64,000 nucleotides of DNA, from the NCBI GenBank assembly GCA_000611775.1, contig KK106981.1, positions 3,099,211 to 3,163,210 of the forward strand, in the 5' to 3' direction. Within the stretch, counting starts at the first letter, position 1; every line of letters begins with the position of its first letter. The position numbers and the translations under genes are program-made. The stretch comes from Umbilicaria muhlenbergii. Its lineage: Eukaryota > Ascomycota > Lecanoromycetes > Umbilicariales > Umbilicariaceae. The notes under the pieces were generated by a model. That model did no database searches. It worked only from the letters and a program-made list of their open reading frames with translations, and had not been told where the DNA came from. Below, one piece after another: positions 1 through 64,000 of this stretch.

Positions 1-3000
1 TCATAAAATCAAGATCATGAAAGATTACACACTGATGAAGCAACCTATCTACTCATTGTCACCTCAGAAGTTAAACGCTTTATGAGAATACTTAAAGGAA
101 AACTTACAAAAAGGATTCATATGAGAATCTCAATCTTCAGCTGAATATTCAATACTGTTCATGCCAAAATCAGATGGTTCACTTAGGTTGTGTGTTGACT
201 ATCAAGCATTGAACAACATAATCATCAAGAACAGTTACCCTTTGCTGCTCATTATGAAACTGCAGGATCAGTTTCAGGGAGTGTAATGATTCATCAAGTT
301 CAATATTTCAGGAGCCTTCAACCAGATTCATATCAAAGAAGGAGATGAATGAAAAATCACATTTTAAACAAGATCTGAACTCTATGAGTACCTGATAATG
401 CCTTTCAGATTAACAAACACTTCAGTGACTTTTCAGGCTTTTATCAATAACATACTGTGAGAATATTTAAATCAGTTCATGATCATCTACCTTGATGACA
501 TACTGATCTACTCAAAAAACAAGAAGCAGCATGTTCAGCATGTCTGAAAAATCCTGCAAGCACTTCAAGATGCAGGATTGCAGGTAAAGCCTGAGAAAAG
601 CCTTTTTCATTTCAAGGAAGTACACTTCCTAGGCTTCATAATAACATCAGAAGGGTTATGAATGAATTCAGAGAAAATATGATCTGTGGTTGAATGATCA
701 ATATCAAAGAATGTCAAGAAAGTACAGTCCTTCCTTGAGTTCATGAACTTCTATAGGAAGTTTATTGAAAAGTATTTGAAAATCACATCACCTCTAACAG
801 AGCTGATCAAGAAAGATTAAAAATTTAAGTGATCACCTGAAGCACAGAAAGTCTTCAATGAGTTGAAGAAGAAGTTCACTTCTCAACTGATTCTCATGAG
901 TTTCAATCCTGAGAAACTTATTACACTTGAGATGAACACGTCAGATGAAGCTATAGAAGCATGCATCAATCAGTCAGATGAAAAGAGACATCTATGATCA
1001 GTAGCTTTTTATTTAAGAAAGTTTTCAAGTGCTGAAATGAGTTACAAGATACATGACAAGGAGCTGTTAACAATTGTTGATGCATTCAAACAATGACATG
1101 TGTATCTGAAAGGACTTAAACATGAGGTTCAAGTATATTCAGATCATAAGAATCTATTGTATTTCATGATAATGAAAGTCTTAAATTGAAGACAAGTGTG
1201 TTGGTCAGAAGAATTGTCACAGTATAATTTTAAAATTCATTATCAAAAAGGATCAGAGAACATCAAAGTGAACACTCTCAATTAATGAGCTGATTACTTA
1301 CAAGACAAATCAATCATCAGTCATGCTATCCTTCAGAAGAATGAGCAAGGAGACATGTTTTTCAATAAACAGTTCAACCTCATCATACAGGTAGAGGATA
1401 ACATTTTTAAAGATGAGATTTGAAAAGTGTTGAAAAATGATAAGTTAGCACAGCAGGTTCTTCAGAATATTAAAGATCATGAAAGCTTTGAAAAGAAGAA
1501 AGACTTACTACTTTTTTAAGGCTTGATTTATGTTTCTATCAGTCTTCAACGGAAGCTAATAGGGGAAAGTCATTTCAACAAGACACATGATCACCAAGGA
1601 ATTAACAAAACAATAAAACAACTCACAAGAACATATTACTTCTCACACATGAGAAAGAAGATTAAAGAGATCATTTAAAAGTGTGACATCTGCTGAAGAA
1701 GTAAAGCAGATCAACATAAGTCATATGATTTACTCAAGTCATCAAGGACATCATCAAGATCATGAACAAGCATCACATTAAACTTTGTGATTAAGTTATC
1801 AAAGTCAAAAGAACCCCTGATGAAAGTAGTTTACAACTCAATATTAGTCATCACTGACAGACTTATGAAGTACAGATACTTCATACCTTATAATGAAGCA
1901 TCATCAGCAGAAGAACTTGCATATATATTTTTAAAAGTTATAACAGTCAATCATGAACTGTCAGAAGAGATAATCTCTGACAGAGATAAACTCTTCACCT
2001 TCAAGTTCTGAAAATCATTAATGAATCAGTTGAGGATTCATCACAAGTTATCAACATCATATCATCCTCAGATGAATGAACAGACAGAATGATTAAATCA
2101 AACTATGAAATAATATCTACAATGTTATGTTAATTATCAGCAAACTAATTGAGTAGAACTCTTACTGATAACTCAGTTAACTTACAACTCAGCAGCAACA
2201 GAGACAACTGAAGTATCATCATTTTACATCAATTACAGTTTCAACTCAGCTATGAATGAGGTCAGGAGATTAATAATGATAACATAATGAACAAGAGTAC
2301 AAGTGAACCACCTCAAGGACCTGCATGAAATGCTACAAAGGAACATCAAGTTTGCCTCAGAAAGATCAGCAGTATATTATAATAAAAAGAGAGATAAGAG
2401 ATCTACTCTCAAAGAGAGGGATAAAGTATACCTTCTACATCACAATATCAAAACAAAGCAGCTTAGCAACAAATTGAATCACATGAAGTTGAGATCTTTT
2501 TGAATTACAAAAACTAAGGGAAGTGTCAACTATGAGCTTGAACTTCCACTCACTATGTGAATACACTCAGTATTTCATGTATCACTACTTGAACCAGCGG
2601 ACCTGAAAGTATCAATACAAGCAAATCCACCAGAGATCAACCTGAAAAGTCAAGATGTCAAATTCAAAGTAGAGGAAATCCTAAATCAATAAGATATAAA
2701 TGATGAGTCACACTACCTGATCAAATGAAAAGGATATGATAGTGAAGGAAACACATGAAAATCAGAAGAAAATCTTACTCATTGTGCAGTGAAACTGCAT
2801 CAGTTTCAGCAAAGAAATCCATCAGAAGTCAGTTCATGTCATTGAAGTTAAAAACCTCAAGTGCAAGAAAGTTGAGGAGAGGCTTGTTAAAAGAATCAAC
2901 AGCTACAGCAGCTGCACACTTGTTCATCTTCAGCTCTTCAATGTTTTGAAGTTCAGTACAGATCAAGTCTGACTGCTTCTTTCTTAAAAAAGTGATCTGT

Positions 3001-3032
3001 TTGTGAAGTCTCTCTTTCTTCACTCTCATCTC

Positions 3033-3377
3033 TCACTTTTGTGTCATGACAGCATCCTTTTCCTTTTTCAGGTGACAGATCTTCACGCTCATCTTGTTGA
3101 TCTCCTTCAGAAATATGCACAAGTCACAAGAGATGCTCAGCTCAACACAAGTGTCACACTTATCATAATCATTCAACATCTTGCACTCCTTGCCACTGAT
3201 TAAACAGTGATTACACATTCTCATGACAACCCTTCTGTTCTTGGTGATCAAATCAGCCAGGTGAGAATGATGAGAAGTAGATGACTTCTTCTTTCTGATA
3301 CTGAATGAAGGCATGAGGAAGGTTGAAGTTTTTGAGGATGAAAACATTGAGGGGGGAGCTAATGTTACATCTCTCAC
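3033..3377 (-). other. Reverse-strand cysteine-rich open frame at the 3' end of the LTR element
   Basis: A 114-codon frame runs opposite to pol between the chromodomain and the LTR, and its 5' end lies in the LTR. It contains spaced Cys pairs (CNHC, CDTC, SCDLC), a zinc-knuckle-like arrangement, followed by a Lys/Glu-rich, coiled-coil-like stretch. It is treated here as a part of the fossil element. Whether it was ever an expressed antisense gene of this family is unknown to me, and no function is assigned. Confidence 0.35.
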
Positions 3378-3795
3378 TAGATGGTACCTGATTGATATGC
3401 ATAGCAGGCGTACATGTGGTACTGCTCATGATGCTCAGAGCATGAGCACCTTGAGCACCCTACCACTCATGATGCTCAGAGCATGAGCACCTCAAGCACC
3501 CTACTGCTCATGATGCTCAGAGCATGAGCACCCTGAGCAGCAAGGTTACACATGTAGAGCAGTACAGTCACACATGAGTCTTCTAAAGTACTATATAACC
3601 ACAGGTAGATCCATAGTTAGGAGCTCATGCTCAACTCATGTATTAAATGCAATCTCATAAGTCTACTACCTTCTGACCTATTCAAGTCTACATGTGACCA
3701 GTAGTTCATTGAACCAAGCGCCGTGGTTAGATGAACATTGGTATAGTTCATTGAATGATTGTACTATCCCCATCACTACGACACCACCCGTTACA
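3363..3795 (+). repeat. 3' LTR of the Ty3/Gypsy fossil
   Basis: The LTR runs from TGTTACATCT to CCCGTTACA, so it has the TG...CA ends of the family and is about 433 bp long. A G-rich polypurine tract (GAGGGGGGAGC) ends two bases before it, as expected for plus-strand priming. A TATATAA promoter-like box lies at 3592-3598, and three palindromic tandem units lie upstream of that box. Confidence 0.8.
3425..3532. repeat. Three 41-bp tandem units with palindromic core inside the LTR
   Basis: The motif CTCATGATGCTCAGAGCATG followed by AGCACC occurs at 3425, 3466 and 3507, a period of exactly 41 bp. Each copy is self-complementary around TGCTCAGAGCA and could fold as a hairpin. It sits in the U3-like part of the LTR, upstream of the TATA-like box, where repeated promoter elements are common in LTR elements. 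Confidence 0.85.
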
Positions 3796-3950
3796 CGGTA
3801 CACAAGAATATACTGATCCGTGAAAGAATACAATTTTATTATTATAACAGTACTAAGCTAGTCTTTATACAGTTTTCAGGTACTACAGCCGGGCTGAATG
3901 ATATGCAAACAAGCCCTTTATGAAGGCAGTCATGAAAGTCAGCTCACAGA
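3796..3950. other. Spacer between LTR fossil and MULE relic
   Basis: No gene seen. The right part (about 3880-3950) has short pieces resembling the degenerate tandem repeat that resumes beyond the MULE relic at 6001 (CACAGAGGTAGC-like units), so the MULE appears to have inserted into that repeat. Confidence 0.5.
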
Positions 3951-4034
3951 GGGGTCCTCATAAAATGACACCCCCCCTTAATACATTGACACCCCTTCTT
4001 TTAATACATTGACACCCCCCCCACGCTAGCCTAA
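3951..4034. repeat. Left terminal inverted repeat of the MULE relic
   Basis: It begins GGGGTCCTCATAAAATGACA and continues with two ATACATTGACACCCC-type blocks. It pairs with 5920-5997 in inverted orientation. Confidence 0.8.
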
Positions 4035-5182
4035 TCAGGCAGTTACTTCAAGAATTCATTGTTTTTATGTTTCAGATATCAAGGCATGCTTTCAAGTGCT
4101 TTTGAACACTTGTTTTCACGCGTTTTTCATGCTCAATTTATGAAGATCTAGCTAATATTGATTAAGAGACTGTCACTCACCCCTCACCTCACCACCCTCC
4201 TGCCTTGCCGCCTCAACCTCATTATAACAGCTGGCTCATCATCACTGCTGTTGACATCACCTCACCCCCCCCTCCTACCAAATTTCTGAGGCAGCCTCAG
4301 CTAATGAAGTGCTGCTCAATTCTGCTCAGCCTGCCATGCAGTGAATCACTGACTGACAAGCTGAAATGACCTCATCAGGCCTTCTGAGACCCCTGGATAG
4401 AAAGGAGCCCCCTGAGCTCACTGCCCTCACTGCCCCTGAGATCTCATATCACTGAGACGGTTCATCACAGGGGCAAAGTCAGCAAACTGAGAGAGGGTTG
4501 TCTGCCCTGCAGCAGCCTCTTCAGAGGCCTGCTCTAATGTCTTCTCCTGCTGCTGCCCTCACCCTCTCTGCCTTCCCCGCCCTCATCACTCTTATCATCC
4601 TCACCGCCCTCCTCATCCTCCGCCTCCCAGTGCTCTCTGAGTCTCATCAGAGGAAGCCGCCTCAGCAAGCAGCTGTTGTGAGGCCTGTTGAGACTGCTGT
4701 CAGTCCCTAACGTGAGCAGCATGCTTCACAATCTCAAAGAGGAAGTAGTCCTGCTGAGTTGAGCTCTCTGACTGCCTGCCCTGACCTCTCTCATCACCCT
4801 GCTGCCTTCAAATGACCTCAGGGTCTTGAATATGGCTAACCTGTCCTAGAGCTGTCAGTTGTGAGTCTAGTACTTGCTCTGAAGCATGCTCTGAGGCTGA
4901 AACTGACTCTGCAGCTGATGAATCTGCCCTAATAAATGCTGGAGGAGAAGGAGAAAGAGAAGAATGAGGAAAAATGTCTAACAGATGATCTCAGAGGTGT
5001 CAGTGAGGATGAATATCATCTGATGTTGAAAGAACACCTGTCTTCACGCATCACTGAAGTTCATGACTGCATAGGAGACCAGTCATATGATGAAATACCC
5101 CTGAGCAGGCTGATGATTCAGGTCCTCAGCTGTTCATATCTCACTGCTTAAGCATCAGGTTAAGGGCTTCAAGACTGATCTG

Positions 5183-5632
5183 TCAGCTGAGCTGTCTAAA
5201 AACCTCAATATTATGATGATCACTCATGTGAGTCCTTGCTCTTTCAACTTGAGATGTATACTGATGCAGCTGATTTGTCAGGATAAGCTTTATACTCTCT
5301 AAAACCTGTAAAAGGTCTCCAGAGCTCATTTCAAAGGCCTGTTTCAGCACAGCGTGACTGCCTTCATCATGAGAGGTCACTAGGGTATTGAAATGCATAA
5401 CTTGATTGATCCAGGCTCTAACAAAGCGGGTTTTGAGAAGGCGGAACCAGGTATCATCCAGATAATCAATCAGACGCCAGAATTTATCATTCCACTTAAT
5501 TTTGAAGTCATCCCAGGCGGTATCAAAGTCTTCAGGGGTCAGGACATTGATTTGAGGCAGGCGCCTCATCCTCAGATGAGCTAACAAAGCGGGTTTTGAG
5601 AAGGCGGAACCAGGTATCATCCAGATAATCAA
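5183..5632 (-). pseudogene. MULE transposase C-terminal fragment
   Basis: A 149-codon minus-strand frame. Its middle reads like the C-terminal part of fungal MULE transposases: a Trp-rich segment, a short basic run, then TSHDEGSHAVLK and SSGDLLQVLESIK, matching the family pattern T-S-R-V-E-S-x-H-x-x-L-K followed by S-x-G-D-L. The frame enters a 163-bp tandem duplication at its 5' end, so the first ~50 residues repeat later sequence. No DDE region is present upstream inside the element. Downstream, toward 4534, the minus strand is rich in Glu/Asp codons, perhaps a former acidic tail. Family assignment rests on my memory of the motif and is moderately sure. Confidence 0.6.
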
Positions 5633-5743
5633 TCAGACGCCAGTATTTATCATTCCACTTAATTTTGAAGTCATCTCAGGCGGTATCGAAGTCTTCAGGG
5701 GTCAGGACATTGATTTGAGGCAGGCGCCTCATCCTCAGATGAG
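5418..5743. repeat. 163-bp direct tandem duplication inside the MULE relic
   Basis: Unit 1 is 5418-5580 and unit 2 is 5581-5743. Both begin CTAACAAAGCGGG and end CATCCTCAGATGAG. I count three differences between them, so the duplication is younger than most of the decay around it. Confidence 0.92.
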
Positions 5744-5919
5744 GCGGAGGAGGAGGAGGAGGGTGAGACGTAGTTCATAATTGAGGGGCGCAGGCGTAGG
5801 GTATCAAGGTGTAAGTTGAGCTTCAGGGGTGTATAAGGGCAGTCACGCGTTGGAAAATCCTTTCTACGTGTCATACGTGTCTAATTATACTCAATATAGC
5901 TAGCTAGTCACGTTAAAGT

Positions 5920-5997
5920 TACCCGATTAGGGGGGGTGTCAATGTATTAAGGGGGGGTGTCATTCTAAGAAGGGGGGGTGTCATTTTACGAGGACCC
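5920..5997. repeat. Right terminal inverted repeat of the MULE relic
   Basis: It contains three GGGGGGGTGTCA blocks and ends TGTCATTTTACGAGGACCC, complementary to the left end. The right arm has one extra block compared with the left. Confidence 0.8.
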
Positions 5998-6000
5998 CTC

Positions 6001-6334
6001 ACAGAGGTAGCATTCCAGTCACGGAAGCCCACACAAACGTGGCCATTCCACTTCAGAAGCCCTCCACGCAGAGGCATTACAGGCCTACAAGGCACTTATC
6101 GGAAGCGCACAGAGGTAGCCATTCCTTTGAGAATATCAGGATTTAGGTGAGAAATTGAGGTTAGGGAGCAGTCGCAGTGAGGGGGAGTGCTAAGTTTTCA
6201 CTATCGCCTACTTAGTGGCTTGGCATCCCCCCTCTATATTCGCACCACTTTTCGTAGCAATCGAACTCCAGTCAATCCGTTGATTAAATTCAACAGTTAC
6301 CTTTCTCAGATGCAAACGTCTTTCCTCACCCACA
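6001..6334. repeat. Degenerate short tandem repeat and upstream region of the caspase-like gene
   Basis: About 6001-6130 holds several loosely repeated 30-45 bp units built from a CATTCCA...GGAAGCCCAC theme (for example CAGAGGTAGCATTCC at 6002 and CAGAGGTAGCCATTCC near 6112). The remaining 200 bases are the presumed promoter and 5' leader of the gene at 6335; no clear TATA box is visible. Confidence 0.5.
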
Positions 6335-8203
6335 ATGCAAGCTCCGGATGGCCTAGGTAGCGGTTTGCAAAGACAGAATTCAGCACGAGATAAGAGCAAG
6401 CCTCGCCTTTCGCTCAGTCCAGATACAAAACCGCTTGAGCCACGACCTTCAAAATCCTACAATCTAGTCATTTGTGGAGCGAGGAAACCTAAGAAAGATG
6501 GATTCATCTTCAGAGACTTTCTCGGATTTTCGATGGCCCTGAAGCAAAAGAATGTTGGCGGGGATTTCTGGTCTTGCTTTCCCTTAGAGGAACACTTTGA
6601 GTACCTGGGAACGCTGCGGCCGCCAATCACTGACATCAAGTTTGGCAAATTTGGTCCTAATCACGACCAAGCGCTCCACGCCTACTCCAAATCCGACTTC
6701 AATCATCGTACAGCATGGTGGAAGCAAGTTGGCATGAGGACGCTGAAGGGTGACACTCTGGCTTGGATTGCGGACAAAACAACTCACGCAAAGTCTGGAG
6801 ATGTCGTCAATATCATACTGGAGAGCCACGGCTGCAAAGGAGGAGGAGTGATGCTCGGAGAGTACACGCTATGGCCACAAGAGCTTATCAGCGCGATAGG
6901 AGAGTTTGAAGATGAGGTACAGGTCAATATCATTACGGGAGCGTGTTATGGAGGTACTTTCGTTGATGTTATGCGAGCGGAAGGTCAATACTATCGTTAC
7001 GTGCAGGCAGCAGAGAGTCAAGGAGGACCTTCATGGTCCACAACGCATTCAGTCAGCAACAGATTTCGAAACTCTCGGTATTCCCAAGCCTTCTGCATGT
7101 CGCTCGCACGGATGAGCCTCCCCAGTCTACAATCGCAAAGTGGTCCTAGCGCCAACCCTGCTGTCTCCCAGATCCGTGTCGCAAACCATGAGCTGTTCAT
7201 GAGAGATCAGATGATAAGAAATATTACTCCCGGTCAGATCGTAACAGAACCGTCTAGTTACCATGGGGCCCCAGTCTCTCTCCAAACCATCATGACAACT
7301 ATGATCTTCCGCGATTCTGTGGACGTGTTGTACAATCCGGCAGTCACGCACCGAAGACGAAGGATCGAATGGCCTACCCACAATGTCAACTTGCGCCAAC
7401 TAATCGCTCAGCGATCTACTCGAACACTTCCTTCTCCAGACATCATCACTAGAACACGAGCCATGATTGAGGACGAGTTCGGGAGATGTGATATCAAGGC
7501 CTCTCTTCATGCCGACGATCCTGCTATCACCTACTATCACTTCAAGCGTCACAACGATGACTTCGCCCCTCTGTTGAAGCTTCTCTATTGGCGAGGCCGT
7601 CAACAGTCAGCTGTGTATGATCTGTATGAGCAGCTTTGCATGCGGGGATTCATCCTCGCCGGCAATGTAGCATTGCCAATGTCGATTCACGAAGCTTCAA
7701 AATCGGTCCAAAGCCTCACATGGCTCCTGGAGTGTTTCGAGGCTCCGACAATGGAACGCAGTTTTTCGGAGGATCAGCTTTTCGAGTTCCAAGACGACGA
7801 CTTCTCTCTGCCGCTGCAATGGCTAGCCACAATGATCGTAAGATCCAGTGCTGACATTCAAGACCTCCTCCAGACTATTCTCGCTTCCAAATACCTCGGC
7901 GACATCGATGAAGCCAAGTTTGAGGAGTACATGAAGCATTGCCCGTGGAAGGACATCAAATGTAACCCGAAAGAGGGAGCATGTCCACCAAATCTTCCCA
8001 GTCAATTTGGCTTTTGGTTGCCACATGGTGTGCGGGTTGCTTCGGAGGATGAGTTTGCTGAGGATTTGCGGGCTTGCATTGGGCGTTTCAATCGGATCGA
8101 GGAGTGCTTTCAGGAATGGTTTGGGCTTCAGCCGGCGGATATCTGCACAGAGGCGCAGCAGAGTTGGTTCTTCGAGGCTAATCCTCATAAATATCCAAAG
8201 TAG
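6335..8203 (+). CDS. Caspase-like (clan CD) protease-family protein, uncharacterised
   Basis: A single-exon frame of 622 residues. Residues 41-48 form a hydrophobic strand (YNLVICGA). Residues 158-166 read VVNIILESHG, and residues 197-207 read VNIITGACYGG. A strand ending in His-Gly (H165) followed about 40 residues later by a strand ending in a Cys (C204) is the catalytic dyad layout of clan CD peptidases (caspases, metacaspases, legumain). The usual Asp before the Cys is Ala here, and the following Gly-Gly resembles the SG/GG of that loop. The C-terminal 400 residues have no domain I recognise. The ATG follows a pyrimidine-rich leader and no upstream in-frame ATG improves it. It is the only clearly intact gene between the MULE relic and the WSC relic. 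Proteolytic activity is inference; it could be an inactive homologue. Confidence 0.7.
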   Translation: MQAPDGLGSGLQRQNSARDKSKPRLSLSPDTKPLEPRPSKSYNLVICGARKPKKDGFIFRDFLGFSMALKQKNVGGDFWSCFPLEEHFEYLGTLRPPITDIKFGKFGPNHDQALHAYSKSDFNHRTAWWKQVGMRTLKGDTLAWIADKTTHAKSGDVVNIILESHGCKGGGVMLGEYTLWPQELISAIGEFEDEVQVNIITGACYGGTFVDVMRAEGQYYRYVQAAESQGGPSWSTTHSVSNRFRNSRYSQAFCMSLARMSLPSLQSQSGPSANPAVSQIRVANHELFMRDQMIRNITPGQIVTEPSSYHGAPVSLQTIMTTMIFRDSVDVLYNPAVTHRRRRIEWPTHNVNLRQLIAQRSTRTLPSPDIITRTRAMIEDEFGRCDIKASLHADDPAITYYHFKRHNDDFAPLLKLLYWRGRQQSAVYDLYEQLCMRGFILAGNVALPMSIHEASKSVQSLTWLLECFEAPTMERSFSEDQLFEFQDDDFSLPLQWLATMIVRSSADIQDLLQTILASKYLGDIDEAKFEEYMKHCPWKDIKCNPKEGACPPNLPSQFGFWLPHGVRVASEDEFAEDLRACIGRFNRIEECFQEWFGLQPADICTEAQQSWFFEANPHKYPK

Positions 8204-9179
8204 ACATCTGGCTCTGTAACATGAAGATGGGGGAGGCGAGTAGACCCTTAGAAAGAGTCAACACATCCCACCGAAGCAAATTCTATGCCTGTAACATGAG
8301 GGTGGTGCAAAGTTTCCTACAATCACCCAATAGACCATCCCGTGGCTACGAATACGAAGAGTCCGGCAAAGATGCTCCAACTGCAACGAGCGACGGGGTA
8401 AGTCTGTGACCGTCTTCTAGCTGTGGTGGGCGCGAGAGGTCCCCCGACCGTGATGAGTGTCAGTGCCACATCCTCTGGCCCCGCCACAGAGTGCGGCATG
8501 CTGCTCCACCGTGAAGCCCGGCCAGGGAAATTCGACCTCTAGCTTATATGAAAGAAGAGGAGTTGAGACCCGTGAAGGTACTAGTGGTGATGTGATTGAC
8601 AACACCAAGCATTACAAGGCTTGATACTGTGTCAGCAGAAAACTCCACCACCTGGCTTCAAGACCGATGCTATCAGACTTTAGAGCACTTGACCCGAGGA
8701 AACCGCGTGGCGTCGGTGAGCGTGGATCATAGTAAGGCAATGAGTCACGAATCACGATTACATACATGATTATAATAGAAAACTCCATACCAATGATAAA
8801 ACGCCCAGTTGATAGAAAAACTCCATACCAATGATAAAACGCCCAGTTGATAGATAACCCTACAAAGGAAATGAAGAATATATACTCCGCCGATAACTTA
8901 TTCACACCTTGCATTTATGAGCCAAAACTCACAATCCCACCCATACATATCTACCTAGCATGCCGTTGCAGTGGTAGTTGACACCACCGACCTCGTCGTA
9001 GAAGTTGCCACGCTGACCGTCATTGCGAAAGTGACAGTATTGCTCACATAGAGATTGAACATCCCAGTGCCACCACAGCTTTGCGTGGTGTTGCCAATCC
9101 AAGGCTTCAGGCACGCCTTGAAGCCGATCAGTTGCGCCAGAGCCGTGAAAGCTGAGGTGACAGCTCAGCGCTCCCTTCC
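8204..9179. other. Intergenic region with a 38-bp tandem duplication
   Basis: No convincing gene. A unit starting CTCCATACCAATGATAAAAC occurs at 8783 and again at 8821 (period 38 bp). Small open frames here lack coding character. Confidence 0.6.
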
Positions 9180-10623
9180 TTATTCCAGCCCAACGTAACA
9201 GTATGTGGTGGCGGGCAAAGCAGCTTTGGCCATTGAGAGACAGAGCTCTGCGGACATCAAGTCATTAGTTAAAAGGAGTTTGAGAAGGGCGCGCGTGCCA
9301 GCGGGTTCAGGGAAGCAGCCTTGAGAGTAGTAGCTCATGGTAGCGGTGGTGATGATGGTGGTGAAGCAGACCTTGGCGGTGGTGTTGATAATAGTTGAAG
9401 TCATAAGGGTGGTTGTAGGGGCTGTGATGGTGGTGGAGGTAGAGCTGACGGAGGTGCTCATGATTGTGATTGATGTTGTTGTGTTTGTTGTAGTGAGGGC
9501 GGTCGTGCTTATAACATAGGTGGTGTTCAGAGACGTTGAAGTCCCCAGGCTCATAATAGAGGTTGATGAGTAAGTGGAAGATGCATTAGTGCTATTAATG
9601 CTACTAAGATCAGTGATGCTAGCGCTGTCAGTGATGCCTGTGGCGCTGATGCTGTTGCTGACGGTCGTGCTTGACACCACGGAGCCAAGAGAGGATGTAG
9701 TGGCTGTTGTTGATGCAGTTGAACGGGTGAAAGATACAGCCGCGCTGCTGTTGAAGGATGCAGTCGCGCTGCTGGTAGATGATAGAAGCATCGCACTGAA
9801 AGTAGAGCTTGAGACAGACGAAGATGTGGAAGAAGCTGAAGTAGACAATATGACTTGATACACGTTCATTCTGCTACTCCCACCGTAGTACTCAAACGCG
9901 TTGCTCATGCACGTGAGCGTACATCCTGTAACGTTCGCGGTTGCGCCGGCCACAGGGTGGCGACGGCCACTGATGTTGTTGTGGTACTGGTTGCAAGAGG
10001 AGTTGTGGTGTTCGTGGCAAGAGGCGTTGTCGTATCGGTAGAAAGGAGGGTTGTAGTCGTGCTAGAGGCGTTAGAGACACTGCTGAGTGACGAAGAAACT
10101 GAGGGTGTGCTTGAGCTGATGTTGACAGTGGTAGATATGGTGGAGCTGATGATGAAGCTTGAGCTCAAAGAGCTTGAGCTGAAGCAGGGAATGAAGCCGC
10201 ACCCTGGCGTATATTTGGTTATATCATAGTAGATGCTGGCGAATGTGTCGTCCTCACTGCATGATTGAGTTGTGTCGCCACTGTCTATCATCAGAGTTGG
10301 TAGCGTCCTTTTCTCATGAGATTATTGTGGAACACTTACGGGCAGCTTCAAGTACATTTCTTTGCACTTTTCAGGTAATACTTGGTGAGGGCTGAGGGTG
10401 TGTTACCACATCAGCATTGAGTATGATACTCTGTGCTAGCAAAGGTATATCCAGCACCCTGACATGTTTTTTGGCAATTTTCCATTCTCGTTGTTTGGGG
10501 TTGTACTGTTTCACAAGTTGACGGCCGTTGCCGTTGTAGTAGCACCTGAGATGCAAATCTTGTGGTGCTGTTTGATAGTGCCAGACTCATCATCTGAGAT
10601 TGAACAACAGCACTGATGGTCAC
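9180..10623 (-). pseudogene. WSC-domain, Ser/Thr-rich surface protein gene relic
   Basis: Reading down the minus strand, 10623-10370 gives the first part of a WSC domain (MENCQKTCQGAGYTFAS, then EYHTQC and CGNTPSAL). 10291-9905 gives a long Ser/Thr-rich spacer. 9953-9850 gives the end of a second WSC domain (GCTLTCMSNAF, GGSSRMNVYQ), followed by another Ser/Thr-rich stretch to 9180. WSC proteins are secreted or membrane-anchored carbohydrate-binding stress sensors. In the first domain a TGA stands where the family has the aromatic residue between two Cys (10411-10413) and another TGA follows shortly. In the second, a conserved Cys before Gly-Gly is Tyr. All fit G-to-A change. An intron near 10320 (GTAAGTG...GATAG) is plausible. 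I call it a pseudogene, though an unusual exon structure cannot be excluded. Confidence 0.6.
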
Positions 10624-10715
10624 CTCATGGACTCTGAAATTTAGATCGCCCGTGTTAAGGATTCAGACATCAGATACGCTGTGATCTGTGTTGAAATTCG
10701 CCGATTCGCCGCCGA

Positions 10716-10750
10716 GCAGGGGTTTAGGGCAGGGGTTTAGGGCAGGGGTT
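10716..10750. repeat. 13-bp tandem repeat, about 2.7 copies
   Basis: The unit GCAGGGGTTTAGG is repeated at 10716, 10729 and 10742. It lies about 80 bp before the start of the large tandem duplication. Confidence 0.85.
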
Positions 10751-10820
10751 CTAGCGGGAAAAGCAGTCACGTCATAGGCGTACGTATGTCTAGGCTTAGC
10801 GAAAAGCTCCTAAACATGTA

Positions 10821-11434
10821 TATTAGCGGCTCGAAAGCCTCGAGTTTCTGCTTTCTTCCTTACGTTCATTTTATTCAATTTTGGACCGATATTTAGCTAG
10901 TGCAATAATACATTTATTTGGCCTCTAAATAATCGTCCATTACAACAATCTGGATAGTTCCAGGGTTCAGGCAGAGCAGCGATGTTAACTGGATCATAAG
11001 TGCATTCACTGACGGTGATGTACTGCCCTTCATGAAAGTTAAAGTCTGAATGCTCCGCCTGAAGTTCTGTCTGCTTGAGTAGTTTTGATTTGATGATTTC
11101 TAGCGGAGAGCCTCCCTCATTGCAGATCTGAATCTTACGCGTGACAGTGGTACCAGCCGTAACGACATCAAAGTCCGTTACTGGATTCAGATCATACTCG
11201 TCGCCCTCTCCGGTACTGATACTGAAACTAGTGATTGGAGATGTTGTCGCACTCCCCGTCATCAACACGTAGCTCACTCCACCATCAGGTCACACAGTGA
11301 AGATATTCTGTTGTATAGAACGAATATTTAGAGGCCAAATAAATGTATTATTGCACTAGCTAAATATCAGTCCAAATTGAATAAAATGAACGTAAGGAAG
11401 AAAGCAGAAACTTAAGGCTTTTGAGCTATTAATA
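10821..11434. mobile_element. 0.6-kb inverted-repeat (MITE-like) element, copy 1
   Basis: The two ends form an inverted repeat of about 110 bp: the left arm (10821-10930, containing TTCTGCTTTCTTCCTTACGT) matches the reverse complement of 11325-11434 with few differences, mostly C/T or G/A. Between the arms lies a 126-codon minus-strand frame resembling part of a secreted fungal protein. There is no transposase. Target duplication is unclear (TA-rich flanks). It looks like a short non-autonomous TIR element carrying a captured gene fragment. Confidence 0.75.
10897..11277 (-). CDS. ORF inside the TIR element: fragment of a beta-sandwich (ASH / choice-of-anchor-D like) domain, copy 1
   Basis: A 126-codon frame. 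The central part (TVTRKIQICNEGGSPLEIIKS) resembles the N-x-G-G-x-x-L-x-I pattern of ASH/choice-of-anchor-D type immunoglobulin-like domains that occur in large secreted fungal proteins, often together with WSC domains. The last ~14 residues come from the left TIR arm. No signal peptide is visible. I read it as a captured exon fragment rather than a functional gene; expression is unknown. Confidence 0.4.
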   Translation of the reverse strand: MSYVLMTGSATTSPITSFSISTGEGDEYDLNPVTDFDVVTAGTTVTRKIQICNEGGSPLEIIKSKLLKQTELQAEHSDFNFHEGQYITVSECTYDPVNIAALPEPWNYPDCCNGRLFRGQINVLLH

Positions 11435-12514
11435 TTATTAATCACTTTGAAATATTATTATTCCCTTTCATGATCCTGCTGATTAAGCTTATTATAATAT
11501 TAAATCTCTTTTGAATGACAGATGTTTTCCAGACCATTTCAGGGGTTTCTGAGACGTAAAGTCTTTGTGAACACCGTGTCTCTTTGAGTATTCTGGACTG
11601 AGGTCACTTTCTGGCACCTTGTGCGGTGCCGCTGATGCACGAGTCCACTGCATGCCGTGCCATATTCCTTCATAATCATCAAGGTAAGAAGTAGAGACCC
11701 ATCTTCTGTGATTGATCATCTCAAACACTAAGATTTAGAGCAAGTCCTAAAGGACGACAAGATGATGAAAAATATCTTGAGCAATAACATCGGCAGTCTG
11801 AACTCTTTCGTAGCTATCAAAATATCCGTTGCCTGAAATTCAAAATAAGGTAGGATCAAACATGACATGCAGCTACGCCCATATTGCACATGAGTTATGA
11901 CAGGGGTGGATATCTGTGATTCAAATTATGAGGAGTGTGCTTCGAGGAAAAACATGGTCACACGCGCACTTTTAAGCGCTCCTACCAACGATGGCCGGTA
12001 TCCCCTGAAAACGAAGCAGCCCAGACGTGCCCTCTCACGCCCCCCCAACTTAGACTCTGTTCAAGCAGCCAAGCCACTTGGTATATCACACTCATCTGAT
12101 GCGGCGGATCATTGGTTATCCTTCTCGGTCAGAGGATTTACAAATACGATGTCAAGCCATCCGCGACAGTAAAGACACTCTTGTTCGAATTGTTGTTACG
12201 TGCACACCTCCATCACGAGAGCAGGCAACATCATGATTCGCGAGGGCGTCTGGGAAATCAACCGTGCGATCAATCTGTGTGGGGAAAGACTTTGTGCAAT
12301 TGTACGGGCTGCTTCTCTTGCTTGGAGATGTCACCACACGGTGGGGGCTGCACCTCATTATGCAGTGAGCGAGAATGCTGCATGCATCCAAGATCTGCGA
12401 GATCGCCCGAGATCTACCCATGGAGAAAAGAAGAACCGTCATGGATCCCCATCTCACTACACCGCTGTTAGAAGCCCAGTCTACGCGTGAGGATCCAGCT
12501 GTCGAGGTCCAAAA
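11435..12514. other. Upstream region of the MFS gene, copy 1
   Basis: AT-rich to about 11900, then mixed. A 78-codon minus-strand frame at 11492-11728 (containing TSYLDDYEGIWHGMQW) has some coding flavour but no family I recognise. The 600 bp before 12515 presumably hold the MFS promoter, including a CGG-rich site near 12102. The same applies to 19074-20153 in copy 2. Confidence 0.4.
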
Positions 12515-14237
12515 ATGTCCCAGAAAACCGATATCGAGTCAACGATTGACAACGCCGAGAAGAAGTTGCCGCCAGAACAACTTCACGACAAACAAGGCTA
12601 CATTCTCGATGCGCGCCTGGTGTCCAACCACGGATTGAAAACGGACAAGACGGGACAAACAATCCTGTAAGCGCTCAGGTCTATCCTACCTGCCCTGATA
12701 CTAACCTCATAGCACAGAATACCGCAGCCCAGCGATGACCCCAACGATCCCCTCAACTGGGCCCAGTCCAAGAAGCTGGTCGTCCTCGGGGTCGTTGCGG
12801 CCTCGGCCTTCCTCCCCGAATTCGCAAGTGCAATGGGAATCATCACGTCGATCCCGCAAGCACGAGAATGGCATATCCCACAAAATACCGTCCTCCACAG
12901 TCTAGTCGGCAACCTGGCCATGCTTGGTTTCGGAGGCGTCTTCACCGTGGTGTGCATGACCTACTTTGGGAGACTGCCGGTGCTGTTCTGGTTCAGTCTC
13001 TTCGCCCTGTGGACGGCAGGTTTCTGCGCGGGGGCATCGACATTCAAAGAATTCATGGCGGCGAGGATCCTCAATGGATTCTTCTCCGTCGTTGCGTACA
13101 CTGGAGCCTTAATCTACGTCAACGACCTGTTTTTCCTCCATGAGCACGCTCGCAAGGTCAATGCTTGGGGCTTCTCCGTTCTGCTAGCACCGTATCTCAG
13201 TCCGCTGATTACGTCCTTTATGCTCACAAAGCTCAACTGGCGTTGGACTTTTGGTATCTATACCATCCTGGCTGGCCTCTCCCTGATCGCGATCGTGTTA
13301 TTTTCGGAAGAGACGTATTACGACAGGTCGATCCCTGCAGATCAGCAACCCAGATTCATGTCTCGTCTGAATCGCCTCATTGGTGTCGAGCAACTGAAGT
13401 CTCGACGCCTTCGTCCCAGCTTGGTCGGCGCCCTCATGCGCCCGATCAAAACGCTCTCGAAGCCTACAGTATTCATTAGCGCAATCTTCTACCTGTTAAC
13501 CTACATGTGGGGAATCGGTGCGTCGGTCCATGATCTGAAATCTCTCTGAATCTTTACTAACTACCTTCAAACCAAGGCATTAATGCTACTCTTAGCATAT
13601 TTCTACAACCACTTTACCATTTTGGTCCACGGCAAATTGGTAGGTCCCACCATCGTCCATGTTCAGGTAGTATAGCAAAAGTTCGACACGGTTGACACCT
13701 TGGAACTTAGGCTTCTTCTACTTTGCCCCCATCGTCGCCGCCATCCTCGGCTTCATCGTCGGTCACTGGCTCCACGACGCCGTTACCCACCTCTACATAC
13801 GCCGCCACGCTGGACACCTCGAGCCGGAAGCCCGACTCTTGGTGATATGGTTCTCGACGCCACTGATGGTAACCGGCATTGTGCTGGTAGGCTTCGCTCT
13901 GGAGCGCGGGTGGCATTACATGCTCACAGCCTTCGCATGGGGTCTCTATGTCTTCGGCCTTGTCATTACCACTGTTGCTATCAACGCATACAACCTAAGT
14001 TCATATCCAGAGGCGTCCGGAGAGGTTACGGCGTGGATCGGCTTTGCGCGCTCATTAGGTGGTTTCGTCGATACATATGTGCAGGTGGCGTGGGCCAGGA
14101 AGGTCGGACCGGCGAAGACGCTTGGTACACAAGCCGGCATTGTCGGAGCGGCGTTTCTCTTGATCGTGGGGATGCAAATCTTTGGAAAGAAATTGAGAAC
14201 TTGGAGTGGACCGTTGAATTTCAACACAACCAGATAA
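12515..14237 (+). CDS. MFS transporter (DHA1-type drug/metabolite:H+ antiporter), copy 1
   Basis: Four exons by splice consensus and family fit: 12515-12666, 12718-13517, 13577-13639 and 13711-14237, giving 513 residues. Introns are 51, 59 and 71 bp; the first has a perfect TACTAAC branch site. The cytosolic N-terminus ends in DDPNDPLNW, the usual entry signature of fungal DHA1-like transporters before TM1. About 12 hydrophobic segments follow, split by a central loop with EETYYDR and a basic stretch. The family exports drugs, toxins or secondary metabolites across the plasma membrane using the proton gradient; the substrate cannot be read from sequence. It is convergent with the cupin gene 190 bp downstream and in the same unit as a dehydrogenase, which suggests a small metabolite cluster (inference). 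The model appears intact. Confidence 0.88.
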
Positions 14238-14425
14238 GCAGTAGGAATAGTCATCAACATCGTGTCAATGATTATAGTCGGCGCGTCAGGAGCTCATGCC
14301 TGTCCTTATAAGAGCCTGCTTACACACACACATGTTCTTTGTTCCTCCTCTTGAATTGCCTTTAACGCTCTTTCGATTCCTTGAAATCTCGTTCAAACCA
14401 TAGCCATTCACGGACGCCACGTCCA

Positions 14426-15044
14426 TCATACGTCTCCTACAATTATAGTCGCATAACTCGCCATTGCCTTCCGATTCACATCCGGGCTGAGAGGCTTCCC
14501 CTCCTCGGCCATCTCAGACAGCAGCTTGAAATAATTGATGTAAAAGGCCGGCGTATAGGTGTTGAAGAACTTGGCCTCCTCGTCAAACGGATTCGAAAAG
14601 GTATGCGGTGCGCGAGTTGGAACAACGACTAGGTCACCTACTTTTGCGTCGATGTCGGGACGGCCGTTGGCATGGAAGCGCACGGTGCCGGCCGTGACGA
14701 GAAAAGTTTCGTCGTGCATCTCATGCCAGTGTTCAGGCGGGCCGGAGGTATGTGGGGGGATGGTGAGTTCAGCACAGCCGATGCGGTTGTCTGTGAGGAG
14801 GCAAGGTCAGCTCATCAGTAGTGTGAACTCGTGGCACGCGGAGAGAGACGTAAAGCTGAAGAGGAGCGGCAAATCAGGGTGAAGGGTCGTTGGGAATGCA
14901 AACGCATCAGGCAATTTCAATAAGTGAACCAGTACCGGTGCGAGAACCATCTTCTTGAACGCGGATGGTCAAGGTGCCGAGCTTGAAGGTGTCGCCTTCT
15001 TTGGCACGGACGAAGTTGATGGGCACAGAGGGAGTGGTCGCCAT
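14426..15044 (-). CDS. Small cupin-domain protein, copy 1
   Basis: Two exons on the minus strand, 15044-14936 and 14790-14426 (intron 145 bp), give 157 residues. The join restores GSRTDNRIG in frame. Cupin motif 1 is visible as PPEHWHEMHDETF...G (two His and a Glu for metal binding) and motif 2 as GDLVVVPTRAPHTFSN (third His). A single cupin of this size can be a metal-dependent isomerase, dioxygenase or epimerase; substrate unknown. No signal peptide, so probably cytosolic. It converges on the MFS transporter. Confidence 0.85.
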
Positions 15045-17229
15045 GCTTTGCCGCACTTGTTCTGGAGAATGCGTGGATTGGAATGACTTGCAACACCATG
15101 GATCTGGGATGTAGAACGTTATCGGCGTCCCCAAAGCTTGGGGCGGAGGATCGCGGAGCTTGGCTTACCCCTGTAGGCGTTCCCCGCAAGCTAAATAGCT
15201 GGGTAAGGTCTTACCCACGTATCTTACCTGCCACCCTACGTACTTGAATGGTCCATTTTTCACCCGCCAACCCGCACCGATGTCAGTGCAGTCTTTTGAA
15301 GAGGCATCGCGATCGAAGAACACTCCGCCAGACCTTTGAGGCTCAATTCGGGGTCATGTGTTGTACATCTGATCTTTTATTCACTAAAAGTGTATTGCAT
15401 AGAGATATGCAAATGCCGACAGCACCGGATGAGGCCCTGGTATCAAGGGGAATGGGACATCGTCGAAGATATGAAAATACTCAGGCCGAGTGCAGAGGGC
15501 ATCCATCCGTCTCTGCAATTAGATAAGCCTGACACTGTTACGCAAGCTGTGACACCGCGGAGAGATGTGCGGAGGCCGTGGAGAGCTTTGTAGTGATGAA
15601 GAGGAAATCGTGACATGTGTTACCGTAGAATACAGAAGAGAAGGAATCGTGGTTGGCTTCAAAACCAGGCAGACTTTCCAGACCGACTTCCAACGGCACT
15701 GAAGTGTCCCGTGGGCTTGCATTTGCATTAAGGGAAGAATGTGTCCAATGACTCGAGTCCACGAAGTGTCCGACTAATTCCTCTCCTTCGCTACCTCATC
15801 ATTAATCTATTCGCAAACACCCAAGGAGGTCTAGATATCTTTCCGCTTACTCTCTCACACCAACACGCGTCTGATGGACTAACAGAACTTCAACACTAAC
15901 TCCCCGGCAATGTCAACCATTTAGTCTTCCGGCAGCGCTGATGCAAAACATCACCGACCGCCTCAATTACGCGGATCATCTCAGCCTCAGGATCGGCTCG
16001 AAAACGCTTTGGCACGGGCGAGAACACATCCCAAACCCCAGCAAAACTGACTGGCTGACCTTCAACCGCACCTTCAAGAAGACCCGTCGATGCAAGTATT
16101 CAACCCCTATCTACAACAACTGCGCCCGGCTTCTTCCTCTCCTCTCCTTCGAAGACAAGATGACAGCCAAGACCAAACCCTAGACCCGTGCCTGCAATTT
16201 CTGCTACTTCTCTTGCGAGGAGAAGTATTTCCGCAAGAAGAAGCGGTTCCCCCGAGAGGAACTGCGGTGTTTTCCGCTGCGATCTCTATCCCCAGCTGGT
16301 CACTTGTGGCATAGAACAAGGACGACAGAACTGGAAAATTGCGCGCGATGACAATCAGTTCGAGAAGATGAAAATAGTGCTTTGCAATGTGTGTTTGACA
16401 GTGATGAAAAAGTATGGGTAAGTTGCAAGCTACGATGCCACGCGGCCGCGGGACGCTCTCTGATGCGACAGTTCTAGAAACCCTTTTGGTCTGGCTGATA
16501 TCGCTCGGAGCCTCCTGGTGGCATTATGTGGGGGGCTGTAAGGCAGAAGTCTTTAACGCAGAGGTCCATCAGCTACTGCACCATGATGGTTGAGCGAGAT
16601 GAGCTCTTATCGAGTAGTTCCCGCTACCCCGGACGCTGAAGAACGGCGCGCTACGGTAGGGACACTTGCCACGCCGGACCTGTTCCTTGACGCGGGCGAG
16701 GCGGGCTTCTCAACGAGGTATCACCTATCGAGCCTGTCTTCCTCGACGCTGCTAACATGCGCCCGAGGTCGACGACCATCATCAATGCATGTGCAGATGG
16801 AGCGTCCCTCGCCCGTACCCATATTGGGAGATCCACGCTTGCAAGCCCACACAGCAAAACCGACGATGCATCTCGCCGTCCGAAGTCTTGAGCGGTGCCA
16901 CAATGATAGCTGTACGACCAAGACCCCGCATGATCTATGGGCACCTCCTTTATCTCCCTGTCCTACAGCCTCATCGCTCTATTCTCCGTCTTGACAAGCC
17001 CCCTTGCCCCGCTCAGATGCAACCCCGCATTCGAGCCCTCCTCAGCGGCTACGGATAGCTCTATATGTCTCTTCCCCAGCCTCAGAAAGCTCTTACATCT
17101 CCTGTCTGTCGAGCAAGCCTCACCAACCCCTCCATGTCCCAGAAAACATTAACCCAGCAAGAACATTAACCTAGCACCAACAATCACACCCTCAAACAAA
17201 CCTCATCTATCCTCCCGACCCCATCAACC
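15045..17229. other. Unresolved stretch between cupin and dehydrogenase, copy 1
   Basis: 2.2 kb with no gene I can model. Two places look coding: 16100-16440 (a Cys-containing region around ACNFCYFSC and later LCNVCLTVMKKYG followed by a GTAAGTTG donor-like site) and 16680-16900 (a frame with FLDAANMRPRSTTIINA). A multi-exon or decayed regulatory gene is possible; the Cys spacing does not match Zn2Cys6. The cupin promoter must lie just above 15045 and the dehydrogenase promoter just below 17229. The region near 15200 has clustered TACCTTA/TAAGGT-type motifs. Confidence 0.4.
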
Positions 17230-18539
17230 ATGGGCCTCCCCACCACCCAAAAGGCCGCCGTCTGCGAAACCCCCCGGCCTCGACACCGGCCGCGCCACCA
17301 TCAAAGACATCCCCGTCCCCCACCCTTCCGACGACGAAATCCTCGTCAAACTGCACATGTCCGGCCTCTGCCACTCCGACGTCCACCTCATGCGCGACGA
17401 CTGGAGTTCCCGCGGCCTCAAAATGCAGGTCCAAATCGCCGGCCACGAAGGCGCCGGCGTCGTCGAAGAAGTCGGGAAGAACGTGACCAAGTTCAAGGTT
17501 GGCGATCGCGCGGGCATCAAGTGGGTTGTCAGTACGTGTGGGGACTGCGAGTATTGTCTCAATGGCAGGGATGAGCTGCATTGCGCGCGCCAGAGGAATA
17601 GCGGCTTTACGGCCGAGGGGACCTTTCAGCAGTACTGTGTGACGAGTGGGAGGTATGCGACCAAGATCCCCGGAGGGGGTCAAGGATGAGGAGGCCGGGC
17701 CGGTATGTCCTTCTCCTAAGCCGCAAAAGTCCATTTCCTCATCGCCCCATTCCCCGCTCCCCGACCGAGGCACCCTCCTCTCCCCCCGTGACAGCCTCTC
17801 TCCTTGCTGCCCCTTACCCTGCCCAGGCCACTACTCACATCCCATGGTACAGATCATGTGCGGCGGCGTCACCGCCTCCACGGCCCTCAAACGCTCCGCC
17901 GTCAAACCCGGCCAATGGGTCGTCCTCCCCGGCGCCGGCGGCGGCCTCGGCCACTTCGCCGTCCAATACGCAAAAGCAATGGGCATGCGCGTCATCGCCA
18001 TCGACGGCGGCGCCGAAAAGGGCGACCTCTGCATGCAGCTCGGCGCGGAGCATTATATTGATTTCACGACCGAAGACGATATCGTGGGGAGGGTTCGGAA
18101 GGTTACGAAGTTGGGAGCGCACGGCGTCGTTGTGACTGCCGCGTCCAAGAGCGGGTATGATTCCGCGCCGCACTTTTTGAGGGCGGGGGCCACCATGGTC
18201 GCGGTCGGGTTGCCCAAGGAGGAGTTTTTGGTGGGCGCGAGCCCGTTTCAGTTGGTGCTGGGGAAGTTGAATATTGTGGGGAGCGTGACGGGGACGTTGA
18301 AGGATGTGGATGAGGCGTTGGATTTTACGGCGAGGGGGTTGGTCAGGCCCATGTTGGACAAGGGGACGATGGCTGATATTAATGAGCTGAGCGATCAGAT
18401 GTTGGCGGGGAAGTTGTCGGGTCGGCGGTTATTGATCTTTGGGCTTGGCGGGAAGGACGGAGGGGGGGGTCGAAAGCCTCGAGTTTCTGCTTTCTTCCTT
18501 ACGTTCATTTTATTCAATTTTGGACCGATATTTAGCTAG
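17230..18539 (+). pseudogene. Zinc-dependent alcohol dehydrogenase, frameshifted, copy 1 (3' end replaced)
   Basis: Medium-chain zinc ADH of the fungal ADH1 type: GLCHSDVHLM and GHEGAGVVEEVG carry catalytic zinc ligands, CGDCEYCLNGRDELHC the structural zinc Cys, and GAGGGLGHFAVQYAKA the NAD-binding loop. The ATG at 17230 opens a frame that is one base out of step with the enzyme after a C6 run at 17270-17275. A second one-base excess lies at about 17668-17679 (CCCCGGAGGGGG), just before an intron at 17703-17852. In this copy the last codons run through the G run at 18462-18469 into the inverted-repeat element and stop at 18539. The enzyme would oxidise primary alcohols or reduce aldehydes in the cytosol. 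Whether the frameshifts are real or sequencing errors in G/C runs is open. Confidence 0.75.
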
Positions 18540-19073
18540 TGCAATAATACATTTATTTGGCCTCTAAATAATCGTCCATTACAACAATCTGGATAGTTCC
18601 AGGGTTCAGGCAGAGCAGCGATGTTAACTGGATCATAAGTGCATTCACTGACGGTGATGTACTGCCCTTCATGAAAGTTAAAGTCTGAATGCTCCGCCTG
18701 AAGTTCTGTCTGCTTGAGTAGTTTTGATTTGATGATTTCTAGCGGAGAGCCTCCCTCATTGCAGATCTGAATCTTACGCGTGACAGTGGTACCAGCCGTA
18801 ACGACATCAAAGTCCGTTACTGGATTCAGATCATACTCGTCGCCCTCTCCGGTACTGATACTGAAACTAGTGATTGGAGATGTTGTCGCACTCCCCGTCA
18901 TCAACACGTAGCTCACTCCACCATCAGGTCACACAGTGAAGATATTCTGTTGTATAGAACGAATATTTAGAGGCCAAATAAATGTATTATTGCACTAGCT
19001 AAATATCAGTCCAAATTGAATAAAATGAACGTAAGGAAGAAAGCAGAAACTTAAGGCTTTTGAGCTATTAATA
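18470..19073. mobile_element. Inverted-repeat element, copy 2 (left end clipped)
   Basis: Identical to the element at 10821-11434 except that its first ~10 bp are missing, because the tandem duplication starts there. The dehydrogenase of unit 1 runs directly into its left arm. Confidence 0.8.
18536..18916 (-). CDS. ORF inside the TIR element, copy 2
   Basis: Same 126-codon frame as at 10897-11277, identical in sequence. Its stop codon lies in the left TIR arm, just downstream of where the unit 1 dehydrogenase reads in from the other strand. Confidence 0.4.
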   Translation of the reverse strand: MSYVLMTGSATTSPITSFSISTGEGDEYDLNPVTDFDVVTAGTTVTRKIQICNEGGSPLEIIKSKLLKQTELQAEHSDFNFHEGQYITVSECTYDPVNIAALPEPWNYPDCCNGRLFRGQINVLLH

Positions 19074-20153
19074 TTATTAATCACTTTGAAATATTATTAT
19101 TCCCTTTCATGATCCTGCTGATTAAGCTTATTATAATATTAAATCTCTTTTGAATGACAGATGTTTTCCAGACCATTTCAGGGGTTTCTGAGACGTAAAG
19201 TCTTTGTGAACACCGTGTCTCTTTGAGTATTCTGGACTGAGGTCACTTTCTGGCACCTTGTGCGGTGCCGCTGATGCACGAGTCCACTGCATGCCGTGCC
19301 ATATTCCTTCATAATCATCAAGGTAAGAAGTAGAGACCCATCTTCTGTGATTGATCATCTCAAACACTAAGATTTAGAGCAAGTCCTAAAGGACGACAAG
19401 ATGATGAAAAATATCTTGAGCAATAACATCGGCAGTCTGAACTCTTTCGTAGCTATCAAAATATCCGTTGCCTGAAATTCAAAATAAGGTAGGATCAAAC
19501 ATGACATGCAGCTACGCCCATATTGCACATGAGTTATGACAGGGGTGGATATCTGTGATTCAAATTATGAGGAGTGTGCTTCGAGGAAAAACATGGTCAC
19601 ACGCGCACTTTTAAGCGCTCCTACCAACGATGGCCGGTATCCCCTGAAAACGAAGCAGCCCAGACGTGCCCTCTCACGCCCCCCCAACTTAGACTCTGTT
19701 CAAGCAGCCAAGCCACTTGGTATATCACACTCATCTGATGCGGCGGATCATTGGTTATCCTTCTCGGTCAGAGGATTTACAAATACGATGTCAAGCCATC
19801 CGCGACAGTAAAGACACTCTTGTTCGAATTGTTGTTACGTGCACACCTCCATCACGAGAGCAGGCAACATCATGATTCGCGAGGGCGTCTGGGAAATCAA
19901 CCGTGCGATCAATCTGTGTGGGGAAAGACTTTGTGCAATTGTACGGGCTGCTTCTCTTGCTTGGAGATGTCACCACACGGTGGGGGCTGCACCTCATTAT
20001 GCAGTGAGCGAGAATGCTGCATGCATCCAAGATCTGCGAGATCGCCCGAGATCTACCCATGGAGAAAAGAAGAACCGTCATGGATCCCCATCTCACTACA
20101 CCGCTGTTAGAAGCCCAGTCTACGCGTGAGGATCCAGCTGTCGAGGTCCAAAA

Positions 20154-21876
20154 ATGTCCCAGAAAACCGATATCGAGTCAACGATTGACAACGCCGAGAA
20201 GAAGTTGCCGCCAGAACAACTTCACGACAAACAAGGCTACATTCTCGATGCGCGCCTGGTGTCCAACCACGGATTGAAAACGGACAAGACGGGACAAACA
20301 ATCCTGTAAGCGCTCAGGTCTATCCTACCTGCCCTGATACTAACCTCATAGCACAGAATACCGCAGCCCAGCGATGACCCCAACGATCCCCTCAACTGGG
20401 CCCAGTCCAAGAAGCTGGTCGTCCTCGGGGTCGTTGCGGCCTCGGCCTTCCTCCCCGAATTCGCAAGTGCAATGGGAATCATCACGTCGATCCCGCAAGC
20501 ACGAGAATGGCATATCCCACAAAATACCGTCCTCCACAGTCTAGTCGGCAACCTGGCCATGCTTGGTTTCGGAGGCGTCTTCACCGTGGTGTGCATGACC
20601 TACTTTGGGAGACTGCCGGTGCTGTTCTGGTTCAGTCTCTTCGCCCTGTGGACGGCAGGTTTCTGCGCGGGGGCATCGACATTCAAAGAATTCATGGCGG
20701 CGAGGATCCTCAATGGATTCTTCTCCGTCGTTGCGTACACTGGAGCCTTAATCTACGTCAACGACCTGTTTTTCCTCCATGAGCACGCTCGCAAGGTCAA
20801 TGCTTGGGGCTTCTCCGTTCTGCTAGCACCGTATCTCAGTCCGCTGATTACGTCCTTTATGCTCACAAAGCTCAACTGGCGTTGGACTTTTGGTATCTAT
20901 ACCATCCTGGCTGGCCTCTCCCTGATCGCGATCGTGTTATTTTCGGAAGAGACGTATTACGACAGGTCGATCCCTGCAGATCAGCAACCCAGATTCATGT
21001 CTCGTCTGAATCGCCTCATTGGTGTCGAGCAACTGAAGTCTCGACGCCTTCGTCCCAGCTTGGTCGGCGCCCTCATGCGCCCGATCAAAACGCTCTCGAA
21101 GCCTACAGTATTCATTAGCGCAATCTTCTACCTGTTAACCTACATGTGGGGAATCGGTGCGTCGGTCCATGATCTGAAATCTCTCTGAATCTTTACTAAC
21201 TACCTTCAAACCAAGGCATTAATGCTACTCTTAGCATATTTCTACAACCACTTTACCATTTTGGTCCACGGCAAATTGGTAGGTCCCACCATCGTCCATG
21301 TTCAGGTAGTATAGCAAAAGTTCGACACGGTTGACACCTTGGAACTTAGGCTTCTTCTACTTTGCCCCCATCGTCGCCGCCATCCTCGGCTTCATCGTCG
21401 GTCACTGGCTCCACGACGCCGTTACCCACCTCTACATACGCCGCCACGCTGGACACCTCGAGCCGGAAGCCCGACTCTTGGTGATATGGTTCTCGACGCC
21501 ACTGATGGTAACCGGCATTGTGCTGGTAGGCTTCGCTCTGGAGCGCGGGTGGCATTACATGCTCACAGCCTTCGCATGGGGTCTCTATGTCTTCGGCCTT
21601 GTCATTACCACTGTTGCTATCAACGCATACAACCTAAGTTCATATCCAGAGGCGTCCGGAGAGGTTACGGCGTGGATCGGCTTTGCGCGCTCATTAGGTG
21701 GTTTCGTCGATACATATGTGCAGGTGGCGTGGGCCAGGAAGGTCGGACCGGCGAAGACGCTTGGTACACAAGCCGGCATTGTCGGAGCGGCGTTTCTCTT
21801 GATCGTGGGGATGCAAATCTTTGGAAAGAAATTGAGAACTTGGAGTGGACCGTTGAATTTCAACACAACCAGATAA
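20154..21876 (+). CDS. MFS transporter (DHA1-type), copy 2
   Basis: Exact second copy of the gene at 12515-14237, with exons 20154-20305, 20357-21156, 21216-21278 and 21350-21876 (513 residues). I saw no base difference. If both copies are real the organism carries two promoters and two full coding regions, so dosage is potentially doubled. The downstream neighbour is again the convergent cupin gene. Confidence 0.88.
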
Positions 21877-22064
21877 GCAGTAGGAATAGTCATCAACATC
21901 GTGTCAATGATTATAGTCGGCGCGTCAGGAGCTCATGCCTGTCCTTATAAGAGCCTGCTTACACACACACATGTTCTTTGTTCCTCCTCTTGAATTGCCT
22001 TTAACGCTCTTTCGATTCCTTGAAATCTCGTTCAAACCATAGCCATTCACGGACGCCACGTCCA

Positions 22065-22683
22065 TCATACGTCTCCTACAATTATAGTCGCATAACTCGC
22101 CATTGCCTTCCGATTCACATCCGGGCTGAGAGGCTTCCCCTCCTCGGCCATCTCAGACAGCAGCTTGAAATAATTGATGTAAAAGGCCGGCGTATAGGTG
22201 TTGAAGAACTTGGCCTCCTCGTCAAACGGATTCGAAAAGGTATGCGGTGCGCGAGTTGGAACAACGACTAGGTCACCTACTTTTGCGTCGATGTCGGGAC
22301 GGCCGTTGGCATGGAAGCGCACGGTGCCGGCCGTGACGAGAAAAGTTTCGTCGTGCATCTCATGCCAGTGTTCAGGCGGGCCGGAGGTATGTGGGGGGAT
22401 GGTGAGTTCAGCACAGCCGATGCGGTTGTCTGTGAGGAGGCAAGGTCAGCTCATCAGTAGTGTGAACTCGTGGCACGCGGAGAGAGACGTAAAGCTGAAG
22501 AGGAGCGGCAAATCAGGGTGAAGGGTCGTTGGGAATGCAAACGCATCAGGCAATTTCAATAAGTGAACCAGTACCGGTGCGAGAACCATCTTCTTGAACG
22601 CGGATGGTCAAGGTGCCGAGCTTGAAGGTGTCGCCTTCTTTGGCACGGACGAAGTTGATGGGCACAGAGGGAGTGGTCGCCAT
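22065..22683 (-). CDS. Small cupin-domain protein, copy 2
   Basis: Identical second copy with exons 22683-22575 and 22429-22065 (157 residues). All metal-ligand residues are retained. Confidence 0.85.
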
Positions 22684-24868
22684 GCTTTGCCGCACTTGTT
22701 CTGGAGAATGCGTGGATTGGAATGACTTGCAACACCATGGATCTGGGATGTAGAACGTTATCGGCGTCCCCAAAGCTTGGGGCGGAGGATCGCGGAGCTT
22801 GGCTTACCCCTGTAGGCGTTCCCCGCAAGCTAAATAGCTGGGTAAGGTCTTACCCACGTATCTTACCTGCCACCCTACGTACTTGAATGGTCCATTTTTC
22901 ACCCGCCAACCCGCACCGATGTCAGTGCAGTCTTTTGAAGAGGCATCGCGATCGAAGAACACTCCGCCAGACCTTTGAGGCTCAATTCGGGGTCATGTGT
23001 TGTACATCTGATCTTTTATTCACTAAAAGTGTATTGCATAGAGATATGCAAATGCCGACAGCACCGGATGAGGCCCTGGTATCAAGGGGAATGGGACATC
23101 GTCGAAGATATGAAAATACTCAGGCCGAGTGCAGAGGGCATCCATCCGTCTCTGCAATTAGATAAGCCTGACACTGTTACGCAAGCTGTGACACCGCGGA
23201 GAGATGTGCGGAGGCCGTGGAGAGCTTTGTAGTGATGAAGAGGAAATCGTGACATGTGTTACCGTAGAATACAGAAGAGAAGGAATCGTGGTTGGCTTCA
23301 AAACCAGGCAGACTTTCCAGACCGACTTCCAACGGCACTGAAGTGTCCCGTGGGCTTGCATTTGCATTAAGGGAAGAATGTGTCCAATGACTCGAGTCCA
23401 CGAAGTGTCCGACTAATTCCTCTCCTTCGCTACCTCATCATTAATCTATTCGCAAACACCCAAGGAGGTCTAGATATCTTTCCGCTTACTCTCTCACACC
23501 AACACGCGTCTGATGGACTAACAGAACTTCAACACTAACTCCCCGGCAATGTCAACCATTTAGTCTTCCGGCAGCGCTGATGCAAAACATCACCGACCGC
23601 CTCAATTACGCGGATCATCTCAGCCTCAGGATCGGCTCGAAAACGCTTTGGCACGGGCGAGAACACATCCCAAACCCCAGCAAAACTGACTGGCTGACCT
23701 TCAACCGCACCTTCAAGAAGACCCGTCGATGCAAGTATTCAACCCCTATCTACAACAACTGCGCCCGGCTTCTTCCTCTCCTCTCCTTCGAAGACAAGAT
23801 GACAGCCAAGACCAAACCCTAGACCCGTGCCTGCAATTTCTGCTACTTCTCTTGCGAGGAGAAGTATTTCCGCAAGAAGAAGCGGTTCCCCCGAGAGGAA
23901 CTGCGGTGTTTTCCGCTGCGATCTCTATCCCCAGCTGGTCACTTGTGGCATAGAACAAGGACGACAGAACTGGAAAATTGCGCGCGATGACAATCAGTTC
24001 GAGAAGATGAAAATAGTGCTTTGCAATGTGTGTTTGACAGTGATGAAAAAGTATGGGTAAGTTGCAAGCTACGATGCCACGCGGCCGCGGGACGCTCTCT
24101 GATGCGACAGTTCTAGAAACCCTTTTGGTCTGGCTGATATCGCTCGGAGCCTCCTGGTGGCATTATGTGGGGGGCTGTAAGGCAGAAGTCTTTAACGCAG
24201 AGGTCCATCAGCTACTGCACCATGATGGTTGAGCGAGATGAGCTCTTATCGAGTAGTTCCCGCTACCCCGGACGCTGAAGAACGGCGCGCTACGGTAGGG
24301 ACACTTGCCACGCCGGACCTGTTCCTTGACGCGGGCGAGGCGGGCTTCTCAACGAGGTATCACCTATCGAGCCTGTCTTCCTCGACGCTGCTAACATGCG
24401 CCCGAGGTCGACGACCATCATCAATGCATGTGCAGATGGAGCGTCCCTCGCCCGTACCCATATTGGGAGATCCACGCTTGCAAGCCCACACAGCAAAACC
24501 GACGATGCATCTCGCCGTCCGAAGTCTTGAGCGGTGCCACAATGATAGCTGTACGACCAAGACCCCGCATGATCTATGGGCACCTCCTTTATCTCCCTGT
24601 CCTACAGCCTCATCGCTCTATTCTCCGTCTTGACAAGCCCCCTTGCCCCGCTCAGATGCAACCCCGCATTCGAGCCCTCCTCAGCGGCTACGGATAGCTC
24701 TATATGTCTCTTCCCCAGCCTCAGAAAGCTCTTACATCTCCTGTCTGTCGAGCAAGCCTCACCAACCCCTCCATGTCCCAGAAAACATTAACCCAGCAAG
24801 AACATTAACCTAGCACCAACAATCACACCCTCAAACAAACCTCATCTATCCTCCCGACCCCATCAACC
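22684..24868. other. Unresolved stretch between cupin and dehydrogenase, copy 2
   Basis: Identical to 15045-17229; the coding-looking patches fall at about 23739-24079 and 24319-24539. Confidence 0.4.
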
Positions 24869-26157
24869 ATGGGCCTCCCCACCACCCAAAAGGCCGCCGT
24901 CTGCGAAACCCCCCGGCCTCGACACCGGCCGCGCCACCATCAAAGACATCCCCGTCCCCCACCCTTCCGACGACGAAATCCTCGTCAAACTGCACATGTC
25001 CGGCCTCTGCCACTCCGACGTCCACCTCATGCGCGACGACTGGAGTTCCCGCGGCCTCAAAATGCAGGTCCAAATCGCCGGCCACGAAGGCGCCGGCGTC
25101 GTCGAAGAAGTCGGGAAGAACGTGACCAAGTTCAAGGTTGGCGATCGCGCGGGCATCAAGTGGGTTGTCAGTACGTGTGGGGACTGCGAGTATTGTCTCA
25201 ATGGCAGGGATGAGCTGCATTGCGCGCGCCAGAGGAATAGCGGCTTTACGGCCGAGGGGACCTTTCAGCAGTACTGTGTGACGAGTGGGAGGTATGCGAC
25301 CAAGATCCCCGGAGGGGGTCAAGGATGAGGAGGCCGGGCCGGTATGTCCTTCTCCTAAGCCGCAAAAGTCCATTTCCTCATCGCCCCATTCCCCGCTCCC
25401 CGACCGAGGCACCCTCCTCTCCCCCCGTGACAGCCTCTCTCCTTGCTGCCCCTTACCCTGCCCAGGCCACTACTCACATCCCATGGTACAGATCATGTGC
25501 GGCGGCGTCACCGCCTCCACGGCCCTCAAACGCTCCGCCGTCAAACCCGGCCAATGGGTCGTCCTCCCCGGCGCCGGCGGCGGCCTCGGCCACTTCGCCG
25601 TCCAATACGCAAAAGCAATGGGCATGCGCGTCATCGCCATCGACGGCGGCGCCGAAAAGGGCGACCTCTGCATGCAGCTCGGCGCGGAGCATTATATTGA
25701 TTTCACGACCGAAGACGATATCGTGGGGAGGGTTCGGAAGGTTACGAAGTTGGGAGCGCACGGCGTCGTTGTGACTGCCGCGTCCAAGAGCGGGTATGAT
25801 TCCGCGCCGCACTTTTTGAGGGCGGGGGCCACCATGGTCGCGGTCGGGTTGCCCAAGGAGGAGTTTTTGGTGGGCGCGAGCCCGTTTCAGTTGGTGCTGG
25901 GGAAGTTGAATATTGTGGGGAGCGTGACGGGGACGTTGAAGGATGTGGATGAGGCGTTGGATTTTACGGCGAGGGGGTTGGTCAGGCCCATGTTGGACAA
26001 GGGGACGATGGCTGATATTAATGAGCTGAGCGATCAGATGTTGGCGGGGAAGTTGTCGGGTCGGCGGTTATTGATCTTTGGGCTTGGCGGGAAGGACGGA
26101 GGGGGGGCGGTGGGGAGTTGTGGGATGAATTGGGCTGGTGGGTGGAATGTGCTGTGA
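24869..26157 (+). pseudogene. Zinc-dependent alcohol dehydrogenase, frameshifted, copy 2
   Basis: Same gene as 17230-18539 with exons about 24869-25341 and 25492-26157. Both one-base excesses (24909-24914 and about 25307-25318) are present here too. This copy keeps the original 3' end, a Gly/Trp-rich extension that stops at 26157 and is longer than the usual ADH C-terminus; the true end may be earlier in another frame. A shorter protein starting at ATG 24996 would lack about 40 N-terminal residues, and because that ATG lies in the frame used between the two shifts, it would still meet the second shift. Confidence 0.75.
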
Positions 26158-26905
26158 GGGTTGGGCAGGAGGTTGTGGTGTGGATAGCTCATTGGGAATC
26201 CGGGAGCCATGGCTACGGCAACCTTTTTAAGTTTCACTGCTGCTTTGACCAGTCTTCATCAGTTCTAGGCTGTAAGATCATCCAATGATGCCGCAGTATC
26301 CATCATCCTCTTGACGCGAGCGGGTGCAGCTGTGGTGAGTGCTTTACGCAGCCAAGCGATCTGAGTGCGGGAGACGCTCGGCTGATGCGCTGAGCGCTGG
26401 GCATGAAGGGTGCCATCTCTACTAATTGCTTGCGGGAGAACGGGATGGGGAATCCCCTGGATGAAGTCGTACGATGGGACTAAATTTTGCTCAACGTCTT
26501 TTGTAGCTTAGGTCTTCGGATGGGAACAAAAGAATGGTAGCTGATATGAGACACGGAACTGGTGCTTTCTAGACTGATGAAGTGCTTAGCCGTTCTTCAG
26601 CATGCTGGGTACTGGGAGCTACTCGATAAGAGCTCATCTCGCCTTGCCCAGCCAATCTCAACCATCATGGCGCATTAGCTTATGGACCGCTGCGTTACAG
26701 ACCTCTGCGTTAGAGACCTCTGCCTTACGGGTCTCTGCTTATGCGCAAGGAACTCTATTCCTTGCGTTCCCAACCCCACAATCTAACGCCGGTTCAACAT
26801 GCATACGGGGTGAATCTAATCTCCAAGTGCACTCTATAACCAACGCCAATGCCCCCGACTCCCTGAAATGCTCTATGCCCCGAGACGCCATCAATGCAAG
26901 ACTCC
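26158..26905. other. Intergenic region, right edge of the accessory block
   Basis: No gene seen. A 15-bp tandem repeat of three units (GCGTTACAGACCTCT and variants) lies at 26692-26736. The region separates the duplicated block from the conserved GH76 gene. Confidence 0.6.
26692..26736. repeat. 15-bp tandem repeat, three copies
   Basis: The units GCGTTACAGACCTCT, GCGTTAGAGACCTCT and GCCTTACGGGTCTCT follow each other without spacers, downstream of the GH76 stop codon. Confidence 0.8.
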
Positions 26906-28419
26906 TCAGCTTAAAGGCACCGCAATCGCAATGGCAACGCAAAGGATCCCACCCGCGCCTGTAACTCCCATGCTTCTCGCTCCCGCTCCCTTCTTTCCCG
27001 GCGCCGTCGTGGCACTCGCGGGCGCCGTCGGCACCGGTACGCTGCTCATCGACGCGGCCACAGCGATTCGGACGTTTGGCTCCGTCAGCGGGGGCGCCGT
27101 GTCGTTGATGAGGAGCCCCTGGATGACTTCCAACGCCGAAATCTGCTCGCCCACACCATATACATTGTCGAACGAATCCGTGTACCATCTCGATCCGCAC
27201 GTCACGTTGTCTTTGCCCCCGGAACATGCCGCCGCAGCACCCCGAGCCGAGGGCCGGAGGAGACCCATGATGGCACCCCGAGTGTACGGTGCCACTTGCG
27301 TCGTTGCCCACATCCAGCGCGCCAGGTATGCTTTGAAGCTTTGAGCGTCGTTGTTGCACGACGAATCCTTCTCACACATCGTTTCGTACATGACGTTCGT
27401 TGCGTTGGGGAAGGGCGAAAAGAAATAGGCGGCCGCATTGAGTAGACCGGTCGTTCGAGCCTCCCAGACGGTGGAGCCATTGGTGTAGTTGTAGAGGACG
27501 GCGGCTCCGTAGAGGAAAATGCCCACGTTGTACGTCTCTTGGTCGTGATCGACGGCGGTGCAGTTGATGGTGTCGTCCGTACCATCAAACACGTTATATT
27601 TGTTGTCGATCAAGCCCACCCGAGCGGTCCAGTCCCAGATCTTCTCAGCCCAATCCACATAGGTCTGGTTTCCCGTGTAGCGTGCCAGCCGGGCGGCCAG
27701 CTGAAAGAATCCCCCGTTGGCAACCGAGTTCTTGTAGTTATAGCCAGCATTCGAGCTGAAGATCTGCCATTTCAATCCTCCAGCACACGTCGTCATGTCC
27801 CAGCGTGGTACCTGTGTGTTCCATAGCGCTTCGACGAGAGGCAGCCATTGCGGGGACGTTGACGGTGGCGCGGGGTAGTTCTTTTCGAGGGTGGACATGA
27901 CAGCAAAACCCCAGAATGACTGATCATCATTGCCTTCATCGAACTGTTGCGCCGGAACCATGTAGTCATGATTAGGTCCTACTTGGCTGAGGAGTGCTTG
28001 TGTCGTGACGTTGTTGTAAGTTGTGTCGTTCGTGTAGTACCAGTAATCGACCAGGGCCCCCCACATTGCGCCAGCCTCCCACCTGCACGGGACAAGCGTC
28101 AGTGAAGACAGCTTCGCAGGACACGAAGACGACAGGAGTAGCCTCACCAATAGTAAGGGGGAGGAAGCAGTCCAACTTGACTTGTAGTGACATTGCCGGT
28201 GTAATACGACATCATACCGTAGGCGATAGTACTGGCTGCATTTTGAATTGATGCTGGCAGGAGATATCAGTGCGATCAGCAAGACACGGTGCAAGGATTG
28301 GAAGCCCTGGGAATGCTGAGGTGCTCCCTACCAGGGTCATCAATGTCCAGCTGAAGGGCAGCGGTGAGCTGTAGTCCGGCCGCGACCAGCGCAGCGCAGC
28401 AGATGCGCGAGGTTATCAT
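26906..28419 (-). CDS. GH76 mannan endo-1,6-alpha-mannosidase (DCW1/DFG5 type), GPI-anchored
   Basis: Three exons, 28419-28332, 28253-28148 and 28082-26906, give 456 residues. Residues 1-21 are a signal peptide and mature sequence starts near LQLDIDDP. The paired catalytic aspartates are D117-D118 in [12 protein letters not shown], and [11 protein letters not shown] (63-73) is the family's conserved first motif. There are several N-glycosylation sequons. The C-terminus has a Ser/Thr/Ala-rich spacer and a hydrophobic tail typical of a GPI signal. Dcw1/Dfg5 enzymes are thought to process GPI mannan so that cell-wall proteins are transferred to glucan. Introns are 78 and 65 bp. The 5' flank contains two short minisatellites. 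Confidence 0.92.
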
Positions 28420-28632
28420 GATTTCAATCGGGACGAGTTACACAAGAAAGAGACCGGGGCATAAACGGGGATCGCTTGCCATGCTTCGGTTTCTGCAAGA
28501 GCCAAGGGCAAGAGCAAGGTGCAGTGCAAGACGCAAGGGAGAGGGCGAGAGGGCGAGAAGGCGTGGCGTCAACATGAAGAGGCGAAAGATGCTTGGCTGA
28601 GGAGGCCTGTGCTCGCTTACGGTACTGGGGAA

Positions 28633-28669
28633 GCATGCTGGCATGCTGGCATGCTGGCATGCTCGCATG
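28633..28669. repeat. 9-bp tandem repeat GCATGCTGG, four copies
   Basis: GCATGCTGG is repeated from 28633, the last copy altered (GCATGCTCG). Each unit contains the palindrome GCATGC, so the array could form alternative hairpins. Confidence 0.88.
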
Positions 28670-28707
28670 GCGTCCACGCGGCCAAGGCCCCTGTTTGTCC
28701 AATGTCT

Positions 28708-28756
28708 GCACCTTGCACCTTGCACCTTGCACCTTGCGCCTTGCACCTTGCACCTG
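28708..28756. repeat. 7-bp tandem repeat GCACCTT, about seven copies
   Basis: GCACCTT units run from 28708 with one variant (GCGCCTT), about 300 bp upstream of the GH76 start codon. Confidence 0.88.
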
Positions 28757-29108
28757 CGCGGTGAGATCATCACCATCATCCAATGAGGCTCCTTCTGATT
28801 GGATTTGTTCGACCTGTTCGACCAGGGGTCCCATGTGATATCTTGTCCAACTTCGCCACTCCTACACAGCGACCCCTTCTTCTTCACTTCTTATGAATAG
28901 ATGGAATCTGGATTCGTGTTTATATATATATGTGTGCGTGAGTACATAATAATTACCATGCCCCGTCCTTTGCTAGCCCTCCGCACGCCTCGAAGACTGG
29001 GTTGCCACGAAACATGATATTAGATACCTAGGTACAACGAATAGAACAATGGCTTAGCCTCAGCGGTGAACCTAGAGAGTTGATGGAGCAAATCAATAGA
29101 AACCCTTC

Positions 29109-31590
29109 CTAAACACTTGTTGCCGAAACTTCATGGCTTGCTTCCCGACCTTGTTGAGGCTGGGTCTGTGAGGCCTGATTGGACGCCGCAGTACTTTCGC
29201 TCTGTTGCTGTTCGGGGTGAAGTCCCTGGCCATTACTCGGGCCCAACGCTTGCTCGACCTGGAGCTGGTGGGAAGGAAAGTGTTCAGGATTGCTAGAGCC
29301 GGAAACGCTTCCGCCCTCTTGCTGCTGGGGCAGTGCCTGCTGGGCGTCACTGGAACCAAAGATACCGTCGTGCGGATGCTGCTGTGGCGGTTTCACATCG
29401 TTCCCACCGAGCAGACCGTTGTCTTGTTGCGCTTGGGATTGCGGCACACTGTTGCTGTCGAAAAGATTCTCATCCTGCCGGGGCGGCGGTTCCTGGGCGC
29501 TGCTGCTACCATGCATGTACGAGTTATGCTGATACTGAAGCTGAGGTTGCCCCTCATGCAGGTACGACGGTTCCTGGGAAGTGCTGGAACCAATGATGTC
29601 TTGGTCCTGTGGGTGCAGAGGCTGAGGTTGCAAGGTAATATCGGGATCAAAAGGATCCGCATGCTGTTGCCAATGTGACGCCTGCGCAGTATTCAACCCG
29701 AGCAAATCTTCGCTCTCCTGCGTTTGGGGTTGCTGACGAGTGTTGCTATCGAGGACACTCTCCTCTTGCCGGTGCGGCGGTTCCTGAAAACTGCTGGAAC
29801 CAACCATTTCTTCTTCCTGCTGATGCTGAGATTGAGGGTCTTCGGCAGTATTAGAGCCAAAAACGCTGTCGTCCTGCAGCTGCTGGCTTGAGTCTCCCGG
29901 CTTCTGACCATAAACAACGTAGCTATAATACCCCCGATTAGTGTATGAACATTGGTCGACAACCTAGCCCGAGAGATCGGCGAGTGCGCCAAACACTCAC
30001 AGTTTGACATAAGAATGCTTGCTCTTATCACGAAGATCTTTCCTAACATCGACGAGGAAAACCTCAACTTCCTGCTGTGTCCAGCCCAATACCCTGGTGA
30101 GAAACGCCATGGAGAATCCTTGAACGCCTTCCGAGAAGTCTGCGTTTCCCCACCGTCCTAAAAGCTTGTCCTTTTTGCCCTTTGGCCACGAGTTCAAAGG
30201 CCATTTGTAAACCGTCTCCTGTATGTTAACGAAGCCCGCCGCAGCCATTTGCGTGGCAAATTTATTAGTACCAGAGGGATCAAACCCGACCTTACGACCG
30301 GCTTCAATCATCAAGCTGGACCACTTCGACAGGGCGCTATCAGGGGGAAGGCTGCCATCATCACTCGTGATTGGGAAACAAATATCCTGCATCTCAACCC
30401 AGCAGCCGGGATTGAGGTTTCTGGTAGAGGATTCAATCAACCTGTGCACAATGATCAGACAGAAAGTCAACTCACTCGTAACACTGCTCCAAGAGGCGTG
30501 GAAAGTCTTTTATCGCGACAATCAGCATACGGCCATGGATATAGTCGAATTTGTGTTTATATTCCCATGTTTCCTCCGAGTCATCGATCAAGAAGACAGT
30601 GTTAGGCGCCACACTTGCAACAGTCAAAATTGTCCAGGAAGCTGTGAAGTCGAAGGCTTACAATTCTGGCTGGACAGGACTACGGCAGTGAAACATCAGC
30701 TGACTCGTAAGGTCCATATCGGTGTCTTGGAACTTGCCTCAGATCAGTGCCAATGACCTTCGTTAAAGGATGTTGGTCGGCTTTATCACTGTTAGCACTT
30801 TGCGGTTGAGAATATTATTTCGTTGTTAAGAGAGACTCTACCGAAATCCAAAGCCCAGATACCGGTACCGGTACCGATATCGAGAACGTATTCGAGCTTG
30901 TTGCCAATGGGAGCAAGAGACAGTCGGCCGTCAAGAGTTAAGAGAAACAAATGATGCTGAAGATCTAGATTTATCTTCAGCACTAGCACCCCTCCGGTTG
31001 AAAACTTCTGCCTTACCCAGACGGCTAGCCTCTATCTAGGCAAGATTTTCAGCTCAAATGCATGTAAGGTTACAACAATATGCTTACCTCGTCGTTAGGT
31101 AGGTGATATCCTTTGCATGACAGTGAAGTTAGCATGATCCGCCTCGCAATTGTACAGAAAGAACGGACTTCCGTCTTTGTACGCATGATAGGTACGACCA
31201 TTTTCTTTCCGGTAGTCCCTAACGCTCGAGCTGATGGAGGTAAAGGCACTCTCCCTGAACCAAAGTAAATAAGCCGTCGACCGCGATTTAGGATTAACGT
31301 ACACATCGCTCGTTTCGCCATAGGCCGAATCTCGGTCGTCTTGGAGCGTACCTGTGCCGGACAAGGAGGATCGTTCAGACTGCGGAGACGTCAACTCTCA
31401 TATTGAAAAGGCAGCGAGGCCAGTTGGTGGAGCAAACATCAACTTCAAGAACGTTGCCAGCCTGTGATACATGTTGAGCTAGGTCCGAGTCTTGGTGGGG
31501 ATGGTGAGATTCGATTTGTGGTACTTGTTGCGTTGGTTCCATCGGATCAGTCGTGGTGGGATCCATGCTGGGATCCATGCTGGGATCCAT
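29109..31590 (-). CDS. LaeA-like SAM-dependent methyltransferase with long Gln/Ser-rich tail
   Basis: Ten exons: 31590-31471 (donor uncertain), 31379-31303, 31254-31169, 31110-31088, 30974-30842, 30780-30738, 30679-30662 (18 nt), 30613-30476, 30420-30001 and 29922-29109, closing in frame at 623 residues. YRKENGRTYHAYKDG and YHLPNDE are the usual N-terminal motifs of LaeA-like (TAM domain) enzymes; LDIGTGTGIWALDF (about 133-146) is the SAM-binding motif I; FDYIHGRM and LNPGCWVEMQD follow. The catalytic part ends YVVYGQKP (about 354-361). A tail of about 260 residues follows, made of degenerate GSS-x-x-QEPP-x-RQ-type repeats, absent from LaeA as I know it. LaeA relatives regulate or tailor secondary metabolism; the substrate is unknown. 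The start is the first of three ATGs in a MDPSMDPSMDP repeat. The intron at 30680-30737 has a GC donor. Confidence 0.85.
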
Positions 31591-32334
31591 GCTGGAAGGA
31601 AGCAATCCTTGGCTCAAAGTAGGACAGATTGGCGCGGGATGGCTACAAGCAGACGGATGGTTATGGTTGTGCTTCTGCTTCTTTTTCTTTTGCCTGCGGA
31701 CACTATGATCATGTGCAAAGGCGCAGATGCGATGAATACGAGAGGAAGGTAGTGGGGGTTCAAGCCAGGGCTAGATAATTAAGCGCATGCGCCGCAGCGG
31801 TGCAGATGCAGGCGCTGTTGCCAGCGAGACACACCAATTGTACGGTGAGAAGTGAGCGCGCGTCCGATTTGAGATGGTCTCGACGCCGGTTGAGCATCTC
31901 GACCAAAGAACTGGAAATGCAAGTCGCTTTCACCATCCTTGCATCTAAACGCCATCGTTGAGCGCTCGTATAGAGCTGCAGTGGTGGAAATTCCTTGGTA
32001 TGATGGGCAGCAATCCACGAAGGCGAGGCCATATCCCGGCAAAGGAGTGCCGCTGTCTTGATGCAGGAGATTCGACACTTCTCGCGTGCTTGCCCGGTCA
32101 ATAATAAGGTCATGCTTGATCGACCCTGCCTCGTCAATTACTCCCTCGTCACATGACGCCCGGACCAGAAGGTGGGCCGGAGAAACTCCCCGACCTTGCC
32201 CGGATCGAGTATAGAGTCGGCGCCGCCCTATCCTCGCCGCACTTACCTACCGCGTGCCTACCTATAGGTAAGGTACTTACACCTGCTCTCCGCAATCACC
32301 CAGAAGCGATGAACTGCGGCTTCTTCCACGTCTC
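31591..32334. other. Divergent intergenic region
   Basis: Promoter space between the methyltransferase (-) and the deacetylase (+). Short frames here show no coding character. Around 32240-32280 there are clustered ACCTACC / TAGGTAAGGTA motifs that also occur near 15200 and 33545, perhaps dispersed short repeats. Confidence 0.5.
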
Positions 32335-33123
32335 ATGTCTCCTGTCTCCTATCTCTTTCGATTGCCCTCCAAGTTGAATAGAAGAGCGCGACGCTTGCGG
32401 ACGGCGACAATGCTCATCAGTTTGTGTGTCATGTGCCTCTTGATCACGCCGTTCTACTTTCTATACAAACCGCCCGCTTTTCTGCTTCGCTATTTCCAGC
32501 GTCGGTGGCCAGATGTCCTCTGGCGCGTTTCGACGTCTTCCAAGGTCATTGCCCTCACAATTGACGACGGCCCATCGGAGTACACCAACGAGATATTGCA
32601 GATCCTCACCTCCAACGGTGCAAGCGCGACCTTCTTCATTATCGGCTCGCAAGTCGCAGGGCACGAGGAGACGCTGCAAGATCTGATCCGCAACGGAAAC
32701 GAGCTGGGCAACCATGCGATGCAGGATGAGCCTTCGCGATCCTTGAGCGATGCCACTCTCGTCGACCAGATCCAGTCTGTGGAAGAAATGCTCCGCGAGG
32801 CCTACGCTGCCGTTGACGCGGAGCCTCCTCCTAAATACTTCCGACCAGGCTCAGGCTTCTTTAGCCAAAGGATGCGGAAGATGCTGGGCAGATTGGGCTA
32901 TCGGCTAGTCTTTGGGAGCATCTATCCACACGATCCGCAGATTCCCTTCTGGCGTATCAATGCGAGCCATATACTGAGCATGTTACGGCCTGGAGGGGTC
33001 ATCATCTGCCATGATAGGAGGAGCTGGACGGCCCCTATGCTACGAAATGTGCTCCCCGAGATTCAGCGCAAGGGTTATCGCATAACTACTGTCACAGAGC
33101 TGTTGAGGGAAGCAAGGACGTGA
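32335..33123 (+). CDS. Membrane-anchored polysaccharide deacetylase (NodB family)
   Basis: Single exon, 262 residues. A basic N-terminus is followed by a hydrophobic segment (about 25-45), probably a signal anchor placing the catalytic domain in the secretory lumen or wall. NodB motif 1 is TIDDGPS (75-81). Motif 2, normally HSxxH, reads GNHAMQDEPS (125-134), so the second metal-binding His is replaced. RPGSGFF is motif 3 and ICHDR the last motif. The family removes acetyl groups from chitin or chito-oligomers; the changed motif 2 makes the metal site and activity less certain, although a similar NHxMxDEPS form is, from memory, typical of one fungal/metazoan branch. Confidence 0.88.
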   Translation: MSPVSYLFRLPSKLNRRARRLRTATMLISLCVMCLLITPFYFLYKPPAFLLRYFQRRWPDVLWRVSTSSKVIALTIDDGPSEYTNEILQILTSNGASATFFIIGSQVAGHEETLQDLIRNGNELGNHAMQDEPSRSLSDATLVDQIQSVEEMLREAYAAVDAEPPPKYFRPGSGFFSQRMRKMLGRLGYRLVFGSIYPHDPQIPFWRINASHILSMLRPGGVIICHDRRSWTAPMLRNVLPEIQRKGYRITTVTELLREART

Positions 33124-34301
33124 CTTGGCTGAAGGCACCTTATTGTTCTATCCAGAATCATTCTTCAAATGTGCGGTCAGTACTACGGGCTATGAGTTGG
33201 TTGACGCGCTCCACAGTCACTTCACAGCGGGCTACGGAGGCGGTATCCACACTGACCGCAAGAGGGTGTTCGAGAGTCGCGACTGCAGCAGAAAATCGAG
33301 GGGAGGGCAGTAGGAAGCGGAAGGCGGCGAGTTCAAGGTTAGCCGGATGCAGCACGCTTTACCGGATGAAGTACTTCACCTGCACACAGAATACGGGCGT
33401 AGGAGTGCGTGGATCACACTGCAGATAACTGAGATGGGATTTCGACGAATCGGACGCTCAACATAGAAGATGTGGTAGGGAGATAAGGGAGATAACGTGG
33501 TAGGCGATTGTGGATTGGTGGTATCCAATGTCAAAGCAGGCGGAACCTAGGTACAGGTGCCGTGTCGTCGGATCAGGAGATCAAAAACGAAGCTGCAGAT
33601 GCTCGATGCACCTCACCAAGTTAAGAAAGGCAAGAATACGAGTACGGTAAAGGTAACTGTTCTTCGCCATATCCCTCGTTGTTTTGTTTTGGTATGAGTG
33701 GCAAAGCAGAGTGTGCGCAAACTCAGACGATCTCACGCCATGATAAGGGAACATTGACCCGACATCATGCTCGAGAATAGTACGGGCATTAGGCAATGAG
33801 CAACGATATTCTAGTATTTGTATTCATACTTGACGTTGGCGATGACTTAGCGCACGAGGCACAAGCATCAAAATTCAAGAACAACGGGCAAGACAAGCAT
33901 TGGGCCAAGCAAGGTTCCTGCGGCTCCCAAAGACAACGAACAGGGCTGGTTCCAACCCGCTTATGTACTATTGCATCCCATTTCATTTGGGCCAGCATTG
34001 GAAAGATGGAGGACGGACGAAGTCTAGTTGATATCGTGGTGTTTCAACCTTCATTATCAAAGGATCCGGCAGCGAGGGCACACTAGATGGATGCAACACG
34101 GCGGACAGCCGTGTGTATTGCAAGGCCTCAAACCTTGTACTAGATCTCCTGTTTCCGTAGAAACCCTAACGGCGTTTGTAACAACTTGCCTGGTAATGTT
34201 TGTACTGGGCATTGTAATGGCGCTCGACCAGTTCCTTGAATCTCCGATCACTAGATCCTCCCCAGATCTGCTTCTCGGAAAGCGGACGCACATACGTAAC
34301 C
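33124..34301. other. Intergenic region
   Basis: About 1.2 kb with only short frames in all directions and no domain I recognise. It includes the terminator side of the deacetylase and the promoter of the PITH gene. Confidence 0.5.
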
Positions 34302-35039
34302 ATGTCCCACCACAACCACAATGACCACTCGGGCCACAGCCATGATCATCATGACAATCATGATCACAGTCATGGCGGGCATGACCACTCCGATGACATA
34401 GAGCCTGCCCTCCAATCCCTCATCTACCAACCAATCGAATTCGACAGCATCAGAACCCTGAACGAGACGGAGCCCAACTCGGGTACGAAAGTGGTCCAGA
34501 AGACATGGGCACAACGACTAGATGCCCAGCCCTCACTGACCAGTGACGCGGACGAGCAACTCCTCATGTTCGTACCGTAGGTGTGCCCCCCCCGCCCCTC
34601 ACAAGCTCGGCCCTAGCCTGATCACCCCATCAGCTTCGCCGGCGCCGTAAAGCTCCACTCGATCCTCATCCGATCCTCAACCGACGACTCGGCACCGCAA
34701 ACCCTCAAACTATTCACCAACAAAGACGACCTGGACTTCGGGTCCGCGTCAGAGCAAACGCCCACCCAAACGCTCACGCTCTCGCAGACCTCGGACGTGC
34801 AAGAGATTCCGGTCAAGAGGACGCTATTCAACAATGTCTACAGCCTGAGTTTGTATTTCGAGGATAATCACGGGGATGATGTCACGCGGGTTTATTACTT
34901 GGGTTTCAAGGGGGAGTTCATGCGGCTGAACAGGGAGCCGGTGGAGTTTTTGTATGAGAAGGCAGCGAATCCAAGGGATCATAAGTTGGTGCAGGGGGTA
35001 GGAAACTTAGCGGCGCAGGGGTCGGGGCATGGGATGTAG
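34302..35039 (+). CDS. PITH-domain protein (PITHD1-like)
   Basis: Two exons, 34302-34576 and 34634-35039 (intron 57 bp), give 226 residues. Residues 1-29 are almost entirely His, Asp, Asn, Ser and Gly, a possible metal-binding N-terminus. The rest is a PITH (DUF1000) beta-sandwich domain: FAGAVKLHSI, LKLFTNKDDLDF, QEIPVKRTLFNNV, and YYLGFKGEF near the end. PITH domains bind the 26S proteasome in TXNL1; the free-standing fungal protein probably acts in the cytosol or nucleus. No thioredoxin domain precedes it. Confidence 0.9.
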
Positions 35040-35327
35040 AGGAGCCTATGTGAGAAATGACAGTTGGATGTGGGAAGTGGTACTTGAGAGAGAATCGGAC
35101 CTGAAATGAGGAGCCATTGCACGGACTTGGTGGCTGGCATCCTAGGGCTGGGCGGACCCGTGGACATTGTCATTGCTGGCGCTGTTGATTGAAGGTTGAA
35201 TATGCATATAATGATACGACGATACTAAAAGCTTGTGCTAATAATTCAGAATGCTCCAAAGTTGTAAAATCAATCAAACCAACGCCAACGCTATGCAACA
35301 AGGATGCATGAACAACAAAACAAATAC
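35040..35327. other. Convergent intergenic region
   Basis: Shared 3' region of the PITH gene (+) and VPS20 (-). No other feature seen. Confidence 0.5.
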
Positions 35328-36046
35328 CTATACCAACATCGGCTCCGGAGCTTGCGCGGCGCCCTGTTCCTGCGCCCTCACTCTCGCTCTCGCCTTCCTC
35401 AGCCTTGCCTGTATCCGCTCACTCTCCGCATCGTCAATCTCGCTTGTCGGCGCCTCTGACAGAGTCGGCACCACCTCATTACCCACCGTAGCTCCCCCGT
35501 TAATTTCCGCCTCGAGCGCATCCAACTCATCCTCCACCTCGTCCTCATCCTGATTACTCATCTGCCCAGCCAACATATCACTAATCTCCCTCTGGTATTG
35601 TCTGGCCTCCTCATTCTCGCCCATCAATTTCTCCACATTCTCCACCCCGCCCATTTCAGCATGGATTTGTTTAAGAACAGCGGTGCCTTGTTGAAGACCG
35701 AAAAGCACGTCTTTTTGTACCAGCGCGAATTCCACGCTGCTTGTGAGTTTCTCGAGGGTTTCGAGCTGGGCGTCTGTTTTGGCGAGGAGGGATTCTTGAT
35801 ATTTTTTACGGCGGAGGGCGAGAAGGGCTTTGGACTTGTCGCCACGGGAGAGGCATTCTTTGGCGATCGCGGTCTCACGGTCGGTGATGATGGTGATGCG
35901 GTGTTGGTATTGGTGGAGCTTGTCGCGTTGGATCTTCATGTCCAGGATTGCCCTGCGCGTGGTTAGAGTCCCTGTTGAACACAGCAAAGAAAGACAACAT
36001 ACTTGTCCTGCGCGGTGATCTTATGCGAACTCGGAGTGTTGCCCAT
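35328..36046 (-). CDS. VPS20: ESCRT-III subunit Vps20/CHMP6
   Basis: Two exons, 36046-36003 and 35952-35328 (intron 50 bp), give 222 residues. The start MGNTPSS is an N-myristoylation signal, the hallmark of Vps20/CHMP6 within the Snf7 family. Basic alpha-helices follow (KITAQDKAILDMKIQRDKL, then KALLALRRKKYQ) and an acidic C-terminal half with the MIT-interacting helix near SERIQARLRKARARV. The protein nucleates Snf7 polymers on endosomes after recruitment by ESCRT-II, for multivesicular body sorting. It is divergent from RIX7. Confidence 0.93.
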
Positions 36047-36239
36047 CGTGACATGATCACGGCCCTGTTTGATGGTGATGGCATGTCCAGATGCGAAAGA
36101 TGATGTCGGCGTGCAGCCTAGGCAGTATGTAGGGCTGTTATCGATAAGATCTACGGGGAACGCCGAGACGGATTTTTCGATATCGTACTTCCATACCAGC
36201 AGAGGCAGAGGCGGACCTAAAAGGAATTTTTAGACGTTA
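36047..36239. promoter_or_regulatory. Bidirectional promoter VPS20 / RIX7
   Basis: 193 bp separate the two start codons of divergently transcribed housekeeping genes, so it must hold both core promoters. No TATA box is obvious. Confidence 0.65.
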
Positions 36240-38571
36240 ATGATGCCGCCACGGCATGGAGGCGGAAGGCTGACTCTCGGGCAGGGCCTTGACAAAGAGG
36301 TAATAGCCCTTGCGTTCATCCGCAGCACAAATCCTCAAGGGACGAGTTATCTCGGCATCGCACTCGACCTCCGCGAGCTTGGAAGCAGTCAAGAGACTGA
36401 CAATATCTGCTTAGGTATACCAAATTGTTCGTAAGCTCGTTGATGAGCAAGGTCAATACGGTGACGCCCAAACCCCGCGACTCTCTGTTCCGGCCGTCTA
36501 CGAAAAGATCAAGCGGTCGAACTCGAGCCTCAACAGGAAAAGCAAGAAGCTATTAGAGGACAGCATAGAAAGAGTGCTTGGAGTGTTAAATGAGGAAGCT
36601 GCAGAGAACGACGAGGTTGGATCTATAGAAGGAGATTTTGATGGCATTGACATCGGCGAGACATCTGTTCAGCCGTCAAATGACATGAACAGGAGCCTCG
36701 TGGGGATGTGGGCAAAAACTACACCTCGGGCGAGCGAGCCCCAGCAGGTGCAAAACACAGACAAAGACACTACCCCAGCACCTACCACATCGAAAAAGCG
36801 ACAGGCCAATGGGGAACCTATCGCAAAGCGACGAAAGGCCGCAACAGACGTCGACCGTTCACCGCCCACCCATGTCAGTCTTGCTGATCTGGGAGGGGTG
36901 GACTCTGTCATTCAGGAACTAGAAGATCTCATAGTTCTTCCACTTCTACAGCCACAAATCTACGCTACATCAAGGATCCAACCACCGCGAGGTATATTAT
37001 TGCATGGTCCACCGGGCTGTGGTAAGACAATGATCGCAAATGCATTCGCTGCGGAACTCGGGGTACCATTCATTGCAATATCTGCACCCTCTATAGTCTC
37101 TGGGATGTCTGGGGAGTCAGAAAAGGCGCTGAGGGAACACTTCGAGGAGGCCAAGAAGCTGGCACCATGCCTGGTGTTCATTGATGAAATTGATGCTATA
37201 ACTCCAAAAAGGGAGAACTCGCAACGAGAAATGGAGAAGCGGATTGTCGCTCAATTGCTTACGTGCATGGATGACCTGGCTCTGGAGAAGACTGGCGGCA
37301 AAGCAGTCATTGTGATGGCTGCCACGAACCGACCAGACAGCCTTGACCCTGCATTGCGACGAGGCGGCAGATTTGACAAGGAAATAAATTTGAGTGTGCC
37401 CAACGAGGCTGTCCGTGAGCAGATCTTGAGAGCACTCACCAGGCAGATGATTCTGGATGGTGACTTCGACTTTCGACATCTGGCTAAGCTAACACCCGGG
37501 TTTGTCGGAGCCGATTTGAACGACCTGGTCTCTACGGCAGGATCTGCGGCTATCAAGCGCTTTCTTGATACTCTGAAAACACAATCTGCGGAGATGGAGA
37601 TCGATAGCGACGCTGATATGGTCTCAGCAAAGGTGACTGAACTAAGACGGCTAATCAAGAGGGCAAAGGAGCCTGCCGCCGGGGGCATGGAAGCCGTATC
37701 AATCACAAATGCCGATTTCCTCACTGCCCTGCCCAAGATCCAACCATCGTCCAAGCGCGAGGGCTTTGCCACCATTCCCGATACCACCTGGGCAGACATC
37801 GGCGCTTTGGGGCCCGTGCGAGAGGAGCTTCTCACAGCCATCGTCGAGCCAATCAGGAGCCCAGAAAAGTACGAACGTGTCGGCATCACCGCACCCACTG
37901 GCGTACTATTGTGGGGTCCTCCTGGATGCGGGAAAACACTCCTAGCCAAAGCAGTAGCGAACGAGTCGCGAGCGAACTTCATCAGCGTCAAAGGTCCCGA
38001 ACTGCTGAACAAGTACGTTGGCGAATCAGAGCGAGCCGTCAGACAAGTATTCGTGCGAGCACGCTCGTCAATCCCCTGCGTCATTTTCTTCGACGAACTC
38101 GATGCTTTGGTCCCAAGAAGAGACGACGCGCTCTCGGAGTCATCAGCGCGGGTTGTGAACACCTTACTCACCGAACTGGACGGTCTCAGCAACCGCCAAG
38201 GTATCTACGTGATAGCTGCGACCAACCGGCCCGACATCATCGATCCGGCCATGCTTCGACCCGGACGGCTGGAAACACTACTTTTCGTTGACTTGCCCGG
38301 TGTAGATGAGAGAGTGGAAATACTCCAAACACTCGTCCGCAATCTACCCATCGCGTATACCCCAGAAATTGCCGCAGTTGCCAGAGGGTGCGACGGGTTC
38401 AGCGGAGCAGATCTCGAGAGCTTGCTGAGGAGGGCGGGATATGCGGCGATTAAGCGGAATGGGGATATCACACTCGAGGATTTCTTGACTGCGAGGGCGA
38501 GTGTCAAGCCGAGTGTGGGGGATCGGAAGAAGTATGAGAGGTTGAGGTTGCAGTGGGGCGGTGGTGCTTGA
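36240..38571 (+). CDS. RIX7: Ribosome-biogenesis AAA ATPase Rix7 (NVL)
   Basis: Two exons, 36240-36299 and 36415-38571 (intron 115 bp), give 738 residues. An N-terminal helical domain with VYQIVRKLVDEQG and a basic, nuclear-localisation-like stretch (AKRRKA) is followed by two AAA modules. Walker A is GPPGCGKT at about 218 and again at about 521; Walker B is VFIDEIDAI and IFFDELDAL; both second regions of homology (ATNRPDSLDPAL, ATNRPDIIDPAM) are present with Arg fingers. Rix7/NVL extracts Nsa1 from pre-60S particles in the nucleolus. CDC48 is excluded by the N-terminal domain and the short C-terminus. Two consecutive ATGs mark the start. Confidence 0.94.
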
Positions 38572-38936
38572 GGGCCTGTGGTAAAGGAGCATTTCTCCTC
38601 TGCTCGTCACGAGAAGGAGTGCGGATGACCTAGCTAGGATACCCCGTGCGGCAAATCTGAAATCTCACAGGTCCGCTGAGACAGAACAAGCTCTTGTTGG
38701 CCGGCTGGAGTGTATGGAAGTAATGGAATATTCGACGACCATAGTCTCGGAAATAGACGATTCAATAAGAATTGGTCGTGGGATGGAAAATCTTATGAAT
38801 GTTGCAGCACGTTTCACAGCATGGAGTGGTTAGTTTTCCTGCTGTGTAGCAAACTCTTCTATGATTCGAAGAGCTCCAGAACCGACTCCTTCCCCTAAAA
38901 CCAACCTCCGTCAACCTGTCCACCCCTTACCGCACA
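38572..38936. other. Convergent intergenic region
   Basis: 3' flanks of RIX7 and the helicase gene; nothing else seen. Confidence 0.5.
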
Positions 38937-41059
38937 CTACCGCTTCACCTGATAATACCCCGGCGCATACTCCGTGAGCCAGCTCTTCTCAATCTTCGTA
39001 ACATCCCGAATAAACGTCTTATCCCCCGTCTCCATCACCTCATGAAACAGCACCCAATCCGCTTTCCGATTCTTCCAGTCCGTCAGTAAAGCATACGAGC
39101 AGTCTAGCCGAGGATCGTACTCACAAACATCAGCGAGCTAGGATGAGCATGCAAAACCGTACCACCACCGACAGTCCTGAAGCTGCCATCCGGCTGCATA
39201 CGCGCCACATGGGCGAAGAAACCCGAAGTGAGACATCGGCGGATCTGCTCTCCTTTATTAACCGTAGTCCCCTGGTTTCCGTTCGCCGAAAGTGACTCCG
39301 CGACATCAACCCCAAACCGCTCGAGATACCTCTTCAACTGCGCGCGGACGCTCACGGCTCGAGTCATAGACTTGAAATTCAGATAGTGATCTCGACACCA
39401 CTTGGCGTCTTTCTTACCCCTTGTAACAAAAGCCTGGTAAACATTCAGCAACGTGAGATGATCCCCCTCCTCAGCCGCGAATTTCCGGCGTGCAGTATCT
39501 GTGGCCTTTTTCTCGCCGTCATGATGGAACCATACAGCCCCTTGAAGGCTGGTCATAGCGGCAATAGACAATATTTCGCTAAGACATCCAAAAGACGGTG
39601 CAGATAGCAAAACTTTCGCCATCATTGGCTCTACGGCGAGCTCAGCCATGCGGACGCCCAAGGGCCGAGTAAGCTTGGCGTAGTCATCTACGGCGCCGAG
39701 AGAGTACAGGAGCTCAAGAGCGCGAATGATCAATTCAGCCGGCGGAGGGGTGAGGAAGTCGAAGCGGACGATGTTGTCGATGCCGAGGGCCTTGAGTTGG
39801 AGAATAGTAGGCGCGAGGTTAGAACGTTGGATCTCGGGGACGGTGGCTTCTGGGAGGGCATTGTAGGCGGTTTCGGCGTATAGACGATAGCACTTGCCTG
39901 GTTTCGTTCGGCCTGCTCTTCCGGCTCGCTGTGTGGCGGAGGCTTTCGAAACAGGTGTTACCGTCAAGGTTTCAATACCAGTGGTAGGGTTGAATGCACG
40001 AAGCTTAACGAAACCGCAATCAATGACATACACAATACCATCAATCGTGACCGAAGCTTCCGCAATGTTCGTGGAGACAATGACCTTACGCGTGTTTTCT
40101 GGAGCTGGTTCAAAAACGTACAGCTGTTGTTCGCTCGAAAGCCCAGCATAGAGTGATAGAGGTAAGATTGAAGGAGCTCGAGGATGTAGAGAAGCAGCCC
40201 GATCCGCGATCATCTGAACGGCAGTGTCAATCTCTTCTCGGCCTGTGAGAAAGAGTAGAATATCTCCATCGGCTTCTGTTGAATGGATGCCAAAGACTGT
40301 CTTCACCGCCCTCTCAACGTAGTCTTCGGTCGGCTCTTCCAGAAACTGTATATCCACCGGGTACATCCTCCCTTCCAAGCTGATAATTCTGCCCACGTCT
40401 CCTCCTAGTTTCTTTCCCTCCGCCTCGTCACCGGCGAAGAAGCGTAGAAAATCCTCGGCCTGCAATGTCGCGCTACTAACCACTATCCTCAATTCCGGTC
40501 TTCTCTTCCTAATCTTCTTCAGTACACCGAGGAGGATATCGGAGCTGAGAGAACGTTCATGCGCCTCGTCCACCGTAATGACGGAATATCTAGACAGTAA
40601 GGGGTCCACCAAAGCTTCTCGGAGGAGTAGTCCATCAGTCAAGAATTTTATCCGTGTTGATGCCGATGTCAAATCCTCGAATCTGATCGAGTAGCCCACC
40701 TCTTCCCCAAGCTTGCACTTCATCTCTTCTGCGACTCTCGTGGCGACAGTGGTAGCAGCCACCCGCCGGGGCTAGCATAGGCGTCCATAAGCTCAGAGCA
40801 ACCAAGCATGGCGGAGGGGTTTTGACTTACCTACCTGCGTTCCCGCGATGACCTTGCCATCCGTGCACCATCCTGCCTGTTCTAGGAATTGGGGTATCTG
40901 CGTGGTCTTCCCGCTACCCGTTTGACCAACCACAATGGTGACTGGATATGTTTCGATAAGGTAGAGTAAGGTTTTGCGGTGGCGAGCGATTGGAAGTAGG
41001 GAAGAAGGTTTGTGCAGCGAGGGAATGAAGGAGGCGGAGAGATCAAAATCGACGGCCAT
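38937..41059 (-). CDS. DHX35: DEAH-box RNA helicase, DHX35-like
   Basis: Three exons, 41059-40835, 40771-39125 and 39071-38937 (introns 63 and 53 bp), give 668 residues. Motif I is GQTGSGKT (45-52), motif II DEAH (143-146), motif III SAT, and motif VI QRAGRAGRTKPGKCYRLY. Winged-helix, ratchet and OB-fold regions follow, ending with WVLFHEVMETGD and RDVTKIEKSWLTEYAP, which fits DHX35 better than PRP22/PRP43 because there is no long N-terminal extension. DHX35-type helicases associate with the spliceosomal C complex; yeasts such as S. cerevisiae lack it while filamentous fungi retain it. Confidence 0.87.
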
Positions 41060-41452
41060 GGAAGTTTAGGGCTTCTTGTTTGAGTCGACGCTGGTGGAGG
41101 GGAAGGGACACTCTTTCGGCATCGTCGGCGCAAGTCCCGTCGTAATCAAGATCAGCTCAAGTGCCAGTATTGAATCAGCCAGTGCCGTGGAGAAATTGCT
41201 GGACACTACACCGTCGTTCGAGCTTCAAGCTCCGCCCAGGAATCGACGAATGGCTTCAGCCCTAGCGGCTGTGGCGTGAACGCGTCATTCCTAACGGCGC
41301 TGCCACATGCCTCATGCCTCATGCCTCATGCCAACTATTCCTGAGGAGCACCACCGCTTCGTCACCTACACAGAAGCCTTGCTTTACTACTCGCTGCACC
41401 GAAATCTCAGATCTTCCTCGCTATCCTAGTCATACCAGAAATTTGAAAGGCC
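41060..41452. promoter_or_regulatory. Divergent promoter region, helicase / CUE gene
   Basis: 393 bp between divergent start codons. It contains a short repeat of CATGCCT (three to four copies near 41305-41330). No other feature seen. Confidence 0.5.
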
Positions 41453-43037
41453 ATGTCTGATCCAGAGAAGCCAGTACGTCCAAGGCCCCAACACAAAGCC
41501 CCTTGATGCGCCGACGCTGACTGATGGCACTATAGAAGACTACAGAGTCTCCAATGACCGCCCGAGAGCTCGAGTTCGACGATGAAGCCCAAGACACAAT
41601 CGCTGTACCCGATGCTCAAGTATCCACCCCCGCAACCACCGCAATCTCAACAGCTCCCCCACCCAATGCGGTTGAAGATGTCCCTCCACCCAAACCTCCA
41701 CGGCCACTCAGTCCACAGCAGCAGGCCGAGAATACGTTGAAGGAAGCATTCCCAAGCATAGATGCTGTGGTAGTAAGGGCCGTCTTGACTGCTAGTGGTG
41801 GGCAGATAGAACCAGCATTCAATGCTCTTCTGGGTATGCGACTAAAGTCCGACTCTCCTCTGTTGTACAATCACTGAAGGTGTTATAGGCATGACAGATC
41901 CAGATTCTCAGAGAGAGCCCGCTCCGCCGCCAAAACCTCCAAGACCAGCTCAAGTTCCTATGGGCCCTACATCAACAGCGCAAAGCCAACTAGAAGCCGA
42001 CGAACAGTATGCTCGACAACTCGCGCAGCACTACAGTGGATCTCCTGCGTATGGCGGACAGCCAAGAAGCAGTTCAGGGGGGCGTCGAGACCCAGCTGTA
42101 CCGAGGCCAAAGAAAGATACCGGTCTAAAACCCAATGAACTATACGACGATCGCGACCACAGCTTCCTTGATGGTATAAATCCCTCTCCCCCCCAAACCG
42201 GCTTCCTACTCTAACAGGCAACAGACGACCTCCCAGTAATCAAAGAGAGCATCCGCAAAGGCTTCATCGAAACCCAATCCAAAGTCAACAGCTGGGTCGC
42301 GAACCTCAAAAAGAGAATCGACGGCGAAGACGACGAAGAATTCCAAACCCGTCCCGCCCGCCCCGCAACCGGCTACGCCTCCAACCCCCCCACCCAACCA
42401 TACGGCGTGCGTCGAAGTGGCGAATTCAGCCGCCGCAGCGGTGACCGCGACCGCTACGACGCCGACCCTCAAGTCCTCAGCGACGACTTCACCAGCCTCC
42501 AACTCCGAGACGAAGAAGGTGAATCCCCCCCCCTCCACCAGTTTCCAATCCCCCACCGCCCCATTCGAAACTAACGCCCCCCTCACAGTCCCCCCCCGGC
42601 GCCCCACCCGCCCCCTCGCCAACCCCGACCTCTTCAAACCCACCCCCATCACCCCCGCCTCAGGCCGACGCGTCTCCTTCCAAGAAGGCCCGCCCGAAGA
42701 AATCGACGACCTATACCGCGCCTCCCCCGACTCGACCAAGCGGCCCCCTTCATCCGGCGGCAGTGGGAGTGGGGGTCGGCAGAGTAAATGGCAGCCGTTG
42801 TCGGCGGTCGATCCGAGTCCTGTGGTGGGCGATCATGATCCGTTTAGTCTGGGGGATAGCGATGATGAGGACAGTAAGAGGAAGGATGTAAGGGCGGAGG
42901 ATACGGCGAGGTTGAAGGGGGCGGAGGATGGTGGGGTCGGGGCTGGGGCTGGGAGTGGGGAGTTGAGACCGGCGGAGAGGAGTGGGGGGGCAGGGGTGAG
43001 GGACAAGGAGGCGGTGGAGAGGTTGGTGGGGAAGTGA
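41453..43037 (+). CDS. CUE-domain ubiquitin-binding protein, Cue5-like autophagy adaptor
   Basis: Five exons: 41453-41473, 41536-41833, 41889-42173, 42225-42518 and 42589-43037, giving 448 residues with introns of 62, 55, 51 and 70 bp. A Pro-rich start is followed by a CUE domain (about 68-110) with AENTLKEAFPSID and a di-Leu end (FNALLG). Residues further on are Pro/Arg-rich and disordered, with a short helix around VIKESIRKGFIETQSKVNSW. Near the C-terminus is KWQPLSAVD, where W367-x-x-L370 matches an Atg8-interacting motif like that of yeast Cue5. Cue5/Tollip proteins bind ubiquitinated aggregates and Atg8 for selective autophagy. The last exon is strongly G-rich. Function is by homology and motif only. 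Confidence 0.82.
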
Positions 43038-43376
43038 GAGGGGGATGGAAACGTCGTGATGGGAAGAGGGTGGGCGTGGTTTGTAGATATCCCGGGTTTG
43101 CGGTAGACCATCACGTTGCTCAACCTTGGGAATCTCGCACAAGGGAGGAGCAAAGGATAGACTGCTTCACCGTTCACGCTGTCTTCGTCTGGTGTGAACG
43201 CCGGATATTGTAATCCTGGGTATGCCGTCCACAAACTCCGGTCTTTCTAACCTCTTTTCCGCGCGTGTGTATCCCTTCCTGCATCCTCCCCTCCCAGCCC
43301 CTACCCTCTCATTCCACACCCGTTTCCCCTCTCCAGCTCCCCGTCCACCCCCCCCTCTTCCAACTCCACCCTCCCC
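43038..43376. other. Convergent intergenic region, becoming pyrimidine-rich
   Basis: 3' flanks of the CUE gene and MZT1; from about 43240 onward the plus strand is mostly C and T. Confidence 0.5.
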
Positions 43377-43958
43377 CTACCGCTCCTTCCTCAACTCGCG
43401 AATGACAGTCTAAACCCATCAAATCAGCCTCGATCTTCTCTCCCCCCTCCCCTCTTCCCGCACCCTCATCCCTCCCATATTCTCTTCTCTTCTCTTCCCT
43501 CCCTCCTCGCCCATCCCCCCACCAACCCCAACCGACCCATCCATCAGCCGTCCCCAATCCATCACATTCCCCACCCCAACAGACACCACCAAGCGCACCG
43601 AGACAGAGAGAGGGGGGGGGGGAACTCACAGCCAGCGCCTCAGGACTAACCCCATTCTCGATCAGACTCACACACATGGACAGGGATTTGCGATCGAGGT
43701 TGACGTTCTAGTGACCCGTTCGTTAGCACACGAATCTCTTGAGGTCTCTCCCTTCTCCCTTCCACCCCCCTCTTCTCTTCTACCCCCCTCTCTTCTTCCC
43801 CCCCTCTCTTCTTCCCCCTCTCTCTTCTTCCCCCCTCTCCATTCTGCCACCGTCGCCTTCCACCACCCCTCTCTCTTCCCTTATTCCCTCCCTCTCCCTT
43901 CCTATCACCCCTCCCCCCTTTCTCTCTCATTCCATTCCCTCCCTTCTACCCCCCCTCA
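43240..43958. repeat. Long polypyrimidine/polypurine low-complexity tract
   Basis: The plus strand is overwhelmingly C and T for about 700 bp, with CCCTCTCTTCTTCC-like subrepeats most regular at 43760-43840. It covers MZT1 introns and borders the assembly gap. Confidence 0.9.
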
Positions 43959-44402
43959 NNNNNNNNNNNNNNNNNNNNNNNNNNNNNNNNNNNNNNNNNN
44001 NNNNNNNNNNNNNNNNNNNNNNNNNNNNNNNNNNNNNNNNNNNNNNNNNNNNNNNNNNNNNNNNNNNNNNNNNNNNNNNNNNNNNNNNNNNNNNNNNNNN
44101 NNNNNNNNNNNNNNNNNNNNNNNNNNNNNNNNNNNNNNNNNNNNNNNNNNNNNNNNNNNNNNNNNNNNNNNNNNNNNNNNNNNNNNNNNNNNNNNNNNNN
44201 NNNNNNNNNNNNNNNNNNNNNNNNNNNNNNNNNNNNNNNNNNNNNNNNNNNNACACCCATTCCAACTCACCAAAAGCACCGCAATCTCCTCCAAAACATC
44301 AATGCACTCGCGGGCCGCGACTTTCTTGTCTGCCTGCTGCTGCTGCTGCTGCTGCGGGTGCGGGTGCGTTGGATGGGTTGAGGATTCGTCGTGGCGATCC
44401 AT
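43377..44402 (-). CDS. MZT1: Mitotic-spindle organising protein MZT1 (MOZART1), spanning an assembly gap
   Basis: Three exons, 44402-44271, 43707-43630 and 43409-43377, give 80 residues in frame. The sequence runs polyQ/His-rich leader, then ARECIDVLEEIAVLL, NVNLDRKSLSMCVSLIENG, VSPEALA and TVIRELRKER. This aligns end to end with the MOZART1 core (x-x-D-V-L-x-E-I-S-x-x-L-N-x-G-L-D-x-x-T-L-S-x-C-V-x-L-x-E-x-G-x-N-P-E-A-L-x-x-V-I-x-E-L-R). MZT1 binds the N-termini of gamma-tubulin complex proteins and is needed for microtubule nucleation. The 294-bp run of N lies inside intron 1 (43708-44270) and intron 2 is 220 bp of GA-rich sequence, so an automatic caller would probably miss the gene. No residue of the core is missing, so the gap need not hide an exon. 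Confidence 0.85.
43959..44252. other. Assembly gap (294 N)
   Basis: A run of unknown bases directly following the polypyrimidine tract, inside intron 1 of MZT1. Open frames that cross it are meaningless. Confidence 0.99.
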
Positions 44403-44945
44403 GGGGTGGCGGAGGATGTGGATGTGGAGGCGTGGGAGGGATGGGTGTGGTGTGGTTGGGATGGAATGAGATGGAAATGGGAAGGCGGGGGTTTGCGCGA
44501 GTCAGGTTGGTGGGGTGGATGTTAAGGGGAGGGGAAAATTGAGATGTGTGGGAAGAGAGGGAACGGGGAGATTGTGCCGCAGGTTGGGATGGGAAAATTA
44601 GTGTAAGAAATAGATTTTGACCTGAATGGACGTTTTCAATTTCTCCATCTCGAGGAGGGTCTAGATACAAGAATAGCGAGATCGGTCTTTACGTATACCC
44701 TATCCACCACACCCTATTCACTCCACTCCGTTCCACTCCATCCCACAACATCCTATCCACCCTCTCTCTTCCGCCTCTTCCCCGTCTTACCCCTCCTACC
44801 TCCAGCTATTCCCTCCCTTTCACCCATTACAACCCCCCCTCCCCCTCCATTCCACTACAGCCCCCGACTTTCCAAGCCCCAAAACGCCGCCTAACAAACC
44901 AATCAAAAAGCCACCACCACCGCCCACCCTCTCCGCACGCACAAT
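44403..44945. other. Upstream of MZT1 / downstream of PHO81
   Basis: Starts purine-rich (to about 44560), then pyrimidine-rich with CCACTCC/TATCCACC units at 44697-44770. No gene seen. Confidence 0.5.
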
Positions 44946-47900
44946 CTACATATCAATAGTCTCATTAAACCTCAAAACGCCATTCCCTCGAAGCACACCG
45001 TCGACCCCATCCGGCATGCGATAATTCCTCGCTGCAGCCGACTCGTCCGCATCTTCAGACGTATCCGTTACAAGCACGAGACCGGCAACTTTGACGGACT
45101 CGACGAGGGCGGGGACCATGTTCTATTTAGCGGAGGGGATAATTAGCATAGGCGGATTGTGTAGAGACAGCGATATATGAACATATCTGCGGCCCTGAGC
45201 GGTTACCCAGGCGAGGAGGGATATACCAATAAGGTCGAACAACAAATCAGGCCCATGAAATTATTGCTCTGCGCGATGCGCACCGCTTCCTTGACCGACA
45301 TGGAGCCATGCCCGCTACTTTCGACCACCGCCGCGCTGCGCTTCGTCGTGTCGCGTGTGGATCCTAGGTCGTTGCACAAGAGGACGGGATCTATAACATC
45401 GTCAGCAGTACCTCATAAGAGCTCCGGTTGAACTGCTCACAATTCGGTTGTTTCCAATTCAACGCGGTACAAACATCTGCATTGTAAGAAGTGAAGACAA
45501 TCGAGCGCATAAAGTCAGGATTCCTCTCTCTCGACAGTCTCGCATGATCAAAAACGTCCATGAGGATGGCATCAGCCAAGTTGTTGATATTGAGGGTTGG
45601 GCCAAGGGCAAGTGAGCGTTCGACGCTGGGAGTAGGGTAGAGGACTTGGATGTCGACATGGATACTAGTGGGTAGATATGCGAGGACGTCATGGAGAGAG
45701 ACAAAAGTCGTGGCGAGAATGTTGTGGATCTCTGCGATATCATCTACAGTCTTCTCCGGTAGCGTAACCAGGACCTCTTCGCCTCGACCCGTCTGCGAAC
45801 CAAGAGCAATGAACTGTTCATGGCTGAGTCTGCCGATGGGGAATTCAATGCCGTGGTGATTGATGGTCCATCGAGGGTAGAGAACAGGTACTCCATCACA
45901 AGTCAGCTGCACGAAAAGCTGCACATATTCTCCTGATAGGCTGGAGCCGGTAATGAGTGCATTCGGGTGCGAATCGAATTGGCTTGTAGCCTTCCAATAA
46001 GTGGCAAAGTGAGTGATCTCGAGGGGAATACCATGGAACGGTTTAATGACCTGGAAAGTAAAGCTGATCTGGCCAATGGCCCGTAACCGCGGGTCGAATA
46101 GAGGGAGACAGCAATGACCAGAACTGCTCGATAGGGCGCTAAAGATATTGGGCAATGCAACGCTTTTCGCAATGACCTTGGAACCAAATGTGGGAAAGAT
46201 GTCGAAATCGACGGCAAAGGAATCAAGATTGTCTATTTGGAATGAGATAATTTTGAAATCTTCCTGGATGGGTAACATGATGTTCCTGGGTATGAGATCG
46301 GACAGTTTGGATGATATCGTAAGACGTGCGGCGGGATACTTGCTATCGTGATAGAATACTATAGCTTCCGAGCCTGCTTCCTCGAAGCTGATTTGGATGA
46401 AAGTTTTGTTGTCCAAGAAGTTGTGACCGTAACGTCTCAAAGGAATAATCGGAGGTGGCAACGAGAGATCCGGGATACCATCTGCGTCCACAGTCATGGG
46501 ATCCGGAGCAGTACTTAGTATGGGAGCCATCAACGATGGTGTTGCTGTAATGGATGGTCGTACCAGTCCAAACCCACCACCGGCCGAGCTTAGAAGTTTC
46601 ATACACTCAAGGTGCCCTTCCCACGTTGCATAGTACATTGCTGCAAGCTGCTTCTCGTCGATAATATCAACATCCGCTCCGCTGTCCAGCAGACTCTTCA
46701 TGCAATTCACACGGCCTTCGCTCGCAGCGTAAAACAGTGGCGTCCACTGGTATAACTTGTCCCGTTGATCTAAATCTGCGCCGTATCGTTGTAGAATTTG
46801 CAGAAGCTCTGGTGTTCGCCCTGACCGCGCTACCAGATGCTGAGGATAGAGCCCTTCGGCGTCTGGTAGCATGCTCGCTTTCCGCTCGAGCAGGAGTTCT
46901 GCAATCGCGATTGATCCATGTTGACAAGCGAGGTTCAAGGGTATGTGATCTGCGTCGTTCGTAGGATCTATTCGTGCGCCGTGCAAGATGAGTTGCTGAA
47001 CGCAAGCCAACTGATGGTGAACAATGCCGTGTACAAGGGGTGTGAAATTGTCGTGATCCATGGTATCAATTGTCTCAGGGTCCTTGCCAAGTAGCGTTTG
47101 TATCATTGCCACATGACCGTGCATGCACGCATAGTGTAGTGGAAGCCTGCCATAAACGTCCACTCTAGCCACATTAACGCCTTTGGAAAGCGCAATATCC
47201 AAGATGAGTTCTCTGCCCGATATAGCTGCCTCGTGAAGACAATTTCGCTCATTGATCTCGTCTTCCGCATGTACGTCCACCAGGTTTGTTTCGAGCAGTG
47301 TTTGTAAAGCTTCTTCAGGAGCGTCGGTAATGGCAGCCAGGAAGGTTCTGGTAAAACGACCCCGGGCATCCGCCGACCCTCGCAGCCTACTAATCCAGTC
47401 CTTTAAGACAGCTAGGTTACCAGCATTTGCCGCTTGCAGTATCTGCGAGTCGGTGTCGTTCTCATCCGTTCCCACGGATTGACCGCTCACTGTGTGCTCG
47501 GCCGGCCTGCTTTGATCGTACTGGATCTTCTCTCCTTCCGCCCAAGCACCAAGTTCGAGGAGGCTGGTAGTTGCCTGGTCCGAAAGATCGCTGATGACAT
47601 CACGGTTGAAGCAAGGCTGGACCTCAACGGCACGGGATAGGTAAAGCTCTTTGGTCCGGGACTAGCACTCGAGTCAGCCGGAGCTGTGCGATAAGACGCT
47701 GCACATATCGGACCTTGGAGGTTTTGTCCCACTAGACACTGGTCAGTGTTGACGTCATTTGCAGGGAGAGACTGTTTCCAACGGACTTTCTTCAGGATTT
47801 TTGAGAACGCCGTCGCATTGGTTTCGACGAATTGCTACAAAGCCATCAGTATAGAACACGGTGTGGTGATCCGTCAAAAGGGTGCCCACCAGCAGCTTGT

Positions 47901-48568
47901 TGAGATCATTACCGAACTGCTGGAAACCCTCCTCGAGGGTGATGAAGCTTGCGGAAATCTTCGAGGTCGTTGCGCTTCTTGATTGCATCATCTTCTTCTT
48001 GTCGAGAAGTGTCTTAAGGCGAAGCTTGAGCTGTTGGAGGATGAGCCTGGGCTCCGTAGGCTTTGCGCTTCCGGACTTACCTCCGCCTCTTTCTGGAGAT
48101 AGAAGGCGTTGACTTTCTCGAGTTCTCGTTCCTAGATAACGGATGAGTCTGGTTTCTTCGCACAAGGTGCGCCATGCAGCTGACCAGTCGGAAGAAGAAA
48201 GTTGCTTTGTTGGCCTGCAATGAGGCTTGAGGGTCGAGGACCTCGAGTGGCTGTTGGGATGCATTCTGGGCGAGCAGTGTCGGGGTTGCGCTCAGCTGCT
48301 TGATGAGCTATTTGGATGTCAGTAATTGCTGATCAGATCAAAGTAGTTTTCCTCCGGCACCTTCTTAAGCGCCTTGTAGTTGACAAAGCTTGCCGCATAT
48401 TCTGGAATGTCCAATTGGCGTTTCTGGAGTTGTTTACCAAACTTCCTACAATCCCGCCAATCACGTCAGGCTTCGGTGTATGGATGATGGCATCAGACAG
48501 TATGGAAACATAGGACCAACGGCATGATAGAATGAAGAACATAGGACAGGCGGATAATGAACCTACAT
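44946..48568 (-). CDS. PHO81: PHO81/NUC-2, SPX-ankyrin CDK inhibitor of the phosphate pathway
   Basis: Ten coding exons: 48568-48567 (only AT of the start codon), 48445-48361, 48307-48185, 48131-48081, 48030-47890, 47834-47787, 47731-47714 (18 nt), 47661-45441, 45390-45227 and 45122-44946, closing in frame at 1009 residues. The N-terminus KFGKQLQKRQLDIPEYA, LQANKATFFFRLERELEKVNAFY and WDKTSK is an SPX domain, which senses inositol pyrophosphates. About six ankyrin repeats follow (LHEAA, LPLHYACMHGH, PLNLACQHG, TPLFYAASEG). The C-terminal third is the degenerate GDPD-like domain of this family. Pho81/NUC-2 inhibits the Pho80-Pho85 kinase (PREG-PGOV) on phosphate starvation. Introns are 50-121 bp. 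The only uncertain point is the first exon. Confidence 0.92.
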
Positions 48569-49870
48569 ATTCGAGGGTAGTGTTGGAGGACGGAAGCCCC
48601 CGCTGAGCCCTTACGGGACTCTGCAGGGAAGCGAGAATTCGAGAGGGATGGGGGCTTTTGGGGCGAACGACTGGGGGCGGGGGCCCGCAGTAATGGATTT
48701 TGGGGGGGAAGCTGGGGGAGAAGCGCAGCGCCAATGATGACGGATTGACTAGAAGGTCAAGCACATGCCCCAAACGATCACGGTAGAGAGATTGAACAAG
48801 CAGATGCAGGTAAGCAGGGACAGGCACAATGACGTGGAAGTGCCCGTCCAGCAGTGCCTTTGATGGTGAGGAGCTACTGAAGAGTGTCGACTGGTTGGCT
48901 GCAGTCGCCAATTGCCTGCTCCAGGCGGTGGCAGCTGGCCGAGTCCGGGGGGTGACACTATGCAGAACACGTGCGTCCAGGGAGGGATGTGAGGGCGAGA
49001 GTCATGAGAGCGACTGTGGCCAAACCGAACTGCTCTTCCTCTGCCTTCGAGCGGGTGGCAGTCTGTTCATCCTCTGTCCTTTGCACCGTGCAAATGCAGA
49101 GTCGAACGATGGAAGGCCGGCACCAATCAAGCTCTGGATCCGACGCACGTTTCGCCTTTCGCCTCCGTTTCGCGCAAGCATCACTTTTGAATTTGGCTTT
49201 CGGCGGAAGCCAAGCTAATCTGGAGTACATAGTACCACGGCACCTGGTCAGGCATCATCGCCGTCAAAACTTTGTCTGACGGCGCGTCTTACGAGCTCGA
49301 GGCGCTGTCAGGTGCGATATCCCGGATCCCCTATCCCTCAAGAGCTGAGGTAGACCTGTCTACTCCGGCATAGCTCAAGATAGGCAGCCTCGGCAGCTTC
49401 CGTCACGCACTAAGAGAGCACGGTAGCACTCGATCTGCCAGTCAAAGAACTGTATACGGATATATAACGACAGTGCCTCTGCATTGCTTGCGGCTATTCT
49501 ACAAAACACCTCCCAGTTCTGTGCTTCAGTAGACCACGTCTGGCACAAAACCACATATTCACTTTCCCCCCAAACCCCACCCCTGACCCACCGCCCATCC
49601 AGAAAGAAGCGCTCCGAAGAAATAGAAAAAAGCAGACTTTTGCAGCTATGCAGCACCGTCTGGACAATTAGCTCCCCGAGCGGTAAAAGATGCAGCAACT
49701 GATGTTATTAAAGCTTTATTCACATGACCAATGAAATTCGTGACCGATGCAGCAATGGGAACGACCGTGGACATTCCACGTCGAACAAGACATGGAACAG
49801 ATGCTTGACACAGGTAGAAAACATCCACCCAAGGAAAAGGAAACAATATTGCAGGCCCGACCGGCCACAA
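48569..49870. other. PHO81 promoter side and 3' flank of the next gene
   Basis: 1.3 kb without a supported gene. The PHO81 5' leader must lie just above 48568. Purine-rich stretches occur around 48640-48720. Confidence 0.5.
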
Positions 49871-51175
49871 TCAAAAGTTCTGCGCGATCCCTGCATTTCC
49901 CTGCTGCGGGAACACCGACGGGTTCTCGATCCTCGTGTTCCTGCGCGCTTGCACATCTCGAATCACCGGCTGCGCGCCACCGTAGGTGCCGTCCCCGTAA
50001 GGGCCGTGCTGCGGGATACCTTCGTCGTAGTACATCCCGTCGTTATAGTATTGTGCTCCTGGCGCTCCACCGGGCACGGGAAGCTCGCCGGAAGCGTCTG
50101 ATCGGTTTGCGCCTGAGTAGGCTGATGACGCATTCGATGGGCCTCGATGGATATCCCGCGAGTTGCTCATCGCTACAGGCGCAGCGCCCAAAGCTCCGAG
50201 AGTCTCAGACCCGGCGGTGTTGGGCCGACCGGTCGGACTTCCCACCAACGGATCGCCGGATTGGACGTCGGAATTTGGAGCAGTCGCGTTGGTCGGGGAG
50301 CCGGATGAATATCCCCCCGGATTGCTTCCACTGTCGGATCTCGCCATGCCAATCGCACCATTGCCGCTTGACAACGTAGTAGACGGGTTCCGCGCGGTAG
50401 CAGTCACCGGCGTTGCCCCCCAGCCTCGATATCCTGCACCGTCGTTTTCTTTCATTTCTGATGGCTCATCGCCAAAGCTGCCTACCGTACCGACTGCCGG
50501 TAGTGTAGGATCGTTGTTTGGGTTGAATCCGTATTCCTCAACTTCCTTCCTACGCAGCTCCTCGGCGTCTTTCCGCTGTTTCCTCCTTCTCCAAAAGAAC
50601 AACAAGGCAAGGACAATCAGGGCAACAGCCGCGACCGGGACAACCACAGCGACAGCAATTTTGCCGCCAGCTGACAAACCGCCCGTACTCTTCTGGGCAC
50701 TCGAGCCAGTTGTTGTAGCAGATGCCGCACTCGACGTGGTGGTGGAAGAACCTCGTGACGAAGTCGTTGCGGCATTCGTGTCAACTGGGACAATCGCAGC
50801 AGTTGACGTAATGAAGATGGTAGTGGCGGGAAGTACAGCACCGTTGCTCGTGGTTGGCTGCTGCGTGACAACAGAGGTGATGACAGCGGCTGTTTCTGAG
50901 ACTGTCGTCGGCGGTACCGCCGCGGCTACTGTTATGGGAGCAGATGATGTGGCAGGTGGTGGAGCCGAAGAGCTAAAGACTGATGACGAAGTTGATAAGG
51001 TCGAAGATGTGACCGGTTGTAGGGTTGTAGTTGAAGGCGGTATCGAAGTGGACGTGAAGAAGGTTGAGATCTGCGTCACGACGGTGGTCGAAGCAACAGC
51101 TGAGGCTGCCACAGGTTAGCAGAGATTCCTGGGTTTCTAGTAGCTGGCCTCCATACTTGTTGTATTGGTAGCCAT
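49871..51175 (-). CDS. Ser/Thr-rich single-pass membrane protein (Mid2/WSC-sensor-like)
   Basis: Two exons, 51175-51157 and 51105-49871 (intron 51 bp with GCTAAC branch), give 417 residues. Residues 1-150 are Ser/Thr/Ala-rich and probably O-mannosylated; about 156-178 (IAVAVVVPVAAVALIVLALLFF) is a transmembrane helix followed by the stop-transfer sequence WRRRKQRK. The cytosolic tail is Gly/Ser/Pro/Asn-rich with Tyr-Gly patches near the end. This is the layout of fungal wall-stress sensors and of many uncharacterised fungal proteins. No Cys-rich WSC domain and no classical cleaved signal peptide are visible, so orientation (type III) is inferred. The very short first exon decides the start; an in-frame stop precedes exon 2. 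Confidence 0.78.
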
Positions 51176-52875
51176 TGCGATTAAAACCGAGGGGTGAACG
51201 TGGTTAGGAAGACTGCCGGAGGACGTGGCACGATTGTGCAAGTAGCGTTCGCTCTCTGCAGTCGCGAAGTTTAAGGTGAAGTAAGCGGAATGGCGGACTG
51301 GTCCGGACAATTATGTAACGGTTGATGCAGGGCACTGGTCGGGAGACAGCAAGTGAATGTGTCCTGTTGATGGCTGATGGCTGATGGCTGGGATCAGAGG
51401 TCGGTGGTTTTGGATGTTGTCGGTAGTCGTGGTCGCGGTGCGTTTCACAATTGGTCGTGCCAGCGGTTCCGCACCCACCACGTCAGGTGTCAGGGTGTCT
51501 TGGTCGAGAGGTGCAAGCGCGATGGAGTCTAGCAAGGTGCTCTACTATGGCCAGGAGCAGTGCGAGGCAGAGTTTGCATGATAGAAGATGGCGATGAGGA
51601 TGAGGCTAAGGGCGACGTTCACGAGCCGGGGGGGGGTTTGGTGCATTTGGATTGGGATTGGGAAATTGGAGCAGGACAGGGAGCCAAGAGATCACGATTA
51701 TAGCCTGGCGAGCCTGGTCTGACCCGACCCGATTTAGAAAGGACTAAGCTCTACCGAGTTACTGCCTGCTCGCTTGCTCGCTTGGGGCCAGCGGCGTGTG
51801 CTCAGGGTGGCCTGCTCTGTCCCTCAGTGGAGTGGCAGCCAGACGACCTCCTCAGCCTTCTCCAATCCCATCATGCCTCGCATCCGGACTCCGGAAAGAT
51901 GATCCATACGCATCAGCGTCGATACGAGCTGAGGTGGGCGGGCAGTGCATTCCAGCAAGCCAGCATAGTACAATCAGCTGCGAGTATGTCTGTTGGCAAT
52001 CTTTCGAAGCAACAGAAGAAAGATAAAGAACTGGTTCGACGAGTACGTGTGTGAAAGCAAAGAAACGCGGAAGGCTACCTTGTACTCGGATTATGACTTT
52101 CTGCTGCTTGTTTTGTCGATCACTGCTACTAGTTTTGGGTCGGCGCCGGCCACCATCAAAGTAAGTGGTAGTCTCGAACGGAGAAATATGAGGTCGATCC
52201 TCAACAGCAAGTCGATAACGAAAAGGCACCAAGTAACTCAAGCCAAGACTGCACGTGAAAAAGTCCAGTCACCTCTACTACCATCTGCGCTGCTCGAAGC
52301 TTGCATCGCCGCCAAGATATCGGGTATTAGTGAACTGTCACTTGTTCTGATGGTTGCGCCTGGCGCAGACGCCGAGGTCTGGGGAGAGACCATCCACCAC
52401 CACGACGTACCTTATCGAAAACTTCCACTCACGGATTATGGGCACTACAGGTTGCAGGCTTGCTGTATGCAGCATGCAGCTTTGAGCATCCCTCGCGTAA
52501 TCTGTAGATAATCTGCTTCCGTTAATAAGTAGGTCGATCCGGCGCAGAAAGTGACATGTGGGCAATGGCTGCTGGTAAAATGCAACAGCCTTCAACTATC
52601 AAGTATGATATTGCTAAGTCTAGACACAATGGCCAAGACGACCGTCTTCCTTAGCCCTACGATGAATAAAACCACACTTAGAAGCCTCCATTGGGAATGA
52701 TACTCTACCCGAGAAGCTTCAAACCTATCGGCTAAAGCATTACGGGCAATTCACAATGGGCCCGCAGACGCGGAGTGAGACCCTTAGACGAGAACAGATT
52801 GGTAATCGTCGGCCTCTCCGCCATCCACAAGGCCGACTTCGTAAGATTTCCAAGGCTCACGTCTCGAGTGATCCC
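51176..52875. other. Long intergenic region
   Basis: 1.7 kb. Frames of up to 172 codons occur (51993-52511, +) but show no family and no codon regularity. Minor repeats: GATGGCTGATGGCTGATGGCTG at 51369-51390 and CTCGCTTGCTCGCTTG near 51769. No RNA gene seen. Confidence 0.5.
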
Positions 52876-53845
52876 TCATGCGACTGCTCGTAATGGTTCC
52901 GTCACCGTTGGCGCTGACAATGGCATGAGTGGCATGTCCGGCCATGGCTTTTTGATAGCATCCTGCAGCTTGACCAAGCATCCATCTGGGCCGCTTATGC
53001 TGCCTGATTGGTTCGTCAGTATTCGCAAAGTTCCGCGTTAATACATACCAGCAAGTCTTACCATTCAGCACCACAATTCCCTTCTCCTCATCCACCTTCA
53101 TCACCTTGACATTCTGCGTCGTGACCTGTTGCCCACCCATCCTCCCCGCCATCTTCTTCCCCGGGTAAACCCTCGATCCACCACCTTGCGACTGTCCCGC
53201 CGAACCCATCGACCGATGCATCAACGACACACCATGCGAAGCTGGCTGGCCCGTGAAACCCCATCTCTTCATTCCTCCCGCAAAGCCCATACCACGACAG
53301 TTCGCTCTGGCGTCAACGAATTGGCCCTCCTGGAACCACGAGGCTCGGATCATCTCTCCGACACCTAGTAAACCCCTCTCGTCCCTGACCTTAAACTCCA
53401 CAAGGTGTCTCTTCGGGCTCACGCAGTTACCCGCAAAATGCCCCAGCAGCGGCCGAGTGACATTGCTCGGGTGCTTCCATCCGCAGCCGACCTGTACCGC
53501 AAAGTAGCCATTCCGCTTCCGTGTCTTATGCGAAACAACCTGCACTCTGTCCATCTGCAGGACCGTACAAGGCCATCGGCGTCCAGTCTCCGGGTCGTAG
53601 ATTGCTGTCATACCTTTTTTGATCGCCAAAGCACCGGTTCGTAGCGGGGTGGTGAGCGCCTTCCGCTCGAGAGCAGCAGCTGTCGTAGAGGTGAGGAGTG
53701 GGAGGTCTTGGCTCCTGTTGAAACGGTTCGGTCGTGGCGGGTCGATGGCTCTGATGCCGCGTTTGGGTACATGGTTGATTTGCAGCCGAGGAATGAGAAA
53801 GGGAGGTGGAAGCTGCAAGCAGCTTGTTGGGAGCTTCGGAGGCAT
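52876..53845 (-). CDS. MRPL9: Mitochondrial ribosomal protein uL3m
   Basis: Two exons, 53845-53062 and 53003-52876 (intron 58 bp), give 303 residues. A basic, Ser/Pro-rich N-terminus is a likely mitochondrial presequence. The uL3 domain shows ALAIKKGMTAIYDPETG, then KRWGFTGQPASHGVSLMHR and GSAGQSQGGGSRVYPGKKMAGRMGGQ (in pieces), the conserved loop that reaches the peptidyl transferase centre. After the intron the frame gives GPDGCLVKLQDAIKKPWP. It is a large-subunit protein of the mitoribosome. It is divergent from COA1, another mitochondrial gene. Confidence 0.93.
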
Positions 53846-54009
53846 GTTGACTTTGTAATGGTTGTAGAGACACTTCAGAGGTTCACCAAAGCATTAATCC
53901 CTTTCGCTTGGAGTCCAAAAGCGCTCTAGTGTGTCCGACCTCAGCCTTACAGCGCGATCCCGCATCATCAAGTTCTCTGAACGAGTCAAGAATTCAACTC
54001 TATACAATA
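53846..54009. promoter_or_regulatory. Bidirectional promoter MRPL9 / COA1
   Basis: 164 bp between the start codons of two nuclear genes for mitochondrial proteins; co-regulation is plausible but not shown by any motif I can name. Confidence 0.6.
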
Positions 54010-54662
54010 ATGATACGCCGAACAATAAGACCCCTATCTACTCCATACATTGCCCTATTCCGTCGGCATGGGGCCCAACGCAGAAACCTCATCGCAGCCC
54101 CAACCCCCGGCTCCGGGCCCCTCATGAGCCGGCGTGCGGATCGAGAACTACCACCCGTTGTTTCCTCCTCCCGACGCTGGCTTCGGACGCTTCCCATCTT
54201 CCTGACGATTCTCGCCGTCTCCACTCTCGGCATCTTCAATTACCAGAAAGCGTCCTCCTCAATCGTGAACGCAACGTTGTATGCACTCAGGACGAGCCCA
54301 AAGGCGAGAGAGGTGCTTGGAGACGAGATCTATTTCGCGAGCCAGATGCCGTGGATTTGGGGCGAGATGAACCAGTTGCATGGCAGGATTGATATTAGTT
54401 TTGGGGTCAAGGGGACTAGGGGGAGGGGGACGATGAGGTTTAAGAGTGTGAGGAGGACGAGGATGGGCTATGTGAGTCTCCTTCTTTATTCAAGATACTG
54501 ATGATGAGAGGAGTAGTAAACTAACTATGTGGGTGATAGTTCGAAACGCAGGAGTGGAGTTTGACAACGGAGGATGGGCAGGTGATACAGTTGCTGGATG
54601 AAGAGAGATCAGATCCGTTTAAGAACACGGCGCTGCAGGCAGAGAGCGTAGCTCAAGCATAG
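54010..54662 (+). CDS. COA1: Cytochrome c oxidase assembly factor Coa1-like
   Basis: Two exons, 54010-54471 and 54540-54662 (intron 68 bp), give 194 residues. The N-terminus MIRRTIRPLSTPYIALFRRHG is Arg-rich without acids, a mitochondrial presequence. One transmembrane helix (about 61-77, LPIFLTILAVSTLGIFN) is followed by an intermembrane-space domain with LGDEIYFASQMPWIWGEMNQ and LHGRIDISFGVKG, characteristic of the Coa1/Tim21-like fold (DUF1783). After the intron: FETQEWSLTTEDGQVIQLL. Coa1 acts on the inner membrane in early Cox1 assembly. An in-frame ATG 102 bp upstream is less likely as start because it precedes the presequence. Confidence 0.88.
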
Positions 54663-55525
54663 CATAAAAGTCATATCATTGGACATGTTTCTAGTGTTGC
54701 CTTTATATTGCATAGCCATGGCGTCTTGAAGCCTTTGAGGGGTTCTTACAATCGGGTATTTGCACGGGAGGGGTTCACACTCCACACTTCGTGGTATTTT
54801 TCATAGCGGCCTCATCTCGTGCAAGGTTTAGAATCTGAGAAGCAGCCGTATGGAGAAAGTAAGTGGCAGTGTTTAGCTGCGGCCTCTCCCGATACTACAA
54901 CAACGAAGGCGATACATCTAAATCCTTGAAGTGAAGTGTTGCAGGGATTCATGGCTATCTATCATCTCTGCATTAACCGGCCCTCGAAAACTATCTTGGT
55001 TGTTGAAGGGGCCCCCAGCTGAGGACTGCCAGTAATGTCATGTACTCAGTGGTAGAGTACGTACCAGTCAAAAAGTTGCGGGATTCTATTGATAACTCTA
55101 AGCCTTAGTCTCTGCTCTCTGTTAGTTTAATTAAGAATTGGAAGCTCACATTTTATTTTCAATTCGATATTAGTTTCTATGCTATCTGATGAACACGACT
55201 GGAAGTATTTTCCACACTACTTCACACATCTACGACGTTATCAGCAGTATATACTTGATTAGCAATTTATATCCGTCAGAATTAACTGCTGGAAAACACA
55301 ACTATTCACCACCAAAAATGGAGAGACAAGTCGGATGTCGAAGTATGAAGTATTTCACTCGTACACAGGGTTGAATTGGACATCTAGGCCGGCTAGAGCT
55401 GTATATTTCACCGTGGACGGAATTACCCGCATTGATGCACCAAAGGTCAGGCGAGGCGCGTCATTTGGAACTTTAGGTGAACATGCCTGGTAGAGAACCG
55501 TTGATACATTTACCGTAATGCAGTA
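54663..55525. other. Intergenic region
   Basis: About 860 bp, AT-rich between 55080 and 55300; no gene or RNA recognised. Confidence 0.5.
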
Positions 55526-56266
55526 ATGGCATCTACACGGGTACGAAAGGCTTTTAAATATCCAGCGGACAATAGCGACGACGACGATGAGCCAAAAGAA
55601 CTCGACGAAGAGGGTAAGACCTGTTCAGAAGGTGCGAAGGCACTGCTGATTCATCGGTGCAGAGCAAGAGAAGCTTATAGCGAAGCTGCGGCGAGAGAAC
55701 GAAGAGCGCAATGAGCAATACATGGTATGATACCGCAGAGTCTCAACTCCTCTCGCGCGGCCTGTTGATCAGAACCCATCAGAGAATCTTCCTCGCAATC
55801 CCTACCACATCAGTGCTGGCCTTCGTCCCCGCGATCCTGACCTCTCGATCTCTGCAAGCCGAATTTGTATCCATCCTCGCCATAACGTCTCTTCTATCCA
55901 CGGCGTATATACTCGTTTTCATCCCGAACCAGAAATCGCAGGACCCTAAAAGCAAGCGGCCTATGCGCCACCTTGAGCCAGATCCTGGGCCGGTACATCA
56001 ATACCTCGGCTATCTCAATGCTGGGCTGACTCTACTCTTGAGCCTCTATGCGATCGGCTTTCGAGGGAGGAAAGGCGTGCATGACGGTTTTTGGATGCTG
56101 TGCCTCCTGCCTGGTCGTAAGTGCAGCCGTATCCGCGTTCGTCCTGTGAGGGGTGGCTGACACTTTGCCAGTGGTATTTTCTATAATCGTTGTAGCAAGG
56201 CGTGTCATGCTTTCAGTGGACGTATCGGAGCTGGAAGATCTGAAGTATGGATACAAAGGAGCTTGA
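55526..56266 (+). CDS. Small membrane protein of unknown function
   Basis: Four exons: 55526-55613, 55663-55724, 55783-56116 and 56172-56266 (introns 49, 58 and 55 bp), giving 192 residues. An acidic N-terminus (DNSDDDDEPKELDEEEQEK) leads into a short coiled-coil (KLRRENEERNEQY). Two or three hydrophobic segments follow (IFLAIPTTSVLAFVPAIL, SILAITSLLSTAYILVFI, YLNAGLTLLLSLYAIGF) and a last one (LLPGLVFSIIVV) near a C-terminal SVDVSELEDLKYGYKGA. It resembles a conserved fungal family without assigned function. The exon joins follow good GT-AG consensus and restore one frame. Confidence 0.78.
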
Positions 56267-56385
56267 TGATTGGATAGCTTTTTCGACTGTAAATAACTTC
56301 ATACCCAATGAAAGATGCCCTCCTCTCCTCCTCATCTTTGTCACCTTCTCAGCTTTGAGAGATTTTCCGCTCGCAATGGTGCGCT

Positions 56386-56830
56386 TCACGGCCATTTCCG
56401 CAACATTGGTAGACAGGTGCCCATGCTGTCATTAAAGGCCTTGAGAGTCATGTCGAAATGGTGATAAGCTTGACGACGGATACTGAAGACCATAGGCTTC
56501 TGGGGTTGAGAGCTGCGCCGGCGTTAGATGCTACATCCAGGCACGAGGGACTGAATTGACATACCTCTGTAGCTTCTCCCACCACCACACGTGAAGGAGA
56601 TTCTTAACGATACGGTGCTCTGGGCCCTTTTCTTTTGCGGCGTTCCTTAGAAATTCTACAGTATTCTCAATCTTCTCTGCATCAAAGTCCGCCGCAGTTC
56701 CGTTGCGGTAGGCTCGCTGGAGCCGGTCTTTGAGAGTATGCCGCGCTGGCGACGAGTACTGTACCGCTTGCAAGCCATGGCGATACAGCCGACGATAAGA
56801 TTCGACTATCTCTTTCGTGGTAGCTGTCAT
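56386..56830 (-). CDS. DUF1763 / LYR-type mitochondrial protein
   Basis: Two exons, 56830-56565 and 56512-56386 (intron 52 bp), give 130 residues. SYRRLYRHGLQAVQYS near the start has the Leu-Tyr-Arg tripeptide and following helix of LYR proteins, then ARHTLKDRLQRAYR and NTVEFLRNAAKEKGPEHRIVKNLL, matching DUF1763 as I remember it. LYR proteins bind acyl carrier protein and assist assembly of respiratory complexes or mitoribosomes. It converges on the membrane-protein gene, 119 bp away. An extended frame upstream of the ATG is not supported. Confidence 0.8.
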
Positions 56831-57187
56831 GCCATCAAGATGTGGTGTGTGATTGATTGTGCACGAATTGGCATGCAGGATCTTGACCTTCGTGATATTG
56901 CAGTCCAGCCCTGCCGGCATCCTGCACTGAAATGACGCTAGAACACCAGGCGGAACCTTCCATCTCAACCAACCACGACCACATCATCGAGGCATTTCAT
57001 CGCCCTCTCCAACATGATGGCTGACACACCTGGCTGTCGTGCTTGAAAACTTCGCAATCCATGATGCAGCGATCGTGACCACTAATCATGCTATACAGGA
57101 ATATTTTGGATGGCTTACTGACATGACAGCCTGTGGCAGCTCTCGTAGGTCTTCCCCTGATGCGCCGCTCCGAGGACGTGAGAAGAG
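56831..57187. promoter_or_regulatory. Divergent promoter region, DUF1763 / DUF2293 genes
   Basis: 357 bp between divergent starts; short frames here are not supported as exons. Confidence 0.45.
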
Positions 57188-60100
57188 ATGGCTAGGGTAC
57201 ATGCTCAACGTGCTTTATCTGCTCGACCAGCAGCAGCGCGTCACAAAGCTACATCAGGAACTCGGAAACCATCCTACCGAGTCATCCTCGAACAGGTCAC
57301 CCAAGAGAAAAAGAAGCTTATTACTGTGGTACGTGTTCTCGGGGTGTGAGCAGTAATTATGCCACGTTGCTGATATCCCCATTAGGTATCTTTTGAGGCA
57401 GCTGCACCTCCTGGATACACATTCATTCCCGCCGGGGATCCGCAACTCACCACGAGGTGCAAGCAGTTATCGAGAGAGGATGGCGTTAGAGTCCTCATCG
57501 TATCGGTATGCTTTATGTCTTCGGCATATGAGCTGGAAAAATACTTATACATTACAGACAACTCCGCACAAGCACAAAAAAGATCTGTCGCAACAAGTCC
57601 ATCGAATTGGATATCATTTCCCTAGCTACATTGTTGACAAAGCATGCATGAGCCTCGGGGTGCAGCTGTCGCAATCGGGCCAAGTGATCCGCCGACAGCA
57701 AGTCATGTTGGCGGAGCCTCGAAAGCGTAGTACTCTCAAAAAGAAACGGAAAACCCGTGGGGACCGTAATGGCTCACCAAAATCAGACGTGTCCCAGGCA
57801 ACGCTGGACACCCAGGCTCGAGAGGCCATCAGGGATTTATTCCCCAAAATCCCGGAGCGAGACCTCCATGCGATAGTCGCTCGAGCGTTTCAAAAGGGAA
57901 AGGATCGTGTAGGTACTGCTGTTGAGCTGTCACTTCCGCGTCGTGTGCAGCTCGCTGTTGTCGCTCACATTCGACACGTGTATACCGACTACGACAAGCT
58001 ACTCAAGACTGGCTCATGGCTTGACGCCCGAGCCCGAATTGAGCGAGCATGCCTTGATCAACTTGCCCTGTGGCGGGGCGATGACGATGACGATGACGAT
58101 GACCCCAATGCCATGGAAGACATCCTGCGTGAAGTCATAGTCATACCAGACGATGATGAGGATGACGAGGATCAACACATTCAGTTTGATAGAGACAGGC
58201 TGGATAACCACCAGCAAAGCGTTGAGATAGTGTCTAGTCATGCCTTAGCCCATGAGGTGCAGACTCGATCGGTGGAGTATGGTCATAGTGCACAGGACGG
58301 TGCACCTGACCGGCCTCTCAGTCCGGAGTCTGAGCAAGAATCAGGAATTCAATACTTGGGCCCTGCTCAGTACGCTCTCGATAATCGTGAACAGCGAGGA
58401 GAGGATCGCAGAGGATACCATCGCCATCGCGCCTGGGAAGAGGCTCTTGATCGCCGTCGCAGGAATCCGAATGTCTCCCATGATCTGGACCCCCGCATTC
58501 CATTGCAGGCTCCTACTGTGATCGCAAGAAGCCTCCAGTCAGGATATGGCAATGTAGAGAGCTTCTGGCGCCCAGAGGCTTCCGTGCAGCAGAGCCTTTT
58601 AGCTCATCGACCGCAGCAGTCTAGACCAGAGGTTCCCATGTACCTTCGCGATTTGCCGCCACGTCCAGCAAGCTTGGTGCCTTTGGAGCTGCCTGATTCG
58701 GGCAGGCGGCCGCAAGTGGAGAGTGTGATCACAACGAAGCAGGTAAGTAGCATCTACTGACTTCGCAGGGCCTCCCCTACTCCTTTTCGGTGGCCATGAT
58801 TAGGATGCGTTTATGCAGATCAGAGATACTGAGACGTGGTAGATACCCATATCCCAACAGATGCGGCCTTTTGTTCACCACGAACCCCTATCACCAAGGA
58901 CAGATCGATATGAGCGAGCGATCAAGGTGCGGCCCCCAGAGTATCATGTGTCTTCGTCTGAAAGACCTCGTTACGTACTTGTGAACAGTGAACAGCCTGA
59001 GTCTGCAGGTCAGCGTAATCAAAGGCCCGTCCACCAGGAGATAGGTTACCAAAGCGTATCTATGCATGAAACTGCTGAGCTCAGATTCGAGAGAGTGCTG
59101 CCTTCAATTGAAAGCAGCCCCCGGATTCACTTGGCCGTCCAGCCCCCAGAGCAGCATGAGCGTATTTATCCTACGTCGGGCGTAAGGGCGCCAGAGAGCC
59201 CAAGTGACCGAACCTTTCGAGTCATTGACTTCGATCAGGGCAGAGATATTCAAGTGATGAAGAGGCGGAGAGTCGACGACCAGGGAGAATACTCACCACG
59301 TGGTCGTGGGGGGACTCTACAAAATACTTCGCATGACCGTGTTTTAATACCCATTGGACAATCCGAGGCACCGAGGTACAAGGAGCCTCCGGCGAGGTTT
59401 GCAGCTGATAATCCGAGAACTGTCTCGTCCATGCAGCAACCTGTATTTCTACAGCCGCTAGATGTGGCAAATGGGTCTGGCCAGCGTCCACTTTTACAAT
59501 CAAACAAACAGGCTAGACATGAGCCGGTTGCTGAAAACCGACTTGATGCCCCAAGTGCTTTTCAGTCTCCACCTCCTGATGTTCGTTTCCGCAGGTCCCT
59601 GATTGAGGCTGAAGGGCCGCTCGAGCGTCCATTATCTTATTCTCTCTCTGATCATGCGCCTGTACATCGTTTTCATGAGCCATTTCAGTCTGCTGTTTCT
59701 AGTCCCCACGATGTTGATTCTTCTCATTATGGGGCTTCTACCCCATATGTTTCGTCTCGTCGATATGAGATACCTCCGTTGGACAGCCTGGATCATGACA
59801 TACGCGAAAAGCCCGCTAGACATGTACATATGGTAATGGGAAGAGAGGATGCCCTTCGCGCGCATGAAGGTCCGACTGGAGCGGCCGACCTTCAAGGACA
59901 ACGTAATCTATATGATGAACCCCGGCTGGAAGAGCGCGGGCAAATAGTCTATATACCGGTGCAGCAAGACCAAGGCACGCCTCGAGTCCAATATAGGCCC
60001 CGAACTCAACTGCCCCTCGAGAGGTCCTACCAAGGTGTGCAGACCATGACCGAAGTTTCACAATCGAGATACCAAGACGCGTTCCATCCAGCCGAAGAGG

Positions 60101-60508
60101 ACTACAGGAGGGTGGTCCACCCCGCTCAAGCAGTGCGGTTCGAGAGCCGCCCTCTTCCAATGTATGAAAACGGTCATGTAGAAGTAATACACTCTGCGGC
60201 CCCACGCGCAGAAGAGAGGCACGCACGATTTGAGGGCGCCCCTCCGGGAGGGCAACGGTATGCTATGGCACTCAAATGCATCCAGTCGTGCAAGCCCTCG
60301 GCCAAGTGAGAGAAGCTGACAGTAGTGATGCAGAATGGAGATGCCTCCGCCGAGGCAGCATTGGGACGGGCGATACTCCAGCGCAGTACCTATCCAAATG
60401 CTGGAGCGGCCCTTGTCACGTGGCCAGATGGGCGCGGCCCAATACGAAAGCGCAGGCCGGGAGCAGTTCGCGAGGAGAGGGCCACGTGAGATTATTGTGC
60501 TCGAGTGA
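57188..60508 (+). CDS. DUF2293-domain protein with candidate SUMO-interacting motif
   Basis: Five exons: 57188-57328, 57386-57505, 57558-58742, 58861-60257 and 60334-60508 (introns 57, 52, 118 and 76 bp), giving 1005 residues. The conserved N-terminal part has VTQEKKKLITVVSFEAA and FIPAGDPQLTTRC. The DUF2293 domain spans about 170-240 (REAIRDLFPKIPERDLHAIV, then VQLAVVAHIRHVYTDYDKLL). It is followed by an Asp run and EVIVIPDDDEDDED (280-283 hydrophobic), a textbook SUMO-interacting layout. The remaining 700 residues are disordered, rich in Arg, Gln, Pro, His and Ser. The last exon, missed if the frame is simply read to 60309, ends REIIVLE. The function of DUF2293 is unknown; the composition suggests a nuclear protein. 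Confidence 0.85.
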
Positions 60509-61762
60509 GAGAATTGCCCCGTAGGTCAAGCATCGTGTTTGGCATATTCAGCCTCGTTGTGAGTACATGGCCAGCATAGTTGGCGGACCCACATCGGGTA
60601 CTCGATTTTGGCGGGACGGAATGCGGGACAAGCCAAGTCGCATGAGCACTGTCGATACACTTTTTTTCGAGAACCTTTCTGATTTCCATCTTGGTGGCCT
60701 TGGGCTGGTAGCACCAGGTATTTGCATGTGGGAGGAGTCTGTTCTTGCATAGTGTAGGCGCGAACGGAGAATACCCCTGTACCTTGTACTCTTGTTGTGT
60801 TAGTGGGGAGCGTCCCGCGCAGTACTCGTACCTTGACACTTTTGGAGTGACGGATTGTACATATTCTACATGGCAGACGTATCACGCGTGTTTTGGTCTT
60901 TTCCAGCCGAGAATAAGATGCATCGAGTCCTCCTTGGACATGATTGATGAAGGGATTCATCTTCTCCATCTCGGCTTTGTCACATGGCGATGTATGACGT
61001 GTCTTGGCTGTTGAGCAGCTACGGTGGAATTAAGCTTAGTTGCCGCTGCAGGCGTCATGACCAGGAACTTTCCACTCTTGCACTCTTTGACAGCTGAATA
61101 TCTTCCCGGTAGACTGAGACTAAAGAACTGATGACAACACCGTTGCAGCCGGACAGCCTGGGTGCGTACCTCGATATACCTGTATAGTAGTACACAGAGT
61201 CCTCGAGTGGCAAAGTACTTTTCATCTCTCGCCTTTCATATTTCTTCGCATACCACTCGTCGTACTCCATCTATCACCAATTAGCTTATTCCCTCAGGAA
61301 CAGCTCCTTGATACTATAGGGGTCCGGCAGTCCCAAGTGTACCGTTGGCTCGTTGGCTCATCATTGGCTCAGCTTGCTTGGCCGTTGTGCGACACCAGTA
61401 CTCCTGCTCGTACGACTCACGCGGATCTCGAGGATCTGCTGCACCCCACCTTATCGAGGGGCTTTCTCCACCACTCCATTGTCGTTGCGTGGTGGCCGTC
61501 GTGTGCCTGCTACCACCGCAACTACTCGACCCTCTCCCTACCATTAACAATCGCATTCCATCTCTCGGTCATTGAGACGCCTGTGTTCCCGGAAGCACTG
61601 AATATTACGTTCAAGTCGTCACCCAAGGCACTCCGGCGAGCTTAATGGACTACCACTGGATTCCAGCGTTACTGCGATTGGGTTGAGGGTCCTGCTTCGG
61701 GTGAAGCGTTCCCTGAAACCCGGACGGCTCAGCAGTATTGTATCGACGACTAAGCAGCATTG
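60509..61762. other. Intergenic region with a possible small gene
   Basis: Between the DUF2293 and carrier genes. A 147-codon minus-strand frame (60526-60969) lacks coding character. The only stretch of interest is 61170-61270 on the minus strand, listed separately. Confidence 0.5.
61040..61270 (-). CDS. Possible small hypothetical protein
   Basis: The minus strand from 61270 reads MEYDEWYAKKYERREMKS and LEDSVYYYTG, charged and aromatic with the look of a real N-terminus. It is followed by a GTATATCG donor-like site and several AG acceptors, after which frames of 10-30 residues continue (for example one ending CSGN and a stop). I do not recognise the family. It could be a two-exon small protein or a chance frame. 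Confidence 0.25.
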
Positions 61763-63393
61763 ATGTGGGAAATGTCGGAACTTCAAGGACGACGCATCGA
61801 CGAAGACGCGCCGTCCACAACCTCAGCTCTCGACAGCCGCCACAAGCCGAAGACCAAGAAGATGCCGTCGACTCCCGAGGACAATAGGCACTGGGCCAAG
61901 CCATACCGCACAGTCATCGCCTCGAGCTCGAGCAGCATATTAGCCACCCTTGCCGGTGTGAGTCATCGCCGTTGAAGATCTGGAACAAACCAGTGGCATT
62001 GATGTGCTAATACTCTCAATAGTATCCATTTGACTCGGTCAAAACCCGCATGCAGGCGTATGTCACACCCTCAAGATCTTCACCGATTTAAAATATACGT
62101 ACAGAAAGCTGAGCTTCAGCAGTTACAGGTTCAAAGGCCCAACCGACTGCTTCCAACAAACTTTCAGGAATGAGGGTATCAAGGGCTTCTACCGAGGTAC
62201 GGATCTCTCACTACCCTGAAACATTCCATGCTTGAGCTATACACCGGCTTGGTTTGCTGGTTTCAAGCTGTTCGTTTGCGTTCGAGCCTGCGCGCAGCAC
62301 GTACCTCAGTGTTCTTCACGGAACCCTCGTGGGTAGAGAATAATATGCTCTGATCACAGCTGATCATTGTTTCTTGTCTTAGGTTCTCTTGCTCCCCTGT
62401 TCAGCATCACCCTCGTCCGCACGCTTTCCTTCTCGGTCTACCAAAAAGCCAAATACAAGTACTCGGCAGCGATCGGTCGGGCTACCGGCGGCGATGAGCC
62501 TCTCCTGGTTGTCAATCGCGTCGGTAGCTATCCTAGCCTTGCGACTTTGGCCTGCTTCGGTGCTGCGGGAGCGACTGCTGGCGCTGCCACCTCAGCTATT
62601 GCATGTACGTCACGAAGGGCGCGACTTACAACCCCTTCGGCTAATAGATTGCAGGTCCTTTCGAACTTACCAAGAACTCGGCGCAGATCTCCGTCCTCAT
62701 GGTCGAAAAGAACCACTCTGTTGCTAATGAGGTGGTGCTGAAAAGCTACGAGCAGAAGGGGACGTTCAAGATAGCTAAGAACATCATCAAGCATCGCGGA
62801 ATCATGGGGTTATATTCAGGCTATCAATTGCATCTCCGTAAGTGTCATGCCTACACTCCACATGAGCTCATACTCACACCTCCCAGTCCGCGACACCATC
62901 GGCACCGGCATCTACTTCATGACGTACGAGAGTGTCAAACAATTAACCGCGACATTCCAAGGCAGCTCTTCCCCTACCTCCCCAGGGCCTGTAGCTGTTG
63001 CCGGCGGTCTCTGTGGTCTCGTTTCCTGGGCCTCGGTAGGTCCATGCGTCCCACTCCGACCCAGATCCACGACCGAGGCTGACCTGAAGGCTTGCAGACC
63101 TATCCCATCGATACGGCCAAGTCGCGGTACCAGCGCGACTGTCTGTCCGTAGGCAAGGGCGAGCTGGTGGAAATGCCCAAGATCGAATGGTTCCGCAAGA
63201 AGATGTACCGCGGTAAATTTTCTCTCTCCCCTTGACGGCGTAATCGTGCACGGGGCTGAAGGAGTTGACAGGTCTTGGCGTCTCGATGGCTCGGTCTTGC
63301 ATCACCAACGCCATCCTGTTCTCGTCGTTTGAATACGTGAAGAAAAAGATCAACGCGCTTGAAGATCCGATCCCGCTCGGGTCGATCGACTAG
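61763..63393 (+). CDS. Mitochondrial carrier (SLC25) family protein
   Basis: Eight exons: 61763-61957, 62023-62057, 62105-62196, 62383-62604, 62655-62837, 62887-63035, 63098-63212 and 63272-63393, giving 370 residues with introns of 47-186 bp. The three carrier signatures are each interpretable: YPFDSVKTRMQA, PFELTKNSAQ and YPIDTAKSRYQRD; all have Pro-x-(D/E)-x-x-K. GIKGFYRG, GIMGLYSGYQ and a final KKMYRGLGVSMARSCITNAILF complete the repeats. The family exchanges metabolites across the inner mitochondrial membrane; the substrate-contact residues do not let me name the solute. The 65-residue N-terminus is unusually long and hydrophilic for a carrier. A second ATG lies 9 bp after the first. Confidence 0.88.
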
Positions 63394-63928
63394 GATAATT
63401 CCCATATAATCGAGTCCTCACCATATGGTCCGCCATCTTTCGGCTTTTTCGCCCAGTCAGGTTTTTTCGGCTTTAGTCTTCTCGACATCTTTCGTGGGAG
63501 GGGAGATTTCGTTGTACATGGTAGGAGAGGGTTATATTTCCGGGAGCATATCGAAGCAGCAGCCACATGCAGTGGCGGGCACCACCATCGGCGCGATCAT
63601 TTCCATCGGTTTTGTTTTCCGAGTAGGCATGGTTGTGGCGTTGAGAGATACCATTTTGTCACTGTCCCCGCCCAGGCCAGCGCGTCCGTGCATGCAACCG
63701 GATGCCTCTGCTCCGACCAGGGCACGCGAAGTAATGAATATGAAAAGCTGTTCGTTCCTGAGAGATCACTGCCATCGTTCCTCTTTGAGCGTGCCCATGC
63801 CATCACCACATCTCTAGCTATTGTAAACCCCCTTGGCAAACAGACGCAGAAGAGAGAGACCCGGCCATTTTCCCTCCCAATTGATTGACCCTATTCGCCT
63901 CCCCACCTATCCACGCCTCCCCACCCGC
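63394..63928. other. Intergenic region
   Basis: 3' flank of the carrier gene and of the edge gene; a frame of 130 codons at 63425-63817 has no recognisable domain. From about 63890 the plus strand is C-rich. Confidence 0.5.
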
Positions 63929-64000
63929 TCACATAAAATCATCCTCATCCCAGCCCCCCTGCCCCTCTCCCTCCTCCCCATCCCCCCCATCCCCCCGATT
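63929..64000 (-). CDS. C-terminal end of a gene continuing beyond the window (partial)
   Basis: The last 24 codons on the minus strand stay open to the edge and read as a Gly/Asp/Glu-rich tail ending GGWDEDDFM before a TGA at 63931-63929. The acidic aromatic ending after a Gly-rich linker looks like a genuine C-terminus, possibly a protein-interaction peptide. The product cannot be identified. Confidence 0.45.
   Translation of the reverse strand, partial: NRGDGGDGEEGEGQGGWDEDDFM

Follow-up and report, generated by a model that had tools for sequence, protein, structure and literature searches.

Contig KK106981.1 of Umbilicaria muhlenbergii contains two adjacent copies of a gene-bearing unit in the stretch of DNA that was analysed (64,000 nucleotides, hereafter the window). 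The locus raises the question whether the chromosome carries this unit twice or whether a single copy was duplicated during assembly. On balance we favour a false duplication, i.e. one real 7.6-kb copy assembled twice, with a probability of about 0.55.

Extent, identity and edges of the repeat

The earlier note had described a 7,639-bp head-to-tail duplication without visible divergence. Self-comparison of the window at an offset of 7,639 confirmed this, with 7,638 of 7,638 positions identical between 10831-18468 and 18470-26107. Copy 1 (10831..18469) and copy 2 (18470..26108), neither of which is assigned to a strand, differ in their last base, which is G in the former and C in the latter. 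Identity is first lost at 18469 (G) versus 10830 (C) on the left side and at 26108 (C) versus 18469 (G) on the right side. The last G of the junction is thus the odd base, with C present in both flanks (10830 and 26108). The junction (18462..18470) is formed by a G8 run followed by TCGAAAG, and no microhomology beyond GG was found there. No gap or N marks the join at 18469, where the copies abut directly; the 294 Ns of the window form one run (43959-44252). In a pattern search across the assembly the junction string occurred once, which makes the junction novel and unique. Three DNA searches jointly spanning the unit did not find a third full copy or an outside source in the whole assembly, and a copy or source elsewhere was ruled out on this basis; there are two full copies only.

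The left edge of the unit lies within a solo LTR of 259 bp (10689..10947, plus strand), the limits of which were determined by alignment of family members. It is a single LTR with the ends TGTTG...CAACA, and it is flanked on both sides by the target-site duplication ATCTG (10684..10688 and 10948..10952, plus strand). An exact repeat of 106 bp (10831..10936, plus strand), shared with C3:2079347, starts precisely where the unit does. The first 96 bases of this repeat are present at three places (both units and C3:2079347), and the base to their left is different at each of them (C, G and T). Copy 2 is accordingly headed by a truncated LTR consisting of the last 117 bp (18470..18586, plus strand). 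Edges of exact-repeat blocks of at least 96 bp (96 is what we take to be the k-mer size of ALLPATHS-LG) were seen at four positions of the 259-bp LTR among the places fetched. Given a break within the LTR, the chance that the left edge hits such a block edge is about 1.5%, a rough value, since it depends on which places were fetched.

The right edge of copy 2 coincides with a G7 run (26101..26107, plus strand) in the G-rich tail of a dehydrogenase gene. Runs of at least seven G or C occur 24 times in the window, and the single N gap begins three bases past a C7 run; at 22 of the 24 runs, including a G11 run, no break is visible. LTR-LTR recombination was rejected as the cause of the duplication, as the right edge is without an LTR. 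Positions 10820-11435 had also been considered as an element with terminal inverted repeats that had captured part of a gene. This candidate was discarded because the family alignment shows the LTR extending leftward, and because of the CAACA end and the 5-bp target-site duplications; what had looked like a second arm is a piece of the 3' end of this LTR family in inverted orientation (11309..11435, minus strand; 18948-19074 in copy 2). The inner open reading frame at 10897-11289 had no match in Pfam.

Gene content of the unit

Pfam domains MFS_1, Cupin_2, ADH_N and ADH_zinc_N were detected in the unit, in agreement with the transporter-cupin-dehydrogenase content proposed previously. The MFS transporter gene (12515..14237, plus strand; 20154-21876 in copy 2) comprises four exons and is open over 513 aa; the closest relatives found are 83% identical. 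A small Cupin_2 protein of 157 aa is encoded by two exons that are likewise open (14426..15044, minus strand; 22065-22683 in copy 2). The coding parts of the zinc alcohol dehydrogenase (17230..18469, plus strand; 24869-26157 in copy 2) are distributed over three frames, with its domains out of frame with the start codon and with each other. Its tail in copy 1 continues into the LTR. A tRNA scan detected no genes.

The suggestion that the duplication doubles a possible efflux/detoxification cluster was not supported. The frame of the dehydrogenase is broken at the same places in both copies, and no support was obtained for the MFS protein as an exporter. With the dehydrogenase frames broken, the intact co-located enzyme genes that characterise a metabolic gene cluster are missing from the unit.

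Decay of repeats in the genome

The CpG observed/expected ratio is 0.952 in each copy of the unit, and the two copies, which have zero differences, show no C-to-T decay between them as would be expected of a RIP target. Heavy decay of neighbouring repeats, also claimed in the earlier note, was verified for a retrotransposon at 1..3350 (plus strand; named Gypsy-type by eye), of which at least 40 long copies are present in the assembly. Its CpG observed/expected ratio is 0.043 over 201-3350. The TA/AT ratio (0.58) is not raised, so that the decay consists in CpG loss and is not captured by the classical CpA-to-TpA index. Eight Gypsy copies checked were all decayed, with CpG observed/expected ratios of 0.04-0.20. 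By contrast, three copia-type stretches that were fetched are undecayed (0.93, 0.89 and 0.93), and two of these three copies have 4,627 bp in common at 99.6%. Young multi-kb repeats thus do not show the decay expected if RIP were active now.

PF00145 was found above the cut-off at four places in the assembly. At one of them (L018) it is accompanied by a BAH domain just below the BAH cut-off, and at another (L019) the methylase region is broken by a likely intron. Two DNA methyltransferase genes, DIM-2-like and RID-like in form, appear to remain; these names were given by eye and not from a tree.

Since undecayed multi-kb copia copies exist, an intact long repeat needs no special explanation in terms of RIP, and the duplication, even if real, is not remarkable in this genome. 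The undamaged repeat had been taken to be very recent, to reflect a genome that no longer applies RIP-like mutation, or to be an assembly product. Two of these three options gained support, whereas the argument that RIP forces the repeat to be very recent fails on the undecayed young copia copies.

Origin of the duplication and comparison with known systems

If the sequenced strain is KoLRILF000956, as we infer, it was assembled from Illumina data only with ALLPATHS-LG and SSPACE, giving seven scaffolds at 663-fold coverage (PMC3999499). An assembly product is our first choice because the edges of the unit resemble the ends of short-read contigs. One contig would have covered the left flank and the whole segment up to the G run in the dehydrogenase tail, where it broke off. 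A second would have begun within the solo LTR, at the branch point, and extended across the segment again and on into the right flank. We infer that both were joined end to end instead of being overlapped by 7.6 kb, and that the G at 18469 is a contig-end miscall of a true C. This scenario comes near to the refuting case named in the earlier note, a collapsed single copy. The Illumina-only data, the left edge at the start of an exact repeat, the G7 edge, the odd junction base, the lack of any difference between the copies and a second gapless duplicate in the assembly make this the likeliest reading. Against it stand the G/C runs of the window at which no break is visible, and the absence both of Ns and of a shared end overlap on which the assembler could have merged the contigs, so that reads crossing the junction may exist. 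Real breakpoints, too, favour repeats and G-rich DNA. Moreover, tandem and segmental duplicates are prone to be lost from short-read assemblies, which, in the part of the source used here, 'captured only 40%' of them (PMC5518131). Outside the unit, no second long copy was found for 37,541 bp of window DNA (17,793 and 19,748 bp), and false duplication is therefore not general.

The second gapless, near-exact duplicate in the assembly (C2:4128129-4137529 and C1:10652347-10661747) measures 9,401 bp with one mismatch and is bounded by two repeats, R1 (left) and R2, whose outer ends form its edges. At R1, ACTGC is found on either side in C1, whereas C2 has ACAAC on one side and ACTGC on the other; at R2, TGAA is found on either side in C2 but not in C1. 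The reading of this target-site test as one wrong flank per copy was weakened, as the sequence next to R1 in C2 derives from repeats too: it matches C4:4485416 exactly over 628 bp and C2:6127285 exactly over 299 bp. This repeat-derived flank ends five bases short of R1, and a target-site duplication is absent at three outside R1 copies (L048, L063 and L064). In C2, R1 may be the terminal part of a larger transposon, and the 9,401-bp duplicate may itself be real. Because the test was weakened, the odds of an artefact for the 7.6-kb repeat were lowered from 0.62 to 0.55.

A real, recent tandem duplication is a credible reading to which we give somewhat less than even odds. It would have arisen when the G-rich dehydrogenase tail was linked to the solo LTR through template switching or non-homologous joining, and would be undecayed since RIP-like mutation would not have acted on young repeats in this lineage. 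Breaks are plausible in LTRs and in G-rich tracts, the ends meet cleanly without homology, one base at most being untemplated, and the single occurrence of the junction in the assembly fits a new event. Survival of the repeat is possible, given the undecayed young copia-type copies. However, the left edge matches a repeat branch point to the base, and a 7.6-kb exact repeat exceeds what most short-read libraries resolve. The event would also have to be young: with zero differences over 7,638 bp its age is at most about 20,000-196,000 years, at assumed rates of 1e-8 to 1e-9 substitutions per site per year. In its favour, repeats are usually collapsed and not expanded by short-read assemblers, according to the passages drawn on here (PMC5518131, PMC4237348). 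It is rather unlikely that the duplication is real and that, in addition, the fungus no longer CpG-mutates young repeats despite its RID-like and DIM-2-like genes, with long gene-bearing duplications and copia elements persisting and LTRs being frequent edges of new duplications. Very improbable is a real junction that is not tandem in the chromosome, stemming from circular DNA of the unit in the culture, from a single 7.6-kb fragment circularised for a mate-pair library, or from a dispersed second copy mis-threaded via the LTR. A circle or circularised fragment yields the same end-to-start junction without homology, and library types are unstated in PMC3999499; yet lone chimeric molecules should vanish at 663-fold coverage, and neither a third unit copy nor a second junction was found in the assembly.

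If the duplication is false, as we favour, gene counts are in error, as is any claim of a 'recent expansion' of the transporter block, and further near-exact duplicates in the reference (at least one, of 9.4 kb) should be examined. Were it real, it would be a young duplication in a transformable species (PMC3999499), in which one could follow whether RIP-like mutation is still at work.

The present case resembles false segmental duplications in draft assemblies, a class named in PMC9516828, in its identical adjacent copies, repeat or homopolymer edges and short-read data. It differs in that its junction is without Ns and in that PMC9516828 deals with haplotype-driven duplication, whereas the culture here should be haploid, so that a contig overlap left unmerged would be to blame. 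With recent tandem segmental duplications in fungi the locus shares the head-to-tail arrangement, complete genes and lack of junction homology, but its left edge lies on a repeat branch point. In Umbilicaria pustulata copia elements are also described as the younger and most active ones, with Gypsy broader in identity; neither RIP nor 'repeat-induced' occurs in that paper (PMC8773270). Cladonia rangiformis, for which RIP with RID and DIM-2 is described in the excerpt used (PMC12542154), is alike in its heavily decayed old retrotransposons and in having both kinds of methyltransferase, whereas in U. muhlenbergii the decay is CpG loss with a TA/AT ratio of about 0.6 and young multi-kb copia elements are untouched.

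Extent and gene content of the tandem repeat

The repeat in the window is arranged head-to-tail with a period of 7,639 bp. Its two copies (the unit; 10831-18469 and 18470-26108) matched at 7,638 of 7,638 positions and differ solely at the final base, where copy 1 has G and copy 2 has C, so that the identity of adjacent copies claimed in the earlier note was borne out. When 10831-12000, 11436-15100 and 15101-18469 were used as DNA queries against the 34,788,950-bp, 7-contig assembly, no full copy beyond these two came up. Repeated 96-mers within the window were confined to the unit, every one at an offset of 7,639. A control search with window sequence from beyond the unit (37,541 bp) revealed no long second copy; its best matches were 179-219 bp long at 72-80% identity, plus a 130-bp match of 77% into the unit. 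An inverted 77% repeat (16533-16647 versus 26589-26718) lies just inside and just outside the unit's right end, and a 163-bp tandem repeat with two copies of 98% identity occupies 5418-5743.

The unit had been described as a complete transporter-cupin-dehydrogenase block. All three genes are present, and those for an MFS transporter (four exons, 513 residues; 54-57% identity to three full-length fungal relatives) and a small cupin (two exons, 157 residues) are open, but the zinc alcohol dehydrogenase is frame-split alike in copies 1 and 2, with its start codon, first domain and second domain in three different reading frames. Judging from these frames, we take it to be a broken gene. The break is either older than any duplication, or both copies are one sequence. 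The dehydrogenase tail continues into the LTR in copy 1 and ends at a stop codon (26155-26157) in copy 2. Beside the repeat lies a GH76 gene (26909-28327) whose best named match is from Lasallia pustulata (88% identity over 83% of the query).

Edges and junction

The left edge falls within a 259-bp solo LTR (10689-10947; TGTTG...CAACA) with ATCTG on either side. Across 20 places compared, 29 LTR matches were aligned, of which 19 were full length; 12 of the 19 are flanked by a perfect 5-bp target-site duplication, two of these 12 lying in the second duplicate described below and representing one sequence. An exact match of 106 bp to the LTR at C3:2079347 (C3, a contig of the assembly) starts precisely at position 10831. 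Its first 96 bases are present three times in the assembly, once in each unit and once on C3, and each time a different base (C, G and T) precedes them. The k-mer size of ALLPATHS-LG is 96. Among the places compared, exact matches of at least 96 bp to the window were 10727-10825, 10831-10936 and the latter's copy 18470-18575. At the C3 locus (C3:2079000-2080000), some 34 bp separate two inverted solo LTRs whose flanking 5-mers, ATAGC and CTCGG, are exchanged, a pattern such as might follow inversion between two insertions. Between the window's solo LTR and an inverted LTR fragment, 10948-11310 is 79% identical to C4:42354-42716 (contig C4); a 130-aa open frame in it had no Pfam match.

On the right, the edge coincides with the close of a G7 run that lies within the tail of the dehydrogenase. 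At the junction (18469) the run is G8, the junction base being G where both parent positions have C. The sole N gap of the window starts three bases past a C7 run; of 24 G/C runs in the window that are at least seven bases long, 22 lie at no visible break.

A second near-exact duplicate and the origin of the tandem copy

Two LTR places were identical over 683 bp, and when extended the match reached 9,401 bp, with a single mismatch between C2:4128129-4137529 and C1:10652347-10661747 (L050-L053), the C1 copy lying 2.5 kb from that contig's end. Its edges fall on repeats. On the left, to within one base, it starts at the outer end of R1, a 267-bp LTR for which 18 other full-length matches of 100% identity (rounded) were listed; on the right it stops at the outer end of R2, an element of 481 bp whose ends are inverted and which has some ten additional long matches. 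Short-read misjoins produce edges at repeats; those of this duplicate are of that kind, though it may be real. A pair of stretches lying upstream of the two copies (C2:4121486-4122900 and C1:10642800-10644214) shows identity over 1,415 bp. As this pair contains another R1 and flanks known from other R1 places, we read it as a probable transposon.

For the U. muehlenbergii KoLRILF000956 assembly (34,812,353 bp in seven scaffolds), Illumina HiSeq2000 reads at 663-fold coverage were assembled with ALLPATHS-LG and SSPACE 2.0 (PMC3999499). Several features favour a false tandem copy made by the assembly: a presumed short-read origin, an edge that sits on the branch point of a repeat, the G run, an odd base at the junction and perfect identity. 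We give this reading a probability of about 0.55. This figure was lowered from 0.62 because the C2 sequence before R1 is repeat-derived, which leaves the target-site test of the 9,401-bp duplicate ambiguous at the left and weakens that duplicate as a precedent. A real, recent tandem duplication is a tentative reading, to which the clean join, free of both Ns and overlap, lends weight, as do passages stating that short-read assemblers lose duplicates sooner than gain them (PMC5518131, PMC4237348). A passage by GapFiller's authors calls misassemblies frequent at contig ends (PMC3446322). Literature searches on the species and on false duplications found no paper on this tandem repeat, and the sections available of PMC12492740, PMC12543289 and PMC10620189 added nothing on duplication.

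Decay of repeats

Observed/expected CpG was 0.93, 0.89 and 0.93 at three copia-type places (one so assigned by Pfam, with gag and integrase); young multi-kb repeats of this genome are therefore not decayed. Two of these places have in common a stretch of 4,627 bp (99.6%) and one of 2,413 bp (99.4%), and for the third the shared stretch is 1,554 bp long (99.9%), identities that a short-read assembler can inflate by filling repeats with the same letters, but CpG content is not restored thereby. The young copia-type elements L065, L066 and L067 show inverted halves and identical LTRs of 267 bp that recur in the same arrangement (+, then - after about 993 bp, then + or - roughly 4 kb away), an odd architecture that is possibly assembly-made. 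Retroelements of U. muehlenbergii are put at 4% in the accessible part of a comparative study (PMC9232553).

The cytosine methyltransferase family (PF00145) scored above cut-off at four loci, L018-L021. By eye, L018 resembles DIM-2 (its BAH domain scored 30.3 bits against a cut-off of 30.8) and L019 resembles RID; in L021, a broken relative of L020, a stop interrupts the match. If DIM-2-like and RID-like genes are kept, gene loss would not explain the absent decay.

The neighbouring repeat was said to be heavily decayed, and 1-3350, a retrotransposon of Gypsy type by eye, agrees with this: eight copies, the window's own included, had observed/expected CpG of 0.04-0.20 and TA/AT of 0.58-0.64. 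With 1-3350 as query, 40 of the 43 matches listed cover most of it, at 86-90%; the 100% match is the window itself. Across 1-5000, observed/expected CpG was 0.03-0.21 per kb and the TA/AT ratio was not raised, a decay unlike that scored by the classical CpA-directed RIP index.
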